Of a DNA stretch of 64,000 bases, positions 1 through 64,000 are shown one piece after another (within the stretch, counting starts at the first letter, position 1; the number at the start of each line of letters is the position of its first letter). Under the pieces are notes generated by a model that worked only from the letters and a program-made list of their open reading frames with translations, did no database searches and was not told the DNA's origin. The stretch is taken from the NCBI RefSeq assembly GCF_002310495.1, contig NZ_CP023344.1, forward strand, positions 1,674,001-1,738,000, in the 5' to 3' direction. Position numbers and translations under genes: made by a program. This DNA comes from Nibricoccus aquaticus. GTDB lineage: Bacteria; Verrucomicrobiota; Verrucomicrobiia; Opitutales; Opitutaceae.

Positions 1-119
1 TAACCTGACAACTAACCAATGCCGGCACTCGAAAGTGCCGAAGCGGGCGAACGCGCGCTGGCGCATTCAAAATCTGGAAACGGGAGCATCGGGGATGGGC
101 GGCAACCAAAACAAAGGAC

Positions 120-154
120 GCCTCCACCCGATGGGCCGCACCGCCCATCGAGGC
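120..154 (-). terminator. Possible hairpin terminator of the giant pectinase gene
   Basis: CGATGGGC (129-136) and GCCCATCG (143-150) form a perfect 8-bp stem. It is extended by GCCT/AGGC across a bulge. The hairpin lies about 55 bp beyond the stop codon of the minus-strand giant gene. No clean T tract follows on the minus strand, only a T-rich stretch further on, so this may be an RNA-stabilising hairpin instead. A second small hairpin (CGGCACT/AGTGCCG) lies at 23-40. No gene is seen in 1-208. Confidence 0.35.
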
Positions 155-208
155 GACATCCCTGGCGTGCGCATCGTTGCATGAGCCGCTCCGGCATGGC
201 CCGGCCGC

Positions 209-3200
209 TCACGTGGACGCTCCGCGTGATGCCCTCCGTGAAAATCCCCGGCGCGCCACCGCGAGCAGCGCCAGCGCGCTGACGAACCAGAGCGAGGGCG
301 AGCCGCCGCCACCACCGCCCGATGGCGGCGTGGTCGACGGCACAGCGTTCACCGTGAGCGTCGCCGCGTTGCTGGTCACCGAACCGCCGTCGTTGGTGAC
401 GACCACGGTGTATTGGCCCGCGTCCGCCGCGGCGGTGGCGGCGATGCTGTAGCTCGCCGAGGTCGCGCCAGTGATGCTCACACCGCCCTTGCGCCACTGG
501 TACGTCGGCGCAGGGCTGCCAGTCGCGACAACCGAGAACGACGCAGAAGCCCCCGCCGTCACTGTGACGTTAGCGGGCTGAGTCGTGATCGACGGCGCGA
601 TCAGCGGATCGAGCGTCGTGACACGCGGGGCGCTGATCACCGTCTCACCATTGGCCAGTGTGATCGCCACCGTGTACGTGCCCGTGTTCGCCTGGCCCAT
701 GCTCGGGATTTCGTATGTCGCGGACGTCGCTCCCGTGATGAGGAAATTATTCACGCGCCATTGGTAGGACGCCGCCGTGAATCCGGTGAACGATGCCGTG
801 AGACTGAAAAAGGAACCCGCCGAGGGCTGCCAGGTTGTGACGCCACCGGCTCCGCTGCCCGGAGGCAACGGAAGCGAATCGCGCGGGCTGGTGATCGTCG
901 CGGTCAGCGCTGCGGGAGAAACCGAGTTCAAGCCCGCGATGTTTCCGGCGTGCGCCAGCACGAGCGTCTTCACATCGAGGCCCGCCGTGCTGGTGACCGG
1001 CTGGAGTTTGTACGAGTACGCCGGGACGAACACCGCATCGGTGCCGGGATCGACGACCGTGCCTGTGATATTCACGTAGCGGTTGCCGATCGCACGGATG
1101 AGTCCGTTGGCGAGCAGGGCGTTGTTGTCGCTCTTCGCGAGTGGGCTGTTCACGTTTTCATACGTGTTATGCTCGGCGAAGAACTGCGCCATGTCTCGCG
1201 CCACGGAGGCATAGGAATTCCCCGGCGTGTTCCAGTAGTTGTTATAGAGATGGATGTGCCCGTTGGTGCTCGACGGCATGCGCTGGTCGCAGCGATCGGA
1301 CCACCAGTTGTGATGCATCGTGATGCGCAGTGGCGCACCGGCCGAGATGACGGCGTCGGTGATGGGATCGCGGTTGAGCAGGCCGTCGGAGATCATCGTG
1401 AACCGGTGATCGAGCTGGGCTGCCGTGTAGTAGAACTCGCACCACGAGATCGTCACGAGGTCGGCGCCAAGACGCGTGTCGATCATGCCGTCCGCGCAAT
1501 CGAAGAGCGTGCAGTGCGTGATGAAGACATTTCGCGCTCCCTCGATGGCGACAGCGTCACCGCCGTCGGTGTAGCGGCCGTCCGTGCCGAGGATCGTGCC
1601 CGGATTCGTGAGGTTGAGCCCGCGCAGGATCACATTCTCGACCCCGCTGCCGATGTTGATGTTGCCGATGATCGTGGCGTTGGCGTCGGCACCCTGGATC
1701 GTCTTGTTGGACTTCACGCGGATGTTGCCGCCCGAGCTGGAGAGATTGATCACACCCGAAACCGTGATCACCGCAGGGCTCGTGGATTCCGCCGCCGTCT
1801 TGAGCGCGGCCGCAGTCGTCACCGTGACCGGTGTAGCGGAGCCGCCACCCGTTGCGACATTCGCAAAGCCATCAGGCGCGGTGACCGCAAAGCCCGGCTG
1901 GCTGACCGTGAGCGTGACGGTGGAACTGGTCGCCGTGCCCGCGCCATTGGTGACGATCACGCGATAGCCGGCAGCATCGGCCCACTGTGCAGCGGTGATG
2001 TTGAGCGTGGCGGACATCGCGCCGGAAATGTTGGCGAAAGCGCCTGAGCTATTCGTCTGCCACTGGTACGTGAGCGGCGCATCGCCGGTGGCGACGACCG
2101 TGAACGACGCGGCGGCCCCGATGGCCGCCGACTGGCTGGCCGGTTGCGTGGTGATCGACGGCGGCACGGCGACCGGCGCAGTCGTGACGGTCAACGCGTG
2201 CGGCGTGCTCACCACGGAGTCCGGACGTCCGGAGAAACCACCCACGACTGTGTACACGCCGGCATTAGCCGACTGGGCGCTCGCGATGGTGTGAGTCGCT
2301 GACGTCGCGCCAGCGATGGCCTCGTTGTTGAAACGCCATTGATAAGAAACGTAGCCCGACGCCGTCAGCGTGATGCTGCCGCCGGTGGCGACAGAAGTGG
2401 CGCCCGTGATCGCGAGCGACTCGGCGGCGTGCGCGGCGGTGCCGGAGTTACCTGCGCCTGCGGTGACGAGCGTCTGGATGTCAGCGGTGCGATCGACGCG
2501 ATAAGCATACGGCGGTGTGAAGACGGTGTCGTTGCTGGTTGCCTGCAAGCCCGTGCAGTTCGTGAAGACGTTGCCGATCGTCTTGAGCGTCGCGCTGCCT
2601 TCCTTGGCGAGCGGGTCTTTCACGCTGCTGTACACGTTATACTCGCTCAGCATCTGCGCGATGTTACGCGAGGTGGAGCAGTAGTCGTTGCCGGTGCAGC
2701 TCCAGTAATTGTTGAACATGTGGGCACCGCCGAAACGGCAGGCGAGCATGCGCTGTTTGCAGCCCGGGCCCCACCAGTTGTGATGCCAGGTCGTGCGATA
2801 CGGGCTGGTCGCGACATCGGTGTCGGAGGAGCCGATGAGGTTGGAGAAATTATGCGTGGTGTTGCGCGTGTAGTAGAACTTGCACCACGAGACGGTGACG
2901 TTGTCCGAGCCATTGGTGACATCGAGATTGCCGTCGGTGCAGTCGAAGAACGTGCATTTGGTGATAAGAACATTCGTCGAGCCCGAGCCGACGGTGAGCC
3001 CGTCGTTGCTGGCGCGTCCGCCGGTACGGGCAGTGACATTGAGGTTGGCTACGATGACGTTCGTGACTCCGCTGACTGCCAGACTGCCGATGATCGTGGC
3101 ACCGGTGTCAGCACCGCGGATCGTCTTGTTGGATTTCACGTTGATGCGTCCGTTCGTGCCGAGGTCGATGACGCCAGAAACGGTGATAACCGCAGCAGAA

Positions 3201-6200
3201 GTCGATTCGGCGGCGCTCCTCAATTCGGCAGCTGTGGTGACGACGACCGGCGTCAGCGAGCCGCCGCCCGTGACGGAAGCGGCAAAGCCATCAAACGTGA
3301 GCGCGCCGACCGGAGCGGCGTTGACGATGAAGGCGACGGTGTTGCTCGCCGTGGTGCCGTTGCTGTCGGTGACGAGTACGCGGTAGTTACCCGCATTGAT
3401 GACTTGGGCGTGAACAAAACTGAGCGTGGCCGTGGCGATGCCGGAGAGATCGGTGACGATCGCGGGATCGTTTTCGGCGAAGAGATACGGGACGTTGGTG
3501 AACACGCCGCCGATTTCCTTTTGCCACTGATAGGTCAGCGTGCCGGTGCCGGTCGCAGCCACGGTGAAGTTGACTGCGGTACCAACTGTGACGGTTTGAG
3601 CGGATGGCTGCGCGGTGATCGCAGGGCCCGCGACCACGTTCACCGTAAGGACGGCGGCGTTGCTCGTGGCGGAACCTGCGCCGTTCGTCGCAACGACGGT
3701 GTAGCTGCCGGCGCTTCCGGTTGTTGCATTGGAGACGGTGTAGGCAGCAGCGACCGCGCCGGGGATGTCCGTGCCGTCTTTTTTCCACTGATACGTCGGC
3801 GAGCCGGAGGCGGCGGCGGTGAACGTGACGGAAGCTCCGGTGTTGATCGTCTGAGCCGTGGGATGCGTAGAGAACACAGGCGCGACGTTCGGAGCCGTGG
3901 GCAGCCAGCCGTTAAGCGCGAAGTATGGATGCCCGAAGATCGCGGCCAGCGTGTAGTCGGCCGGGTTAACGGTGACGGGCTGGCGATTGATTATGCCATT
4001 AGGCGCGGCGAGGAGCGCATCCGTGGGCGACATCGAGCTGCTCGTATAATCAGGATCGAAGGTGTTAACCCAATAGCCGCCTGCGGCGAGACGTTGGGCG
4101 GCGGTCGGGGCTGGGCCGCCCGCGATCAGCGTGTTTCCATATTCGCGGGCACGCATGGTGTTTTCGCGTCCATCCCATTCGCCCCAACCTTTTGTCGTAA
4201 TGTGCGTGTCGAGCTGGCTGTTGATGATGGCGACATGACCATCCTGGCGCCACGGACGGCAGAAGGTGGTGGAGCCGGCGTTGACGTTGTACGGATAACC
4301 GTTGGCGACGAGCGCGCGCGGGAAACGGCAGTTGAGAAACACCTCACCGTAGGGCTGTGCGTACGGCGTGCTCGGAGCGCAGATGGGGCCGCCAGTGTCG
4401 CGGATTTGCACTATGTCGCAGCTGTCGAAGACCGCGAGCGCGTCGCCGTAGATGAAGTCCACGCTGCCCCAGATCTCGCAATTCTTGAAGTAGCCGATGC
4501 CGGAAATCGTGTAGAGCGTGTCCTGCCCGCCCTTCATCAGGACGTTGTCGAAAACGAGGCGAAGACCGGTGGAGGCAACCGTCTGCACAGGGCCGGCGAA
4601 AGCGGGCGCACCGGGATTGGAACCGCCTGCGAGGCTCGGGACCGCAAGATAGACTTCGTTATCGAAGGTGAGGTTGCGCACGGTGACGTCGTTGGTGTCG
4701 ATGCGCAGTCCGCCGAGTCCGCGGGCTCCGGCGCCATAAACTTCGTTGCCGTAGTGATAAATGATTTTTGCATCGGTCCGGCTGGGACCGGTGCCCACGA
4801 GCGTGACGAAATGGCGGTTTTGGGCGAAGTACGCAGTGTCACGGTAGAGGCCGGGTTGCACGCGGATCGTGCGCGGGAGCGTGTTGTTCTGTGGTACCCA
4901 ATCGATGGCTCCCTGCAGCGTGGCAAAATCGCCCGTGTTAGCCGCGCTCACCGTGATCTCGGTCGGGCCAGTTGACGCGGTGGGCGTCGCCGGACCGGAA
5001 GCCTTCGTGGAAAACCGCCACGCCGTCGCGCTGGTGATGGCGGGCACCGAGGCGTTGCTCGAATCGAGCAGGAATCCCGCATCCATCGTCACGTAGTACG
5101 TTTTCCCGTACGCAAGGCGCTGCGCGGCCGGCAGCGTGATCCAGACTTCGTTCCCGTAGATCGCAGCCGGGAGGTAATACATCTGTTTTCCCTGCAACGT
5201 CTGGATCTTGGAGTTCACGATCGTCGCGCTGAAGAGCGTGAATGAAACGAACTCGGAAAGATCCACCGTCGTCACAACCGCGTCGTTGGAGGCGTCGTGA
5301 ACCCGGAATTGGCCCGAGCGCCCCAACTTGGGCGCGGACGGAAAAACGAGGCGGAGCTGCTGGTCGATCGCGATCCCGGTGGCGTTGTTTCCCGGCGCAA
5401 AGGTGGCAACCTGTGTGCTCGGCACGCCGGCATAGACGATCGAGCTGGTGACGGAGCCAGCCGAATTGGATGCCGTGAGCGCATAATATCCTGACTGCGC
5501 CGCAGAAAATCCCGTGACCTGCAGCGCGGCCGAGGTCGCGCCGCTGATGCCAGAGCCATTCGTCACAACAACGCCATCGCGTTTCCAAACGTACGTGGTC
5601 GCTTCCGGAGCACCCACGCCCGCATCGACACCTACCGTCAGCGTCGCCGTCGATCCCACCGCCACCACGGCGCCCGATGGCTGGGCCGTGATGACCGGCG
5701 CGACGATCAGCGAGACGGCGTCGCTGGTCACCGTGGTCACGGAATTCTGCACACGAACGCGGTAGAAACCGGCGTCAGCCACGGTCACGCCCGTCAACGC
5801 CAGCGTGGCGCTGTTACTCGCGGGAATATCGGCGAACCCGGTCGTCGCGCCCGTAGTGCTCTTCTGCCACGTGTAGGTCAGCGGGCTGGTGCCATTCGCG
5901 CTGACTGAAAAACTCGCGTTCCCACCCGTCAGCGCGGTCCGCGCCACCGGTTGAGTCAGGATCGAAGGCGCCACCGCTCCAGATGTGACCGTGAGAACGG
6001 TCGCGGAGCTGATCGCATCGCCGCCGTAATTAGTGACGACCACGTCATAGTTGCCCGCATCGCCATTCTGTAGATTGGACAGCGTGAGCGATGCCGTCGC
6101 AGCCGAAGGATTGGAGACCGCGTTGATCGCCACTCCGCCTTTTCGCCATTGATACGTGACGACGTCCGACGCGTTGAAGCCGCTCGCCGCCACGTTGAGC

Positions 6201-7150
6201 GTCACGCCATCGCCGACCGTGCCCGATGCATTCGCAGAAGGCTGGGTGGTGATCGTCGCTTTCGGATAGGGGATCAGCTGGAGCCCGTTGGGAAAACCGT
6301 TGTTGTTGGCGTTCCTGGAGGCGCGGATCTCGATCTTCCCGGCGGAGTCCACTTTCGCATGGAGGACGCTCCACGTGGTATTCGCATTCGCACCACCGGC
6401 AGCGTTGGATGCGACTTCGAGCGGAGCCGGCGTGCTCGGCGACAACGCGCCTGCATTCAGGACAAAAATGCTCGGGGTCGCGTTAGCCGCAGGATTGGTT
6501 TCAAACCACTTCGCGCCCACGGCGTTTCCGTCCACCAGCGTGAAACGCGCGCCTTGGTTGACGGCATTCGTGGAGGCGTACCCATAGACGACGTAATGGG
6601 CGTTCACCGGCAGTCCGGAGAAGACGAACCCGATACGGTTTCCGCCCTCAAAGATGCGCCAGCAAGTGCCCATCAATCCCGAAGGTGTGGCAGAGGCCAC
6701 ATTGACCAGACGCGGCACTTCACGGGTGTTGGTGGCCGTCGCCGCGTCATCAAGGATGGCTGAAGCGGTCAGCGTAACGCCCGACGCGGAACCGTCCGGC
6801 TGGGTCAGCGCGATGTTGTTGGCCGTGATCAGCGCGACCACCGCGCCCTGAGTCAGCCCGAGCGACTGTGGCTTGATCTGATCGTTGGCGTGCGGACTGA
6901 GGATGTTATTCCACGTCTCGCCGGCATAAGGAGCGGCCGCACCGTAAATCCACCCGCTGCCAGGCGCGGCGATGGTGAACGTGGCTGCGCTCGTGGGCGT
7001 CACCCCGGCTGTCGAAGCCTGCGTGGTGGACAGGTTCACGAACACCGCAGGATTCTGCGCGAATGCGGACGATGCAGCAGCTATGCCTGCGGTCGCCCAC
7101 GCGAGCGCGCGGCACAGCGGACGAAAGGAGAAGACGGGGCGGGGATTCAT
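209..7150 (-). CDS. Giant secreted multidomain pectinase (CE8 + 2x PL1 + Ig-like domains)
   Basis: The protein has 2313 aa. I chose the ATG at 7150 because it opens directly into a signal peptide (cleavage near AFA-Q, residue 31); an in-frame extension to 7282 gives no signal. Approximate domains are: N-terminal beta-sandwich 33-293; three Ig-like modules to 575; a Big_5-like domain 578-715; pectin methylesterase (CE8) 730-1050 with QDTLY near 876, VDFIYG near 896 and CRPW near 965; Ig-like modules; pectate lyase PL1 1290-1560 (HHNWW, Arg1467); Ig-like modules; a second PL1 1760-2040 (Arg1957); Ig-like modules; and a C-terminal GGGGGGSPSLWF tail with a membrane segment and Arg cluster. De-esterification and lyase cleavage of homogalacturonan in one chain fit these families. 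It is divergent from a LacI gene, which may regulate it (inference). Long antisense frames inside it are shadows. Confidence 0.9.
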   Translation of the reverse strand: MNPRPVFSFRPLCRALAWATAGIAAASSAFAQNPAVFVNLSTTQASTAGVTPTSAATFTIAAPGSGWIYGAAAPYAGETWNNILSPHANDQIKPQSLGLTQGAVVALITANNIALTQPDGSASGVTLTASAILDDAATATNTREVPRLVNVASATPSGLMGTCWRIFEGGNRIGFVFSGLPVNAHYVVYGYASTNAVNQGARFTLVDGNAVGAKWFETNPAANATPSIFVLNAGALSPSTPAPLEVASNAAGGANANTTWSVLHAKVDSAGKIEIRASRNANNNGFPNGLQLIPYPKATITTQPSANASGTVGDGVTLNVAASGFNASDVVTYQWRKGGVAINAVSNPSAATASLTLSNLQNGDAGNYDVVVTNYGGDAISSATVLTVTSGAVAPSILTQPVARTALTGGNASFSVSANGTSPLTYTWQKSTTGATTGFADIPASNSATLALTGVTVADAGFYRVRVQNSVTTVTSDAVSLIVAPVITAQPSGAVVAVGSTATLTVGVDAGVGAPEATTYVWKRDGVVVTNGSGISGATSAALQVTGFSAAQSGYYALTASNSAGSVTSSIVYAGVPSTQVATFAPGNNATGIAIDQQLRLVFPSAPKLGRSGQFRVHDASNDAVVTTVDLSEFVSFTLFSATIVNSKIQTLQGKQMYYLPAAIYGNEVWITLPAAQRLAYGKTYYVTMDAGFLLDSSNASVPAITSATAWRFSTKASGPATPTASTGPTEITVSAANTGDFATLQGAIDWVPQNNTLPRTIRVQPGLYRDTAYFAQNRHFVTLVGTGPSRTDAKIIYHYGNEVYGAGARGLGGLRIDTNDVTVRNLTFDNEVYLAVPSLAGGSNPGAPAFAGPVQTVASTGLRLVFDNVLMKGGQDTLYTISGIGYFKNCEIWGSVDFIYGDALAVFDSCDIVQIRDTGGPICAPSTPYAQPYGEVFLNCRFPRALVANGYPYNVNAGSTTFCRPWRQDGHVAIINSQLDTHITTKGWGEWDGRENTMRAREYGNTLIAGGPAPTAAQRLAAGGYWVNTFDPDYTSSSMSPTDALLAAPNGIINRQPVTVNPADYTLAAIFGHPYFALNGWLPTAPNVAPVFSTHPTAQTINTGASVTFTAAASGSPTYQWKKDGTDIPGAVAAAYTVSNATTGSAGSYTVVATNGAGSATSNAAVLTVNVVAGPAITAQPSAQTVTVGTAVNFTVAATGTGTLTYQWQKEIGGVFTNVPYLFAENDPAIVTDLSGIATATLSFVHAQVINAGNYRVLVTDSNGTTASNTVAFIVNAAPVGALTFDGFAASVTGGGSLTPVVVTTAAELRSAAESTSAAVITVSGVIDLGTNGRINVKSNKTIRGADTGATIIGSLAVSGVTNVIVANLNVTARTGGRASNDGLTVGSGSTNVLITKCTFFDCTDGNLDVTNGSDNVTVSWCKFYYTRNTTHNFSNLIGSSDTDVATSPYRTTWHHNWWGPGCKQRMLACRFGGAHMFNNYWSCTGNDYCSTSRNIAQMLSEYNVYSSVKDPLAKEGSATLKTIGNVFTNCTGLQATSNDTVFTPPYAYRVDRTADIQTLVTAGAGNSGTAAHAAESLAITGATSVATGGSITLTASGYVSYQWRFNNEAIAGATSATHTIASAQSANAGVYTVVGGFSGRPDSVVSTPHALTVTTAPVAVPPSITTQPASQSAAIGAAASFTVVATGDAPLTYQWQTNSSGAFANISGAMSATLNITAAQWADAAGYRVIVTNGAGTATSSTVTLTVSQPGFAVTAPDGFANVATGGGSATPVTVTTAAALKTAAESTSPAVITVSGVINLSSSGGNIRVKSNKTIQGADANATIIGNINIGSGVENVILRGLNLTNPGTILGTDGRYTDGGDAVAIEGARNVFITHCTLFDCADGMIDTRLGADLVTISWCEFYYTAAQLDHRFTMISDGLLNRDPITDAVISAGAPLRITMHHNWWSDRCDQRMPSSTNGHIHLYNNYWNTPGNSYASVARDMAQFFAEHNTYENVNSPLAKSDNNALLANGLIRAIGNRYVNITGTVVDPGTDAVFVPAYSYKLQPVTSTAGLDVKTLVLAHAGNIAGLNSVSPAALTATITSPRDSLPLPPGSGAGGVTTWQPSAGSFFSLTASFTGFTAASYQWRVNNFLITGATSATYEIPSMGQANTGTYTVAITLANGETVISAPRVTTLDPLIAPSITTQPANVTVTAGASASFSVVATGSPAPTYQWRKGGVSITGATSASYSIAATAAADAGQYTVVVTNDGGSVTSNAATLTVNAVPSTTPPSGGGGGGSPSLWFVSALALLAVARRGFSRRASRGAST

Positions 7151-7345
7151 AAAATCGAAGCGGGGATGAAAACGGAGCGCGGGAGGGAACGTCGCGCGGA
7201 TGGGTGGGGTGGCCGCGGGACCGGAGCAGGTGCGTGAAGGACGAAAAAAGAATTCCGTTCGCAAATGACCCCGCGCGCTCATCGTTGACCGTCCGCATCA
7301 ACCCACTCGACTTTTTCGATACGCCCGCGCTCTCATCCCTCCACC
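7151..7345. promoter_or_regulatory. Divergent promoter region, giant pectinase / LacI regulator
   Basis: These 195 bp separate two divergent genes and must hold both promoters. I see no convincing -35/-10 pair. The only dyad noted is weak: GTTGA (7284-7288) and TCAAC (7298-7302) with a 9-bp spacer. It could be an operator half-site pair for the adjacent LacI protein, but that is speculative. Confidence 0.4.
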
Positions 7346-8398
7346 GTGCCCCCCAAAGCCACCCTGAATGACGTCGCCAAGCGCGCCGGAGTCCATCGCT
7401 CCACTGTCTCGCTCGCTCTCCGCGACCATCCCCGCATCTCCGAGCCCGTGCGCCTGCGCATCCAGGGCATCGCAAAGAAAATCGGCTACCGCATCAACCC
7501 GCTCGTCGCCGCCCTCATGCAGGCGCGCCGCACCAAACGCGCCGAGAAACACGTCGTCCTCGCCTACGTCACCAACCACCCCACCCGCTTCGGCTGGCGC
7601 CCGCCGCACCACAACCGCCCCGATTATTTTCCCGGTGCCACCGCGCGCGCTCGGGATTTCGGATACAAGATCGAGCACTTCTGGCTCGCCGAGCCCGGTA
7701 TGAATCCCGAGCGCTTCGCCAGCATCCTCACCGCGCGCAACATCAACGGCCTCATCATCGGCCGCCTGCCTCCCGGCTGCCACCAGCTCGAGCTTCCCTG
7801 GGAACGGTTCTCCTGCGTCGCCCTCGGCCTCACCCTCCACGCTCCCCGGCTCCACCACGTCACCGAGAACCACTACTCCTCCGCCAAGCAGTCGATGACC
7901 CACTGCATCGCCCGCGGATACCGGCGCATCGGCTTCGTCTTCTCCGAGGCCAACGACAGCCCCCGCGTCGGCGAACGCTGGCTCGGCGCCTACCTCCACG
8001 AACAGCTCCGCCTCGAACCCGCCGACCGTATCACGCCCTTCCTGTTCAAAGACGACGCCGACAACGCCGCCATCTTCCGCGAATGGTTCCGCCATAACCA
8101 GCCCGACGCCCTCCTCGTCACCCACGCCCCGCCCGTTATCGAGTGGCTCAAACCTCTCGGCAAAACCGTCCCGCGCGATGTCGGCCTCGTCGCCCTCGTC
8201 AACGACCACCCCGAGCAAAACTACGCCGGCGTCCACTACGACCCCGCCAAGCTCGGTGCCCTCGGCATCGAGATGCTCATCGGCCTCCTCCACCGCGACG
8301 ACACCGGCATTCCCTCCGATCAACACGAGGTCCTGCTCACCGGCGAATGGCTCGAAGGCCGCACCCTCCGCCCCGCAGCCGCGCCCGCCGCTCCCTGA
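7346..8398 (+). CDS. LacI-family transcriptional regulator
   Basis: The protein has 350 aa. The N-terminal helix-turn-helix (about residues 6-52, TLNDVAKRAGVHRSTVSLAL) is a classic LacI DNA-binding domain. A periplasmic-binding-protein-like effector domain follows, containing HCIARGYRRIGFVFSE, typical of the family. The start is GTG at 7346, immediately before the HTH; no Shine-Dalgarno is visible. It is divergent from the giant pectinase and heads the same-strand series MFS transporter, esterase-GH95, CE8 and GH43. It probably senses a pectin-derived sugar and controls one or both sides (inference). Length and domain order are normal for the family. Confidence 0.9.
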   Translation: MPPKATLNDVAKRAGVHRSTVSLALRDHPRISEPVRLRIQGIAKKIGYRINPLVAALMQARRTKRAEKHVVLAYVTNHPTRFGWRPPHHNRPDYFPGATARARDFGYKIEHFWLAEPGMNPERFASILTARNINGLIIGRLPPGCHQLELPWERFSCVALGLTLHAPRLHHVTENHYSSAKQSMTHCIARGYRRIGFVFSEANDSPRVGERWLGAYLHEQLRLEPADRITPFLFKDDADNAAIFREWFRHNQPDALLVTHAPPVIEWLKPLGKTVPRDVGLVALVNDHPEQNYAGVHYDPAKLGALGIEMLIGLLHRDDTGIPSDQHEVLLTGEWLEGRTLRPAAAPAAP

Positions 8399-8568
8399 AC
8401 CTGCTCAACAACGCGCGCAGCCGCCCCATTGTCCCGCCCCAGCCGCCGCCCGCACTTTTCCCGCCCTGTCAGCGCAGGAAACCGCCACCCCGCAGCCACA
8501 CACCCGCGCCTCTGACGCTCCCGCCCGCCCGCAACCGTCTTCTCACACGCCCGCTCCGTATCCCGCTC

Positions 8569-9939
8569 ATGGTTACCACCGATTACAGCCTGCCCCGCCC
8601 CAAACAACACAACTTCCGCTGGGCCATCTGCACGCTCCTCTTCTTCGCGATCTTCATCAACTACCTCGACCGGCAGATCCTCGGCATCCTCAAGAAGCCG
8701 CTGAGCGAAACCCTCGGCTGGTCCGAGCGCGACTACGGCTGGATCACCGCCGCCTTCTCCTTCGCCTACGCCTTCGGCTACCTCTTCGGCGGACGCTTTA
8801 TGGACCGCGTCGGCGTGCGCTACGGCATGCCGCTTATCGTCGCCCTCTGGAGCACCGCCGCCGCCGCCCACGGCTTCTGCGCCTACCTCGACATCGGCAA
8901 GGGATTCACCCTCGACTACCCGTGGTTCTCCTGGGCCGAAAAAGGCTTCATCGTCGCCACGCTCACGCTCCCCATGACCGCCGCCGGCTTCATGCTCTCG
9001 CGCATCGCCCTCGGCCTCACCCAAGGCGGCGTCTTTCCCGGCTCCATCAAAACCGTCGCCGAGTGGTTCCCCATCAAAGAGCGCGCCCTCGCCACCGGCC
9101 TCTTCAACGCCGGCTCCAACATCGGCGCGGTCATCTGCCTCCTCTTCGTCCCCACCCTCTACGAAAAACTCGGTTGGGAAAAAACCTTCTACGTCACCGC
9201 CGCCACCGGCTTCGTCTGGCTCATTGCCTGGTGGTTCCTCTACGAATCCCCCGACCGCCAGAAACGCCTCAACCCCGTCGAACTCTCTTACATCCGCCGT
9301 GGCCAGCCCCCGATCGAGGTCGCCCCGCCCCGCGTACCCTGGATTTCACTACTCCGCTACCGCCCGGTCTGGGCCTACATCATCGCCGGCATCCTCGCCG
9401 GCCCCGCGTGGGGCGTTTATCAATCCTTCATGCCCGACTTCCTGGGCAAACGTTTCAACCTCACCCTCCAGCAGACCGGTAACTGGTCCGCCCTCTTCTT
9501 CGCCATCGCCGTCATCGGCGGCGTCGCCGGCGGCTGGCTCGCCGGCAAACTCCTCGAACGCGGCTGGACCGTGAACGCCGCCCGCAAAGTCTCCCTGCTC
9601 GTCTGCGCCCTCAGCGTCGTCCCCGTTTTCCTCGCCCCGTTCGTCGATAACATCCTCCTCGTCGTCATCATCGTCGGCATCGCCGGCTCCGCCCACCAGG
9701 GCTGGTCCGCCAATCTCTTCAGCGTCGTCGGCGACACCATGCCGAAGGAAACCATCAGCTCCGTCGTCGGCCTCGGCGGTTTCGTCGCCTTCCTCGCCGG
9801 CGGTTTTGTCAACGGCATCACCGGCGAAATCCTCCAGAAAACCGGCAGCTACGTCCCCGTCTTCGGGTACATCTCCGGCATGTACCTGCTCTCCCTGCTC
9901 GCCATCCAGATCCTCGTCCCCCGCATCGAGCCAAAATAA
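8569..9939 (+). CDS. MFS transporter, hexuronate (ExuT)-like
   Basis: The protein has 456 aa and starts at the ATG at 8569. The in-frame extension to 8143 overlaps the LacI gene and is Pro/Arg-rich junk, so it was rejected. The N terminus ([20 protein letters not shown]) and the loop [13 protein letters not shown] match the anion:cation symporter branch of the MFS that includes hexuronate carriers. About 12 hydrophobic segments are visible. It lies 170 bp after the LacI gene and 109 bp before the esterase-GH95 gene. Galacturonate or a short unsaturated oligogalacturonide is the likely substrate given the pectinase context (inference). Confidence 0.85.
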
Positions 9940-10048
9940 AAACCGTCCGCCTTTTCCCGCGCTCGACGCATCCTTCCTCCTGCGAAATCGTCCCGCCTTG
10001 GACTCGCCGATCCCCGGCCCTTCTCAGGTCCCTCAGCCCTTGCATCGC

Positions 10049-13000
10049 ATGAAAAAACTCACCGCCTTCCTCGCCCTCTTCGTCGCCTCCTGCTCCGCGC
10101 TCTTCGCCGAGTTCCGCGCCGACATCCAGTACGGCGAAGCCGCCGGTGAAAAACTCCTGCTCGACGCCTATACGCCCGACTCCGACGGCCTTCACCCGAT
10201 CGCCATCCTCATCCACGGCGGCGGCTGGGGCGCCGGCGACAAAGGCACGCCCAAAAACACCAACGGCGCCGACATCTCCTCCTGGTTCAAGCCGCTTTCC
10301 GACGCCAACTTCACCTGGTTCTCCATCAACTACCGCCTCGCCCCCGCCCACCGCTGGCCCGCGTGTATCGACGATGTCCACACCGCCATCCGCTGGGTCA
10401 AAGCCAACGCCGCCCAGTTCAAAGGCGACCCCTCCCGTATCGTCCTCTTCGGCCACTCCGCCGGCGGCCACCTCGCCTTCCTCGCCGCGATCAACCCCTC
10501 GGCCGACACCAAAGTCCAGGCCGCCGTCGGCTACGCCCCCGTCACCGATTTCGAGCAAGAACTCCCCACCCGCGGCGGCATCAGCCCCTCGCTGAAAAAT
10601 CTCCACAACATCCCCGCCGAGATCACCCCCGCCGCGCTCAAAATCCTCCGCGACACCGCCCCCATCAATTTCATCCAGCCCAAAGCCGGACACCCGCCCT
10701 TCCTCATTCTCCACGGCGACCAGGACAAAACCGTCCCGCTTCAACAGTCGCTCAACTTCCAAGCCCGCCTCCGCGCCAACAACGTCCCATCCGACGTCAT
10801 CATCCTCCCCGGCGCCCAACACCGCCTCGTCGACTGGGCCAAATACGACCCCGATCACTTCCCCAAAATGATCGCGTGGGTCCGTGAGAAACTCGGCGTC
10901 ACGCAACCCTCTGAAAAGTCCGTGCCGCGCCTCACGGCAATGTCTCCCAAAGTAGAAAACTTCCTCAAAAAGGAGGTTCCGTTAGAGCTCTGGTACACCA
11001 AACCCGCCTCCCACTGGAACGAAGCCCTCCCCATCGGTAACGGCCGCCTCGGTGCCATGGTCTTCGGCGGTCTCACCGAAGAACGCCTCCAGCTCAACGA
11101 AGACTCCCTTTGGTCTGGCAAACCCCACGCCTACCAAAACGAAGGCGCCGCCAAATTCCTTCCCGAACTCCGCCGCCTCCTCGCCGAGGGAAAACAGAAG
11201 GAAGCCGAAGACCTCGCCACCCGCGAATTCATGAGCGAGCCGCTCCGCCAGGAAAACTACCAGCCCCTCGCCGACCTCCTCCTCCACTTTCCCGCCAGTC
11301 ACGCAACCGCGACCAACTACCATCGCGAACTCGATCTCGACGCCGCCCTCTCGACCGTCAGCTACCGCGTCGGCGACGTCGGCTTTACACGGACCGCCTT
11401 CGCCACTCGCCCACACCAGGCCATCGTCCAAAAACTGACCGCCGATAAACCGGGCCAGCTCACCTTCACCGCCCGCCTCCCCAGCGCGCACGCAGGCACT
11501 CACGGCCGCGTCCTCGATCCGAATACGCTCCTCCTCACCGGCCAGGTCAAAAACGACGGCACCCGCTTCAACGTCGTCGTCCGTGTTCTCGCCCAAGGCG
11601 GCAAGGTCAACGCCACCACCGCCGGAATTACCGTCGAAGGCGCCGACTCCGCCATGGTTTTCGTAACCGCCGCCACAAGCTTCAAAAATTTCCAAGACAT
11701 CTCTGGCGACTCTGAAACTCCCGCCGTCGGAGAAATGAAAGGCACTTCGGCTAGCTCCTACGAAGAGCTTCTTGACGCTCACCAAGCCGACCACCGCGCC
11801 CTCTTCCGCCGCGTCTCACTCGACCTCGGCAGTTCGCCCGTCGCCGCACTTCCAACCGACGAACGCATCAAAGCCGCCGATAAATCCAGCGACCCCGCGC
11901 TCATCACCCTCGCCTTCCAATATGGCCGCTACCTCCTCATCGCCAGCAGCCGCATCGGCGATCAACCCGCGAATCTCCAGGGCATCTGGAACGACCTCAC
12001 CACGCCTCCATGGGGCTCCAAGTACACGGTGAACATCAACACCGAGATGAACTACTGGCCCGCCGAAGTCGCCAATCTCTCGGAAACCACCGCGCCCCTC
12101 TTTTCGATGATCGATGACCTCGTCATCAGCGGCAAAGAAACCGCCCGCGCCCACTACGGCGCTCGCGGCTGGGTTCTCCACCACAACACCGATCTCTGGC
12201 GCGGCACCGCTCCGATCAACGCCTCCAACCACGGCATCTGGCCCGTCGGCGGCGCCTGGCTCACCCAGCACCTCTGGGAACACTATCAATTCTCCGGCGA
12301 CAAAGACTTCCTCGCCAAACGCGCGTACCCGGTTCTCAAGGACGCCGCCCTCTTCTTCGTCGATTACCTCGTGAAAGACGAAAAAACCGGCTGGCTCGTC
12401 AGCGGCCCATCCAACTCTCCTGAGCACGGCGGCCTCGTCATGGGACCGACCATGGATCACCAGATCATCCGCGAACTTTTCGCCAACACCGCCGCCGCCG
12501 CCAAGATCCTCGGCCTCGACGCCGACTTCGCCACCCAGCTCGAAAAGATGCGCACCGAGATCGCGCCCAACCAGATCGGCAAACACGGCCAGCTTCAGGA
12601 ATGGATGCAGGATCTCGACGATCCTAAAGATACTCATCGCCACATCTCTCACCTCTGGGGCGTGTTTCCCGGCAGCGAGATCAACTCGCAAACTCCAGAG
12701 CTCTTCAAAGCCGCGCAGCAATCACTCCGCTTCCGTGGCGACGACGGCACCGGCTGGTCCCTCGGCTGGAAGATCGCCTTCTGGGCCCGCTTCCTCGACG
12801 GAGACCACTCCCGCACGATGATCTTTCAGCAGCTCCGTTACGTTCCCGCCTTCACCGAGGGCAACAAGAGCCCCGGCGGTACGTATCCGAACCTCTTCGA
12901 CGCCCACCCGCCTTTCCAGATCGACGGCAACTTCGCCCTCACTGCCGGCGTCTGCGAAATGCTTCTCCAAAGCCACCTCGGCGAAATCCACCTCCTCCCC

Positions 13001-13228
13001 GCGCTCCCCTCCGCCTGGAAAGACGGCTCAGTCTCCGGCCTCCGCGCCCGCGGCGGCTTTGAGCTCAGCTTCTCGTGGAAGGACGGCAAACTCGCCTCCG
13101 CCGAAATCCGCTCGCTCCTCGGTAACCCGCTCCGCATCCGCACCGGCGACAAGACCGCCGAGTTCACGCCCGCAAAAGACGACACGCTCCGCCTCGACGC
13201 GAACCTCAAACCCGTCGCCGCCAAATGA
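10049..13228 (+). CDS. Esterase-GH95 fusion (carbohydrate esterase + alpha-L-fucosidase/galactosidase family)
   Basis: The protein has 1059 aa. An N-terminal signal is present; VASC at residues 12-15 could also be a lipobox. Residues about 25-290 form an alpha/beta hydrolase of the acetyl-xylan/feruloyl esterase type: oxyanion HGGGWG near 55, nucleophile motif GHSAGG near 134, acid in HGDQDKTVP near 220, and His in GAQHRLVDW near 255. Residues about 310-1059 are a full GH95 enzyme: [19 protein letters not shown] at its start, [12 protein letters not shown] near 661, the acid Glu in SPEHGG near 789, and DGNFALTAG near 957. GH95 members release L-Fuc or L-Gal from xyloglucan or pectin side chains. 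One chain could deacylate and then cut. The frame is continuous through the junction. It overlaps the next gene by ATGA. Confidence 0.9.
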
Positions 13229-14205
13229 GCCGCCTCGCCCGCATCGCCTTCGCGCTCGCTCTCACGTTTGCCGGCTTCATTTCCGCGACACGCGCCGCAA
13301 CCGCCAACGCCATCGTCGCCGCCGACGGCTCCGCCGAATTCAAAACCGTCCAGGCCGCCATCAACGCCGCGCCCCAAGTTACCTCGCGCGACCAGCCGTG
13401 GGTCATCCTCGTCAAACCCGGCACCTACCGCGAAATCGTCTACATCCAGCGCGAGAAGCGTCACATCCACCTCGTCGGTGAAGACGCCGCCACCACAATC
13501 ATCACTCACCAACTCAACGCCTCCGCCATCGGTCCAGACGGCGAAAAAATCGGCACCTTCCGCACACCCACGGTGCAAATCGACGCCGACGACTTCACCG
13601 TCGAAAACCTCACCCTCGAAAACACCGCTGGCCCCACCGGCCAGGCCCTCGCCCTCCGCGTCGATGGCGACCGCGTCGTCTTCCGCCACTGCCGCTTCCT
13701 CGGCTGGCAGGACACCATCTTCATCAACCGCGGCCGCCAGTATTTCGAAAATTGCTACATCGCCGGCGCGACCGATTTCATCTTCGGCGGCGCCACCGCG
13801 TGGTTTGAAGCCTGCGAACTCCACATCGCTGGCAACGGCTACATCACTGCCGCCTCGACTCCACCCGAAGCCGCCTACGGCTACGTCTTCAACCGCTGTC
13901 GCATCACCGCCGCCAAGCCCGACCTCAAAACCTTCCTCGGCCGCCCCTGGCGCGCGCACGCCTCGACCATTTTTCTCCACACCGAAATGGCCTCCGTCGT
14001 ACGCTCCGAAGGCTGGCACAACTGGGGCAAATCCGAGCGTGAACAAACCGTCCGCTACGCCGAATTCGCCAGCACCGGCCCCGGCGCCGCCCCCGACAAA
14101 CGCGTCGCCTGGGCAAAACCACTGACCGAAAAACAAGCCGCCGAAATCACAGCGGAAACCGTCCTCGGCGGTGTTGATCACTGGCGGCCGATCGCCCGTC
14201 GCTGA
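13225..14205 (+). CDS. Pectinesterase (CE8)
   Basis: The protein has 326 aa. The start overlaps the stop of the upstream fusion gene (ATGA, 13225-13228), which suggests translational coupling. A signal peptide ends near residue 24-26 (TRAAT). The single domain is a right-handed beta-helix pectin methylesterase with all hallmark motifs: [22 protein letters not shown] with the catalytic Asp, and FLGRPW with the catalytic Arg. It removes methyl esters from homogalacturonan and so prepares it for lyases, probably in the periplasm or outside the cell. Its active site is intact, unlike the CE8 module of the second giant protein at 38278-44913. Confidence 0.93.
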
Positions 14206-14229
14206 ACGATCCCCCTTTCATAACTCATC

Positions 14230-15840
14230 ATGACCGACCTCGCACTTTCCCGCGGACACGAAGCCCCGCAAACACCTCCGGCCCCGGCCGCCCCGCGCGC
14301 CCCCTGGACCGCCGACTGTGGCGATGGTCACTACCGCAACCCGGTCCTCTTCGCCGACTACTCCGACCCCGACGTCGTCCGCGTCGGCGACGACTACTGG
14401 ATGACCTCCTCCAGTTTCTGCCACGCCCCTGGCCTCCCGATTCTCCACTCCCGAGATCTCGTCAACTGGACCCTCGTCAACCACGCTCTGCCGCACCTCG
14501 TCCCCGCCGACCACTTCGCCACTCCCCGGCACGGCGAAGGCGTCTGGGCACCCTGCATCCGCCACCACGCCGGCAAATTCTGGATCTTCTACCCCGACCC
14601 CGACTTCGGCCTCTATTTCATCACCGCCACCGATCCGCGCGGTCAATGGTCCACGCCCCAGCTCATCAAAGGCGGCAAAGGCCTCATCGACCCCTCGCCC
14701 CTCTGGGACGACAACGGCGACGCCTACCTCGTCCACGGCTGGGCCAAAAGCCGCGCCGGCGTCTGCAACCGCCTCACCGTCCACCGCATCGACCCCGTCA
14801 CCGCCCGTATCCTCGACGCGGGCACAGTCGTCATCGACGGCGACCAGATGCCCGGCTGGAAAACCATCGAAGGCCCCAAGTTCTATAAACGAAACGGCTG
14901 GTACTTCATCTTCGCCCCCGCCGGCGGCGTCGCCGAAGGCTACCAAGCCGTCTTCCGCTCGCGCGACATCTTCGGCCCCTACGAAAGCCGCGTCGTCCTC
15001 GCCCAAGGCGCGAGCTCCGTCAACGGCCCGCACCAAGGTGCCTGGGTCGATACGCCCTCCGGCGAACACTGGTTCTTCCATTTTCAAGAACTCCCCGCCT
15101 CTGGCCGCGTCGTCCACATGCAACCCATGAGCTGGCGCGACGACGACTGGCCCGCGATGGGTGTCAACCGCGACGCCTCCGGCAAAGGCGAGCCGTCCCT
15201 CCGCCACGCCAAACCCGCGCTCCCGCCTCAACCCATCGCCGAGCCCGCCACTTCCGACGATTTTTCCGCGCCCACCCTCGGCCACCAATGGCAATGGCAG
15301 GGCACACCCCGTCCCGCCTGGCACTCCCTCACCGCCCGCCCCGGCGCGCTCCGCCTCTTCTGCCAGTCTGCCATCGCGCCCAACCACTGGCACACGCCGC
15401 ATCTGCTCATGCAGAAATTCCCGGCCCCCGCCTTCACCGCGACCACCACACTCGATTTCTCCGCCTCCCGCGACGGCGACACCGCCGGCCTCATCGTCTT
15501 CGGCTACGACTACGCCTGGTTCGGCCTCCGCAAAACCCCGGAAGGCCTCAAACTCGTCGTCGCCTCCTGCTCCGGCGCGCGCGACGGCACCGGCGAAACC
15601 GAAACCACCGTCACTTCCGCGTCCTCCGAAAAAATCCACCTCCGCGTCCGCATCGAAACCGGCGCGACCTGCACCTTCAGCCACAGCCAGGACGGAAACG
15701 TTTTCACGCCAGTCGTCCTCCACTTCACCGCCACCTCCAGCAAATGGGTCGGCGCCAAAGTCGGCCTCTTCGCCAGCACCGCCGCACCATCCCCCGCACC
15801 CGGCCACGCCGATTTCTCCAGCTTCCGGGTCACCGCCTGA
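14230..15840 (+). CDS. GH43 glycoside hydrolase with C-terminal beta-sandwich
   Basis: The protein has 536 aa. The five-bladed propeller motifs of GH43 are visible: catalytic base Asp46 in YSDPDVVRVGDDYWM, the pKa-modulating Asp in LIDPSPLWDDNGDAYLVHGW, and the acid Glu in EGPKFYKRNGWYF. A second domain from about 345 to the end (DDFSAPTLGHQWQWQG onward) is the concanavalin-like sandwich often found in beta-xylosidase/arabinofuranosidase members. No signal peptide is visible, so it may act in the cytoplasm on imported oligosaccharides, unlike its secreted neighbours. It lies 24 bp after the pectinesterase, probably in one operon. Exact specificity (arabinose, xylose or galactose side chains) cannot be read from sequence. 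Confidence 0.88.
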   Translation: MTDLALSRGHEAPQTPPAPAAPRAPWTADCGDGHYRNPVLFADYSDPDVVRVGDDYWMTSSSFCHAPGLPILHSRDLVNWTLVNHALPHLVPADHFATPRHGEGVWAPCIRHHAGKFWIFYPDPDFGLYFITATDPRGQWSTPQLIKGGKGLIDPSPLWDDNGDAYLVHGWAKSRAGVCNRLTVHRIDPVTARILDAGTVVIDGDQMPGWKTIEGPKFYKRNGWYFIFAPAGGVAEGYQAVFRSRDIFGPYESRVVLAQGASSVNGPHQGAWVDTPSGEHWFFHFQELPASGRVVHMQPMSWRDDDWPAMGVNRDASGKGEPSLRHAKPALPPQPIAEPATSDDFSAPTLGHQWQWQGTPRPAWHSLTARPGALRLFCQSAIAPNHWHTPHLLMQKFPAPAFTATTTLDFSASRDGDTAGLIVFGYDYAWFGLRKTPEGLKLVVASCSGARDGTGETETTVTSASSEKIHLRVRIETGATCTFSHSQDGNVFTPVVLHFTATSSKWVGAKVGLFASTAAPSPAPGHADFSSFRVTA

Positions 15841-16180
15841 GTCAGCCGTCACAAAATCAAGCCCTCGTTTGTCCTTAAAATTGAGGACAAGACGGCCCCG
15901 TGTTCCGGCGCTAGGATAGTCGGGTCTGCTTCCATCCCCGCCCCGTCCACGCCCGTTATACCCATCCTTGGCCGTGCCATACCCGCCCGCCGACGCCCCG
16001 TTCGCGCAACGATGCGCGCATTGCCGTCTTTGAACCACTTTCCCTGAGCCCCCAACAAATCCGTCAGACCCCGCTTCGCCCCCTTTTCTCCGCCGACCCT
16101 GCCGGCGCCATTTCCCCAATCCCCCGCTCATTCCAGCCCGTGGCTACCGCCATCGGGCTACTGGCGTCCCCTTTCCCCGC
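15841..16180 (+). promoter_or_regulatory. 340-bp leader of the TonB receptor gene with an inverted repeat
   Basis: No gene is seen here. TTGTCCT (15869-15875) and AGGACAA (15884-15890) form a 7-bp dyad with an 8-bp AT-rich centre, 28 bp after the GH43 stop and about 290 bp before the receptor start. It could be an operator for a LacI-type dimer or a hairpin at the end of the upstream mRNA; no T tract follows. The rest is GC-rich with no promoter I can defend, although TTATAC near 15957 could serve as a -10. Confidence 0.45.
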
Positions 16181-19100
16181 ATGACCCTAACCAAGAACAC
16201 ACCCCTCCGCCGCCTCCTCGCTGCCCAACTCGCAGCGTTGATCGCGACCTCCGCCTGGGCGCAAGTCGCCCCCGCTACCACCGAAGCCGTCCCCGCCCAA
16301 CCACCGGCCCCGACGAAAAAAATCCCCGTCGAAACCAAAAAAATCGACGCCGATTCCGACACACCCTCCAGCGAGGACGAGACCATCATCCTTTCCCCCT
16401 TCGAAGTCGTTAGCGAAAACAAGGGCTACTTCGCCGCCAACACGATGTCCGGCACCCGCCTCAACTCGAAGATCGAGGATCTCGGCCAGCCCATCACCGT
16501 CATGACCAAGGAGCAGATGAGCGACTTCGCCATGCTCGATATCAACGACGTGTTCGATTACATGGCGGGCACCGAGGGTACCAACAGCTATTCCCAATTC
16601 ACCACCGACCGCACCGGCGCCGTCGTCGATAACGTCAGCCTCAGCCCCAACACCGCCAACCGCGTCCGTGGCATCGGCAACGCCAACATCGCCTTCGGCA
16701 ACATCGCCACCACCGGCCGCGTTCCCGTCGATCCCCTCTGGATGGACGCCCTCGAACTCAGCCGCGGCCCCAACGCCAACATCTTCGGCCTCGGCAACGC
16801 CGCCGGCACCGTCAACCAGGTGCCAGCCACCGCCAACCTCACCAAGAACTTCACCCGCACCGAACTGCGTGCCGACAGCTACGAAGGCTGGCGCGCCTCA
16901 CTCGATGTGAACCGCGTGCTCATCAAAAACAAGCTGTCGGTCCGCGCGAGCTACGCTTACCAACACACGGGTTTCATTCGTAAGCCCGCCGAAGAAGACG
17001 CCAAACGCCTCAGCTTCCAGATCAAAGCCCAGCCCTTCAAGAGCACCACCATCTCCGCCTCTTACTACGGCTACAAAAACACCGCCGTCCGCCCCAACTA
17101 CACGACCCCGCGCGATTATTACACCGATTGGGTCGAAGCCGGTAAGCCAGGCTGGAACCCAGCAACCGGCTACGTGACGCTTAACGGCCAACAACTCGGA
17201 GCTGGCAACCTTCCGAGCACCGGAAGCAATCCATACACCGCCGCCCCTTCGTACTTCACCGGCGGTTCAGAAAGTCGCTCCCCTTTCCTGATCGGCGCTC
17301 CCGGCGAACCCATTTATTGGCTCAGACCCGCCTATACTGCGGCTGGCTCGTTGGACCCATACGCCAATACATCCCTCCCCACGACACCCACCAGCAATCT
17401 GCCGTTGAGAATAGGCTTTTTGACCACCGGTCCGTCCGACACCTACACCGCCACGCAACAGCCGCTCTATAACTCCGTGGCTCGCCCCATCAGCGACAAA
17501 TCGATCTACGATTGGACCAAGATCAACCTCGCCGGCAACAGCAAGGCCTGGGACGACGTCGATACCTACCTGATCCAGCTCGACCAGTTCGTCCTCAACA
17601 CGGCGAAACACACCCTCGCGTTTCAGGGCGCATATATGCGCGAAGACGCCAAGCGCCTCGAGAACCAGCCCATGGGCCCGGCCAGCGTAAACAGCAACGT
17701 CGGCCAGCTTCAGGTCGACGTGAACACCCACTTCCTCGATGGCACTCCCAATCCTTACTTCGGCCGCCCTTATCTGCGTAGCAGCGAACCCTATCTGCGC
17801 GATAAACCCATGCTTTGGGATACCTACCGCGCCCAAGGTGCCTACCGCATCGACTTCTCTCAAGACCGAGGCTGGAGCAAGTGGCTCGGCACCCAGCAAC
17901 TCCTCGGTTATTACGAATACAAAGATCAGCAGAACCGCACTTACAACTACCGGCACACTGCCGTGACCTTGGACAACGCTTGGCTGCAAAACTATGCCGC
18001 CCTCAACGCCCCGCTGGGACTCCAATCGAATGGCAATGCCCGGGCTCAGTATCTTGCTGTTGCCGTCCCTCCAAACATCGGAGCGTTACAAGTCGGCACC
18101 AACTACCCCCGTCTCAATGAACAATACTATGTCGGCAGCACGCCCGGCGGCGGTATCGAATACGCCCCCAATTATTTCCCCGAAGGCGCGAGAGTTCCTT
18201 ACATCTGGGGCTCTCCCGGCGCGATGAATAGAGACGTTACCACCATCGGTTGGAGCCCCGTTTTCGGCGGCGGCCTCAACAACGTCAACACGCGCATCAA
18301 GACCATGGGCGGCGTGCTCCAGAGCACCTTCCTCGGTGGTAAACTCGTCGGCACTTATGGTCTCCGTGAAGACGAAGTGTTCGATCGCAACGCTCCGCTG
18401 GCTCTCCTCACCCCGGATCTTCGAGGCTTCGATTTCGGCGTGTCCAACCAATGGACCAGCGACTGGCGTAAAGCCGCAGGCAAAACGAAAACGCTCTCAG
18501 TCGTGGCTCGTCCCTTCCGCGATATCCCATTCCTCAAATCCCAAGTGAGCAACGGCAGTGGCGTCGGCAAATTCCTTTCTGAAGTGGTTACCAGCTTCAG
18601 CCCGACCTACAACAAATCGGATAACTTCATCGCCCAAGGTCCGGCTTACGACCTCTTCCTCAAAAAGCTCCCCAATCAAACCGGCACGAGCAAAGACATC
18701 GGGTTCTGGATCACCGCGCTCGATAACAAAATCTCCATTCGCTACACCTACTACGACACCAAGCAGCTCAACCTCCGCGACGGTGACATCTCGACGATGG
18801 CCCAGCGCATCCTGCGTTATGAAGGTTTCGTCTCGAACGACGCCTGGAACCTCAGAAAACAGGCCACCGCCTGGCTGAATAACGTCGGCACCGGCGGCAC
18901 CGCCAGCGATACCCAAATCGCCGCTGCCATCAATATGCCTCTCGCGCAGTACCAAGGGTTGCAGACCATCGGCGCGAACGGCACCTATGCCGCGGTCAAC
19001 GATGTGCAGGCCAAAGGCCACGAAGTGGAAATCAACTACAACCCCACCCGTCATTGGACGGTGAGCGCCTCGGTCACCAAGGGCGAATCGATCAACACAT

Positions 19101-19879
19101 CCGCCGGTGCCGCTGTCGACGACTACATCGCCGCCCGCATGGCCACTTGGACCACCCTCGAGGACCCGCGCTACCGGCTCGTGAGCACCGCGCCGTCCGG
19201 CGCCAATACGATCGCAACATACAGCACCACGCTGACGGGAGGTACCTTCAACGTTACGTACTCGGACCCAACTCTGGTGATTCCTAACGGCCCCAATGGA
19301 AATCTCCTTTGGTGGCGCATTCTCGGCACACCCTTCAGCTCGGGAGCCACGAATGGCGGCTACAACGGCACCAACTCCGCCGCCTCGAACTTCGCGGGCA
19401 ACGTGAATTCGCCGATGTCCGTGTTCCGCGCCTTGATCGGTCGCCCCCGCCCCCAAGTCCGCGAGTACAACGCCAAGTTCAACACCAAGCTCAACCTCGC
19501 CGCCATCAGCGACCAAAAGATCATCAAGAACATGGCCATCGGCGGCTCCGTACGCTACGCCAGCAAGGGATCCATCGGCTTCTACGGCAAAGGCTACACG
19601 GAAGGCATGAATCTCAGATCGCCCGCCAACCAGATCCTCGAGCTCGATACCAACCGCCCGATCTACTCCCCGGCTGAAACCTACGTCGATCTCTTCGTCT
19701 CTTATAACACGAAGCTGTTTAACGATAAGGTGAAGGCCCGCTTCCAGCTCAACGTAAAGAACGTCACAGAAGACGGTGGCGGCTTGCAAGCCACCCAAGC
19801 CTTCTTCGACGGCCAAACCGCCACCTACCGCATCATCGATCCGCGACAGTTCATCCTCTCCGCCAACTTCGAATTCTAA
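16181..19879 (+). CDS. TonB-dependent outer-membrane receptor
   Basis: The protein has 1232 aa. The signal peptide ends at AWA-Q (residue 27). A low-complexity Pro/Lys/Asp linker leads to DETIILSPFEV near 68-78, a likely TonB box. The plug domain follows (SGTRLNSKIEDLGQPITVMT, then the VDPLWMDALELSRGPN and GLGNAAGTVN motifs), and then a long beta barrel ending in SANFEF with a C-terminal Phe, as expected for BAM-assembled proteins. It should import a ligand across the outer membrane with TonB energy. Its place after pectin enzymes suggests an oligosaccharide. No SusD-like partner is present. A 340-bp gap suggests its own promoter; a terminator follows. Confidence 0.9.
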   Translation: MTLTKNTPLRRLLAAQLAALIATSAWAQVAPATTEAVPAQPPAPTKKIPVETKKIDADSDTPSSEDETIILSPFEVVSENKGYFAANTMSGTRLNSKIEDLGQPITVMTKEQMSDFAMLDINDVFDYMAGTEGTNSYSQFTTDRTGAVVDNVSLSPNTANRVRGIGNANIAFGNIATTGRVPVDPLWMDALELSRGPNANIFGLGNAAGTVNQVPATANLTKNFTRTELRADSYEGWRASLDVNRVLIKNKLSVRASYAYQHTGFIRKPAEEDAKRLSFQIKAQPFKSTTISASYYGYKNTAVRPNYTTPRDYYTDWVEAGKPGWNPATGYVTLNGQQLGAGNLPSTGSNPYTAAPSYFTGGSESRSPFLIGAPGEPIYWLRPAYTAAGSLDPYANTSLPTTPTSNLPLRIGFLTTGPSDTYTATQQPLYNSVARPISDKSIYDWTKINLAGNSKAWDDVDTYLIQLDQFVLNTAKHTLAFQGAYMREDAKRLENQPMGPASVNSNVGQLQVDVNTHFLDGTPNPYFGRPYLRSSEPYLRDKPMLWDTYRAQGAYRIDFSQDRGWSKWLGTQQLLGYYEYKDQQNRTYNYRHTAVTLDNAWLQNYAALNAPLGLQSNGNARAQYLAVAVPPNIGALQVGTNYPRLNEQYYVGSTPGGGIEYAPNYFPEGARVPYIWGSPGAMNRDVTTIGWSPVFGGGLNNVNTRIKTMGGVLQSTFLGGKLVGTYGLREDEVFDRNAPLALLTPDLRGFDFGVSNQWTSDWRKAAGKTKTLSVVARPFRDIPFLKSQVSNGSGVGKFLSEVVTSFSPTYNKSDNFIAQGPAYDLFLKKLPNQTGTSKDIGFWITALDNKISIRYTYYDTKQLNLRDGDISTMAQRILRYEGFVSNDAWNLRKQATAWLNNVGTGGTASDTQIAAAINMPLAQYQGLQTIGANGTYAAVNDVQAKGHEVEINYNPTRHWTVSASVTKGESINTSAGAAVDDYIAARMATWTTLEDPRYRLVSTAPSGANTIATYSTTLTGGTFNVTYSDPTLVIPNGPNGNLLWWRILGTPFSSGATNGGYNGTNSAASNFAGNVNSPMSVFRALIGRPRPQVREYNAKFNTKLNLAAISDQKIIKNMAIGGSVRYASKGSIGFYGKGYTEGMNLRSPANQILELDTNRPIYSPAETYVDLFVSYNTKLFNDKVKARFQLNVKNVTEDGGGLQATQAFFDGQTATYRIIDPRQFILSANFEF

Positions 19880-19923
19880 CGCCCCAACGGTAGGGATAAT
19901 GCTCCGCATTGTCCGCTCCTCCA

Positions 19924-19962
19924 TCGCCGTCACTCGCAAGAGTGGCGGCGATTTCATTTTCA
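19924..19962 (+). terminator. Rho-independent terminator after the TonB receptor
   Basis: ATCGCCGTCACTC (19924-19936) pairs with GAGTGGCGGCGAT (19941-19953). This is a 13-bp stem with one G-T wobble, a GCAA loop and a following TTTCATTTT. It is 45 bp past the stop codon and separates the receptor from the next gene. Confidence 0.75.
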
Positions 19963-19973
19963 CCCTCCGCCAT

Positions 19974-19998
19974 GGAGGGACGACCTCCGTGTCGTCCA
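19974..19998 (+). repeat. 25-bp dispersed hairpin repeat, copy 1
   Basis: This is the first of three identical 25-bp copies in the window (others at 29594-29618 and 63381-63405). Arms GGACGAC (19979-19985) and GTCGTCC (19992-19998) form one stem. GGAGG (19975-19979) and CCTCC (19985-19989) could form an alternative stem that excludes the first. It lies just beyond the terminator of the receptor gene. All copies sit after a gene end in the same direction as that gene. Confidence 0.85.
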
Positions 19999-20072
19999 TG
20001 ATCGTCTGAACCCCTCCAACACGAATAACGATTGGTATCCCCGCCCCGCGTCCTCCACGTTCCCCACGGCCG

Positions 20073-22001
20073 ATGACGCACTCGAAGAAACCCCACATGG
20101 CTCGCAAAACCGCCGCCACCCCGGCTCCAGCCACCACCTGGCCCCGCCCCTGGCTTTTCGCCGCCCTGCTGCTCGCCTCACTCATCGCCTACTGGCCCGC
20201 CCTCAACGGCGAACTCCTCTGGGACGACCCCGGCCACCTCACCCGCCCCGACCTCCAATCCTGGTCCGGTCTCTGGCGCATCTGGTTCGAAGTCGGCGCC
20301 ACCCAGCAACACTACCCGCTCCTCCACTCCGCGTTCTGGATACAACACCACCTCTGGGGCGACGCCACCACCGGCTACCACCTCATCAACATCCTCTGGC
20401 ACGCCACCGCCGCCAGCCTCTTCGCCGCCCTCCTCCGCCGCCTCCAGATCCCCGGCTCCATCTTTGCCGCCTTCGTCTTCGCCCTCCACCCCGTCTGCGT
20501 CGAATCCGTCGCCTGGATCACAGAACAAAAAAACACCCTCTCCACCGTTTTCTATCTCGCCGCCGCCCTCGCCTGGCTCCGCTACGAAGACGACCGCCGC
20601 CCGTCTCGCTACATCGTCGCCACCGCCTGGTTCGCCGCCGCTCTCCTCTCAAAAACCGTCACCGCCACCCTTCCCGCCGCCCTCCTCGTCCTCGCCTGGT
20701 ACCGCCGCGGCCGCCTCTCCTGGCGCACCGACATCCTCCCTCTCTTGCCCTGGCTCGCCCTCGGCATCGCCGCCGGCCTCGGCACTCTTTGGGTGGAAAA
20801 AACCCACATCGGCGCCACCGGCGACGCCTTTGCCCTCACCGCCCTCGAACGCCCCCTCCTCGCCGGCCGCGTCGTCTGGTTCTACCTCGCCAAACTCCTC
20901 TGGCCCGCCGACCTCGCCTTCTTCTACCCACGCTGGTCGATCGACGCCCACTCCGCCGCGCAATGGCTCTTCCCCCTCGCTGCCCTCGCCGCGCTCGCCG
21001 CCTCCGTGTATTGGAGCCGCCGCGACCGCGCCCCGCTCGCCGCCGCCCTCCTCTTCGGCGGCACCCTCGTCCCCGTCCTCGGCTTCGTGAACGTCTACCC
21101 CTTCGTCTTCTCCTACGTCGCCGACCACTTCCAATACCTCGCCTGTCTCCCCATCATCGCCCTCCTCGCCGCCGCCGCGACGCGCACCGTCGCCCTCCTC
21201 GCCTGGCCCCGCTGGAGCGGCCCCGCCCTCGCCACCGCGCTTCTCCTTTTGCTCGGTACCCTCACCTGGCACCAAAGCCACCAGTACCGCGACGTCTTCG
21301 CCCTCTACGAAACCACCCTCGCCCGTAACCCCGACAGCTGGGTCGCCCACCTCAACCTCGGCGTCGCCCTCGACGACACCGGCCAGCCCGCCGAAGCACT
21401 CCCCCATCTCCAGCGCGCCCTCGAACTCAAACCCGATTTCCCCGAAACCCTCAACAGCCTCGGCAGCGCCCTCAACCGCCTCAACCGCCCCGCCGAAGCA
21501 AAACCCCTCCTGGAAAAAGCCCTGCTCCTCCAACCCCGCTTCGCCAGCGCCCACAACAACCTCGGCATCGCCCTCATCGGTCTCCAGCAAACCGATACCG
21601 CCCTCGCCTCCTTCCAGCGCGCCCTCGAGATCGATCCCGCCTTCGCCTCTGCCCGCGTCAACTACGCCTGGGCCCTCGCCAACTCCGGCCGCATCCCCGA
21701 TGCCCTCGTCCAGCTCGCCCAAGCCCGCCGCGATCAACCCGCCTTCGCCGACGCCCATTTCAAAACCGGCCTCATCCTCGCCATGTCCGGCCAGATCGCC
21801 GAAGCCACACCCCACCTCCGCCGCGCCGTCGAGCTCCAGCCCGACAACCCCGACATGCACTTCGCCCTCGCCCACGCACTGCTTCAACAAAACCGCCTCC
21901 CCGAAGCCACCGCCCACTTCGAAGAAACCCTCTCCCTCGCCCCCAACCACCCCGGCGCCCTCGACGCCCTCCACCAACTCCACCGCCTTCAACCGCGCTA
22001 A
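20073..22001 (+). CDS. TPR protein with multi-spanning GT-C/TMTC-like membrane half
   Basis: The protein has 642 aa. The first 400 residues are a polytopic membrane region with an acidic pair after the first segment (ELLWDDPGHL, near residue 48) and the sequence ITEQKNTLST. Both are typical of TMTC-like and verrucomicrobial or planctomycetal TPR proteins with a GT-C glycosyltransferase-like fold. From about residue 405 on, five or six TPR units follow (for example WVAHLNLGVALDDTGQPAEAL). A role in protein or lipid-linked glycosylation is plausible but unproven. The start at 20073 is used; ATG at 20097 is an alternative. It is cut off from the receptor by a terminator, so it is probably unrelated to pectin use. 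Confidence 0.75.
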   Translation: MTHSKKPHMARKTAATPAPATTWPRPWLFAALLLASLIAYWPALNGELLWDDPGHLTRPDLQSWSGLWRIWFEVGATQQHYPLLHSAFWIQHHLWGDATTGYHLINILWHATAASLFAALLRRLQIPGSIFAAFVFALHPVCVESVAWITEQKNTLSTVFYLAAALAWLRYEDDRRPSRYIVATAWFAAALLSKTVTATLPAALLVLAWYRRGRLSWRTDILPLLPWLALGIAAGLGTLWVEKTHIGATGDAFALTALERPLLAGRVVWFYLAKLLWPADLAFFYPRWSIDAHSAAQWLFPLAALAALAASVYWSRRDRAPLAAALLFGGTLVPVLGFVNVYPFVFSYVADHFQYLACLPIIALLAAAATRTVALLAWPRWSGPALATALLLLLGTLTWHQSHQYRDVFALYETTLARNPDSWVAHLNLGVALDDTGQPAEALPHLQRALELKPDFPETLNSLGSALNRLNRPAEAKPLLEKALLLQPRFASAHNNLGIALIGLQQTDTALASFQRALEIDPAFASARVNYAWALANSGRIPDALVQLAQARRDQPAFADAHFKTGLILAMSGQIAEATPHLRRAVELQPDNPDMHFALAHALLQQNRLPEATAHFEETLSLAPNHPGALDALHQLHRLQPR

Positions 22002-22159
22002 CCCACCCGCATCGCCCACGGTCCACCGACTTCCGCCCCTCCGCCATCCCTCCCCATCCGTGTAATCTGTGGTTAAAGACTTTCACCTCGTCCCGCCCCC
22101 CAATCGTACCGAGCGCAGCGACATTCCTCCAAATCGAGAATCCAAAATCGAAAATTCCC

Positions 22160-22688
22160 TCACCCCAACCCCGCCACCACCGCCCGCACCTGCTCCGCGT
22201 GCGTCTTCGCGTCCACCTTCTCGATCACCGCCAGCACCGTCCCATCCCGCTCGATCACGAACGCCGCCCGCGCCGGCCCCCGGTACTTCCGCCCATAAAG
22301 CTGCTTGTCGATTACAGCATCCGCCGCCTGCGCGAACAAATCCCCCGGATCGCTCACCAGCACCAAGCCCCGCTCACCGCCCTCATCGACGCCCCGCTCG
22401 CACCCACACCGCTCCCCGCGCCAACCCCCAATTTCTCCGCCCGCCGCCTCTGCGACCCCGCCGTATCCCGGCTGATCGCCACCAAATCGTAACCCATCCG
22501 CGCCAGCTCCCCGCGCACTCCGCCAGCGCCTCCACCTGACGATCGCACGACGGCGTGTTATTCCGCATATAGATGGAAACAAGCGTCCTCCGCCTCAGCC
22601 ATTCCCCAAAAACCACCTCTCGCACCTCGCGCCCATGAATAACGTTCACAGGGAAATTCACCGATAATTTGTCTCCAACAGCGACCAT
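22160..22688 (-). pseudogene. Peroxiredoxin (AhpC/TSA-type), frame-disrupted
   Basis: Three consecutive minus-strand frames together give one peroxiredoxin. They run from the ATG at 22688 (MVAVGDKLSVNFPVNV, then VSIYMRNNTPSCDRQVEAL with the cysteine-containing segment), to GELARMGYDLVAISRDTAGS, to GLVLVSDPGDLFAQAADAV and a normal C terminus ending at 22160. The first switch is explained by one missing G in a GGGG run near 22515. The second lies somewhere between about 22380 and 22440. The gene is either a recent pseudogene or carries sequencing indels. The 157-bp gap upstream on the plus side holds nothing else. Confidence 0.75.
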
Positions 22689-22817
22689 GGTGCGCCGATG
22701 AACCAAACAGAACCGCCGCGCGTCAACCCATGGCCAACAGGAGGGCTTCAACGTTACCCCACCCGCAGGACACGACCTTTGACGTCGCGGCGAAAATTTA
22801 TCTAGTTCTGCCCACGC

Positions 22818-23285
22818 ATGAAGCCGGTCAAGGTCCCAGCCCTCGAGTTATTCCTCCACGAGATGATCCCCCTCGCGAAAGCGATGGGTGTCGGCGTGGA
22901 AGTCAGCGACGACCGCGCGCTCACGCTCACCGCCCCGAAGGAGCAGAATAAAAACTCCCTCAACACCGCGTTCGGCGGCAGCCTCGTCTCCCTCGCCACC
23001 CTCGCCGGCTACGGCGTCGTCTGGGAACTGATGCGCACGGAAAAAAAATCCCCCGAGGAAAAAACGCAGTGGCACATCGTCGTGAAAGAAAGCCGCGCCG
23101 CTTACCGCAAGCCCGTCATCGGCGACCTCCGCGCCATCTGCGAACGCCCCGCGCAAGCCGCCATTTCCGAATTTAAGGAAGCCCTCGCCCGCTACGGCAA
23201 AGCCAAGCTCAAGCTCCGCGCCCGCGTCATCGAAGACGGCCAGACCGCCGTCGACGTTCATGCAGCGTTTGTGGTGTCGCGGTAA
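22818..23285 (+). CDS. Hotdog-fold thioesterase, YiiD C-terminal type
   Basis: The protein has 155 aa. The sequence fits the hotdog thioesterase family related to the C-terminal domain of YiiD. It shows LTLTAPKEQNKNSLNTAFGG, with the Asn/Phe-Gly-Gly turn at the start of the hotdog helix, and a closing strand KLKLRARVIEDGQTAVDVHA. Substrate is unknown; members act on acyl-CoA or acyl-carrier thioesters. The start is ATG at 22818. It is divergent from the broken peroxiredoxin and 38 bp upstream of the DUF4261-like gene, but the two differ in composition, so co-function is not implied. Confidence 0.75.
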   Translation: MKPVKVPALELFLHEMIPLAKAMGVGVEVSDDRALTLTAPKEQNKNSLNTAFGGSLVSLATLAGYGVVWELMRTEKKSPEEKTQWHIVVKESRAAYRKPVIGDLRAICERPAQAAISEFKEALARYGKAKLKLRARVIEDGQTAVDVHAAFVVSR

Positions 23286-23323
23286 GCTCACCCGAGAATC
23301 ACACAACAAGGTCCAACAGCCCG

Positions 23324-24061
23324 ATGAGTCTGCTCGTGGCTATGGTCGTTCTGGAAAAATCAGAATTACCGACCGACGAATTGCTGGCTTCCTGTAACGA
23401 CCGATCGCTCATCTCAGACCTGCAGTCGCGTGATCGAGTGGTTTCTTTCGTCATCGGTGAGGTTCAGATTAACTGCGGTCTGGTCGAAGCACCGATCCCT
23501 CGTGGTGAGCTAATGCCACTCCTAAAAACGTCGCCTTACTGGCACGGCAGCGACGACAAGATTGCAGATCATAAAGCGCACCTGATTGTCGCAGCTTCGG
23601 GAGATATTGAAAAAAAGCTGCTAGCGCTGGCTCTGACACGAGCCGTTTCCAAAATTCTCAGATCAACCGCCGGCTCTATCGCCGTATACTGGGGTGCAGG
23701 GAGCATCGTTACCGCGAAGGATTCATTCTGTGCCTTCGCTGATTCATCCAGTTCGGACCAGTTGCCTCTATATCTGTGGGTAGACTTCCGGTGCTTCCCG
23801 AAAGAAAAAGGATGGGCGCTCTTCACCCACGGCCTGAAAAGCTTGGGCTTTATGGAGATTGAGGTTTCTCAATCTCCTCTTTCCGCATCTGAAACTGTGG
23901 GATTTGTTTTCAATACTGCACACTACCTATTGGATTTTGGTCCAGTTCTCAAAGATGGTGATACGATTGGCATGTCGGCTGACCAAAAAATCAAAATCAC
24001 CCACGTGGACAGTGCCTACCAGCCCGGGCAGATGGTCTATCATCTCGAAATGCTGAGCTGA
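23324..24061 (+). CDS. DUF4261-like protein, possible immunity-type orphan
   Basis: The protein has 245 aa. The pattern (a hydrophobic first strand MVVLEKSELP, then HGSDDKIADHKAHLIVAASG, then AGSIAVYWGAGSIV and LPLYLWVDFRCF) fits DUF4261, a family of unknown function often found beside suppressor-of-fused-like or immunity proteins. No signal peptide or membrane segment is seen. Composition is clearly less GC-rich than its neighbours, with codons rare elsewhere in the window, which suggests acquisition. No toxin gene is adjacent. It converges on the GH3 gene with a 16-bp gap. Confidence 0.6.
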   Translation: MSLLVAMVVLEKSELPTDELLASCNDRSLISDLQSRDRVVSFVIGEVQINCGLVEAPIPRGELMPLLKTSPYWHGSDDKIADHKAHLIVAASGDIEKKLLALALTRAVSKILRSTAGSIAVYWGAGSIVTAKDSFCAFADSSSSDQLPLYLWVDFRCFPKEKGWALFTHGLKSLGFMEIEVSQSPLSASETVGFVFNTAHYLLDFGPVLKDGDTIGMSADQKIKITHVDSAYQPGQMVYHLEMLS

Positions 24062-24077
24062 GTGCTTGCCACAACAC

Positions 24078-26567
24078 TCACCGCGGATCCGTCCGATCCG
24101 TCGCCTTCGCCGCCGCTTCACGCGGCGCATTGCCATCCGTGATTTCAAACGCGCCTTCGAGCTTCATGTCTTCCGACGACGCCCCGATCCACACCGTGAA
24201 ACGCCCCGGCTCCACCGCCCACGCGTTCGTACGATTGTAGAGCGCGAGATCGCCCGGCGTGAGCGTGAAGTTCACCGTCTTCGTCTCGCCCGGCGCAAGC
24301 GTCACGCGCTCGAACCCGCGCAGCACTTTTTCAAAGGTGACGACGCTGCTGTAGTCGTCGCGCACGTAGAGTTGCACGATCTCGTCGCCCGCGCGCTTGC
24401 CCGTGTTCGTCACCTCGCAACTCACCTCGATGCGCCCGCCCGGCCCTTGCTGCGCCGGCGTCACGCTCAGGTTTTTATACGCGAAGCGCGTGTAGCTCAG
24501 CCCGTGTCCGAACGGAAACAGCACACCGCTCACCTGCCCCGCGTCTTTGCCCTGCGAGCCCGGATGCGCGGGGAAGTTCATCTGAATTTGCCCGACGCTC
24601 TTCGGAAACGTGATCGGCAGCTTCCCCGACGGATTCACGTCGCCGAATAAAATATCCGCCAGCGCCGCCCCGCCTTCCTCGCCCGGCAGCCACATCTCCA
24701 CAATCGCCGGCACATGCTTCGCCGCCCAGTTCACGCTCAGCGGACGCCCATTGCTGAGCACCAACACCACCGGCTTCCCCGTCGCATGTAAGGCGCGCAA
24801 CAAATGCTCCTGATAACCCGGCAAATCCAGACTCACGCGACTTGCCGACTCACGACACAACTCATCCGTCTCGCCGAGCACCGCGATGATCACATCCACC
24901 TCCTTTGCCGCCTCGACCGCCGCCGTGATCCCCGCACGCACTTTCTCCGACGGCTCTTCCTTCACGATATCACTCTCAGGAAAGTTTTCGTCCTTCACCG
25001 CCACGCCTTGCACGTAGCGAACATCCACGCCCGCCGCCCCAAGCTTCGCGCGAATCCCCGCGAGCGGCGTGATAAAATCCAAACGCTGCGCCCCATAACG
25101 CGACCACCAGCCGTGCGCATCATCTGCGAGCGGCCCAGTCACCAGCACGCGCTTCAACGCATCCTTCTTCAACGGCAGCGCATCATTCGCATTCTTCAGC
25201 AACACGATCGCCTCACGCGCCGCCTTCGCCGCCAGCGCCAGATGTTCTGGCGCACGTACCACATGATCCGCCTCCGCCGGATTGTCGCGATACGGCTGAT
25301 CGAAAAGCCCGAGCCAGAACTTCACGCGCAACACATCACGCACACGCGCATCGATAGTCTCCATCGAGAGCTTTCCCTCGCGCACCAGTTGGCGCAGCGG
25401 TTCACCATATTCTTCGGGCGGCGTGAAGTTCGTCCGGATATTCAGCCCCGCCTCCACCGCTTGCCGGATGCCTTCTGCCGGCGTCGCTGCCGTGCGATGC
25501 TTCGTGTGAATGAACTCCACCGCCGCGCTGTCCGACACGACATAACCGCGGAAACCCCACTGCTCGCGAAGAATCTCCGTCAGAAACAGCCGGTTACTCT
25601 GCACGGGAATCCCATCATAATCATTGTAAGACGACATCACGCCCATTGCGCCGCCTTCCATCACCGCACGACGAAACGGCGGCAGAAAAATCGTCTGCAC
25701 ATCCCGCCACGTCACCTGCGGATCGGTCCGCGCCTCACCGTCGCGCCCGCCCTTCGGCACCGAGTAAACCGCGAAGTGCTTCAGCGTCGAAACCACGCGC
25801 TGCTCCTGAATTCCCTTCACTTGTTCGACTCCTAGCGCACCGACCAAAAACGGATCTTCCCCATAACTCTCGATCACGCGCCCCCAGCGCGGATCGCGCG
25901 CCAGATCGAGCACCGGCGAATAAATATTCGTATACCCCAGCGCCCGCGCCTCGCGCCCCGTCACGCGTCCGATCTCGCGCACCAGCGCTTTATTCCACGT
26001 CGTCGCCACACCGAGCTCCGCCGGAAAACTCGTCGCCTTCGAATGCATCAGCCCGCGAATCCCCTCGCCGGTGAAATCCACCGGAATCCCCAGCCGCGTC
26101 TTCTCGATAAACCAGCGCTGCACCTCGTTAATCGCCCGCGCATGCAACGACCACGGCAGATCGTGAACCGGGTCCGTGAGATTATTCAGCCAGCCCGTGT
26201 TTCCGTTGATGTGCTCATCGATGTTACCGATGCCATCTTTCCAAAACGCCGTCTCCCACGCCGGCGTTGGTAACTCATCTTTCGCCACGCGCGGGAATCC
26301 ATACCACGTCGTCATCTGCGCCGTCTTTTCCTCCAGCGTCATCCGGCGAATCAAATCCGTGATCCGCGTCTCAGTCTCGACCGTGCGGTCTTCGTACGGA
26401 TTTTTCTGCCCGTCCTTGTTCAGATCGATCCAGCCGTCCTGATAAATCGGAGACACCGCCTGCTCGCGTACGAAGCGCCCATCCGCAGCCATCACACCGG
26501 CGACCCCGGCGCACACAAAACCAACCGAGCCGACGACAAAAACAAAACGCGATGAACCATGGAGCAT
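24078..26567 (-). CDS. GH3 glycoside hydrolase (beta-glucosidase/xylosidase type)
   Basis: The protein has 829 aa. The start at 26567 opens a signal peptide (cleavage near VMA-A, residue 28); the longer frame to 26717 overlaps the upstream MFS gene. The GH3 N-terminal barrel begins with RITDLIRRMTLEEKTAQM. The nucleophile Asp lies in GYVVSDSAAVE near residue 342. The alpha/beta sandwich domain follows (KRVLVTGPLADD, MWLPGEEGG). A C-terminal fibronectin-III-like domain (VSCEVTNTGKRAGDE, FEKVLRGFERV) completes a standard three-domain enzyme. It probably removes terminal beta-linked sugars in the periplasm. It lies 100 bp downstream of the MFS gene, likely the same operon. Confidence 0.92.
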   Translation of the reverse strand: MLHGSSRFVFVVGSVGFVCAGVAGVMAADGRFVREQAVSPIYQDGWIDLNKDGQKNPYEDRTVETETRITDLIRRMTLEEKTAQMTTWYGFPRVAKDELPTPAWETAFWKDGIGNIDEHINGNTGWLNNLTDPVHDLPWSLHARAINEVQRWFIEKTRLGIPVDFTGEGIRGLMHSKATSFPAELGVATTWNKALVREIGRVTGREARALGYTNIYSPVLDLARDPRWGRVIESYGEDPFLVGALGVEQVKGIQEQRVVSTLKHFAVYSVPKGGRDGEARTDPQVTWRDVQTIFLPPFRRAVMEGGAMGVMSSYNDYDGIPVQSNRLFLTEILREQWGFRGYVVSDSAAVEFIHTKHRTAATPAEGIRQAVEAGLNIRTNFTPPEEYGEPLRQLVREGKLSMETIDARVRDVLRVKFWLGLFDQPYRDNPAEADHVVRAPEHLALAAKAAREAIVLLKNANDALPLKKDALKRVLVTGPLADDAHGWWSRYGAQRLDFITPLAGIRAKLGAAGVDVRYVQGVAVKDENFPESDIVKEEPSEKVRAGITAAVEAAKEVDVIIAVLGETDELCRESASRVSLDLPGYQEHLLRALHATGKPVVLVLSNGRPLSVNWAAKHVPAIVEMWLPGEEGGAALADILFGDVNPSGKLPITFPKSVGQIQMNFPAHPGSQGKDAGQVSGVLFPFGHGLSYTRFAYKNLSVTPAQQGPGGRIEVSCEVTNTGKRAGDEIVQLYVRDDYSSVVTFEKVLRGFERVTLAPGETKTVNFTLTPGDLALYNRTNAWAVEPGRFTVWIGASSEDMKLEGAFEITDGNAPREAAAKATDRTDPR

Positions 26568-26667
26568 CGCCCCAAAACAAACGCCGCGCTCCCCGCGCAA
26601 GCGCTTCCTCACGTTGCCAGTACGAACCCGCGCACACGCGATCTGCGCGCGCCCCAACCAACCGCAC

Positions 26668-27849
26668 TCACATCGCTTTCCGCTGCACCAGCCTCTCCGA
26701 CTCCATCTCCTGCGCACGCTTCAGCGAGAGCACCCGCGCAAAAAGTCCCGCCGCTCCCACGACCAGCGCCAGCACCACCACAAACGGCGGCACCTGCCGC
26801 GCATCGACCGCGATCGCGATCCCGAGCGCCAGCCCCGAAGCCAGCCAGCCGCTCACCGCAAAAAGCACCGCCGTGAAAACCGGCCGCCCTCCCCGCGCCG
26901 CCAGGTGGATCAGGATCGTCGAATAAATCGAAACCGCCGCAATGTAGAGCATCCGCGCTTTCGGGAAATGCTCGATGTGCAGCCCCAGCACCACACATGA
27001 GGCGATCAACAACACCAACGCCACCAGCGCCGCCACCCCCGGCCACCGCTGGTCCAGCACCAGCCCCGTCACGAACGCCGCGCACAGATGCACAAACGCA
27101 TTCCCCTGCAAAACCAGCGGCGTCTCCCACGAGAGCTGCTTCAGCGTCATGCTGTTCTGGATGATGAAAAACACCAGCGTATCCAAAAACACCATCGCGA
27201 ACAAAACCGCCACCCACCCCGCCGCCGCCCGGAATCCATAGTCCGGCAGTGACGACGGCTTGGACGGCCCCGCCCGCATCCGCATCGCCACGAGCATCCC
27301 CACCCCCGCCGCCACCGCCGCCGTGATGATCCTCGCGCGCAGCGTCCCCTCGAAAAGAAACGGCTGGTTGCACAACGCATACGCCAGCCCCGTCCCCAGC
27401 CCGCACCACATCCCCAGCCGGCTCGAGTGCAACGTCGGCCGCAGGCACAACGAAAGCCACACCGCCGTCGCCCCCGTGCTCAGCCCCACCAGTAACGCCG
27501 CCACCAGCACCACCGCCTCCGAATGCGCCACCAGCGTTACCAACGCCCCCGCCGCGCATCCCGCAAACCCGCCCACCAGCTGCCAGCGCCCGCGCGACGC
27601 CGAAAACATCCGCGCCGCCAGCACACACCCGCCCACTCCGCCCGCCCCGAGCACGCCCAGCACCAGCCGCATCCCGCCCTTCCCCACCACCGTCTGCGCG
27701 AACTCCACAAACGCGAAACCCGCGAACATCAGAAAATAAATATACATCGCCCCGATCGCCGTCACACACGCCACCACCGACGCCACCGGACTTTTATCTT
27801 CATTCAAAAACGGAGCGTGAGTCTGATCCATAGTGTTAGGGGTGCGCAT
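26668..27849 (-). CDS. MFS-like 12-segment transporter, substrate unknown
   Basis: The protein has 393 aa from ATG 27849 (MRTPNTMDQ); ATG 27831 is an equally possible start six codons in. About 12 hydrophobic segments alternate with short loops. FAGCAAGALVTLVAHSEAVVLVAALLVGLSTGATAVWL resembles MFS segments, but no subfamily signature is convincing. The middle loop contains RMRAGPSKPSSLPDYGFR. It is the first gene of a two-gene unit with GH3 and is divergent from uxaC, so it may import a product of GH3 action (inference). Confidence 0.7.
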   Translation of the reverse strand: MRTPNTMDQTHAPFLNEDKSPVASVVACVTAIGAMYIYFLMFAGFAFVEFAQTVVGKGGMRLVLGVLGAGGVGGCVLAARMFSASRGRWQLVGGFAGCAAGALVTLVAHSEAVVLVAALLVGLSTGATAVWLSLCLRPTLHSSRLGMWCGLGTGLAYALCNQPFLFEGTLRARIITAAVAAGVGMLVAMRMRAGPSKPSSLPDYGFRAAAGWVAVLFAMVFLDTLVFFIIQNSMTLKQLSWETPLVLQGNAFVHLCAAFVTGLVLDQRWPGVAALVALVLLIASCVVLGLHIEHFPKARMLYIAAVSIYSTILIHLAARGGRPVFTAVLFAVSGWLASGLALGIAIAVDARQVPPFVVVLALVVGAAGLFARVLSLKRAQEMESERLVQRKAM

Positions 27850-28155
27850 CGGAAAGAGCCTCAGACAGCGAAACGTCGCATAGTGCCACACCCGCCCGCC
27901 GACATAAGAGCGAAACACGAAAATAGTCTCATAGGGGTAATGATCTGACTGCCGGAAGATCCCGGCACCGCGCTGTCCTGCACGGCACTCGACCGCCCGC
28001 ACCCGGCAAGGTCGAACCCAAAAAACACCTACCGTCCGCTCCTCGCCGACAGATGAAAAATCCCCGCCCTCCAGCGCCCTCATCACGCCCGCCACAGACA
28101 GCTGTCCGGCTAAGCGTTTGACTCTCCTCCCCCGCAGCGCGAAAGCTCGCCCACC
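27850..28155. promoter_or_regulatory. Divergent region between the MFS-GH3 unit and uxaC
   Basis: No gene is seen in these 306 bp. Two dyads stand out: TGCCGG (27950-27955) with CCGGCA (27962-27967), and the perfect 10-bp palindrome GACAGCTGTC at 28097-28106. Either could be an operator for a shared regulator. A possible -35 (TTGACT) lies at 28119, but there is no matching -10 at the right distance. Assignment of promoters is not possible by eye. Confidence 0.45.
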
Positions 28156-29579
28156 ATGTCCGCGCCAACCTTCCTCCCCGAAGACTTCCTCCTCAGCACC
28201 GATTGGGCCCGCACGCTCTACTTCGAGCACGCGATCAAACAGCCCATCTTCGACTATCACTGCCATCTGCCCCCGATCAGATCGCCAACAACCGCCAGTT
28301 CGAAAACCTCACGCAGATCTGGCTCGCCGGCGATCACTACAAATGGCGCGCCATGCGCTCCAACGGCGTCAACGAAGACCTCGTCACCGGCACCAAAACC
28401 TCAGACTACGACAAGTTCCTCGCCTGGGCCAAAACCGTCCCCAACACGCTCCGCAACCCGCTTTACCACTGGTCGCACCTCGAGCTGCGCCGTTACTTCG
28501 GCATCAACGACATCATCAACGAGCAGTCCGCGCCGAAAATCTGGGAAGCCGCCAATGCCAAGCTCCGCACGCCACAGCTGACCACGCACGGCATCCTCAC
28601 GAGCAACCGCGTCAACGTCGTCTGCACGACCGACGATCCCGTGGACGACCTCGCCCACCACATCGCCATCAAGAAGACCGGCATCGGCACCAAAGTTTAT
28701 CCGACTTTCCGCCCCGACAAAGCCCTCGTCGTCAACGCGCCCGCCGTCTTCAATGCTTGGTGCGACCAGCTCGCCGCCCGTTCGAACAAAGAGGTCAAAG
28801 ACCTCGCCTCTTTCCTCGACGCGATCGACAACCGCCACGCATTCTTCCACTCGCTCGGCGGCCGCCTCTCCGACCACGGCATGGAAAATATTCCCGACGC
28901 CGACTGCACCGAGAACGAAGCCAAGGCCATCTTCGCCGCTGCCCGCTCCGGCGCCGCTGCAACGCCCGAGCAGACCGCGAAGTTCACCTGGTTCATGATG
29001 CTCTTCTTCGGCCGTCTCGACGCCCAACGTGGCTGGACCAAGCAGCTCCACCTCGGCGCCATCCGCAATAATAACACCCGCCTCCTCAAGCGCCTCGGTG
29101 CCGACGCCGGCGTCGACTCCATCGGCGACTTCCCGCAAGCCCGCGGTCTCACCCGCTATCTCGACCGCCTCGAGTCCGAGGAAAAACTCCCGAAGACCGT
29201 CATCTACAACCTGAACCCAGCCGATAACTACGTCTTCGCCACCGCCATCGGCAATGTCCAGGACGGCGTCATCCCCGGCAAAATCCAGTTCGGCTCCGGC
29301 TGGTGGTTTCTCGATCAGAAGGAAGGCATGGAGTGGCAGATCAACGCCCTCTCGCAGCTCGGCCTGCTCAGCCGCTTCGTCGGCATGCTCACCGACTCGC
29401 GCAGCTTCCTCAGTTACGTCCGCCACGAATATTTCCGCCGCCTCCTCTGCTCGATGATCGGCAACGACATTCAAGCCGGCCTCATCCCGGCCGACCGCCA
29501 GCTCGTCGGCGGCATGATCGAAAACATCTGCTACAAAAACGCCGAAGCCTACTTCGGTCTCGAAGCGGGCAAACTCTGA
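28156..29579 (+). pseudogene. uxaC: Uronate isomerase, interrupted by a one-base frameshift
   Basis: UxaC interconverts D-galacturonate/tagaturonate and D-glucuronate/fructuronate in the cytoplasm, the first step of hexuronate catabolism. The N terminus reads [17 protein letters not shown] to [10 protein letters not shown] in the frame of 28156, with the metal-binding HCH motif. The remaining ~430 residues ([20 protein letters not shown] onward, to GLEAGKL) are in the +2 frame and look fully intact. The switch falls at a run of five C (28270-28274); six C would restore the expected HLPPDQIANN. The rest shows no decay, so a sequencing/assembly indel, phase variation or a very recent mutation are all possible. 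Composite length, about 474 aa, is normal. Confidence 0.9.
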
Positions 29580-29593
29580 CCACTACTCCGAAA

Positions 29594-29618
29594 TGGAGGG
29601 ACGACCTCCGTGTCGTCC
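29594..29618 (+). repeat. 25-bp dispersed hairpin repeat, copy 2
   Basis: This is identical to copies at 19974 and 63381. It begins 15 bp after the uxaC stop codon and precedes the terminator at 29633. The same two alternative stems are possible (GGACGAC/GTCGTCC or GGAGG/CCTCC). Confidence 0.85.
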
Positions 29619-29632
29619 TTTCCCCTCTCCGC

Positions 29633-29661
29633 AAGGCCCGAGCCCCCGCTCGGGCCTTTTT
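29633..29661 (+). terminator. Rho-independent terminator after uxaC
   Basis: AAGGCCCGAGC (29633-29643) pairs perfectly with GCTCGGGCCTT (29648-29658) across a CCCC loop. A T tract follows (29657-29661, then ATTTTCC). This is a strong 11-bp stem and a clear end for uxaC transcription. Confidence 0.88.
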
Positions 29662-29674
29662 ATTTTCCCTTCCC

Positions 29675-29707
29675 CATTCGCGTCCATTCGCGTCCATTCG
29701 CGGTTAA
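29675..29707. repeat. Three-unit 10-bp tandem repeat before moaE
   Basis: The unit CATTCGCGTC occurs at 29675 and 29685, and a third copy at 29695 changes to CATTCGCGGT, running into TTAAATAAATG, the moaE start. It lies directly over the expected moaE leader. A similar degenerate phrase (CTGTGGTTAAAGAC) occurs near 22069. It could be a promoter-linked or mobile intergenic repeat. Confidence 0.7.
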
Positions 29708-29711
29708 ATAA

Positions 29712-30176
29712 ATGCCCGCCGACACCGCCTTCACCTTCCGCATCTCCGCCGACCCGCTCGACCCTGCCGCGCTGAAACCACTCCTCGGCGACGCCCACGC
29801 CGGCGCCTGCGTCACCTTCGAAGGCTGGGTCCGCAACCACAACGAAGGCCATCCCGTGCAGTCGCTCGAATACGAAGCCTTCGCCGCCCTCGCCGAAAAA
29901 GAAGGCGCGCGCATCCTCGCCGAGGCACGGGAAAAATTCTCCATCACCCACGCCGTCTGCATCCACCGCACCGGCCACCTCCAGATCGGCGACCTCGCCG
30001 TCTGGACCGGCGTCTCCGCCGCCCACCGCGACGCCGCCTTCGCCGCCTGCCGCTACCTCATCGACGAGACCAAAGCCCGCGTCCCCATCTGGAAAAAAGA
30101 ACACTACACGAGCGGCGCAACCCAGTGGATCAACTGCGCCACCCGCGGCGACCACGTCGGCGACACGCATCCGTAG
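29712..30176 (+). CDS. moaE: Molybdopterin synthase catalytic subunit
   Basis: The protein has 154 aa. MoaE transfers sulfur from thiocarboxylated MoaD to precursor Z to form molybdopterin. Family landmarks are present: AGACVTFEGWVRNHNEG, VQSLEYEAF, ITHAVCIHRTGHLQIGDLAVWTGVSA with the conserved His-Arg-Gly-like region, and KARVPIWKKEHY with the catalytic lysines. No moaD or other molybdenum-cofactor gene is adjacent. The start is the ATG at 29712, reached after a terminator and a tandem repeat, so it is its own transcription unit. Confidence 0.93.
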   Translation: MPADTAFTFRISADPLDPAALKPLLGDAHAGACVTFEGWVRNHNEGHPVQSLEYEAFAALAEKEGARILAEAREKFSITHAVCIHRTGHLQIGDLAVWTGVSAAHRDAAFAACRYLIDETKARVPIWKKEHYTSGATQWINCATRGDHVGDTHP

Positions 30177-30208
30177 CGCGCGCACTACGAGTGCTCTGTT
30201 CGATGCCA

Positions 30209-30970
30209 TCAGCCAGCCACTGCCGTGTCCCACCCGTCGTAGTGACCGTTTCTCAGAGCTGCGATCTCACGCAAGGTGGCCATAACCCTGTCCAGATCCT
30301 CTCGTGATGGATTGCCCAGCTGCTCGACTAAAAGAGTGAAACCAGAGCCGTCGTCCAAGATGCCGCCCGACATCATACCCCGATCCGCTACTTCCTGAAG
30401 CACGCACTCTGCATCTGCCCGAGTTTTGAAGAGCAGGAAGTGCCGTGTTTTCGTGATCCGCTTTTGCACCGGATTCTTTGCCCTCTCTTCCTGTGTCATT
30501 GCTTCGTCTTTTCGAGGCGTCCACCCGGTTTCGATCCGATCAATGAGCGCCAGATCGTTGGAAATCTCCTTTATGGGGAGATCCCATTGCTCGTCGGTCA
30601 GGCCTGGGACCATCCAGGACTTCACTCCATCCCAAAGCCACCATTGCGAGACTTTGCCAGTCTCGGGATTCGGATTGCCTGACCTGAATAGCGGAAACGG
30701 CTTGGCGTGCTCCGGCAGCGGCTCAGCCCCAACCTCACGCACAATGTCTCGATTCACAGCAGCCTGGAGCGGAAAGAAGGTCGAAAAAATCTCCTTCTGC
30801 ACAACGAGTGCTTTGAACTCCGCCGGCCGCTCGTCGAACACGCCCGGCAACACCCGAATCAACGCGCCCCAGCGCGGCGGCTCACTGTGATAGTGAGAAA
30901 ACTGCGCGTACGCTTTCCCTATCTTCGTATCGATTTCGATGATCGCACCGATCTGAACCTTCTTCGCCAT
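30209..30970 (-). CDS. Imm26-like plus RraB-like two-domain protein
   Basis: The protein has 253 aa from ATG 30970 (MAKKVQIGAIIEIDTKIG); an upstream in-frame GTG at 30997 is less likely. The first 130 residues (GAIIEIDTKIGKAYAQFSHY, then WWLWDG) resemble immunity protein 26. The last 85 (RHFLLFKTRADAECVLQEVA to NGHYDGWDTAV) resemble the RraB fold, whose tail typically contains a YDGWET motif. Both fold types are known from immunity proteins, and RraB itself inhibits RNase E in enterobacteria. Composition is less GC-rich than in neighbours. No toxin gene is adjacent. It converges on moaE. Confidence 0.55.
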   Translation of the reverse strand: MAKKVQIGAIIEIDTKIGKAYAQFSHYHSEPPRWGALIRVLPGVFDERPAEFKALVVQKEIFSTFFPLQAAVNRDIVREVGAEPLPEHAKPFPLFRSGNPNPETGKVSQWWLWDGVKSWMVPGLTDEQWDLPIKEISNDLALIDRIETGWTPRKDEAMTQEERAKNPVQKRITKTRHFLLFKTRADAECVLQEVADRGMMSGGILDDGSGFTLLVEQLGNPSREDLDRVMATLREIAALRNGHYDGWDTAVAG

Positions 30971-31071
30971 AAAGTAATCCCGTAACTGCACCGGCACCCC
31001 TCCGAGGCAAGCCTGCGCTCTCCTGCGTTCTTTTTAGCCTTTGGCGGTTCGGCGTTTGGGATTTCTTCTGA

Positions 31072-32163
31072 TTACTCCCGCTCCCCCGGCGCCTCCGGCG
31101 AAAACGGCGGCGACGTCACATTCTGCCGGATCGATTCCAGATTCTCGCGAATCAGTTCTCCGACAGAAATGCACCGCAGATAAGCCGAGCGCCCATAGTG
31201 CGCCGCCAGGCTCTCGCGCAGCTCGATCACATTATCTGGCGGCGCGAGCGACACATCCGACATCGCCGTGAGCAACAGCTCCAGCCGCTCCTGCGCCACC
31301 TCCGCGCGTTGCAACATCAGCACCTGCTCCTCGCGTTGATACTGCCGCGCCGTCTCCACGCGCAGATGCTTCATGCAAAAAAACGCCAGCTGCTGGTTGT
31401 CCTTAAAAAACTGCGGCCGGTACAGATTCATGCGCCCCTCATAAGCCTGCTGGTCGAAGTCCATCGCGCGAATCCGGATCTGCGCGCCCTCGAAATCCGG
31501 CGTGATCACGACGACAAAATTATACGCCCGCATGTCCCCGAGCAGCCGCACGAAACAGCGCTCGTTGAACTTCACCAACTCCTTCGCCACGCGGATCGGC
31601 TTCAGCTCCTTGTTCGTCAGCCAGCGCTGCGCGAACACATCGCCCGGAATGCCCGCGATATGCTCTTCCACCAGCGTGTCTCCGTGAGTGAGAAAATGCA
31701 GGCGGTTCGGCGACAGCAGATGCTCCAGCTCCAGCCCGTACACGCGCGAGGCATCCCCGCGCTTGATGTAGAAATAGTCCGGGTTGTCGTTGTATGCATT
31801 GACGATCCGGATACGAAACGGCGCCGAATTCCCAAACGCGCAAAAGTCGATCCGGTCCACGTACAGGTGGCTCATGAACGCCAGGTCACCATCCACGCGC
31901 AGCAACGCGTAGAGCCGCTTCAGCCCGTCCTGCAGCGACTCCATCTCCAGCTGGTCGTACACCACCGTTTCCCAAAGCGTCGCCTTGCCCTCGGCATCCG
32001 TGAGCGGAGCCGATTCCGCAAACCTCCGTAGCCGTTGATAAGTCACCGGCAACTCACGCTCGCGCCGGTAGCGCTTTAAATATGCACGCAGCCCTTCGCT
32101 GATCGGCAGGCTCGGCTTCTTCTGCTGCGCAGAGCGGGTGTGAGAAAAAGCCGGGGCATCCAT
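31072..32163 (-). CDS. Conserved protein of unknown function, kinase-like motifs
   Basis: The protein has 363 aa from ATG 32163 (MDAPAFSHT); ATG 32175 is an alternative. No signal or membrane segment is seen. I do not recognise the family. Toward the middle, RLLGDMRAYNFVVVITPDFEG followed by IRIRAMDFDQQAYEG is reminiscent of the catalytic loop (D-x-x-x-x-N) and metal-binding (D-F-D) pair of HipA or aminoglycoside-kinase-like folds. This is a weak, visual similarity. The C-terminal third is helical and Gln/Glu/Arg-rich. It is divergent from a small membrane protein gene, and no neighbour hints at its task. Confidence 0.6.
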   Translation of the reverse strand: MDAPAFSHTRSAQQKKPSLPISEGLRAYLKRYRRERELPVTYQRLRRFAESAPLTDAEGKATLWETVVYDQLEMESLQDGLKRLYALLRVDGDLAFMSHLYVDRIDFCAFGNSAPFRIRIVNAYNDNPDYFYIKRGDASRVYGLELEHLLSPNRLHFLTHGDTLVEEHIAGIPGDVFAQRWLTNKELKPIRVAKELVKFNERCFVRLLGDMRAYNFVVVITPDFEGAQIRIRAMDFDQQAYEGRMNLYRPQFFKDNQQLAFFCMKHLRVETARQYQREEQVLMLQRAEVAQERLELLLTAMSDVSLAPPDNVIELRESLAAHYGRSAYLRCISVGELIRENLESIRQNVTSPPFSPEAPGERE

Positions 32164-32340
32164 GACCGCGAACATGCCCCCGCCCCTGTCGCTGGCAACG
32201 ACTACAACGCATTCCCCCTCCGCGTTTTCATCGCCTCATCGCTCCTTCCACGCATTTGCCAAAACAAAGCTAAAGCCCCGCCGCCCCGGGTTTCGCCTCG
32301 TCTCCCCCGCGTCCCAACCCCAGTCTGCCACCCGCTTCCC

Positions 32341-32688
32341 ATGTTACTCCTCGCCACTACCGCCCTCGAAAAAATCAAAGACGTCCCCCCCATGTTCTGG
32401 GTCAAAGTGGCCGTGGCGCTGGTCGGCTTCATTGTCGCCGTCATCGTCATTCAGAAGGTCTGGCACATGAACAAGCTCGCCCTCGCCCTCATCATCTTCG
32501 TGGTCGGCGGCATCCTCAGCTTCTCTTGGGTCTATAAACGCAACGAACCCGCCTTCATGACCTGGCTCATCGAGCCCATTGCGAACTCCGGCTTCTTCCC
32601 CACCGAGGGCGGCTCCGAGCTGCGCAACATTAACGAAGACGGCACCAAGGCGAAAAAAGCCCCGGTCCCCGCTCCCGCGAAAAAGTAA
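32341..32688 (+). CDS. Small two-span membrane protein, unknown function
   Basis: The protein has 115 aa from ATG 32341. A longer frame to 32140 is Pro/Ser-rich and overlaps the divergent gene's 5' end. Two hydrophobic segments are clear: FWVKVAVALVGFIVAVIVIQ and LALALIIFVVGGILSFSWVY. The C-terminal tail is charged (ELRNINEDGTKAKKAPVPAPAKK). The gene precedes gnd by 174 bp. Function is unknown; it is probably an inner-membrane protein. Confidence 0.65.
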   Translation: MLLLATTALEKIKDVPPMFWVKVAVALVGFIVAVIVIQKVWHMNKLALALIIFVVGGILSFSWVYKRNEPAFMTWLIEPIANSGFFPTEGGSELRNINEDGTKAKKAPVPAPAKK

Positions 32689-32862
32689 CGCCGCCTCCGG
32701 TCCGCCCGCGCCCCACCCGGCAGGCTCGGCTCGTCATCAGCCACCGACCGCAGAGCCGGTCACACACCGCTTTCATGATAACCATGAAATCCGGTCACGT
32801 GCATTTCCGCAGTTTTTGGAGTGGTTTTCACCGGGGGTTTCTGGCTAGTTCGACACCCGCTT

Positions 32863-34371
32863 ATGCCTAAAGCCCTCTCTGACATCGGACTCATCGGCCT
32901 CGCCGTGATGGGTCAAAATCTCGCCCTCAACATCGCCGACCACGGCTTTCAAATCTCGGTCTACAACCGCACGGTCGAAAAGACCGACAAGTTCGTCGCC
33001 GAGAATCCCAACACGCCCGGCGGCCTCGTCGGCTCGAAGACCCTCGAAGAATTCGTCAAGTCTTTGGCCAAGCCCCGCAAGATGGTCATCCTCGTGCAGG
33101 CCGGCAAAGCGACCGACGCCGTCATCGACGGCCTCATCCCTCTTCTCGATAAAGACGACATCATCATCGACGGCGGCAACGCTCTCTGGACCGACACCAT
33201 CCGCCGCGAAAAAGCGCTGAAGGAAAAAGGTCTCCGCTTCATCGGCTCCGGCGTTTCCGGCGGTGAAGAAGGCGCTCGTTTCGGCCCGTCCCTCATGCCC
33301 GGTGGCGAGTTCGCCGCCTGGAAAGAACTGAAGCCCATCTGGGAAGCCGTCGCCGCCAAGGTCGACGCCAAGACCGGCAAGCCCATCGCCGGCGCCCAGC
33401 CCGGCAAGCCCGTCAAGGGCGGCGTGCCCTGCACCACCTACATCGGTGAAAACGGTGCCGGCCACTACGTGAAGATGGTCCACAACGGCATCGAGTATGG
33501 CGACATGCAGATGATCTGTGAGGCTTACTCGCTCCTCTCCGGCCTCCTCGGCCTCAAGCCCGCCGACCAAGGCAAGATTTTCTCCGAATGGAACGCCGGC
33601 GCGCTGGATTCCTTCCTCATCGAAATCACCGCCGACATCCTGAAGCAGAAGGACCCCGCCAATAAGAAAAAAGCCTTCGTCGACGTCGTCCTCGATACCG
33701 CTGGCCAGAAGGGCACCGGCAAATGGACCTCCGTCAACGCTCTCGACATGGGCATCGCCGCTCCGACGATCGCCGAGTCCGTCTTCGCCCGCTGCATCTC
33801 CGCGATCAAAGACGAGCGCGTTGCGGCTTCGAAGATCCTCAAAGGCCCCAAGAAAAAGAAGTACAAGGGCGGCAAGGCTGCTCTCATCCAGGCCATCCAC
33901 GACGCTCTCTACGCCTCCAAGATCTGCTCGTACGCCCAGGGCTTCCAGCTCATGCGCGCCGCTCAGAAAGAGTACAACTGGAAGCTGAACTTCGGCGAGA
34001 TCGCCCAGATCTTCCGCGGCGGCTGCATCATCCGCGCTGCCTTCCTCCAGAAGATCACCGAGGCCTACGCCCGCAACCCGAACCTCGCCAACCTCCTCCT
34101 CGATTCGTACTTCAACAAGACGATCCAGAAGACCCAGGAAAACTGGCGCAAAGTCGTCGCCCTCGCCGCCGAATACGGCATCGCGACCCCGACGTTCTCG
34201 TCCGCCCTCGCCTACTACGACAGCTACCGCTCGGCCCGCCTCCCGGCCAACTTGCTCCAGGCTCAGCGCGATTACTTCGGCGCGCACACCTACGAGCGTA
34301 CCGACAAGCCACGCGGCAAGTTCTTCCACGTCGACTGGCCCGAGGCGACCCGCCCCCAGCTCGAAGCCTGA
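32863..34371 (+). CDS. gnd: 6-phosphogluconate dehydrogenase (decarboxylating)
   Basis: The protein has 502 aa from ATG 32863, the start that aligns with the NADP-binding N terminus [21 protein letters not shown]. Family motifs are [21 protein letters not shown] and the catalytic lysine segment [17 protein letters not shown]. The C-terminal catalytic and dimer region runs through [18 protein letters not shown] to [19 protein letters not shown]. It makes ribulose-5-phosphate, CO2 and NADPH in the oxidative pentose phosphate pathway. It is a single-gene unit with a good terminator. Confidence 0.97.
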
Positions 34372-34394
34372 GCTTCGAACTAGTTTTCGAATTC

Positions 34395-34428
34395 AAAGCC
34401 GCGTAACCAAAAGGTCCGCGGCTTTTTT
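34395..34428 (+). terminator. Rho-independent terminator after gnd
   Basis: AAAGCCGCG (34395-34403) pairs perfectly with CGCGGCTTT (34417-34425) across a 13-nt loop, followed by a six-T run (34423-34428). It is 23 bp after the gnd stop codon and lies between the convergent gnd and FKBP genes. Confidence 0.9.
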
Positions 34429-34459
34429 GTGTGCGTAGCCGGACAACTCCTCGCAGCCG

Positions 34460-35827
34460 CTACTCCACCGGCACATCGCTGACCTTGAGCAGCTCGATGT
34501 CAAAAATCAGCACCGCCCCGACGGGAATTCCTCCGGTGGAAACATCGCCGTAACCCAGCGTCGGCGGGATGTAGAGCGTGATGCGCCCGCCTGTGCCTAT
34601 CTTCTGAATACCTTCCGTCCACCCCGCGATGACTCGGCCCACATCCACTTCAAGTGGCCCCAGCTCCGGGTCGGTTCGGTCAAACAGGGTGCCATCGATC
34701 AATCGCCCGGTGTAGTTCACCAGCACGCGCTGGTCGCTCCGTGGCGGTCGTCCCTCGCCCGGCCGCACGACTTCGTAGCACAACCCGCTGGGCAGTGAGA
34801 CGATCTCGGGATCAGCCTTCAGTTTCTCAAAAAACACCGCGTTCTCCGCCGCCCGCTTTTCACGGATCATCTTTTCCCTGGCCTCCTGACGTCCCGCCAC
34901 AAAGCGTGCGACCGAGTCATACAACTTAGCTTCATCGAAATCTGCCGCCCGCTTTTCCAAAGCACCCGTCAGCCCCGCAATGAAACGAAAGCGTTCATCC
35001 GCGCTCAACTCCACGCGAGCGACACCGCGCTCCTGCGCGAGCAGCCAGCCCCACGTCTCGATGATCTGCCTCTCTGAAAATCCCGCCGGTTCATGCAGTG
35101 GCGGCACCGGCGCTGGCGGCGGTGGCTGCTCTTCCATCGGCGCGTCTTTGATCGCGAGCAGCTCGATCTCGGCGACCGTCGTCGCGCCGGGCGGAATGCC
35201 CATCATCGCCGCATCGCTATCGCTAAAACCGAGCGCGGGCGGCACGTGCAACCGTGCTTTCCCTCCAACACGCATCGTCTGAATTCCGTCGGCCCAGCCG
35301 CGAATAATTTTACTGAGGACGATCTCAACCGCGCCGAGTTGCTCCGTGCTGTCGAACTCCGCGCCATCCAGCAGCCGCGCGTGATACGTCACCGTCACCG
35401 CCTGATCCGCGCGCGGCGACTCGCCGTCACCCGCGCGCAGCACTTCGCAACAAACACCGCCCGGCAGCACGATCACTCCAGGCTTCTGTTTCAACGCGTC
35501 GAAGTACACGTCCGCCGCGGCGAGATTCTCCGCCTTCTGCATCTTCCGAAACTCCGCCGTCCGCACTTCGACGAAATGTATCACATCCGTGTAGATCTGA
35601 TCGAGCGGCTGCGGCGGCGGTTGCTGCGCGATGCCCGCTTCCAATCCCTTCACGAGCACGGCACGCTGAGTTTCATCGAAGCCGAATTTGTCGGCATTGG
35701 ATTCACGCGCCACGATCCGGCCCCACGCTTCGACGAGCAGTCCGTTGTCCGGATTGCTCTCAGCAGCATAGCCGGGCGGGAGAAGACCGAGCGCGAATGC
35801 CCCTAGAAAAATGAGAACCCGCTTCAT
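34460..35827 (-). CDS. Tandem FKBP-type peptidyl-prolyl isomerase, secreted
   Basis: The protein has 455 aa from ATG 35827, which opens a signal peptide (MKRVLIFLGAFALGLLPPGYAA). Two repeats each contain a short helical FKBP N-terminal segment and an FKBP domain. Unit 1 has VTYHARLLDGAEFDST and ARLHVPPALGFSDSDAAMMG. Unit 2 has VNYTGRLIDGTLFDRT and ITLYIPPTLGYGDVSTGG. Duplicated FKBP-type PPIases of this size are unusual; the single-domain FkpA/Mip type is the common form. It is probably a periplasmic folding helper. It begins 10 bp after the stop of the upstream gene, so the two genes form one operon. Confidence 0.88.
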   Translation of the reverse strand: MKRVLIFLGAFALGLLPPGYAAESNPDNGLLVEAWGRIVARESNADKFGFDETQRAVLVKGLEAGIAQQPPPQPLDQIYTDVIHFVEVRTAEFRKMQKAENLAAADVYFDALKQKPGVIVLPGGVCCEVLRAGDGESPRADQAVTVTYHARLLDGAEFDSTEQLGAVEIVLSKIIRGWADGIQTMRVGGKARLHVPPALGFSDSDAAMMGIPPGATTVAEIELLAIKDAPMEEQPPPPAPVPPLHEPAGFSERQIIETWGWLLAQERGVARVELSADERFRFIAGLTGALEKRAADFDEAKLYDSVARFVAGRQEAREKMIREKRAAENAVFFEKLKADPEIVSLPSGLCYEVVRPGEGRPPRSDQRVLVNYTGRLIDGTLFDRTDPELGPLEVDVGRVIAGWTEGIQKIGTGGRITLYIPPTLGYGDVSTGGIPVGAVLIFDIELLKVSDVPVE

Positions 35828-35837
35828 GTGAGAAAAA

Positions 35838-37034
35838 TCAAAGCCCTCCCGGATGCGCGAGGAGCGACGCCGCCAGCGCTCTATCCGCCGGCAAAAGATC
35901 GCGCGTGTTCTCAAAATGCTTCCGTGCGGCATCCGGGTCGGTGTTCGCCCAGTTACGCAGCACGGTGAGCAGCGTTTGTGAACGCAGCACGGGACTCGCG
36001 ATGTCGCTCACCCAGCCCGCCGCTTCTTTCGGTTCAAGAAATCCCGCGCCGGCCATCGCGGCCACACCATCATCCAGGCCAGGGCCAATGTCGTTCGTCT
36101 TAACCCAGTGCGACGCCGCAGCCGCATCGACCTGCGACCACGCGCGCAGCGCCTGCCCCATCTGCGAAATGCGATCCGGCCCGGCCGGAAGCCGCGCAAC
36201 AAACTGCGTCAGCCCCGCCGGATCGACCTGCCCCCATCCGCCGATCACCGCATGAAGTGCCTCGCTGCGCTCAGCCGGATCGGGCAACGCGCACGCAGCT
36301 CGCCCCGCCTCTTCAGGCTGCATCGTCGCCCACGCCGAGTACGCTTTCGCAAGCAGGATCGAGCGGCCTGTCGCCTCGAGCGCACCGGGATGAATGGCCA
36401 GCGCCACCGCCGTTTCAAAATTTCCCGCGGCGCAAAGCGCATCCACCAGCGAGCAGCCGTAGCCGGTCGCTGCGTCGGGATGCTGCGAGAACAATTCACG
36501 CCCGAGCTTCACCGCTTCGTCGGGCAGGCTCGCGGCGGCGCTCGCGAAAACCGTTTCCATCGCAGTGCTCCGCTTCGCCTGATCATCGAGCGCGCAAACC
36601 CACATCGCTGCATCGCGCGGTGCGGTCGCGCCCCAGCCGCTCAACGCGGACTGAATCAATGCTTCACGCAGGACTAAATTTTTCTCCGCCTGCGCCAGTT
36701 GCATGGCGCGATCCGGCTCCGTCTTCGCCAGTGCGGTAAGCATCTGGGCGAGTTGTTGGTTTCTTGTGCGAGAGGCCGGCCGCGCGAGGAGCTGCCGCCA
36801 ATTATTCTCCTCCCACGCGCGGGTACTGGACGACGAGTCTTCAGAGACCTGGGTCCGCGATATGCCCAAGCGCGTCAGTTCAGCGACCGCGACGCCACTC
36901 GATGCGGCGGAAACAGGGGCGAGCTGGTTTCGCATCGTTGTCGCCCGTCCGAGCCAGAAGGAGCTGATCGCAACCACCACGAGCACCGTTGCGATCAAGA
37001 GCAGGCGAAACCGTGGCGTTCGGTGCGTTGTCAT
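35838..37034 (-). CDS. Membrane-anchored helical repeat protein, unknown function
   Basis: The protein has 398 aa. An N-terminal transmembrane anchor (FRLLLIATVLVVVAISSFWLG) is followed by about ten loosely repeated helical units with the signature WGATAPRDAAMWV / WGQVDPAGLTQFV / WSQVDAAAASHWV. The spacing is 30-45 residues, resembling the W-x-x-x-D-P-x-A-A repeats of verrucomicrobial proteins. A scaffold role is likely; no enzymatic motif is seen. It overlaps a small upstream frame by ATGA and lies 10 bp before the FKBP gene, suggesting a shared envelope function. Confidence 0.7.
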   Translation of the reverse strand: MTTHRTPRFRLLLIATVLVVVAISSFWLGRATTMRNQLAPVSAASSGVAVAELTRLGISRTQVSEDSSSSTRAWEENNWRQLLARPASRTRNQQLAQMLTALAKTEPDRAMQLAQAEKNLVLREALIQSALSGWGATAPRDAAMWVCALDDQAKRSTAMETVFASAAASLPDEAVKLGRELFSQHPDAATGYGCSLVDALCAAGNFETAVALAIHPGALEATGRSILLAKAYSAWATMQPEEAGRAACALPDPAERSEALHAVIGGWGQVDPAGLTQFVARLPAGPDRISQMGQALRAWSQVDAAAASHWVKTNDIGPGLDDGVAAMAGAGFLEPKEAAGWVSDIASPVLRSQTLLTVLRNWANTDPDAARKHFENTRDLLPADRALAASLLAHPGGL

Positions 37035-37144
37035 AGGTTTCCAACGACGCGGCGGCGCTCGCGCACCCAGCGGGAGCGCCGATAATAGACGCGGACCGTG
37101 CGGAGCATCGTCCCTACTTTGGAGAAGATGTTTTCAAGATTCAT
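37031..37144 (-). CDS. Candidate small protein (37 aa), translationally coupled
   Basis: From ATG at 37144, 37 residues (MNLENIFSKVGTMLRTVRVY then an Arg-rich tail ending VVGNL) stop in TGA at 37031-37033. This overlaps the ATG of the next gene (ATGA). The peptide is basic and helical-looking. The coupling overlap argues for real translation, but there is no Shine-Dalgarno and no homology I can recall. Confidence 0.4.
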   Translation of the reverse strand: MNLENIFSKVGTMLRTVRVYYRRSRWVRERRRVVGNL

Positions 37145-37160
37145 GAGAGATGACTGGTAA

Positions 37161-37192
37161 TAAAAAGGGCCGGGCCATCGCAGCCCGGCCCT
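37161..37192 (-). terminator. Rho-independent terminator after the PL9-like lyase gene
   Basis: Read on the minus strand, a perfect stem AGGGCCGGGC/GCCCGGCCCT with a 7-nt loop (plus-strand arms 37066+100 to 37175 and 37183-37192) is followed by TTTTTATTA. It lies about 90 bp past the lyase stop codon and just upstream of the small ORF at 37144, insulating that operon. Confidence 0.9.
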
Positions 37193-37280
37193 CCGCTAAC
37201 TCTGATCACACCGCGCGCGGAAAACTCATCAGGGGTAAGAAGAGTTCACCGGCGCGGCGCGGCGTGCCCAACCAAGGCAC

Positions 37281-38117
37281 TCAGTATTGCATGCTGCTGC
37301 CACCGCTGAGGACGCAGTTGGTCAGCAAATCTTTGGTTTTATTGCTATAGCTGCTGCAGCTGATGATCTTGGTCGCGCCAGTGTTGCCGTTCTGGGTGAA
37401 GCCGCAGCCGGTGGTGCCGCTGTTAGAGTAGGCTTTGCAGGAGGTCATCACGTGCGCGAGGTTCATGCCGGAGCTGCCCATCTTGAAGCCGTTGCCGTTG
37501 CCCGCGGAGAGCGAGCCGTTGTTGTAGGCGTTGCAGCTCGTCACGGTGACAGCGGCTCCGGCCTGCCAGAAATCCCAGCCGTCATCGGAGTTATGATGGC
37601 CGAGGCAGTTCTTGAAGACGTTGCCGGTGCCGGTGGAGAACTTGGCCGCGAAACCGTCGGCGTTCTGGCCGAGCGTGGCGGTGTCGATGTTGCTGTACGA
37701 CTGGCAGTATTGGATCGTGTTATTCTTCGCGCCCGCGCCCTGGATCTGGATGCCGGTGTTTTTGTTACCGGTGGCGATGCACGAGTTGATGATGCTGCCG
37801 GATGTACCGTAGATGTAGATACCGACGCCGTTCACGTTTTTGACCGTGAGCTGATTGAGGCGGGTGTTGTTGCCCGGGACGAAGCCTGCGCTGGCACCGT
37901 TGAAGTTAAACGTCGCCGGGCCAGTGACCGTGACACCGCTGGGCACGTTGATGCGGGTCGTGATCGAGTAAGTGCCCGAGACGTTGATGGTGGTGCCTGA
38001 CTTGGCGTTTTGGATGTCGGATACGATGTCGGCCTTGGCGACAGCGCCGCCGAGGAATGCAGACGAAAGAGCCAGGCCAAGGATTTTGGCGAGGCGGGGA
38101 GCGTGAGACGTGAACAT
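37281..38117 (-). CDS. PL9-like pectate lyase, short form
   Basis: The protein has 278 aa with a signal peptide (cleavage near AKA-D, residue 29). It is a right-handed beta-helix: repeated short strands with Asn ladders. The motif NADGFAAKFSTGTGNVFKNC near 152-171 contains the Asp and the catalytic-type Lys of PL9. NSDDGWDFW near 178-186 contains the calcium-binding Asp cluster. PL9 enzymes cut polygalacturonate by beta-elimination. At 278 aa this is shorter than well-known PL9 members (about 400 aa), probably lacking outer coils. It follows the second giant pectinase by 160 bp on the same strand, separated by a large hairpin, and has its own terminator. Confidence 0.85.
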   Translation of the reverse strand: MFTSHAPRLAKILGLALSSAFLGGAVAKADIVSDIQNAKSGTTINVSGTYSITTRINVPSGVTVTGPATFNFNGASAGFVPGNNTRLNQLTVKNVNGVGIYIYGTSGSIINSCIATGNKNTGIQIQGAGAKNNTIQYCQSYSNIDTATLGQNADGFAAKFSTGTGNVFKNCLGHHNSDDGWDFWQAGAAVTVTSCNAYNNGSLSAGNGNGFKMGSSGMNLAHVMTSCKAYSNSGTTGCGFTQNGNTGATKIISCSSYSNKTKDLLTNCVLSGGSSMQY

Positions 38118-38191
38118 AGCGGGGTATTTGTTGGGGGTTGCTGACTCTGCGTACCGCGCGGATCGCGCGGAAAATCGGGGATGCTGGCTGG

Positions 38192-38264
38192 CAGAAGAGC
38201 GGGACCGCCACCCGGGCCGGGAGCGCTTGGGCGCGCTGACCGGGAGGCGAGTCCCACTCTTCTG
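38192..38264. repeat. Large imperfect inverted repeat between two pectinase genes
   Basis: CAGAAGAGCGGGAC (38192-38205) pairs with GTCCCACTCTTCTG (38251-38264), with one mismatch. Inside it CGCC/GGCG, CCCGG/CCGGG and GCGC/GCGC can pair further, so nearly the whole 73 bp folds. It begins 14 bp beyond the stop of the giant gene and lies before the PL9 start. There is no T tract on either strand. It may be a transcript-end stabiliser or an element remnant. Confidence 0.75.
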
Positions 38265-38277
38265 CGGCGCGCGCTGC

Positions 38278-41200
38278 CTAACCGGCGCTGATCGCTGCCT
38301 GGCATCGCCGTTTGTGGCGGCGCCCTAGAGCCAGGAGCGAAAGTGCGGCAAAGAACCAGAACGACGGCGCGCCACCGCCGTCCTTTTTCGCCTCGGGCGT
38401 CACGGGCGTGGCGGGCGGCGTGTTGACGGAGATCGTCACCGGAGCGCTGACCACGTCGCCGGAGGTTTTCACGATAAGCACGGTGTACACGCCGGCGTTG
38501 GCCGCTTGCGCACTCGCGACGGTGTAGGTCGCGGTGTTGCCACCGGTGATCGGCGCGTTGTTCAAGCGCCACTGGTACGCCGTGCCGGTGAAGCCCGTGA
38601 ACGTGGCGGTGAGCGTGAACGAGCCGCCCGTCGTAATCGACGTGCCCGAGGCGGTGATCGTCGCCGAGGCTGAAGCGAGCGAGGCGGAGGCGGCGCCGGC
38701 GGTGTTGCCCGCGCCGGACTGCACCAGCGCACTGACGTCGCTCGTCACCAGCATTTCGTATGAGTACGTCGGCGTGAACACGGTGTCGGTGCCCGCATCG
38801 GCGGCGGTGCCGGTCGTGGTCGTGTACACGTTATTGTTGGCCCGGATGAGGCCGCCACCGGATTTCGTGAGCGGGCTGGCGAGGCTGGTGTACTGGTTAC
38901 GCTCGCTCAGCAGCTGCGCGTTAGCCAGCACGCTGGTCGCCGAGGTGTTGGCGGCGCTGTTGAGGAAATTATTGTACATGTGGACCTGGCCCCAGGTCGT
39001 CGCGGGCAGGCTTTGGTCGGCGCGATCGGAAAACCAGTTGTGATGAAGCGAGACGCGGAGCGCCTTCGTCTCACCGGTGGCTGCACCGATGGTCATGGCA
39101 TAGCGGTGCGTGGTCTGCGCGGTCGTGTAGTAGAACTCGCACCACGAAACGGTGACGTTGTCCGCGCCGCCGGTGATATCGATGAGCCCATCAGCGCAGT
39201 CGAAGAGCGTGCAGTGCGTGATGTATACGTTGGTCGCGCCCACGAGGGAGATGCCGTCAGCGCCCGCGGTCGGGTTGGTGATGTTCAGCCCGCGGATGAC
39301 GACGTTGGAAACGCCGCTCGCGAGTTCCAGGTTGCCGATGAGCGTGGCGTTACCGTCGATACCCTGGATGGTCTTGTTGGATTTCACGGCGACCTTCGTA
39401 GCTCCGAGATTGAGCGTGCCGCTGACGGTGATCGTGCGGGCGGTGGTGTCCTCGGCGTAGGTGCGGAAGTCGGCGGCGGTGGTCGCGTTCACGGCGACTC
39501 CAGCAGTGCCGCCACCGGTGACAGATGCGGCATAACCATCAGGGACCGGCGCGGTGAAGACCGTGCCGACGGTGAGCGTGGCGGCATTGCTCGTGGTGGA
39601 GCCGAGCGCGTTGGTGACCACCACGCGGTACGAAGCGCCGTCGATGGTCTGCACAGGATTGATCGTGTAGCTCGTGGAGGTCGCACCGCTGATGTTCACG
39701 GAGTTCTTCTGCCATTGGTAAGTCAGCGGACCGGTGCCGGACGCGATGACCGAGAAGGTCGCGGTAGTGCCGACATTGACGGAGACAGCGGCGGGCTGGG
39801 TCGTGATCGCGGGCAGACTACCGAGCGTGAGCGTGGCGGCGTTGCTGGTGACGGAGCCGGCGGCGTTGGTGACGACCACGGTGTAGGTGCCGGCATCTCC
39901 GACAACCGGAGACGCGATCGCATAGCTGGCGCCAGTGGCCCCCGTGATGTCGATGCCGCCCTTTTTCCACTGGTAAGTGGGCGCAGGTACGCCGGTGGCG
40001 ACGACGCTGAAGGAGGCGCTCTGGCCAATAGCGCCCGAGATGCTGACGGGCTGCGTCGTGATGACCGGCAGGCTGGCCAGCGTGAGCGCCGCAGCCGAAC
40101 TGGTGACAGCGCTCGTGGCATTGGTCACAACCACAGTGTAGCTTCCAGCGTCTCCGATTACCGGAGACGCGATGGTGTAGGTCGCGCTGGTGGCACCGGT
40201 GATGTCGGTGCCGTTCTTTTTCCACTGGTAAGTGGGCGCTGGAGCGCCGGTGGCTGCCACCGTAAACGTCGCAGACTGACCGAGTGCGCCAGAGACGCTG
40301 GCGGGCTGCGTGATGATCGCGGGAGCGAGTGCGGGCGTCCACGTGGTGGTGTTGGCCGTGCCGTTCTTCTGCGTGTTCAAGACCCAGTAGGCGTTGCTGT
40401 AGTTGGTGATCTCGGTGGCGTTGGCGGGCTGCGTCCATTGATAGGACCAGGAGATGCGGCCGGAGACATCGACGGGCGTGTTGTCGCTCTGTTTGCGGGA
40501 GTTGTACTCGACGCAGAGCGTGTTGCTGCGGTCGGTGATGGTATTCGCATCCCACGCGGCGGGCGTGAGGAGGTTGTCGGCGATCACGCAGTTGAGCAGC
40601 ACCATCTCGGTGTAAGCGGGCGCGTTTTGATTCAGGCGGCCGAGATAGGCGCCGGTGACATTGCTGCCCGCGCTGAACAAGCAGTTCAGATAAACGAAGC
40701 CGTGGTTCGTGGCAGGATTGCGGACCTGCGTGTAGAATGTAGCCGAGGTGAGCATCTTCAGCTCGCAGTTTTCGAAGAAAACCGGGCCGCCGCCCCACAT
40801 GAAGTCGGTGTCGCCCTCGATGTAGGTATTGGAGATGTAGGTCGGTCCGTTGACGTTGAGCGTGTCCTGGAAGCTGGAGAGATTGACGCCCGTGATGATC
40901 GTCTGTGCGTCGGCGTTATTGTTGAAATAAACCGCCTCGGCCTGGCTGCCACCGATGGGCGTGAAGTTTTTGATCGTGAGGTTCGTGAGCACGGTGCCTG
41001 TGCTGCTGCGTCCCTCGAAAGCGGCGCGGCCGTTGGTGCCCTGCGGGTTCAGCGTGTTGTTATTGGGATAACCGACGATCGTGCCGGTGCGGCTCTCGCC
41101 TTTGATCGTGAGCTGGTTCTTCGAGACCCAGTAAACGATTTCGTAGTAGGTGCCGTTCTTGATGAGGATCGTGGTCGGCGTGGTGTTGTTGGCCGGGATG

Positions 41201-44200
41201 AAATCGAGCGCGGCCTGCACGCTGGCGAAGTCGCCCGAGCCATCCTTGGCGACAGTGTAGGTCGTGGCGGTGGCGGGAGCGGCCTTGGTGGTGAAGGTCC
41301 ACGTCGTCGTGTTTGTGATACCGCTGAATGCGAGACCGCTGGCATCGGTGAAGACGCCGGCATCGACCATGACGTAGTAAGTTTTCCCGTAGGTCAGACT
41401 GAGGTTGCGCGGGTAGATCGTGGCGGTGTTGCCAGAGATCGTGACCGGGTAATAGCTGAAGCCCGCGAGCGTGCCGACAGTCTTGGTCTGGATCGGGAGT
41501 GCGAGCAACGCGGCCGAGGCAGAGCGTGCGGTGGCGTTGGCGAAACTGATCGTATCGACAGGCGTCACGGGGCTGGCGGCGTCGTAGATCTTGATCGAGC
41601 CGTTGAGCCCGGCGGAGATCGGCTGGTTAAACGTGATCGTGAGCGGCGCGTCGGGGAAAATCGCACTGGCGGCGTTGAGCGGTGTGAGGCTCGATACGGC
41701 GAGGCTGGCCGAGAGGACATTCACCGAGGCGGTGGTGCTGGTGACGCTGCCGGCGGCGTTGGTCACGGTGACGGTGTAATTGCCGGTGTCGGCTCCGCTG
41801 ACCGTCGAGAGTGTGAGGCTGGCGCTGGTCGCGCCCGTGATGGAGACGCCGTTTTTCTTCCATTGATAAGTCGGTGAAGGTGACGCCGTGGCTACGACGG
41901 AGAGCGTGGCCGATGCGCCCGGCGCTGGCGTGACGCTTACGGGCTGAGCGGTGATGAGCGGCGACTGATTCACGGTGAACGTGGCGGCATCGCTCGTGAC
42001 CGTGCCCTGGCCGTTGGTCAGGCGGACGACGTAGAGGCCGTTGTCGGCGATGGTTGCGCTGGCGAAGGCGAGGCTGGCTGTATTCGCGCCGCCAATATCG
42101 GCGTAGGTCGCCCCGGCGTCGGTGCTCTTGCGCCATTGGTAAGTGAGCGGAGCGGTGCCGCTGGCGGTGACGCTGAAGGACGCGGCGGCGCCTGCGGTGA
42201 CGGTCTTGCTGACGGGCTGCGTCGCAATCACGGGAGCGAAGGGCGTGGAGGAAACGGTGACGGTGATCTGCGCGCTCGCCGTGGAACCGGCGGCGTTCGT
42301 GGCGACGAGTTGATAGATGCCGGCGTCTGCGGACTGGACGTTGGTGAGCGTGAGTGCGGCGGTGGCGGCCGAGGCGTTGGAGACGGAACTAATGTTGGCG
42401 AACGAGGTGCCGCCGTTGGTGCTGACCTGCCATTGGTAGGAAGTCGCGCTGCCTGCGGCGACGGCGGCGAAGGTCACGCTTTCGCCGGTGGTGACGATCA
42501 TGCTGGAGGGCGGCTGGGTCGTGAAATACGGCGGCGGCATGAGGCCGGTGAAGTTGCTCAACTGGAGCGTGACATCGCTGGCGGTGGAATTCTGGAACTG
42601 ATAACCGAACTGGTTGAACGTGATCGACGCGCTCGCGACGGAGAGGCCCGACGACGCGCTACTATACACGCGACGATTGATCGCCGTGCCGTTGGTCGCG
42701 TTATCGACAAACGCGCCGCCGCTGGTGGCCACGGTGCTGGTCGAGGTGCCGAGCTGCACCGCGCCGCTGGCGAGCGCCGAGGGACGCACGGTCATGTCAA
42801 CGAGCACATTATCGGCGATGGTGCCGAGCGCGCCGCCGGTGCCGGTGCCCATGCCGTAGGGAGAATTGATATCGAGCGCCATCAAACCGACCGGACAGAA
42901 CGGCACGGTGCTCGTCACGCTCTGAGGTTTCATGCTCACCGCACCAGTGCTCTGGTAGAGTTCGATCCAGAGACCTTTGTCGTCGGTGAAATTGCCCGTC
43001 GCGGCGGGAAGCGTGCCTCCGTCGTTGAAGAGGCCGAAACCGGTGTAGGCAAACTGGACGGAGCCGTTGATGCCGTAGCCGCCTGACGACTTCATCGAGA
43101 AGGTCACCGGAAGGTTGTTCGATCCGGTCGCGGGCTTGGCCAGCACGAGCGGCACGAAGCTGCTTGTGACGAGCGTCTGCGTGCTGTTGGCGGGAACCGT
43201 GAAGGTGTAGGTGTTGGTCGCGGGATCGAAGCTCGCTGCGTTGGCGCTGATCCGCGCGCCAGTGGTGGCATTGTACGACTGCCAGGCGAGCGCACCCGCA
43301 GGAGCAACCGCGAGACGGGCCACGCTGCTGGGCGTGCCGCCGCCCGCGTTGGTGACGACGACGGTGTAGTTGCCAGAGTCAGACGGAGACAGATTGGCGA
43401 GGACCAGGCTCGCACCCGTCGCACCGCTGATGTCGGTGGAGTCCTTCTTCCACTGATAGGTGAACGGCCCGGTGCCCGTGGCGGCGACGGTGAGCGTGAC
43501 GTCCGAACCGGCGACGATGTTACGGCTCATCGGCTGCGTCGTGATCGTCGGAGCGCTGCCTGCGCCGGAGTTAACCGTGAGGACTGCGGCGTTGCTGGTG
43601 GCGCTGTTGACGGAGTTGGTGACGACAACGGTGTAGCTGCCGGAATCGCCGGTGACCGTGCTCGCAATCGTGTAGGTCGCGCCGGTCGCGCCGCCGATGT
43701 CCGCACCATCTTTTTTCCATTGGTAAGTGAGCGGCGCGGTGCCCGAGGCAACGACGCTGAAACTGGCGCTGGCTCCAGCGTTCACGGTCTGCCCGGCGGG
43801 ATGCGTGGTGATGGAGGGGGCGACGGCGGGGGTGTTGACGGTGAGCACGGCGGCCGAACTGGTGACATCGCCGCCGGTGTTGGTGACTTTGACGGTGTAG
43901 CTGCCCGCGTCGGAGAGCTGCACATTCGTGAGCGCCAGCGTATCCGAAGTCGCGCTGCCGATGGCGACGGTGTCTTTGTACCACTGATAGGTCAGGCCTG
44001 TGCCGGTCGCGACGACGTTAAAGGAGGCGTTAGCACCGACATTCACCGACTGGCTCGCGGGCTGGGTGGTGATGGCGGGAGCCGTTGGTGTCGCGGTTGC
44101 GGTGACGACTTTGACGTTCGTGAAGACGACCGCCGATGCCAGGTTGCTGCCGCTGTAGCGAAAGCCAAACCAGTCGAACGCGTAGCTGGAAGTGGCCGCG

Positions 44201-44913
44201 CCGTTATCCGTACCGGTGTAGGTGTACGTGGATGGAAGGGCTCCGCCTGTGATCGAGAGCGTGACGATGTTCACCGTGAAGCTCTGGCGCTCGACTTTGA
44301 GGCTGAGCGTGTAGGGCACACCGGAAGCCAGGGCTACTCGATCAGTCGAACCGGCGGTGAGGCTCGCCAGCAACGGGAAGTCGGCGGTCGAGTTAAAGAG
44401 ATTGGTGGTCACCAGCGTGTCGCGGCGGCCGAGCCAGGTGAAGGGCCCCACGGCGGCATTCGCGTCGGTCGCGAGCTGGCCCATGTAGCCGGGATCATCC
44501 GAGAGCAGGGGGTCGCTATGCCCGCCGGTTTTGTCCACGAGAAGGCGGGTCGTCTTCGAGTCGAACAACCCGAAGCGGACGGTGCCTCCCGATGCTGCGG
44601 GTGTGGTTAGAGAAAACGTGGCACTCACCGTGATGCTGTCGCCCACCTGCAAACTCACCGGAGTCGTGTCGGTGAAATGAAACCAATGCGCCTCAGCGCT
44701 CGTCTGCGTCTGCCCGTAGGTCACCGATCCGGTGGCATCCGTCCGCGTGGTGCCCGTGCGTGACTTGAATACCTGCACCGAATTGGTCGCCAGGTTTTGG
44801 TTCACGCTGCTGCCATCCGCGAACGAGTCGTCGAGGATCGTCGCTGCGGGCGAGAGATGCGTGAAGACGAGCGCGGCGGAGCATGCCGCTAACAAACGAC
44901 GGAGCGAGATCAT
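38278..44913 (-). CDS. Second giant secreted CE8/PL1 protein with Ig-like domains
   Basis: The protein has 2211 aa with a signal peptide (cleavage near SPAA-T, residue 24). Approximate layout: N-terminal beta domain to 280; three Ig-like modules to 540; a separate beta domain 545-800; three Ig-like modules to 1065; a Big_5-like domain 1075-1215; CE8 pectinesterase-like 1225-1530 (QDTLN, DTDFMWG, YLGRLN with Arg1426); three Ig-like modules; PL1-like 1795-2075 (HHNWFSDRADQSLP); an Ig-like module; and the tail GGGAPSFWFFAALSLLALGRRHKRR. It shares its module set with the 2313-aa protein at 209-7150, so the two are paralogues. The PL1 catalytic Arg position is Ser1968, and the CE8 GRPW motif is GRLN, so activity is uncertain. 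It is divergent from a sensor kinase gene. Confidence 0.88.
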   Translation of the reverse strand: MISLRRLLAACSAALVFTHLSPAATILDDSFADGSSVNQNLATNSVQVFKSRTGTTRTDATGSVTYGQTQTSAEAHWFHFTDTTPVSLQVGDSITVSATFSLTTPAASGGTVRFGLFDSKTTRLLVDKTGGHSDPLLSDDPGYMGQLATDANAAVGPFTWLGRRDTLVTTNLFNSTADFPLLASLTAGSTDRVALASGVPYTLSLKVERQSFTVNIVTLSITGGALPSTYTYTGTDNGAATSSYAFDWFGFRYSGSNLASAVVFTNVKVVTATATPTAPAITTQPASQSVNVGANASFNVVATGTGLTYQWYKDTVAIGSATSDTLALTNVQLSDAGSYTVKVTNTGGDVTSSAAVLTVNTPAVAPSITTHPAGQTVNAGASASFSVVASGTAPLTYQWKKDGADIGGATGATYTIASTVTGDSGSYTVVVTNSVNSATSNAAVLTVNSGAGSAPTITTQPMSRNIVAGSDVTLTVAATGTGPFTYQWKKDSTDISGATGASLVLANLSPSDSGNYTVVVTNAGGGTPSSVARLAVAPAGALAWQSYNATTGARISANAASFDPATNTYTFTVPANSTQTLVTSSFVPLVLAKPATGSNNLPVTFSMKSSGGYGINGSVQFAYTGFGLFNDGGTLPAATGNFTDDKGLWIELYQSTGAVSMKPQSVTSTVPFCPVGLMALDINSPYGMGTGTGGALGTIADNVLVDMTVRPSALASGAVQLGTSTSTVATSGGAFVDNATNGTAINRRVYSSASSGLSVASASITFNQFGYQFQNSTASDVTLQLSNFTGLMPPPYFTTQPPSSMIVTTGESVTFAAVAAGSATSYQWQVSTNGGTSFANISSVSNASAATAALTLTNVQSADAGIYQLVATNAAGSTASAQITVTVSSTPFAPVIATQPVSKTVTAGAAASFSVTASGTAPLTYQWRKSTDAGATYADIGGANTASLAFASATIADNGLYVVRLTNGQGTVTSDAATFTVNQSPLITAQPVSVTPAPGASATLSVVATASPSPTYQWKKNGVSITGATSASLTLSTVSGADTGNYTVTVTNAAGSVTSTTASVNVLSASLAVSSLTPLNAASAIFPDAPLTITFNQPISAGLNGSIKIYDAASPVTPVDTISFANATARSASAALLALPIQTKTVGTLAGFSYYPVTISGNTATIYPRNLSLTYGKTYYVMVDAGVFTDASGLAFSGITNTTTWTFTTKAAPATATTYTVAKDGSGDFASVQAALDFIPANNTTPTTILIKNGTYYEIVYWVSKNQLTIKGESRTGTIVGYPNNNTLNPQGTNGRAAFEGRSSTGTVLTNLTIKNFTPIGGSQAEAVYFNNNADAQTIITGVNLSSFQDTLNVNGPTYISNTYIEGDTDFMWGGGPVFFENCELKMLTSATFYTQVRNPATNHGFVYLNCLFSAGSNVTGAYLGRLNQNAPAYTEMVLLNCVIADNLLTPAAWDANTITDRSNTLCVEYNSRKQSDNTPVDVSGRISWSYQWTQPANATEITNYSNAYWVLNTQKNGTANTTTWTPALAPAIITQPASVSGALGQSATFTVAATGAPAPTYQWKKNGTDITGATSATYTIASPVIGDAGSYTVVVTNATSAVTSSAAALTLASLPVITTQPVSISGAIGQSASFSVVATGVPAPTYQWKKGGIDITGATGASYAIASPVVGDAGTYTVVVTNAAGSVTSNAATLTLGSLPAITTQPAAVSVNVGTTATFSVIASGTGPLTYQWQKNSVNISGATSTSYTINPVQTIDGASYRVVVTNALGSTTSNAATLTVGTVFTAPVPDGYAASVTGGGTAGVAVNATTAADFRTYAEDTTARTITVSGTLNLGATKVAVKSNKTIQGIDGNATLIGNLELASGVSNVVIRGLNITNPTAGADGISLVGATNVYITHCTLFDCADGLIDITGGADNVTVSWCEFYYTTAQTTHRYAMTIGAATGETKALRVSLHHNWFSDRADQSLPATTWGQVHMYNNFLNSAANTSATSVLANAQLLSERNQYTSLASPLTKSGGGLIRANNNVYTTTTGTAADAGTDTVFTPTYSYEMLVTSDVSALVQSGAGNTAGAASASLASASATITASGTSITTGGSFTLTATFTGFTGTAYQWRLNNAPITGGNTATYTVASAQAANAGVYTVLIVKTSGDVVSAPVTISVNTPPATPVTPEAKKDGGGAPSFWFFAALSLLALGRRHKRRCQAAISAG

Positions 44914-45051
44914 GGGGCGGGAGGAAACCCGGCGCGGATCGCACCGGTGGGAATGAGGATGGTCATCTCACACGGCACCCAGCGGATGGCTGGAGTGAAG
45001 GGGAACCGTCGAAAGACTCGCTCACTATAACCGCCAGTCTTGCGCCCGTCA

Positions 45052-45071
45052 TGTCATCAATTCTGATGACA
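45052..45071. promoter_or_regulatory. Perfect 8+8 bp dyad, candidate operator
   Basis: TGTCATCAATTCTGATGACA has perfect 8-bp arms (TGTCATCA/TGATGACA) and a 4-bp spacer. It sits in the middle of the 221-bp divergent region between the second giant pectinase and the sensor kinase. TATAAC at 45026 could be a -10 for the rightward gene. The likely binder is a dimeric regulator, with the adjacent NarL-type response regulator the first candidate (inference). Confidence 0.6.
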
Positions 45072-45134
45072 GCCGTCGTGAAAATTTTCTGCCGCCTTTG
45101 CCGCCACCGTCCGGCTGACTAACCGGCAACCTCA

Positions 45135-48100
45135 GTGGCGGTCCTCAGCCACGGCCGCTCCAGTGGCTTAACTCCCCCACCCCTCTCCGTGCTCCGATTT
45201 CTCCCATGCCTGGTCCGCCTGCTCGTATTCACTTTCTCGTGCTTGGGCGCGTGCGCCGCAGCGACTGAGCCACAGCACAATGCTCCGTCCGAGTATACGC
45301 TGCGCGCGTGGCATGCTTCCGACGGCCTGCCTTCCGACGAGATCGGCAGCCTGATGTTGGATGAAAAAGGCTATCTCTGGGTGGCGACCACGGGCGGGCT
45401 TGTGCGTTTCGACGGCACGAGCTTCGAGCCGGCGGAAACTCCCCCGGAAGTTTCCCAGCGCGGCATGATCCACCCCTCGATGCCACCCGCAGACGCACCG
45501 GGCCGCCTGCTCGCGCTGGGCAACGCCAACGGCAACACCGACGGCAACACCCCGGGCGCGGTCGATGGCGTTTACCGGCGCGATCATCAGGCCTTCGTCT
45601 TCGAGCGGGAGCCCGCGCTCGAAGGGAAAAACGTGCGCGCTATTTTCTCCGAGAAAAACGGCACGCTCTGGTTCGGCTGCGAAGACGGCACCGTGCTGCG
45701 AAGGGCGGACGGGCAATCGCAACGATTCGATCCACCCGCCGGACTCACCGGCCGGAAAATCCCCGCCTTCGCGACTGATGGCGCAGGACATGTCTGGGTC
45801 GCCATCAACACGCTTGTCGCGCGTTTCGACGGCACGCGATGGATTCCCCTCCCGGTCGATCATGCCAGCAACGAAGTCCGCATCGCCTCCAGCCGCTCAG
45901 GCGGTCCGTGGCTGTTCACCACCGAAGCCGCGATGAAATGGACCGGCGAAAAACTGGAGTTGATCGCGCCACTGTCGGAGTTGCAGGGATCGCACTTCAT
46001 TCAGGCGGCCATCGAAGATCGCTACGGGAAAATCTGGATCGGCACGCGCTCGCACGGACTTTTCCGGATTTCACCCGGGCAGGTTCTCGCCGTGCCCACG
46101 TCGCATGAGGACATCTATTCGCTCTGCGAAGATGCCGACGGCGGCATCTGGGCGGGCACCAACGGCGGCGGCCTCAACCGGCTGCGACCCAAAGCATATC
46201 AACTCTTCGACAAGGACAGCGGCCTCAAAGACAACTTCAGCTCCACGGTCGCCGAGGACGCCAACGGCGTGATCTGGCTCGCCAATCGCGATGGCGGCGT
46301 GGTGCGCGTCATCGACAGCAAGGCCGATCTTATCTCGCGCCGGCTGAACTGGCGGCAATTCAGCGCCATGTCGGTTTATCCTGCGGCCAACGGCAGCGTC
46401 TGGATCACCAGCGGCATCGGCGTGTACCGCACCAACGCCACCTACCCCGACCGCCTCGACCGTATCCGCTCGCTCGATAACTTCAAACTCGTGCGGGCCA
46501 CCTATGTCGCGCGCAACGGCGATTACTGGCTCTCCGTCGATCCCGACTCCATCGCGCGCTGGCGGGATAATGACGTCCGCGTTTTCTCCACCAATGACGG
46601 CTTCGACGGCCGAGAAGTGCGCGGCTTCGCCGAAGATGCCTCTGGCGCGCTTTGGGTGGGCGCAGCCGATGGACGGTTGTTTCGCTCCGTCGGCGAACGC
46701 TTCGAGCGCGTGCCACTTCCCGGCGCAGAGGACTGCGGCTCATTGCAGGCACTGCGCTTCGAAGCAGACGGCACGCTGCTTATCGCGACCACCTCGAGCG
46801 GCGTGCTCATTGTGAAACCCGATGCGACGCCTCATGTGCGCACGCTCGGGACCGCTCAGGGACTGCCCAACAACAACGTGACACAGATCCTCACCGATGA
46901 TTCCGGCCGCTACTGGTTCGCCTCGAGGCGTGGCATCTTTCGGATTGATCGCGATCAGCTGCGCGATTTCGCCAGCGGCAAAATCCAAAGCGTCCACACC
47001 GTCGTGCTGGGCAAAGACGACGGCCTCACCGATCTGTCCTCACTCGGCCTCTTCCAACCCTCCGCCTGGAAGGCGCGCGACGGCGGACTCTGGTTCGCCA
47101 CCCGGCGCGGCATGTTACGCCTTGATCCCTCCCTGACCTCGGACGACAGCGGCCCTCCACCCGTGACGCTCTCCGCCATTTCTTTCGACGACCGACCGCA
47201 GCCGCTCGCCAGCAACATCGCGATCCCCTCCAGCGTCAGGAAAACCGAGATACGCTTCTCCGCCCTCAATCTCTCCGCACCCGACCAGATCCTCGTCCGC
47301 CACCGGCTCGATGGATTCGACAACGACTGGGTCGTGCAGACCTCGGGCCGCAGCGCCACTTATCCACGGCTGCCTCCGGGCAAATACATGTTTCGCGTGG
47401 AAGCGAGCAACGGCAGCGGAGTCTGGAGTACGCAGGACACCGTGCTGCCCATCTCCGTCGTCCCGCTCTGGTGGCAGAGCGATTGGGCCAATGTCCTTTA
47501 TTTCGCCGCGCTCACGCTGGTGATCTTCGCCTGCGTGCGCATCTGGGCTCATCGCCGGTTGCGCCGCCGCCTCGAAGGACTCGAGCGCGAGCGCGCCATC
47601 GAGCGAGAGCGCACTCGCATCGCGCAAAACATCCACGACGATCTCGGCGCCAGCCTCACGCACATCAGCCTGCTCACGCAGCTCGCCCAGCATGAAAATC
47701 CGGAGCAGGCCCGCAGCTTCGAAAAAATCTACGACGCCGCCAACGCCATCACCCGCTCCATGGACGAGATTGTCTGGGCGGTTAACCCGAAGTGCGATGA
47801 CCTCGAGAGCCTCGTCTATTACGTCGGGAATTTCGCCCAGAGTTTTTTCAAAGCCGCCGAGATCCGCTGCCGTCTCGATGTGCCCGCCGTGCTTCCCGCC
47901 GTGAGCCTCACCAGCCAAGCGCGTCACAATCTTTTCCTCTGCTGCAAAGAAGCGCTCAACAACATCGCCCGCCACGCGCACGCGACGGAAGCCGAACTCA
48001 CTATCGCGGTGAACGAGTCCTCGCTCCAGATCACCATCGCCGACAACGGCCGCGGCCTGGCGGCATCGAAGCTCGCCCAGAGCATCGACCCGTTCCGCGT

Positions 48101-48233
48101 CTCGTCCGGCAACGGTTTGAAAAATATCCGCCAGCGCATCGAAGAACTCGACGGCACCTGCGGCTTCACCGAGCGCCCCGGCGGCGGCACACTTGTCACT
48201 TTCCTGATCGTCCTGCCAAAACTGCAAAATTGA
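45135..48233 (+). CDS. Two-propeller (Reg_prop/Y_Y_Y) sensor histidine kinase
   Basis: The protein has up to 1032 aa. The start is uncertain: GTG 45135, or GTG 45189 which opens directly into the signal peptide LRFLPCLVRLLVFTFS. A periplasmic sensor of Reg_prop beta-propeller repeats (about 50-680, units such as GYLWVATTGGLVRFDG and GGIWAGTNGGGLNRL) is followed by a Y_Y_Y domain (about 690-775), one membrane span (near 786-804), the H-box RTRIAQNIHDDLGASLTHIS (His near 833, HisKA_3 type) and a HATPase domain (about 934-1028). This is the architecture used by Bacteroides for polysaccharide sensing, but with a separate response regulator. Its neighbours suggest it senses pectin fragments. Confidence 0.9.
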   Translation: MAVLSHGRSSGLTPPPLSVLRFLPCLVRLLVFTFSCLGACAAATEPQHNAPSEYTLRAWHASDGLPSDEIGSLMLDEKGYLWVATTGGLVRFDGTSFEPAETPPEVSQRGMIHPSMPPADAPGRLLALGNANGNTDGNTPGAVDGVYRRDHQAFVFEREPALEGKNVRAIFSEKNGTLWFGCEDGTVLRRADGQSQRFDPPAGLTGRKIPAFATDGAGHVWVAINTLVARFDGTRWIPLPVDHASNEVRIASSRSGGPWLFTTEAAMKWTGEKLELIAPLSELQGSHFIQAAIEDRYGKIWIGTRSHGLFRISPGQVLAVPTSHEDIYSLCEDADGGIWAGTNGGGLNRLRPKAYQLFDKDSGLKDNFSSTVAEDANGVIWLANRDGGVVRVIDSKADLISRRLNWRQFSAMSVYPAANGSVWITSGIGVYRTNATYPDRLDRIRSLDNFKLVRATYVARNGDYWLSVDPDSIARWRDNDVRVFSTNDGFDGREVRGFAEDASGALWVGAADGRLFRSVGERFERVPLPGAEDCGSLQALRFEADGTLLIATTSSGVLIVKPDATPHVRTLGTAQGLPNNNVTQILTDDSGRYWFASRRGIFRIDRDQLRDFASGKIQSVHTVVLGKDDGLTDLSSLGLFQPSAWKARDGGLWFATRRGMLRLDPSLTSDDSGPPPVTLSAISFDDRPQPLASNIAIPSSVRKTEIRFSALNLSAPDQILVRHRLDGFDNDWVVQTSGRSATYPRLPPGKYMFRVEASNGSGVWSTQDTVLPISVVPLWWQSDWANVLYFAALTLVIFACVRIWAHRRLRRRLEGLERERAIERERTRIAQNIHDDLGASLTHISLLTQLAQHENPEQARSFEKIYDAANAITRSMDEIVWAVNPKCDDLESLVYYVGNFAQSFFKAAEIRCRLDVPAVLPAVSLTSQARHNLFLCCKEALNNIARHAHATEAELTIAVNESSLQITIADNGRGLAASKLAQSIDPFRVSSGNGLKNIRQRIEELDGTCGFTERPGGGTLVTFLIVLPKLQN

Positions 48234-48276
48234 GAAACCTCCCCGCACCTCCCACGGTCACCGCTTCCCCGCACCC

Positions 48277-48912
48277 ATGAAAACCCGTATTTCGATCATC
48301 GAAGACGACGGCCCCACGCGCCAGATCCTGACCGAGATCATCGCGAGCACTCCCACCCTCGAACTCGTGAGCCAGTATGAGCGGTGCGCTCCCGCGATCA
48401 AAGCCCTCCCGGAGGAAGGCCCAGATGTAGTGCTCGTGGACATCAATCTCCCCGAGATGAACGGCGTCGATGCGGTCAAACAGTTGAAGGTGTCCATGCC
48501 CAACACGCAGTTTCTCATGCTCACGGTCTATGAAGACGCCGACCACATCTTCGCCGCTCTCGCTGCCGGAGCGACGGGCTATCTTTTGAAAGGGACGCGC
48601 CGCAAAGAATTGCTCGAAGCGATCACCGACATCCGCGTTGGCGGCTCGCCGATGAGCAGCGGCATCGCGCGCAAAGTCGTGCAGTCGTTTTCGCGCTCCG
48701 GCAGCTCAACAACCGGACGTTCCGAGCTGGATACCCTTTCGCCACGCGAGCAATCCGTCCTCGCCCTGCTCACGAAAGGCTATCTCTACAAGGAGATCGC
48801 CGACTCGCTCGGCGTGAGCGGCCCGACCGTGACGACTTACATCCGCCGCATTTACGAAAAACTCCAGGTCCACTCCCGCACGCAGGCGATCACGAAGTAC
48901 CTGCAAAAATAA
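48277..48912 (+). CDS. NarL/LuxR-family response regulator
   Basis: The protein has 211 aa. The receiver domain has the acidic pair Asp10/Asp11, phosphoacceptor Asp55 (VVLVDINLPEMNG) and conserved Lys in GYLLKGT. The C-terminal HTH (about 148-210, LSPREQSVLALLTKGYLYKE) is a LuxR-type DNA-binding domain. The start is ATG 48277, 43 bp after the kinase stop; HisKA_3 kinases pair with NarL-type regulators, so this is almost certainly its partner. A terminator closes the two-gene operon. Confidence 0.95.
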   Translation: MKTRISIIEDDGPTRQILTEIIASTPTLELVSQYERCAPAIKALPEEGPDVVLVDINLPEMNGVDAVKQLKVSMPNTQFLMLTVYEDADHIFAALAAGATGYLLKGTRRKELLEAITDIRVGGSPMSSGIARKVVQSFSRSGSSTTGRSELDTLSPREQSVLALLTKGYLYKEIADSLGVSGPTVTTYIRRIYEKLQVHSRTQAITKYLQK

Positions 48913-48914
48913 GA

Positions 48915-48950
48915 AGCCGCGAAACCGGTGAAGGCTTCGCGGCTCTTTTT
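48915..48950 (+). terminator. Rho-independent terminator after the response regulator
   Basis: AGCCGCGAA (48915-48923) pairs with TTCGCGGCT (48936-48944), a 9-bp stem, then CTTTTT. It begins 3 bp after the stop codon. It ends the two-component operon before the convergent galactanase gene. Confidence 0.88.
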
Positions 48951-49028
48951 GGTTTTCTCGCTCACGGCGACCGAGGCCGCCAAGGTATGTGAGCAAAAAA
49001 TTCAGCGGCCGGAAAAAGTCGCGCGGGC

Positions 49029-50138
49029 TTAGAACAACTTGAACGCATCCATCGACCACAGGGCCTTCCCAGTGAAGTCGAAGAGCGCCTGGTTTTCCCA
49101 GTTGTTGCCCGAGCTGGCGTTGATGTTGTCCCAGCCGTTACCGGTGACCGGAGTCCACGTGCCTTCCCAGTAGATCACGCCCGCGCCGCGGTTATTCGGG
49201 ACCGAGTTCACGATGGTGCAGATTTTTTTGATCATGTCGTACTGGCCCTGAAGCGTCGCCGGATAACCGCTCACCAGCTGCGACGAGAGCCCGATGTTGT
49301 TCGCCGCACTGTCACCAGCGGCGAGCGTGAACGGGTAGGCAGTCTCGACGACGAGCACCGGCTTCGCGAAACGGCTCGCCGCATTATTGAGCGCTGTCTG
49401 GAGCGAGGTGAGACTGCCGTGCCAGTACGGGTAATAGGAAACGCCGGTGTAATCCCACGCGATGCCCTGCGCCTTCACGTTATCGAACCACCACTTGATC
49501 AACTCCCAGTCGCCGCCCTTCGCGATGTGCAGCACGATCGCCGTCGAGGAGTTGGCTGCCTTCGCGCCGTTGATGCCCGAGCGGAGCAGCTGGCACAGGT
49601 TGGTGAAGTTATAGTTCACCGAAGACAGTCGGCCCTCGTTCCACAACAGGCCGTCGTTGATCTCGTTTCCGATCTGCACGTAGTCGGCGGGCGTGCCCTG
49701 GTTGGCGAGGGCTTTGCAGATGTCGTACGTGTGATTGTACACCGCCGTATTGAGCGCGCTGAGATTATAGCTGCTCCACGCCGATGGCTTCGTCTGCTTG
49801 CCCGGATCGGCCCATGTGTCGGAGTAGTGGAAATCAACCAGGATCTTCTGGCCAAAACTCTTCGCGCGCTTCGCCACCGCGAGCACGCGGGCCTTGTTGT
49901 GATAACCGTCGGGCGAGTTGACCCAGACTTTGAGGCGAACGGTGTTCACACCGCCGTCGCGCAGGATTTTCAAAGCGTCGTCCTGATAACCGGACGCGTA
50001 GAAGTATTTGCCGCCTTTGTCTTCGCTCTTCTTCAGCGAAGAAACGTCGCAGCCTTTGATCCAGATGGCCGCGTGGGCCGACGAAACGAGCGCAGCCGCG
50101 AGCAACGCGGCGAGGGGTATGAGACGGGGTAGTTTCAT
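49029..50138 (-). CDS. GH53 arabinogalactan endo-beta-1,4-galactanase
   Basis: The protein has 369 aa from ATG 50138, which opens a signal peptide (cleavage near AHA-A, residue 22). The GH53 barrel shows KGCDVSSLKKSE near the start, VRLKVWVNSP, DFHYSDTWADPGKQ, the acid/base Glu in QIGNEINDGLLW near 160, and the nucleophile Glu in VVETAYPF near 264. It cuts beta-1,4-galactan side chains of rhamnogalacturonan I, outside the cell or in the periplasm. It follows the GH2 gene by 59 bp and appears to be co-transcribed. A paralogue lies at 58269-59396. Confidence 0.95.
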   Translation of the reverse strand: MKLPRLIPLAALLAAALVSSAHAAIWIKGCDVSSLKKSEDKGGKYFYASGYQDDALKILRDGGVNTVRLKVWVNSPDGYHNKARVLAVAKRAKSFGQKILVDFHYSDTWADPGKQTKPSAWSSYNLSALNTAVYNHTYDICKALANQGTPADYVQIGNEINDGLLWNEGRLSSVNYNFTNLCQLLRSGINGAKAANSSTAIVLHIAKGGDWELIKWWFDNVKAQGIAWDYTGVSYYPYWHGSLTSLQTALNNAASRFAKPVLVVETAYPFTLAAGDSAANNIGLSSQLVSGYPATLQGQYDMIKKICTIVNSVPNNRGAGVIYWEGTWTPVTGNGWDNINASSGNNWENQALFDFTGKALWSMDAFKLF

Positions 50139-50197
50139 GGGGGTATGGGGTTGAACAACGCCGCAAGGGTGTCGCGGCGAAAGCGGTCGCGAGAAAA

Positions 50198-52516
50198 TCA
50201 CGCCGGCTGAAGCGGTGCGGGCGGCACCCGAGGCGGTGCAGATTTATCCACAGAAAAACCAGCGACCGCCACCGAGCCTCTGAGTCCGCCGAACGACGCC
50301 TGAAGACTGAAGCCAGCGCTCAACTCCTCGGGCGAGAGCCGCAGGACCGTCGAGGCGATGCCCGCTTCGGCAGAGACCGTCGCCGGCCCGGCCAGCACGG
50401 CAGCGCTTTCCAGCGCAAAGACCACGGTGCCCGTTTCCTCGATACAGAGCGCGCCGCGCTCATCCCGGATGAAGACGTGGGCGATAACCGTGTCGGATTC
50501 GCCGGATGCCGCCGCGATGCCGAGATCGTCGATCGCCAGTTCCAGTGCGGCGGGATTTCCCGGCGTGGAAACGCGATGAGTGGCGCAGGGCAGATTTCCG
50601 ACATAACCCGTCGCCGTCAGTGTGCCGGGGGTGAAGCGCGGCAGATCGAACATGAACGGCGGATGCGGCAGGTGCTGCGACATCCACGCCACGTCGGGCC
50701 GCTTGCGGCCGAGCGTGTGGCCGTCGAGCGAGAGCTCCACTTCGGCACAGTTGCTATAAACGAGCACGCGCAGATCGGAGGCAGGCGTCCAATGCGAGGC
50801 GATGAACACCACCGGCCCGCCGGTCCAGTTACTCGCGTCTTCAGACGGCCCGCGCTGGCTGCGGTAGAAATAGTACGAGAACTTCGGCAGCCGAAAAACA
50901 TCCATCACCCCGCACGCCGCCCGGACCGGATGATAACCGCGCGCGTAGTCGAACACGCACCACTGCCCATCGAGCACCGCAGGCGACGAGAGCGTGTCGT
51001 TGAGCGCGATCTGGTGATTCCACACCTGCTGACGCAGCCCGCGTTCGCCGGCGGAGCGAAACTGCCGCGCGTTGCTCCACGCTGCATGAACGCCCGCGCC
51101 GGTCTTCTGATCGAAGCCTTCGTTGGCCGCGTAGAATTCCCAGTCGCCATATTCTGCGATGACGAGCGCCTTGTCGCCGTTCTGCCAGCGATGGATTTCT
51201 CCGTGCTGGCGCGAGTGGATGTACACGTCGTAGCGATCCATCCAACCACACGTATACATCTGATCGCCCGGCAGCTCCTCGTGCCCGATGGCGTGCAGCT
51301 TTGCCATGAACGCCTCGGGCATCTGCGTCTCGTTGAGCGAAAGCTCCCAGAGCACCACGCACGCGTGGTTGCGGTCACGACGGATCACCTCACGCGCGTT
51401 TTGGTAACACGCTTCTTGAAATGCCTCGCCGCCGATGAACTGCCAGCCGGGGATCGCGTTCATCACGACGATGCCTAGCTCGTCGCACGCATCGAGAAAA
51501 TGCGACGACTGCGGGTAGTGCGAGAGCCGCACATAATCGAATCCAGCCTCCTTGATGCGGCGCGCGTCACGGTACTGCGCGGCGCGTCCAGCGGCGTAGC
51601 CGACATAGGGCATTTCCTGGTGGCGGTTCGTGCCGCGAAGACGGATACGGCGGCCATTGAGCTGAAACCCGCCCGAGCGGGAAAATGCGATGCGCCGCAC
51701 GCCGACGCGCTCCACCCGCCGGTCGATCACCGCTCCCTCGGGAGAACACACGGTGACATGCACCTCGTGCAGCACGGGATCATCCACGCTCCAGAGCCGC
51801 GGTCGCGACAACGAGAGTTCCAGCTCCGTGTGAATCGCCTGCCCGGCCGCCAGCGTGAGACGTCCGCTGACAGCCGAGGCGACCGACTTGCCTGCTGCGA
51901 AAAACTCAACGCGCACCACCGCCGGCAGCGAAGCCGAGCCCGAGTTGCGCACGTGGATTTTGGCGCTGACCAGCGCGCGTTCGGAACTGGCTTCGAGCGT
52001 GCGAATCAAAACGCCGCCGCCCGCGACTTCGCCCGCCGCAACCGGATCGGTGATGTGCAACGCTGGATAAACGCGCAGCTCCACCTCGCGGTAGAGACCT
52101 CCGTACCAGCAAAAATCCAGATCCGCGTAGGGCTTGCCCGGCGGCACATCGGGGTGATCGCGATTATCGAGCACGAGGAGCAGTGTGTGCGTTTCGCCAT
52201 CGGCGAGCGCAGCGGTCAGATCTACCTCGAAGGGCAGATAGCCGCCAGAGTGCCGCCCGCACTCGACACCGTCGATCAGCACGCGCGCCGAGTGCATGGC
52301 CGCGCCGACATAGAGCACGTGACGCGAGCCTTCGCGCGCAGGTGTCGCGCGCAACTTGCGGCGATACTCGCACTCGCCGAGCCAGTGATCGCGCCCGTCA
52401 AGATCCGGCTGAAACGGCGTGTGCGGCAGATCCACGCGCTGCCAGCCCGCGGCATCCTCGGCAGCGGAAACGCGCCGGAATTCCCAGTCGCGGTCGAGGC
52501 GGAGGCTCTCAGTCAT
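50198..52516 (-). CDS. GH2 beta-galactosidase-family enzyme
   Basis: The protein has 772 aa. GH2 sandwich (about 1-170), Ig-like (170-285) and TIM-barrel (285-580) domains are followed by C-terminal Ig-like domains. The acid/base Glu is in WELSLNETQMP near 395 and the nucleophile Glu in VIAEYGDWEF near 453. There is no signal peptide, so it is probably cytoplasmic and hydrolyses imported galacto-oligosaccharides to galactose. The start at 52516 has GGAG nine bases upstream on the minus strand, one of the few Shine-Dalgarno-like sites in the window. It is first in a GH2-GH53 operon with a candidate operator 67-85 bp upstream. Confidence 0.9.
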   Translation of the reverse strand: MTESLRLDRDWEFRRVSAAEDAAGWQRVDLPHTPFQPDLDGRDHWLGECEYRRKLRATPAREGSRHVLYVGAAMHSARVLIDGVECGRHSGGYLPFEVDLTAALADGETHTLLLVLDNRDHPDVPPGKPYADLDFCWYGGLYREVELRVYPALHITDPVAAGEVAGGGVLIRTLEASSERALVSAKIHVRNSGSASLPAVVRVEFFAAGKSVASAVSGRLTLAAGQAIHTELELSLSRPRLWSVDDPVLHEVHVTVCSPEGAVIDRRVERVGVRRIAFSRSGGFQLNGRRIRLRGTNRHQEMPYVGYAAGRAAQYRDARRIKEAGFDYVRLSHYPQSSHFLDACDELGIVVMNAIPGWQFIGGEAFQEACYQNAREVIRRDRNHACVVLWELSLNETQMPEAFMAKLHAIGHEELPGDQMYTCGWMDRYDVYIHSRQHGEIHRWQNGDKALVIAEYGDWEFYAANEGFDQKTGAGVHAAWSNARQFRSAGERGLRQQVWNHQIALNDTLSSPAVLDGQWCVFDYARGYHPVRAACGVMDVFRLPKFSYYFYRSQRGPSEDASNWTGGPVVFIASHWTPASDLRVLVYSNCAEVELSLDGHTLGRKRPDVAWMSQHLPHPPFMFDLPRFTPGTLTATGYVGNLPCATHRVSTPGNPAALELAIDDLGIAAASGESDTVIAHVFIRDERGALCIEETGTVVFALESAAVLAGPATVSAEAGIASTVLRLSPEELSAGFSLQASFGGLRGSVAVAGFSVDKSAPPRVPPAPLQPA

Positions 52517-52582
52517 GGAAAAAATCTCCGGCCAGATTCAGTGAGTTGACCGGATGAGCGGTGAGTCGGCTGGCTTCGTTTT

Positions 52583-52601
52583 GTTTTATCATTTAGTAAA
52601 C
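52583..52601. promoter_or_regulatory. Candidate LacI operator upstream of GH2
   Basis: GTTTTATCATTTAGTAAAC lies in an AT-rich island 67-85 bp upstream of the GH2 start. It matches 14 of 19 positions of the perfect palindrome at 59449-59467 upstream of the other transcription unit of this locus. An overlapping dyad AGTAAA-CTCT-TTTACT (52595-52610) is also present. Confidence 0.6.
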
Positions 52602-52678
52602 TCTTTTACTCGATGGCGCGAGGCGGTGCTTGATTGGAAGGACGGTCGCGCGCGGATGTCGGTGTTCGCCGGTGATCG

Positions 52679-53665
52679 TTATGACACCGAGTCGCGTTCG
52701 ATCAGGCGGACGGGCAGGCTGACCTGACGGTTTTGCAGGCGCTCGCCGGACGTCAGCGAATCCATCATGACGACCGCCTGCTCGGCCATTTCGCGGAGCG
52801 GCTCTTCGATCGTGGTGAGCGGCGGATTTTGGATGATCGAGATGCCTTCGTTTTCACCGCCGATGAGCGAGATGTCCTGCGGTACTTTGAGGCCCATCAC
52901 GTAGGTCAGGATGTGGAGACACTCCATTGCCTGGAAGCTCGTGCCCGGCGCGTAGATACTGTCGGCACCGGCGCGCACGATGCGCGTGACGGCGGAGAAA
53001 TGATTCACACCCGGGGCCATCGGCAGGAGCAGGCGGTCGTCGGCGGGCACCTTGGCCTCGGCGAGGGCTTTGCGAAAACCTTTCAGCCGCTCCAGAAACG
53101 GCGGAGCGTCGCCACCCATAAAGGCGAGCTTGCGCTTGCCACGCGCGAGCAAGTGCTTCGCGGCGAGATAGCCGGAGCTGAAGTGATCGGAGCAGACGGT
53201 AAGCTGGCGCGACTCGGCGTCGAATTTGTCCATGTACACGACCGGCAGACGCGTCTCGAGCTCGGCGAGCATCGAGCGGAGTCCTTTGTCGAACGTGACC
53301 GCGATGATGCCATCGAGAAATGCTCCGGGCAGTTGCTCGAAGGGATTCGACGGCAGGAGCACACCGATATTTTTGCGCGAGAACTCAAACGCGAGATGCG
53401 CCGTCAGCGTCGCAGCGTAGCCCTCAATGCGATCAGTGAACGTCGGCTCCGAAAGAATCGCGATCTGACGCGTGCGCACGGAGACCTGCGGCTTGAGATT
53501 GAGCTCCTTCGCGGCGCGCAGGATGCGTTCGCGTGTCTCGGGCTTCACCTTGTCGCGGTTGTTGAGCACGCGGCTGACCGTGCCGGGCGAGACATCGGCC
53601 AGGCGGGCGAGATCGTAGATCGTGGCTTTCTTTCCGGTGCGTGGCGAAGGCTGCGAGCGGCTCAT
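52679..53665 (-). CDS. LacI-family regulator of the galactan locus
   Basis: The protein has 328 aa from ATG 53665. The HTH (TIYDLARLADVSPGTVSRVLNN) and hinge are at the N terminus, followed by a ligand-binding domain (HLLARGKRKLAFMGGDAPP, GGENEGISIIQNPPLTTI). ATG 53734 is an alternative start only 4 bp from the stop of the transporter gene; it would add a 23-residue unstructured tail. It is last gene of the GH53-TBDR-GPH-LacI unit, so probably autoregulated. It likely binds galactose or a galacto-oligosaccharide and represses both units through the 19-bp dyads (inference). Confidence 0.9.
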   Translation of the reverse strand: MSRSQPSPRTGKKATIYDLARLADVSPGTVSRVLNNRDKVKPETRERILRAAKELNLKPQVSVRTRQIAILSEPTFTDRIEGYAATLTAHLAFEFSRKNIGVLLPSNPFEQLPGAFLDGIIAVTFDKGLRSMLAELETRLPVVYMDKFDAESRQLTVCSDHFSSGYLAAKHLLARGKRKLAFMGGDAPPFLERLKGFRKALAEAKVPADDRLLLPMAPGVNHFSAVTRIVRAGADSIYAPGTSFQAMECLHILTYVMGLKVPQDISLIGGENEGISIIQNPPLTTIEEPLREMAEQAVVMMDSLTSGERLQNRQVSLPVRLIERDSVS

Positions 53666-53738
53666 GCCGCCACCATGAACTGCGCGCGCGGGAGGCGGCG
53701 ATTTTTTTGTGGAATCTGATGGCTGGTAAGTCATGCGG

Positions 53739-55217
53739 TCAGACAGCGCCCCGGCGGGCTTCCAGTTGGGCACGGGTTTCGTGCGCGCGTTTGCGATCAA
53801 GCGGGTAGGTCATAAGCAGGGCGATGGCGACCACCGCCCACAGCGCTGTCGATCCGGCGAGAATCGTCCGGAGGCGGAAAATCGTCTCAGGCGCCTGCTG
53901 GCCGCCGAGTGCGGCGTCGAATCCAGTAAGCTTCAGCGACAGCATCGCTCCAAAAAACGCAGCGGAGTAACCCATCTTCTGAATCCACGAAAAGATCGCT
54001 CCGAACACGCCTTCACGGCGGAAGCCGTTGCGCAGTTCATCCTCGTCGCAGATGTCGGCGAGCATGGCGGGCGTGAGGATGTTGATGGCGATCCAGACCG
54101 GTCCACAGAGCATCGCGTCGAAGATGATTTTCCACGTGTGCCCGGGCGTGAAGAGAAACCATTTACCCGCCGCACCGACGGCCGTGAGTAAAAACGCGGC
54201 GATGATCGCGCGGCGCTTTCCCCATTTCTGCGCGGCCCAAGTCACCGGAAGGATCGCCGCGAATCCGACAATCGCATACGATGACGATAACCACGCCTTC
54301 AGCGTTTCCCCGGCCTGAACGTTGCCGTCGCTCATGTAGTAAACGAGCAGGTAGCGGTCGAGGTTGCTGGCAAACATGCCCGCCACGATCTGGAGCAATG
54401 TCAGCGCGACGAGGATTTGAAAAGCCCGGATGCGAAACGCGCTCCAGATCGCCGAGCCGATCTTCACCTTCGCCTGCTCAGCCGCACGATGGAAGAAACG
54501 TTCGCGCACGAAAAGCGCGGGCAACAATCCACAAAGTCCGAGCAGCAAAATCGCCACGCCCCAACCGACGGTGCGCACACCTACGACGATCGTCGCGAAC
54601 AACGCCGCCGAACTCGCGAGCGGGAAGAGCCAGTTGTAGCCGAGTTCACCGACCTTGCCGAAAAATCCGCTCACCGCCGAGACCCGCGTCCGCTCGTCGT
54701 AGTCCGGCGTGATTTCGTATTGGAGCGCCGTCAGCGGCACCGAATAGAGAGAGAATCCCGCGTAGAAAATCACCTGCGTGACCACGAGCCAGGCAGTGAG
54801 CGACAGCTGATCCCACGTCGGCGGCACCATCCAGATGAGACCAAACGCCAGCGCCTGAAGCACCGCACCGATGGCGATCAGCGGCCGGCGGCGGCCGAAG
54901 CGCGATTGCAGGTTGTCAGAAAACTGGCCGACCAGCGGATCAACGAACGCATCCAGAAAACGGGGAATCGCCAGCGCAGCGGCGAGCCACGCGGGATCGA
55001 GTTTCAGCGTCATTTGATAAAACGGGATCGCAAAACTGCCGATCGCCGCCGTGCCGAGAAACAGCGACAAACCACCCGCGCCCAACGCCATCTTCTCGCC
55101 CCAGCCGACACGATCCTCCGCGCGGATCGCTTGTGCAGACGGCGCTCCGGCAGGGCTCGCGGTGTTCGTCGTGGCGGAAGAATCGGCGTCGGGTTTCACG
55201 ATGAAAAAAGCGGGCAC
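53739..55217 (-). CDS. GPH-family sugar:cation symporter
   Basis: The protein has 492 aa. The start is uncertain: GTG 55217 or GTG 55199. About 12 membrane segments are present, with the GPH signature region AIPRFLDAFVDPLVGQFSDN followed by RFGRRRPLI. The middle loop carries FVRERFFHRAAEQAKVKIG. It belongs to the MelB/LacS-like group that moves galactosides with H+ or Na+. Placed 33 bp downstream of the TonB receptor and upstream of the LacI gene, it probably imports galacto-oligosaccharides from periplasm to cytoplasm (inference). Confidence 0.88.
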   Translation of the reverse strand: MPAFFIVKPDADSSATTNTASPAGAPSAQAIRAEDRVGWGEKMALGAGGLSLFLGTAAIGSFAIPFYQMTLKLDPAWLAAALAIPRFLDAFVDPLVGQFSDNLQSRFGRRRPLIAIGAVLQALAFGLIWMVPPTWDQLSLTAWLVVTQVIFYAGFSLYSVPLTALQYEITPDYDERTRVSAVSGFFGKVGELGYNWLFPLASSAALFATIVVGVRTVGWGVAILLLGLCGLLPALFVRERFFHRAAEQAKVKIGSAIWSAFRIRAFQILVALTLLQIVAGMFASNLDRYLLVYYMSDGNVQAGETLKAWLSSSYAIVGFAAILPVTWAAQKWGKRRAIIAAFLLTAVGAAGKWFLFTPGHTWKIIFDAMLCGPVWIAINILTPAMLADICDEDELRNGFRREGVFGAIFSWIQKMGYSAAFFGAMLSLKLTGFDAALGGQQAPETIFRLRTILAGSTALWAVVAIALLMTYPLDRKRAHETRAQLEARRGAV

Positions 55218-55250
55218 CCGCGGCTCGATGCCGGAGCGCCCGCGAACGGG

Positions 55251-58223
55251 TTAGAAATGCAGCGTCGCCGAGAATGTGACTTTGCGCGGTTCCTGCAGAC
55301 CGATGCGCTCAGGGCGACGCGTGACTTGATTGCCCGCCACCTCGGCCCACCACGTGAGCGAGTAGATCTGGGAATCTTTTTCATCGAGCACATTGGCGAC
55401 GTTGAGCTGGAGATCGACCCATGAACCTTTGCCGATGAACTCCGTCTTGAAGTTATAGCCGATGCTCGCGTCGGCGAGTGTCAGACTTCGGCCATAAAAA
55501 ACGGTGGGATTATATTTCATGTCGAGCGTGTTGTCGTACATGCCGAGCACGTTCTTGCTCTGATAGCGACCGCCGCCGCCGATGGAGAAGTTCTTCAGCG
55601 CGCCACGATCAAACGTGTACTTCGTATAGAGATTCGCGCCGTACTTGCGCTGACCGCGGGCATTGTGGCCATCGAGGGCGACGACGTTGTCGATGGCGTA
55701 CTGGTTCATCCAGCGAACCTGGTTGCCGAGATTATCCCATGAGGCGTCGCCCAAGGCACCCGTCGGGAATGCATTCCCCGCATACGCACCGGAAGTCGGG
55801 ATCTTAGAGCGCCAGAAGGCTTCGTTCGCAACGGCCCACGCCTTCACCTCGGCCATGGAGTTGCGAGCGACGACGTTGTTGATCGAGAAATTCGCCGACA
55901 CGCGCCAGTTGCTCCTTGGATTGGCGACGAGGGAAAGTTCCCAACCGCTGCTGTCGCGGTCGAACATGAAGCCGTTGGCATTCACCAGGCGGGCGTTGTA
56001 CTCGGCGGCGGTTATGAGCGGCGTCGCGGAGACGGATGGATCGGGGTTGCGCAGCGCGTTCAGAATTTTCGTATTCCGGTCCGAAACATCTGTGCGGATG
56101 GAGCCCCAGTCGGTCATGTGCTTGGTCTCGGCCTTATAGTAGCCGATCGTCGCGTAGAGTTTGCCTTCGAGCAGATCGAGTTTGATGCCGACATCGCCAC
56201 CTTTGCTCTCGGGCATGGGCGGAATGTCATTATTGATAAGACGAATCCGCACCTCGGGAAGATCGCGGCTGGTCGCCACGTTGCCATAGACGGACAGCCA
56301 CTTGGTGGTGTGGTACACGGCTCCCCCACTCAGCGTGGTGGCATTGAAATCCTTCGTTTTATTATCGGCCGGATGCAGCGCCCAGAGCGCATTCACGTAC
56401 CGGCCGTCGTTGTAATCATGCTCCATCTTGTCGCCACGCAGACCGACAATCGTCACCAGCTTTTCCTTCAAGAAGAAGCTCTGCACGGCGACCATGCCGG
56501 TGGCCAGCCGGCTCTCCGTATCCTCCAGCGGCTGGGTCGGAACCCAGCGGGTGCCGGGGACCACTTTGCGCCAGGACTGCACGTGGATGTCGCTAGCATC
56601 GCCACCAGTGAAATAATGACGGCGATAAAGGCGGTTCACATCCGCCTCGGCTGCGGAAGGATCGAAAGCCCACTGCGTCAAATCGGAAAAAGCCTCGGTC
56701 TCCTCGATGCGATTAAACGTGCGCACGTTGTAGCTGAGCAAACCAGCCGCACGGTGGCGGGCCCAGTCGCCGGTCGTAAAGGTGTACGCCATCGTGCCGC
56801 GAAACTCGGTTGAATCGATTTTCTGGGTACGGCGTGTCCAGTTGTTCTCCACGTAGAGTTTGCCCGCGTTGGGATTCGCCCCCGCGGCGTTGCCCCATTG
56901 ATCGGGCAGATCGGCGCTCGCCTCGCCCCAGATCTCGCTGCTGTTGCCGAAGTAAGTAGTGGCGCGGCTGCCATCTGGATCATAGCCGAGGAAATCCATG
57001 GTCTGGTGGTTGAACGCCAGCTCGTAGAAGAGCGAGTCGCTCACCTTGCTTTCGAAAAACGCGCTGACGGTTTTGTAGTCTGTTTCGCGCGTGGCATCAG
57101 GACCACCGGTGTTGGCGTGACGCGGGATGAGGCTGTTGTTCGCAGGCGTGTCAGCCCAGGCCGACCACGTGGGACGTGCCCAATCATCCGTCGCGCCGAT
57201 GTCTCGATAGCGATCAGTCAGGAAAGCGCCGTCGATATTGTTGCTGCCCTGCGCGCGGCCGAGCCAGTTGCGCACGACACCGTCGTCGCCGACGACACGG
57301 TGATCGGGCCAGAACGTGTCGATCGTGTCGGCCCACGGCCACGCACCGGAGAACGTCGGGCGGCCGGCTTCACGCCAGCGAAACGACTGGTCAATCGCGA
57401 GCCAGGGACGGGCGACGTTGTCCTTCACCTTGCCGATTTCGCCCTCGACGCGGAGGGTCGAGTCTTTGGTCGGCTGCCATTTCGTGGCAATGTGCGCGCG
57501 GCGCGATTGATCGAATTCGAATTCGCGCCAGCTCTTGCCGTTTTCGGCCATCGCATTGACGCGCATGGCGAGCTGTCCGGCGATCAGCGGGACATTGGCG
57601 TCGAGCGTGCCGCGATGGCGGTCCCAGCTGCCAGCGGTGTAAGAGAGCTCATACTTGTTCGCGTTGAGCAACGCCTGCTTGGTCGAGGTGTTGACGAGAC
57701 CGCCGGGCGCGCCAAAGCCGAAGAGAATGGAGTTGGGTCCGCGCGTCTGGTCGATGCGGTCAACGTTGTAGAAATCAGTCGAGGCGTCCCATTTGAAAAA
57801 ATTGCGCGCGTAGCTGGCCGGGAGTCCGCGAATACGCAGCTGCCACTCGCCGTTACCGATCATGGGATTGCCGTTGATGCTGAGCGCAGCGTCGCCGACA
57901 TCGGGCACGGCGTTGTTCGTGAATAAAATCACATCCTGCATGTTCGTCGCGCCGATGTCCTTCAGGAACTCAGGCGTCAGCACAGAGATCGCCGCACCTG
58001 TGTCCTTTAGGGACGTGTTGAGGCGACTGCCGGCGAGCGTGTTGCCAGCGAGATAGCCAACGTCTTTCTTGGTGCTCACTTCGAAGGGGCTGAGGACGAT
58101 GACCTCATCGTCGGCTGGCGTGACAGCGGGCTCGGTCGGGGCGGTTTGCGCGAGCGCGTGGGGCAGTGCATAAAGGCCGCAGGCGAGGCTGATCGCGGCG
58201 GCCGTCAGGGGTGGGGTTCTCAT
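55251..58223 (-). CDS. TonB-dependent receptor of the galactan locus
   Basis: The protein has 990 aa. Signal peptide ends near ALA-Q (residue 25). DEVIVLSPFEV near 39-49 is a probable TonB box, almost the same as that of the receptor at 16181-19879. The plug domain follows (SRLNTSLKDTGAAISVLTPEFL, VDRIDQTRGPNSILFGFGAPGG) and the beta barrel ends in FSATLHF with a terminal Phe. It should import galactan oligosaccharides across the outer membrane. There is no SusD homologue. It begins 46 bp after the stop of the GH53 gene, so the four genes form one operon. Confidence 0.92.
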   Translation of the reverse strand: MRTPPLTAAAISLACGLYALPHALAQTAPTEPAVTPADDEVIVLSPFEVSTKKDVGYLAGNTLAGSRLNTSLKDTGAAISVLTPEFLKDIGATNMQDVILFTNNAVPDVGDAALSINGNPMIGNGEWQLRIRGLPASYARNFFKWDASTDFYNVDRIDQTRGPNSILFGFGAPGGLVNTSTKQALLNANKYELSYTAGSWDRHRGTLDANVPLIAGQLAMRVNAMAENGKSWREFEFDQSRRAHIATKWQPTKDSTLRVEGEIGKVKDNVARPWLAIDQSFRWREAGRPTFSGAWPWADTIDTFWPDHRVVGDDGVVRNWLGRAQGSNNIDGAFLTDRYRDIGATDDWARPTWSAWADTPANNSLIPRHANTGGPDATRETDYKTVSAFFESKVSDSLFYELAFNHQTMDFLGYDPDGSRATTYFGNSSEIWGEASADLPDQWGNAAGANPNAGKLYVENNWTRRTQKIDSTEFRGTMAYTFTTGDWARHRAAGLLSYNVRTFNRIEETEAFSDLTQWAFDPSAAEADVNRLYRRHYFTGGDASDIHVQSWRKVVPGTRWVPTQPLEDTESRLATGMVAVQSFFLKEKLVTIVGLRGDKMEHDYNDGRYVNALWALHPADNKTKDFNATTLSGGAVYHTTKWLSVYGNVATSRDLPEVRIRLINNDIPPMPESKGGDVGIKLDLLEGKLYATIGYYKAETKHMTDWGSIRTDVSDRNTKILNALRNPDPSVSATPLITAAEYNARLVNANGFMFDRDSSGWELSLVANPRSNWRVSANFSINNVVARNSMAEVKAWAVANEAFWRSKIPTSGAYAGNAFPTGALGDASWDNLGNQVRWMNQYAIDNVVALDGHNARGQRKYGANLYTKYTFDRGALKNFSIGGGGRYQSKNVLGMYDNTLDMKYNPTVFYGRSLTLADASIGYNFKTEFIGKGSWVDLQLNVANVLDEKDSQIYSLTWWAEVAGNQVTRRPERIGLQEPRKVTFSATLHF

Positions 58224-58268
58224 GGTGGCTGGTGTGGTTTGGCTGACTGGGAAAATTGAAAAATGCGC

Positions 58269-59396
58269 TCAGCGCGCTGGCGTGGTGCAGAAAATTTTGG
58301 CCGCTGGCAGAAGCGCACCCGCGCCATCGAAGAGCGCGCACGAACCGCCGAGCCAGGCTTGGAGCCCTTGAACTTCCACCGACTCCGGATGCCACCAGCA
58401 GACACCGGCACCAAGTCCATCTGGCAGATCACGAACCGCTTGGTTTACCTCTGACAGAAACTGTTTCTGGCCATCGGGTGTCAGCGGCCAGTCGAGATTC
58501 TTTTTCCCTTCCCAGTGTGAGTCCAGCTTCCACGGATACGCTGTCTCGACGACCATCACGGGCTTCTTGAATCCCTCTGCGACTGCCGTGAGTGTTTCCC
58601 TAAGAGAGGCGATTCCTCCATGCCACTCGGGGTAATAGCTCAGCCCGACAATATCGAAAGGCAGGCCCGCATCGCTCGCGTGCTTCAACCACCAGCTCGT
58701 GCGGGCCACATCCCCCGTGCTCTCGATATGCACGATGGTCTTCGGCCGCGGGATTTTCGCTGACACCACCGCAGCCTCGAAGCCCTCAAACCCGGCGCGC
58801 AGCACACGCGCAAGCCGCACCCATGCCTCAAAATCATGCGCCTCGCGAAACTCCACGCGCCCGTCCGGCCAGAGCAGGCCGTTGGTGATCTCATTTCCGA
58901 TCTGCACGTACTCAGGCGTGAGTCCCTCGGCGATAAACCGCGCCAGCGTCAGCCGTGTGTACTCGCGCACCGCGCCGACCAGTTCGTCGAAAGGCAGCTT
59001 TTCCCACGCCGCAGGCTTAAACTGCTTTGCCGGATCGGCCCACGTGTCGGAGTAGTGCAGATCGAGCATGAACCTCGCGCCACTTGCCTTAACCCGTCGT
59101 GCGAGCGCGAGCGTATACTCCAGATCGTTGGTCACGATACCCTGGTGATCTGGCGCGACAAACAACCGCAGGCGGAAACAATCAAAGCCCGCACTGCGCA
59201 ACTGTTTCAATCCGTCCACCGGGCCTGTCTCGCCGCGAAAAACCGCTCCACGCGCCTCAACCACCGCCAGTGCAGAAATGTCGGCCCCGCTAACAAAGCC
59301 CACCGTCATCCCTGCCGGACTCATCGCCTGCGCATCGGCGAAAGCCGGAGACAGCAAAAACAAACAGGCGGCGACGAAAGCAGTCGTGCGAATCAT
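58269..59396 (-). CDS. GH53 endo-beta-1,4-galactanase, second copy
   Basis: The protein has 375 aa. The signal peptide ends near DAQA (residue 24). GH53 motifs are GADISALAVVEARG, FRLRLFVAP, DLHYSDTWADPAKQ, acid/base Glu in QIGNEITNGLLW near 169, and nucleophile Glu in VVETAYPWKL near 285. It is clearly diverged from the copy at 49029-50138, so the two may cut different chain lengths or branched galactan. First gene of the GH53-receptor-GPH-LacI operon; the candidate operator lies 53-71 bp upstream. Confidence 0.95.
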   Translation of the reverse strand: MIRTTAFVAACLFLLSPAFADAQAMSPAGMTVGFVSGADISALAVVEARGAVFRGETGPVDGLKQLRSAGFDCFRLRLFVAPDHQGIVTNDLEYTLALARRVKASGARFMLDLHYSDTWADPAKQFKPAAWEKLPFDELVGAVREYTRLTLARFIAEGLTPEYVQIGNEITNGLLWPDGRVEFREAHDFEAWVRLARVLRAGFEGFEAAVVSAKIPRPKTIVHIESTGDVARTSWWLKHASDAGLPFDIVGLSYYPEWHGGIASLRETLTAVAEGFKKPVMVVETAYPWKLDSHWEGKKNLDWPLTPDGQKQFLSEVNQAVRDLPDGLGAGVCWWHPESVEVQGLQAWLGGSCALFDGAGALLPAAKIFCTTPAR

Positions 59397-59448
59397 GGGG
59401 CAGGCAGGGGTGAATCCACAGATGAAAGCCCGATGTGTTATTTCAAGA

Positions 59449-59467
59449 GTTTTATTTTTAATAAAAC
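59449..59467. promoter_or_regulatory. Perfect palindromic candidate LacI operator upstream of GH53
   Basis: GTTTTATTTTTAATAAAAC is a perfect inverted repeat (GTTTTATT/AATAAAAC) with a TTT centre, 53-71 bp upstream of the GH53 start. It lies within an AT-rich island in an otherwise GC-rich window. It is similar to the site upstream of GH2. Confidence 0.65.
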
Positions 59468-59555
59468 AGTTTCATAAAAAGTCTCCATACGCCTCATCGC
59501 CTATTTACAGTGTGCCTCACTCAGGACGCCCACGCATTTACGCAGGCTGCGGCAT

Positions 59556-59579
59556 GTCTGAAGCCTTGCGGCTTCAGAC
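59556..59579. repeat. Perfect 10-bp inverted repeat in the kinase leader
   Basis: GTCTGAAGCC and GGCTTCAGAC flank TTGC. The strong hairpin ends 28 bp before the kinase ATG at 59608 and could control its translation, end leftward transcription, or be a repeat-family member. An in-frame ATG at 59554 would place it inside the coding region. Confidence 0.75.
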
Positions 59580-59607
59580 GCAGAAAGTTATCTCCGAATC
59601 CGTCTCG

Positions 59608-62600
59608 ATGAATTTCCCCGCCACCGCCGGAGTGCGCCGGTCGTTATTGCTCACTGTTTTTGTCGCCGCCGTCGGCATCACCACTTCGACCATCCTCTGG
59701 CTGCGCGAACGCGAGCACATCCAGCGCGACGAAACCCAGGATCTCGCCCTGTTAGCCACCCGCATCACCGACGAGCTCCGCGTGCGCCTCGCTCAGATCG
59801 ACAGCACTCTGCAAGGCCTGCGCGGACTCTACGCCGCGCAAGGCGGCCTCGATCACGCCAGTTGGGAAACCTACCTCAACGAGCTCAACCCTTCACCCCC
59901 GCCCGGCCTCAACGGCTTTAATTACATCCGCCACGTTTCCCCGGAAACACTGCCCGCCTTCCTGGATGAAGCGCATCTCCGCTTCGCGCCAGATTTCAAA
60001 ATCCAAGTCACTGAAACCGCAGCGGAAATGGCCATCGTTTCCCTCCAGCGCGACTACTTGAACCGAGGCCTCTCGCTGGGCGCCGACCGCAGCACCCGCA
60101 CCGACTGGATGATCAGCGCCGATCTCGCTCGCCGCACCGGCGCCACCACGATGAGCCAGCCCACCGCAGCGCTCAGCGGCGACGGCTCGCTCCGGTTCTT
60201 CGTCACCATGCCGCTCTACCGCATCGGCGTGCCTGTGAACTCCGAGAGCGCCCGCCTCGCCGCTCATCACGGCTGGCTCACCGCAGGCCTGCGACCGAGC
60301 GCATTTTTCGAATACCTCGACAGCCAGATTGGCCGCACACTACGGCTCGAGGTGACCGACATCGCACCCGACGGCACAACAAAACGCCTGCACCTCTCCT
60401 CGCCAGGCGAAAAACTCCCCGCCAACACCATCACCTCCACGCTCACTGTCCCGATCATGGACCGCACGTGGCGCGTCGATCTCACCGCTCCTCCAGGCCC
60501 GCTCGCCAGCAGCCGCTACGCCCTCGCCGGCCAGCTCTTCGTCGGCGGCCTCATCGCCACCGGACTGCTCACCGCCCTCCTCTGGAATCTCCGCCGCACC
60601 CAGCGCGAAGCCATCCGCCTCGCCCGGGAAATGACCCGTGAGGTCAAGGAACGCGAATGGATGCTCATCCAGGCCCAGCGCATCGCCAACATCGGCATGT
60701 GCTACCTGGATACACGCACCCAGAAAGTCGTCCGCTCCGCCGAGTACCTGCGCATCTTCGGCATCCAGGCCGATCAAAGCATGGTCGGCGGCGCCACCGA
60801 CGATCTCCTCGACCGCGTACACCCCGAAGACCGCCCCGCCGCCGCAGCCGCCATCACCGCATTCAAAGCCGGTCAACCCGCCCCGCCCCGCATCATCCGC
60901 ATCCGCACCCCCGACCGCGGCGAACGCACTCTCCTCGGCGAACAAGGCGTCCTCCCCTCCCCCTCCGGCAAAGCCGATCTCGTCGTCGCCGTCATCCACG
61001 ACATCACCGAACGCCTCGCCACCGACCGCGCCCTCGCCGATAGCCACGCCCGCCTCGACCGCCTGATCCAGGTGCTCCCCGGCACCGTGTATCAACTCCG
61101 TCGCGACTCCAGCGGCACGCTCACCCTCCCATTCCTCAGCGAAGGTGCCAGCCAGCTCTTCGGCCTGCCCGCCGCCGAACTCGCCGCCAGCCCCGCCCGC
61201 CTCCTCGCCCTCTTCCCCGCCGATCAAGCCGCGCTCCTCCAGCGCAGCCTCGACCAGTCCGCCGCCACCCTCGCCGGCTGGCAGCTCGACGCCTCCTTCC
61301 AGCCTCCCGGCGGCGGCCGCCGCTGGGTCCGCTTCAATGCCATCCCCGAGGCCACCCCCGGCGGCGCGATCGTCTGGCACGGCGTCGCCACCGACATCTC
61401 CCTCGCCAAGGAAGCCGAGCACCGCCTCCGCTTCACCCAGTACGCCGTCGATCACATGCGCGATGCCGTCGCCTTCCTCACCGCCGACGGCGACCGCATC
61501 TACGTCAACGACGAGACGTGCCGACTAACCGGATACGACCGCGCCGAACTCGTCGGTGCCAAGGTCTGGAATACCTTCACCTCTATCACCCCCGCCCGCT
61601 ACCAGCAGCTCTGGGCGCACGTCAAACAACGCGGCACCTACCTCTTCGAGTCCTCCCTCATCAGCAAATCCGGCGAGACCGTTCCCGTCGAAGTCGGCGC
61701 CAGCTACATCGACTTCGGCGGCCTCGAAATCGTCTTCGCCATCGCCCGCGACATCACCGCCCGCAAAGCCTCCGAACAAGCCCTCCGCGACAGCGAGGAA
61801 CGCCTCCGCCTCACCCGCCACGCCCTCGACCTCGCCCAGGACATCGTCTCCATCATGGACGCCGACGGCAACCGCCTCTACGTCAACGAAACCTTCTGCC
61901 GCTTCACCGGCCGCACCCGCGACGAGATCTTCTCCACCAAAGTCTGGGAGACCAATCCGCCCCTCAACGAACCCCGCTACCGCGCCCTCTGGGAAGACGT
62001 CCGCCGCCGCGGCACCATGAGCTTCGACCTCGAAATGCTCTCCAGCACCGGCGAACACCTCCCCATCGAGGTCAACGCCAGCTTCCTCACCTTCGACGGC
62101 CGCGAAGCCGTCTGCACCATCTCCCGCGACCTCGGCCCCCGCCGCGCCGCCGAAGCCGAGAAAAAGCGCATGGAGGAACAACTCCGCGAAACTCAAAAAC
62201 TCGAAAGCCTCGGCGTCCTCGCCGGCGGCATCGCCCACGATTTCAACAACCTGCTAACCGGCATCCTCGGTCACGCCAGCCTCGCCCGCGACCGCCTCCC
62301 CGACGGCCACGAGATGCACGAATCCCTCTCGCAAATCGAGCAATCCTCCACCCGCGCCGCCGAACTCTGCCAGCAGATGCTCGCCTACGCCGGCAAGGGC
62401 CGCTTCATCGTCGGCGCCGTCGACCTCAGCAAACTCGTCGGCGACACCGCCAAACTCCTCGACGTCTCCATCGAGCACCGCGCCGCCCTCACGCTCAACC
62501 TCGCGCAAAATCTGCCCGCCGTCCTCGCCGACGCCACGCAGATGCGCCAGATCGTCATGAACCTCGTGCTCAACGCCGCCGAAGCCGTCACCCCCGACAC

Positions 62601-63351
62601 CGGCCGCATCGTTGTCACCACCGGACGGATGCACGTGGACGCCGCCTTCCTCGCCTCCGCCCGCGTCGCCGCCGGCCTCCGCCACGGCGAAGCCGTCTTC
62701 CTCGAAGTCACCGACAACGGCTGCGGCATGGACCCCGCCACCCTCGAACGCATCTTCGATCCCTTCTTCACCACCAAATTCACTGGCCGCGGCCTCGGCC
62801 TCGCCGCCGTTCAAGGCATAGTCCGCTCCCACGAAGGCGCCCTCCACGTCCACAGCTCACCCGGCGGCGGCACCACCTTCCGCCTCGTGCTTGCTCCCTA
62901 CACCGGCAGCAAAGCCCGCACCATGCCCCCCTTCGCTCCCGCGCGAAACAGCCGCCCGCCCATCGCCAGCGGACGCGTCCTCGTCGTCGATGACGAAGAA
63001 AGCGTCCGCTCCGTCACCCGCCAAGTCCTCGAACGCACCGGCTTCACCGTCGAACTCGCCGAAGACGGCGAAAGCGCCCTCGAACACCTCAAAAGAAGCC
63101 CCTCCGATTTCACCCTCATCCTCCTCGATTTCACCATGCCCCGCCTCGACGGCGCGCAAACCCTCCGCGAAATCCTCCAGATCCATCCCAACGCCCGCGT
63201 GATGATGATGAGCGGCTTCTCCGAAACCGAAGCCCGTCAACGCCTCGGCGACCTAGCCATCGTCGGCTTCATCCAAAAGCCCTTCGACTTCCCCACCCTC
63301 CGCACCCGCGTCGAACAAGTCCTCCAACTCGACCCCGCCTCGCAGATATAG
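59608..63351 (+). CDS. CHASE/4xPAS hybrid histidine kinase
   Basis: The protein has 1247 aa from ATG 59608, which opens into the first membrane segment (LLLTVFVAAVGITTSTILWL). A periplasmic CHASE sensor lies at about 55-265. A second membrane segment (about 300-327) leads to four PAS domains (350-470, 485-598, 611-718, 734-845). The H-box LAGGIAHDFNNLLTGILG (His near 875), HATPase (970-1094, DNGCGMDP, GRGLGLAAVQGI) and a C-terminal receiver (LILLDFTMPRLDG, Asp near 1172) follow. No output domain is fused, and no partner regulator is adjacent. It is divergent from the galactan operon; a functional link is not shown. Alternative start ATG 59554. Confidence 0.92.
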   Translation: MNFPATAGVRRSLLLTVFVAAVGITTSTILWLREREHIQRDETQDLALLATRITDELRVRLAQIDSTLQGLRGLYAAQGGLDHASWETYLNELNPSPPPGLNGFNYIRHVSPETLPAFLDEAHLRFAPDFKIQVTETAAEMAIVSLQRDYLNRGLSLGADRSTRTDWMISADLARRTGATTMSQPTAALSGDGSLRFFVTMPLYRIGVPVNSESARLAAHHGWLTAGLRPSAFFEYLDSQIGRTLRLEVTDIAPDGTTKRLHLSSPGEKLPANTITSTLTVPIMDRTWRVDLTAPPGPLASSRYALAGQLFVGGLIATGLLTALLWNLRRTQREAIRLAREMTREVKEREWMLIQAQRIANIGMCYLDTRTQKVVRSAEYLRIFGIQADQSMVGGATDDLLDRVHPEDRPAAAAAITAFKAGQPAPPRIIRIRTPDRGERTLLGEQGVLPSPSGKADLVVAVIHDITERLATDRALADSHARLDRLIQVLPGTVYQLRRDSSGTLTLPFLSEGASQLFGLPAAELAASPARLLALFPADQAALLQRSLDQSAATLAGWQLDASFQPPGGGRRWVRFNAIPEATPGGAIVWHGVATDISLAKEAEHRLRFTQYAVDHMRDAVAFLTADGDRIYVNDETCRLTGYDRAELVGAKVWNTFTSITPARYQQLWAHVKQRGTYLFESSLISKSGETVPVEVGASYIDFGGLEIVFAIARDITARKASEQALRDSEERLRLTRHALDLAQDIVSIMDADGNRLYVNETFCRFTGRTRDEIFSTKVWETNPPLNEPRYRALWEDVRRRGTMSFDLEMLSSTGEHLPIEVNASFLTFDGREAVCTISRDLGPRRAAEAEKKRMEEQLRETQKLESLGVLAGGIAHDFNNLLTGILGHASLARDRLPDGHEMHESLSQIEQSSTRAAELCQQMLAYAGKGRFIVGAVDLSKLVGDTAKLLDVSIEHRAALTLNLAQNLPAVLADATQMRQIVMNLVLNAAEAVTPDTGRIVVTTGRMHVDAAFLASARVAAGLRHGEAVFLEVTDNGCGMDPATLERIFDPFFTTKFTGRGLGLAAVQGIVRSHEGALHVHSSPGGGTTFRLVLAPYTGSKARTMPPFAPARNSRPPIASGRVLVVDDEESVRSVTRQVLERTGFTVELAEDGESALEHLKRSPSDFTLILLDFTMPRLDGAQTLREILQIHPNARVMMMSGFSETEARQRLGDLAIVGFIQKPFDFPTLRTRVEQVLQLDPASQI

Positions 63352-63380
63352 CGCAGTTCAAATAAAGCATGCCCGTATTC

Positions 63381-63405
63381 TGGAGGGACGACCTCCGTGT
63401 CGTCC
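63381..63405 (+). repeat. 25-bp dispersed hairpin repeat, copy 3
   Basis: This is identical to copies at 19974 and 29594. It begins 30 bp after the kinase stop codon and again follows the gene in its own direction. Confidence 0.85.
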
Positions 63406-63517
63406 ACGGTCAGCACGAAGCCCGGCTCTCCCTCCGAGCGGCGATGCCTTTTCTGAAAAGACGGTAAGCCCTACCCGCGAACACCGCCGCGCCCCACGCG
63501 ATGCCTGCGTATCAGGC

Positions 63518-63551
63518 ACAAAAAAGCGGCTTCCGTTTAGGAAGCCGCTTT
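63518..63551 (-). terminator. Rho-independent terminator of the partial TonB receptor
   Basis: On the minus strand a perfect 12-bp stem (AAAGCGGCTTCC/GGAAGCCGCTTT; plus-strand arms 63523-63534 and 63540-63551, loop GTTTA) is followed by a T tract (plus-strand A run 63519-63525). It lies about 30 bp past the receptor stop codon. Confidence 0.9.
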
Positions 63552-63581
63552 GAGCAGAAACAGTTTCTCGGACGTCTTAGT

Positions 63582-64000
63582 TTAGAAGGAGACTTTGACT
63601 CCCATATTCCAGGCGAATCCTGGCCCGAGGAAAACCTCGGCGCGCTGCACCGAATGGCGCGCTGCCAGATTCAGACCGACCGCCTCGAATGCACTCTCAT
63701 CCGTCGCGTCGGAGACGTGAACCTTGTCGAAGATATTGAAGAGATGCGCGAACACGCTCACGTCGAAGCGACGCGATGAGATCGGCAGGTTATAGTTCAC
63801 GTGCAGATCGTAGAGCGTGTAGCTCGGGATGCGCCAGGACTGCGCATAGTCGCCGACCACCGTGCGGGTCTCGGGAGAGAAATCCGACCAGTAACGATCA
63901 TACCAGCGGCCCTGGAACTTCACGGAAAGTCCCTGGACTGGAAATACCGTCGCCGCGTACGCGATCTGGCTTTGCGGAGCATCACCCACCATGAGGTCGC
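63582..64000 (-). CDS. TonB-dependent receptor, C-terminal part (runs off the window)
   Basis: About 139 codons of the 3' end are present; the gene continues past position 64000, so no start is assigned. Alternating barrel strands (VKFQGRWYDRYWSDFSPETR, YTLYDLHVNYNLPISSRRFD, DVSVFAHLFNIFDKVHVSDA) and a C-terminal NMGVKVSF with terminal Phe identify the end of an outer-membrane TonB-dependent receptor. It is the third such receptor in the window. Substrate cannot be inferred. A clear terminator follows. Confidence 0.85.
   Translation of the reverse strand, partial: DLMVGDAPQSQIAYAATVFPVQGLSVKFQGRWYDRYWSDFSPETRTVVGDYAQSWRIPSYTLYDLHVNYNLPISSRRFDVSVFAHLFNIFDKVHVSDATDESAFEAVGLNLAARHSVQRAEVFLGPGFAWNMGVKVSF

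What the first reader, a model, noticed from the sequence alone, without database searches (positions are those of the whole stretch)
52583..59467. Same 19-bp candidate operator before both galactan transcription units
GTTTTATTTTTAATAAAAC (59449) is a perfect palindrome; GTTTTATCATTTAGTAAAC (52583) matches it at 14 of 19 positions. Both sit 53-85 bp before the first gene of a unit, in AT-rich islands, in a locus containing a LacI gene. I found no further match by eye elsewhere in the window. This defines a testable regulon.
Basis: partly seen in the sequence, partly recalled or inferred. Interest (0 to 1): 0.6.

Follow-up and report, generated by a model that had tools for sequence, protein, structure and literature searches.

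The report
Tandem operators of a galactan LacI regulator

Summary
The two 19-mers exist as described, except that the "perfect palindrome" is two 8-bp arms around TTT; their 14/19 likeness alone is weak. Relatives show that the sites are genuine but probably misframed. The conserved element is an odd palindrome, RTAAAAC-W-GTTTTAY, with a further ATAAAAC half-site 20 bp on, which in 11 of 22 aligned sites is followed 2 nt later by a -35-like TTGA. In the 4.73-Mb genome the exact core TNAAACWGTTTNA occurs twice: at site a, and 1.9 Mb away before another GH53 galactanase gene. The genome has three GH53 genes; the remaining one lies behind GH2, after site b. None of 124 family genomes without a close LacI relative has the exact three-half-site pattern; 7 of 26 with one do, but six of those seven helped to shape the pattern. 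The layout resembles Bacillus subtilis GanR. The LacI protein lacks about six hinge residues, its operator lacks the central CG, yet it lacks the EbgR-type insertion. Best reading: local, autoregulated repressor of galactan use; a new variant of a known kind. Binding, inducer and sign of control are untested.

The parts
59460..59476 (-). Operator 1 of site a: TATGAAAC-T-GTTTTATT (core TGAAACTGTTTTA at 59462-59474)
   Evidence: One of two exact TNAAACWGTTTNA places in the genome; convergent pair found upstream of the first gene in 13 of 14 orthologous units
59449..59455 (-). Third half-site ATAAAAC (left half of a second operator, 20 bp on)
   Evidence: Tandem period 20 in 7 of 37 regions with exact half-sites, 17 of 37 with one mismatch
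59441..59446 (-). -35-like element TTGAAA next to the third half-site
   Evidence: Coordinates; TTGA[C/A/G] exactly 2 nt after the third half-site in 11 of 22 aligned sites
59449..59467 (.).
52595..52610 (-). Site b operator AGTAAA-AGAG-TTTACT, exact match to the published GanR consensus AGTAAA-N4-TTTACT
   Evidence: Only exact AGTAAA-N3-7-TTTACT in the genome (the reversed control pattern also has one place); consensus from PMC5472308
52583..52589 (-). Third half-site ATAAAAC of site b
   Evidence: Same register as site a
52583..52601 (.).
52679..53665 (-). LacI-family regulator (328 aa) with shortened linker KPQVSVRTRQIAIL
   Evidence: Pfam; 6-residue gap against CcpA 2o20; shortest linker of the 20 LacI-type proteins of the genome in a MAFFT alignment
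58269..59396 (-). GH53 endo-galactanase (GH53a), first gene after site a
   Evidence: Pfam PF07745, E 5.2e-82
55251..58223 (-). TonB-dependent receptor
   Evidence: Pfam Plug; conserved neighbour in part of the relatives
53739..55199 (-). MFS_2 sugar transporter
   Evidence: Pfam PF13347
50198..52516 (-). GH2 glycosidase (probable beta-galactosidase, inferred from context), first gene after site b
   Evidence: Pfam GH2 domains
49029..50138 (-). GH53 endo-galactanase (GH53b), downstream of GH2
   Evidence: Pfam PF07745, E 5.9e-117

Best explanation
The sites are operators of the LacI-family protein encoded at 52679-53665. A dimer binds the odd palindrome RTAAAAC-W-GTTTTAY (relaxed at site b to AGTAAA-N4-TTTACT). 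A second dimer is recruited 20 bp away on the same face through the third half-site ATAAAAC, which at the main promoter abuts the -35 element. Without galactan breakdown products this blocks RNA polymerase at the GH53a-TBDT-MFS-LacI(-GH2-GH53b) unit, lowers GH2-GH53b expression at site b, and blocks a third, unlinked GH53 gene. A galacto-oligosaccharide, probably galactobiose, would release it, and LacI is autoregulated because its gene lies inside the unit. Shown here: motif, conservation, -35 register, the third target. Supported but not proven: the link to this LacI. Inferred: cooperativity, repression rather than activation, the inducer.
For: Exact TNAAACWGTTTNA occurs at 2 places in 4.73 Mb, both before GH53 genes 1.9 Mb apart; the genome has 3 GH53 genes, the remaining one behind GH2 after site b. 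The three-half-site pattern ranks sites a, b and c first (a 0 mismatches; b, c and the overlapping reverse hit of a 1 each; the next places have 2). In 14 of 14 first-gene upstream regions of orthologous units a pair of half-sites is found in one of the two registers, in 13 the convergent one. GH53 upstream scan on genes not used for training: 7 of 17 in LacI genomes, 1 of 25 in the others (Fisher P 0.004); 4 of the 10 misses in LacI genomes (L111, L132, L134, L137) are GH53 genes lying behind GH2 in the unit. The exact pattern is in 0 of 124 family genomes without a LacI relative at E<=1e-40, reversed control 0 of 150. TTGA[C/A/G] 2 nt after the third half-site in 11 of 22. [quoted passage not shown]
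Against: The co-occurrence with LacI is partly circular: 6 of the 7 positive genomes (6 of 8 places) were already known from LacI loci when the pattern was written, so its nominal P of 2.2e-6 is not a test; the two new places (G143:C16:8123, G011:C26:309618) have no identified galactan target. The half-site was learned from related loci and the score limit of the GH53 scan was set after seeing the scores. With one mismatch the 13-mer is no more frequent than its reversed control (21 against 22 places). Over 372 genomes of the order the exact pattern (12 places in 11 genomes) is below the control (19 places in 12 genomes, all of 2.3 Mb or less); of six places outside the family only one is a galactan locus, the same DNA as L054. 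G057 has a motif-bearing GH53 but no LacI relative at E<=1e-10, in a 91% complete draft. Site b has a 4-bp rather than 5-bp centre; 8 of 13 LacI-GH2 gaps show neither pair. No -10 box was recognised and the promoter scan finds nothing at either site. Family genomes are related, so P values overstate.
Confidence: 0.73

Rival explanations
1. The reader's divergent 19-mer GTTTTAT-n5-ATAAAAC is itself the dimer site.
For: A symmetric 19-bp element at site a. With one mismatch allowed, divergent pairs (gap 6 or 7) occur in 21 of 37 regions against 20 for the convergent pair, and three regions (L070, L059, L047) show only the divergent pair against two (L073, L077) with only the convergent one.
Against: With exact half-sites the convergent gap is always 1 (13 regions), the divergent gap 6 or 7 (3 and 5 regions). 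Site b matches the convergent GanR consensus exactly. Oppositely oriented repeats were not bound by GanR (PMC5472308).
Confidence: 0.2
2. LacI binds as an activator from upstream of the -35 rather than as a repressor.
For: The sites lie upstream of and abut the -35-like TTGA, a position open to activation.
Against: GanR with a like arrangement is a repressor (PMC5472308).
Confidence: 0.15
3. Another regulator binds the motif (the neighbouring two-component systems at 45153-48912 or 59608-63351, or another of the 20 LacI-type proteins of the genome).
For: Such genes are adjacent and 20 LacI HTH matches exist; G057 has the motif without a LacI relative.
Against: L058, L061, L054 and L055, which have the motif and the unit, show no tblastn match (E<=1e-15) to those kinases or the response regulator within the 17-19 kb fetched; L056 has a 31% response-regulator match far off. 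The LacI gene is the regulator kept in the unit.
Confidence: 0.12
4. The sites are only AT-rich promoter DNA that look alike by chance.
For: 14/19 similarity alone is near background; A/T runs.
Against: Conserved spacing, C and G anchor bases and the unlinked GH53 site.
Confidence: 0.03

Closest known systems
GanR of Bacillus subtilis (LacI-family repressor of the ganSPQAB galactan operon; PMC5472308, passages and section 21 read)
   Same: Galactan genes including a galactanase and a beta-galactosidase; convergent inverted repeats AGTAAA-(4-7 nt)-TTTACT, two copies immediately upstream of the -35, the last half-site overlapping it; site b matches the consensus exactly
   Different: Here a TonB receptor and an MFS transporter; the main operator is RTAAAAC-W-GTTTTAY with a central A or T; an unlinked GH53 target; orthology to GanR not tested (its protein sequence was not fetched)
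EbgR-like LacI-family subfamily (EbgR, LacR, GalR, RafR; PMC2329647, passages read)
   Same: No canonical hinge and no central CG in the operator; beta-galactoside genes; the E. coli ebgR-ebgA gap carries AGTAAATGCATTTACC and AGTAAAAATTTTACT
   Different: The window protein lacks the insertion before helix 3 (two-residue gap against EbgR, 26% identity); published EbgR-like sites are TTTA-C/G-TAAA with a single central C or G, here C-W-G
CcpA/RbsR-like LacI-family members
   Same: Best NCBIfam profile is RbsR (119.6 bits, far below its 382 cut-off) and best solved chain CcpA 2o20; the predicted L. sakei RbsR operator gTAAAA-CG-TTTTAc (PMC2329647) has the same half-site
   Different: An extra central base (CWG for CG) and about six residues missing from the hinge

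Membership tests
LacI/GalR transcription factor family | N-terminal LacI HTH plus periplasmic-binding-like effector domain | tested here: met
   PF00356 E 1.8e-16 and PF13377 E 2.3e-21
CcpA-like LacI subfamily | Hinge helix with conserved Ala and intercalating Leu | tested here: not met
   6-residue gap against CcpA 2o20 and, in a MAFFT alignment, 46 residues where the other 19 LacI-type proteins of the genome have 56-73 and EbgR 62. The PurR alignments run through the linker without that gap, and the structure model is too poor to judge
CcpA-like LacI subfamily | Central CG in an even operator | tested here: not met
   Predicted operator has C-W-G, or G-A-G at site b; binding untested
EbgR-like LacI subfamily | Insertion before helix 3 as described in PMC2329647 | tested here: not met
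   RVLNNRD--KVKPET against EbgR RVLNDDPTLNVKEET
EbgR-like LacI subfamily | Lacks the hinge Leu and the central CG | tested here: met
EbgR-like LacI subfamily | Single central C or G in the operator | tested here: not met
   Central base A in 11 and T in 11 of 22 sites, but these were picked by a core that asks for A or T; holds only if the convergent register is right
GanR-type galactan regulator | Convergent repeats AGTAAA-(4-7)-TTTACT next to the -35 of galactan genes | tested here: met
   Exact at site b, which however has no TTGA; site a as TGAAACTGTTTTA plus a third half-site at TTGAAA
GanR-type galactan regulator | Released by beta-1,4-galactobiose | not testable with these tools
   Needs protein and sugar
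GanR-type galactan regulator | Orthology to B. subtilis GanR | not tested
   GanR protein was not fetched

The most novel reading that the evidence does not exclude
A clade of Opitutaceae and related Opitutales LacI regulators has deleted the hinge helix from a CcpA/RbsR-like protein, and its operator changed in step: the RbsR-type half-site TAAAAC is kept but the central CG is opened to C-W-G. Affinity is restored by tandem binding at a 20-bp period that ends in the -35. [quoted passage not shown]
Probability: 0.35. Interest if true: 0.58.

Novelty: new variant of a known kind. Interest (0 to 1): 0.45.

Why it matters
It turns a two-site guess into a defined, testable regulon that would cover every GH53 gene of the genome, points to the bases that should be mutated, and offers a natural case where loss of the LacI hinge and loss of the central CG of the operator go together outside the EbgR-like group. 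The listings of my paper searches showed no described LacI regulon or operator for this bacterial group; that covers only the held open-access library and those terms.

Tried and rejected
Structure prediction of the LacI protein from 12 sequences gave mean pLDDT 52.5, and 24 for residues 61-70, so it says nothing about the hinge; no fold search was run. The sigma-70 scan found no promoter at either site (2 promoter-like matches in the region, 2.1 expected in shuffles). A GH53 cluster on an E. coli plasmid carries a LacI with a canonical hinge motif and only 2-mismatch AGTAAA-type matches, so it was dropped as a parallel; a Paenibacillus record had no annotated genes and no such motif. Loose motif searches (one mismatch in 13) were set aside because the reversed control is as frequent. 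The EbgR-type core TTTA-N-TAAA was considered: by eye it is in site b and some other sites but not in L058, L056, L119 or L060 (sequences). The co-occurrence P value was demoted on re-reading because the pattern had been written after seeing most of the positive genomes. On that re-reading the confidence of the best explanation went from 0.77 to 0.73, the divergent-site rival from 0.12 to 0.2 and the other-regulator rival from 0.1 to 0.12, because of the recount, that circularity and the G057 exception. Paper searches gave nothing relevant.

Full report
Setting. The window is G000:C1:1674001-1738000 of a 4.73-Mb single-contig genome. The named relatives of its LacI gene are MAGs and genomes of Opitutaceae and other Opitutales or Verrucomicrobia. 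Six genes lie in tandem on the minus strand: GH53a, TonB receptor, MFS_2 transporter, LacI, GH2, GH53b, with gaps of 45, 33, 73, 162 and 59 bp (the 33 uses the upstream GTG of the MFS ORF, the 59 the GH53b ATG at 50138). They could be one or two transcription units.

Observation. Site a is two 8-bp arms around TTT, not a perfect palindrome; site b is 12/19 self-complementary. Similarity alone is weak: five other places reach 13/19 to site a.

Phylogenetic footprint. LacI relatives were found in 26 of 150 family genomes at E<=1e-40, the window's own included, and in 11 named contigs. Many keep the order MFS-LacI-GH2, and five besides the window (L058, L061, L054, L055, L056) the full GH53-TBDT-MFS-LacI-GH2. 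The promoter in front of the first gene usually holds a good match.

Which dyad. 37 regions were taken by position, not by motif: 14 first-gene upstream regions, 13 LacI-GH2 gaps, 10 LacI upstream regions. Exact half-sites TNAAAC pair convergently only with a 1-bp gap (13 regions); divergent pairs have gaps of 6 or 7 (3 and 5 regions); tandem copies lie 19 or 20 apart (2 and 7 regions). With one mismatch the convergent pair is in 20 regions (13 first-gene, 3 GH2-gap, 4 LacI) and the divergent one in 21 (14, 5, 2). Two regions have only the convergent pair (L073, L077) and three only the divergent one (L070, L059, L047); 8 of 13 GH2 gaps and 6 of 10 LacI regions have neither. The regions come from related genomes and the half-site was learned from some of them, so these counts describe the architecture rather than test it blind. 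I favour the convergent dyad because its spacing is constant with exact half-sites, because site b fits the GanR consensus exactly, and because GanR did not bind repeats of the opposite orientation. TTGA[C/A/G] stands exactly 2 nt after the third half-site in 11 of 22 aligned sites, which were picked by the core. At site a it is TTGAAA, 59441-59446; sites b and c have none there.

Genome-wide. Exact TNAAACWGTTTNA: 2 places, site a and C1:3624402-3624414. With one mismatch there are 21 places against 22 for the reversed control, no excess. The three-half-site pattern with up to 3 mismatches has 15 places against 7 for the control; site a comes first (0), then b, c and the overlapping reverse hit of a (1 each); the next have 2. 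Site c lies upstream of an ORF whose product is the genome's best-scoring GH53. The genome has three GH53 genes: two have the site directly in front, the third lies behind GH2 after site b. Exact AGTAAA-N3-7-TTTACT occurs once, at 52595-52610; the reversed control also occurs once.

Link to LacI. The exact three-half-site pattern occurs in 7 of 150 family genomes (8 places), reversed control 0. All 7 are among the 26 LacI genomes, and none of the 124 others has it. This is partly circular: six of the seven genomes (six of the eight places) had been seen in LacI loci before the pattern was written, so the nominal hypergeometric value of 2.2e-6 is not a test. Five places are upstream of the conserved unit and one upstream of the LacI gene itself (G011). 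The two new ones (G011:309618, G143:8123) are on the same contig as LacI without an identified galactan target. A fairer test is the scan upstream of 47 GH53 genes (one more was too short; one gene held twice was counted once): 13 score above 16, a limit set after seeing the scores. Five belong to loci used for training. Of the 42 others, 7 of 17 in LacI genomes and 1 of 25 elsewhere hit (Fisher 0.004). Four of the ten misses in LacI genomes (L111, L132, L134, L137) lie behind GH2 inside the unit. The exception, G057, has no LacI relative at E<=1e-10 in a 91% complete, 430-contig draft. Across 372 genomes of the order (family members included) the pattern has 12 places in 11 genomes against 19 control places in 12 genomes of 2.3 Mb or less. 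Of the six places outside the family one is a galactan locus, the same DNA as L054.

Site b class. The LacI-GH2 gap site belongs to a minority: 5 of 13 gaps show a pair (window, L059, L063, L047, L050), and L060 a degenerate one. In five of these six the core reads [A/G]AAGA[C/G/A]TT rather than AAACWGTT. It may act as a weaker internal operator or a roadblock; this is inference.

The protein. In the 12 aligned relatives the stretch after the HTH is conserved around KPQ-x-S/A-x-R-x-R-Q/E. Against CcpA 2o20 there is a 6-residue gap in the hinge; the printed PurR alignments do not show that gap. In a MAFFT alignment with the other 19 LacI-type proteins of the genome and E. coli EbgR, the window protein and its relatives have 46 residues in a span where the others have 56-73 and EbgR 62. 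The best NCBIfam profile is RbsR, far below its cut-off; the predicted L. sakei RbsR operator gTAAAACGTTTTAc (PMC2329647, passages) has the same half-site with a CG centre. Francke and colleagues describe EbgR-like proteins as lacking the hinge Leu, having operators with a single central C or G, and an insertion before helix 3; the window protein lacks the insertion. Ravcheev and colleagues report odd palindromes for only 4% of LacI-family regulators and tandem sites with distance peaks at 13, 22 and 32 bp (PMC4052901, section 9); the 20-bp period here is near the second peak but not at it.

Nearest precedent. B. [quoted passage not shown] Two shifted bands were seen, galactobiose induces, and oppositely oriented repeats at yvaB are not bound (PMC5472308, passages and section 21).

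Verdict. It works like GanR; membership in GanR proper is untested, and it fits neither the CcpA-like nor the EbgR-like description fully.

Noticed in passing
G000:C1:3624402-3624414 (L096, L108): Third operator before an unlinked GH53 gene beside unrelated genes (urease-, DnaK- and GroEL-like ORFs by eye); the rest of that neighbourhood was not studied.
   Followed up: partly
window 45153-48912 and 59608-63351: A Reg_prop sensor kinase with LuxR-type response regulator and a CHASE/PAS hybrid kinase flank the galactan genes; their role is unknown.
   Followed up: no
G000:C1:1944998 and 2020004: Two places with TGAAACCGTTTCA, an odd palindrome with the same half-site but central C or G; possibly operators of a different LacI-type protein.
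   Followed up: no
L194 (E. coli K-12 ebgR-ebgA gap) 3022-3063: AGTAAATGCATTTACC and AGTAAAAATTTTACT lie in tandem upstream of ebgA, close to the GanR consensus.
   Followed up: partly
L072 (oriented) near 14355: A genome with a LacI relative (57% identity) has a motif match upstream of an ORF that looks like a GH28 pectinase by eye.
   Followed up: no
L115 (G057): A GH53 gene with a good operator in a draft genome without a detectable LacI relative.
   Followed up: partly
L198 (G183, same order): The exact three-half-site pattern lies just upstream of a different LacI-family gene (recognition segment KGTVSLALNDSPRVK).
   Followed up: no
L195 (NZ_AP027749.1): An E. coli IncHI1B plasmid carries a GH53 galactan cluster with its own canonical-hinge LacI regulator.
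   Followed up: no
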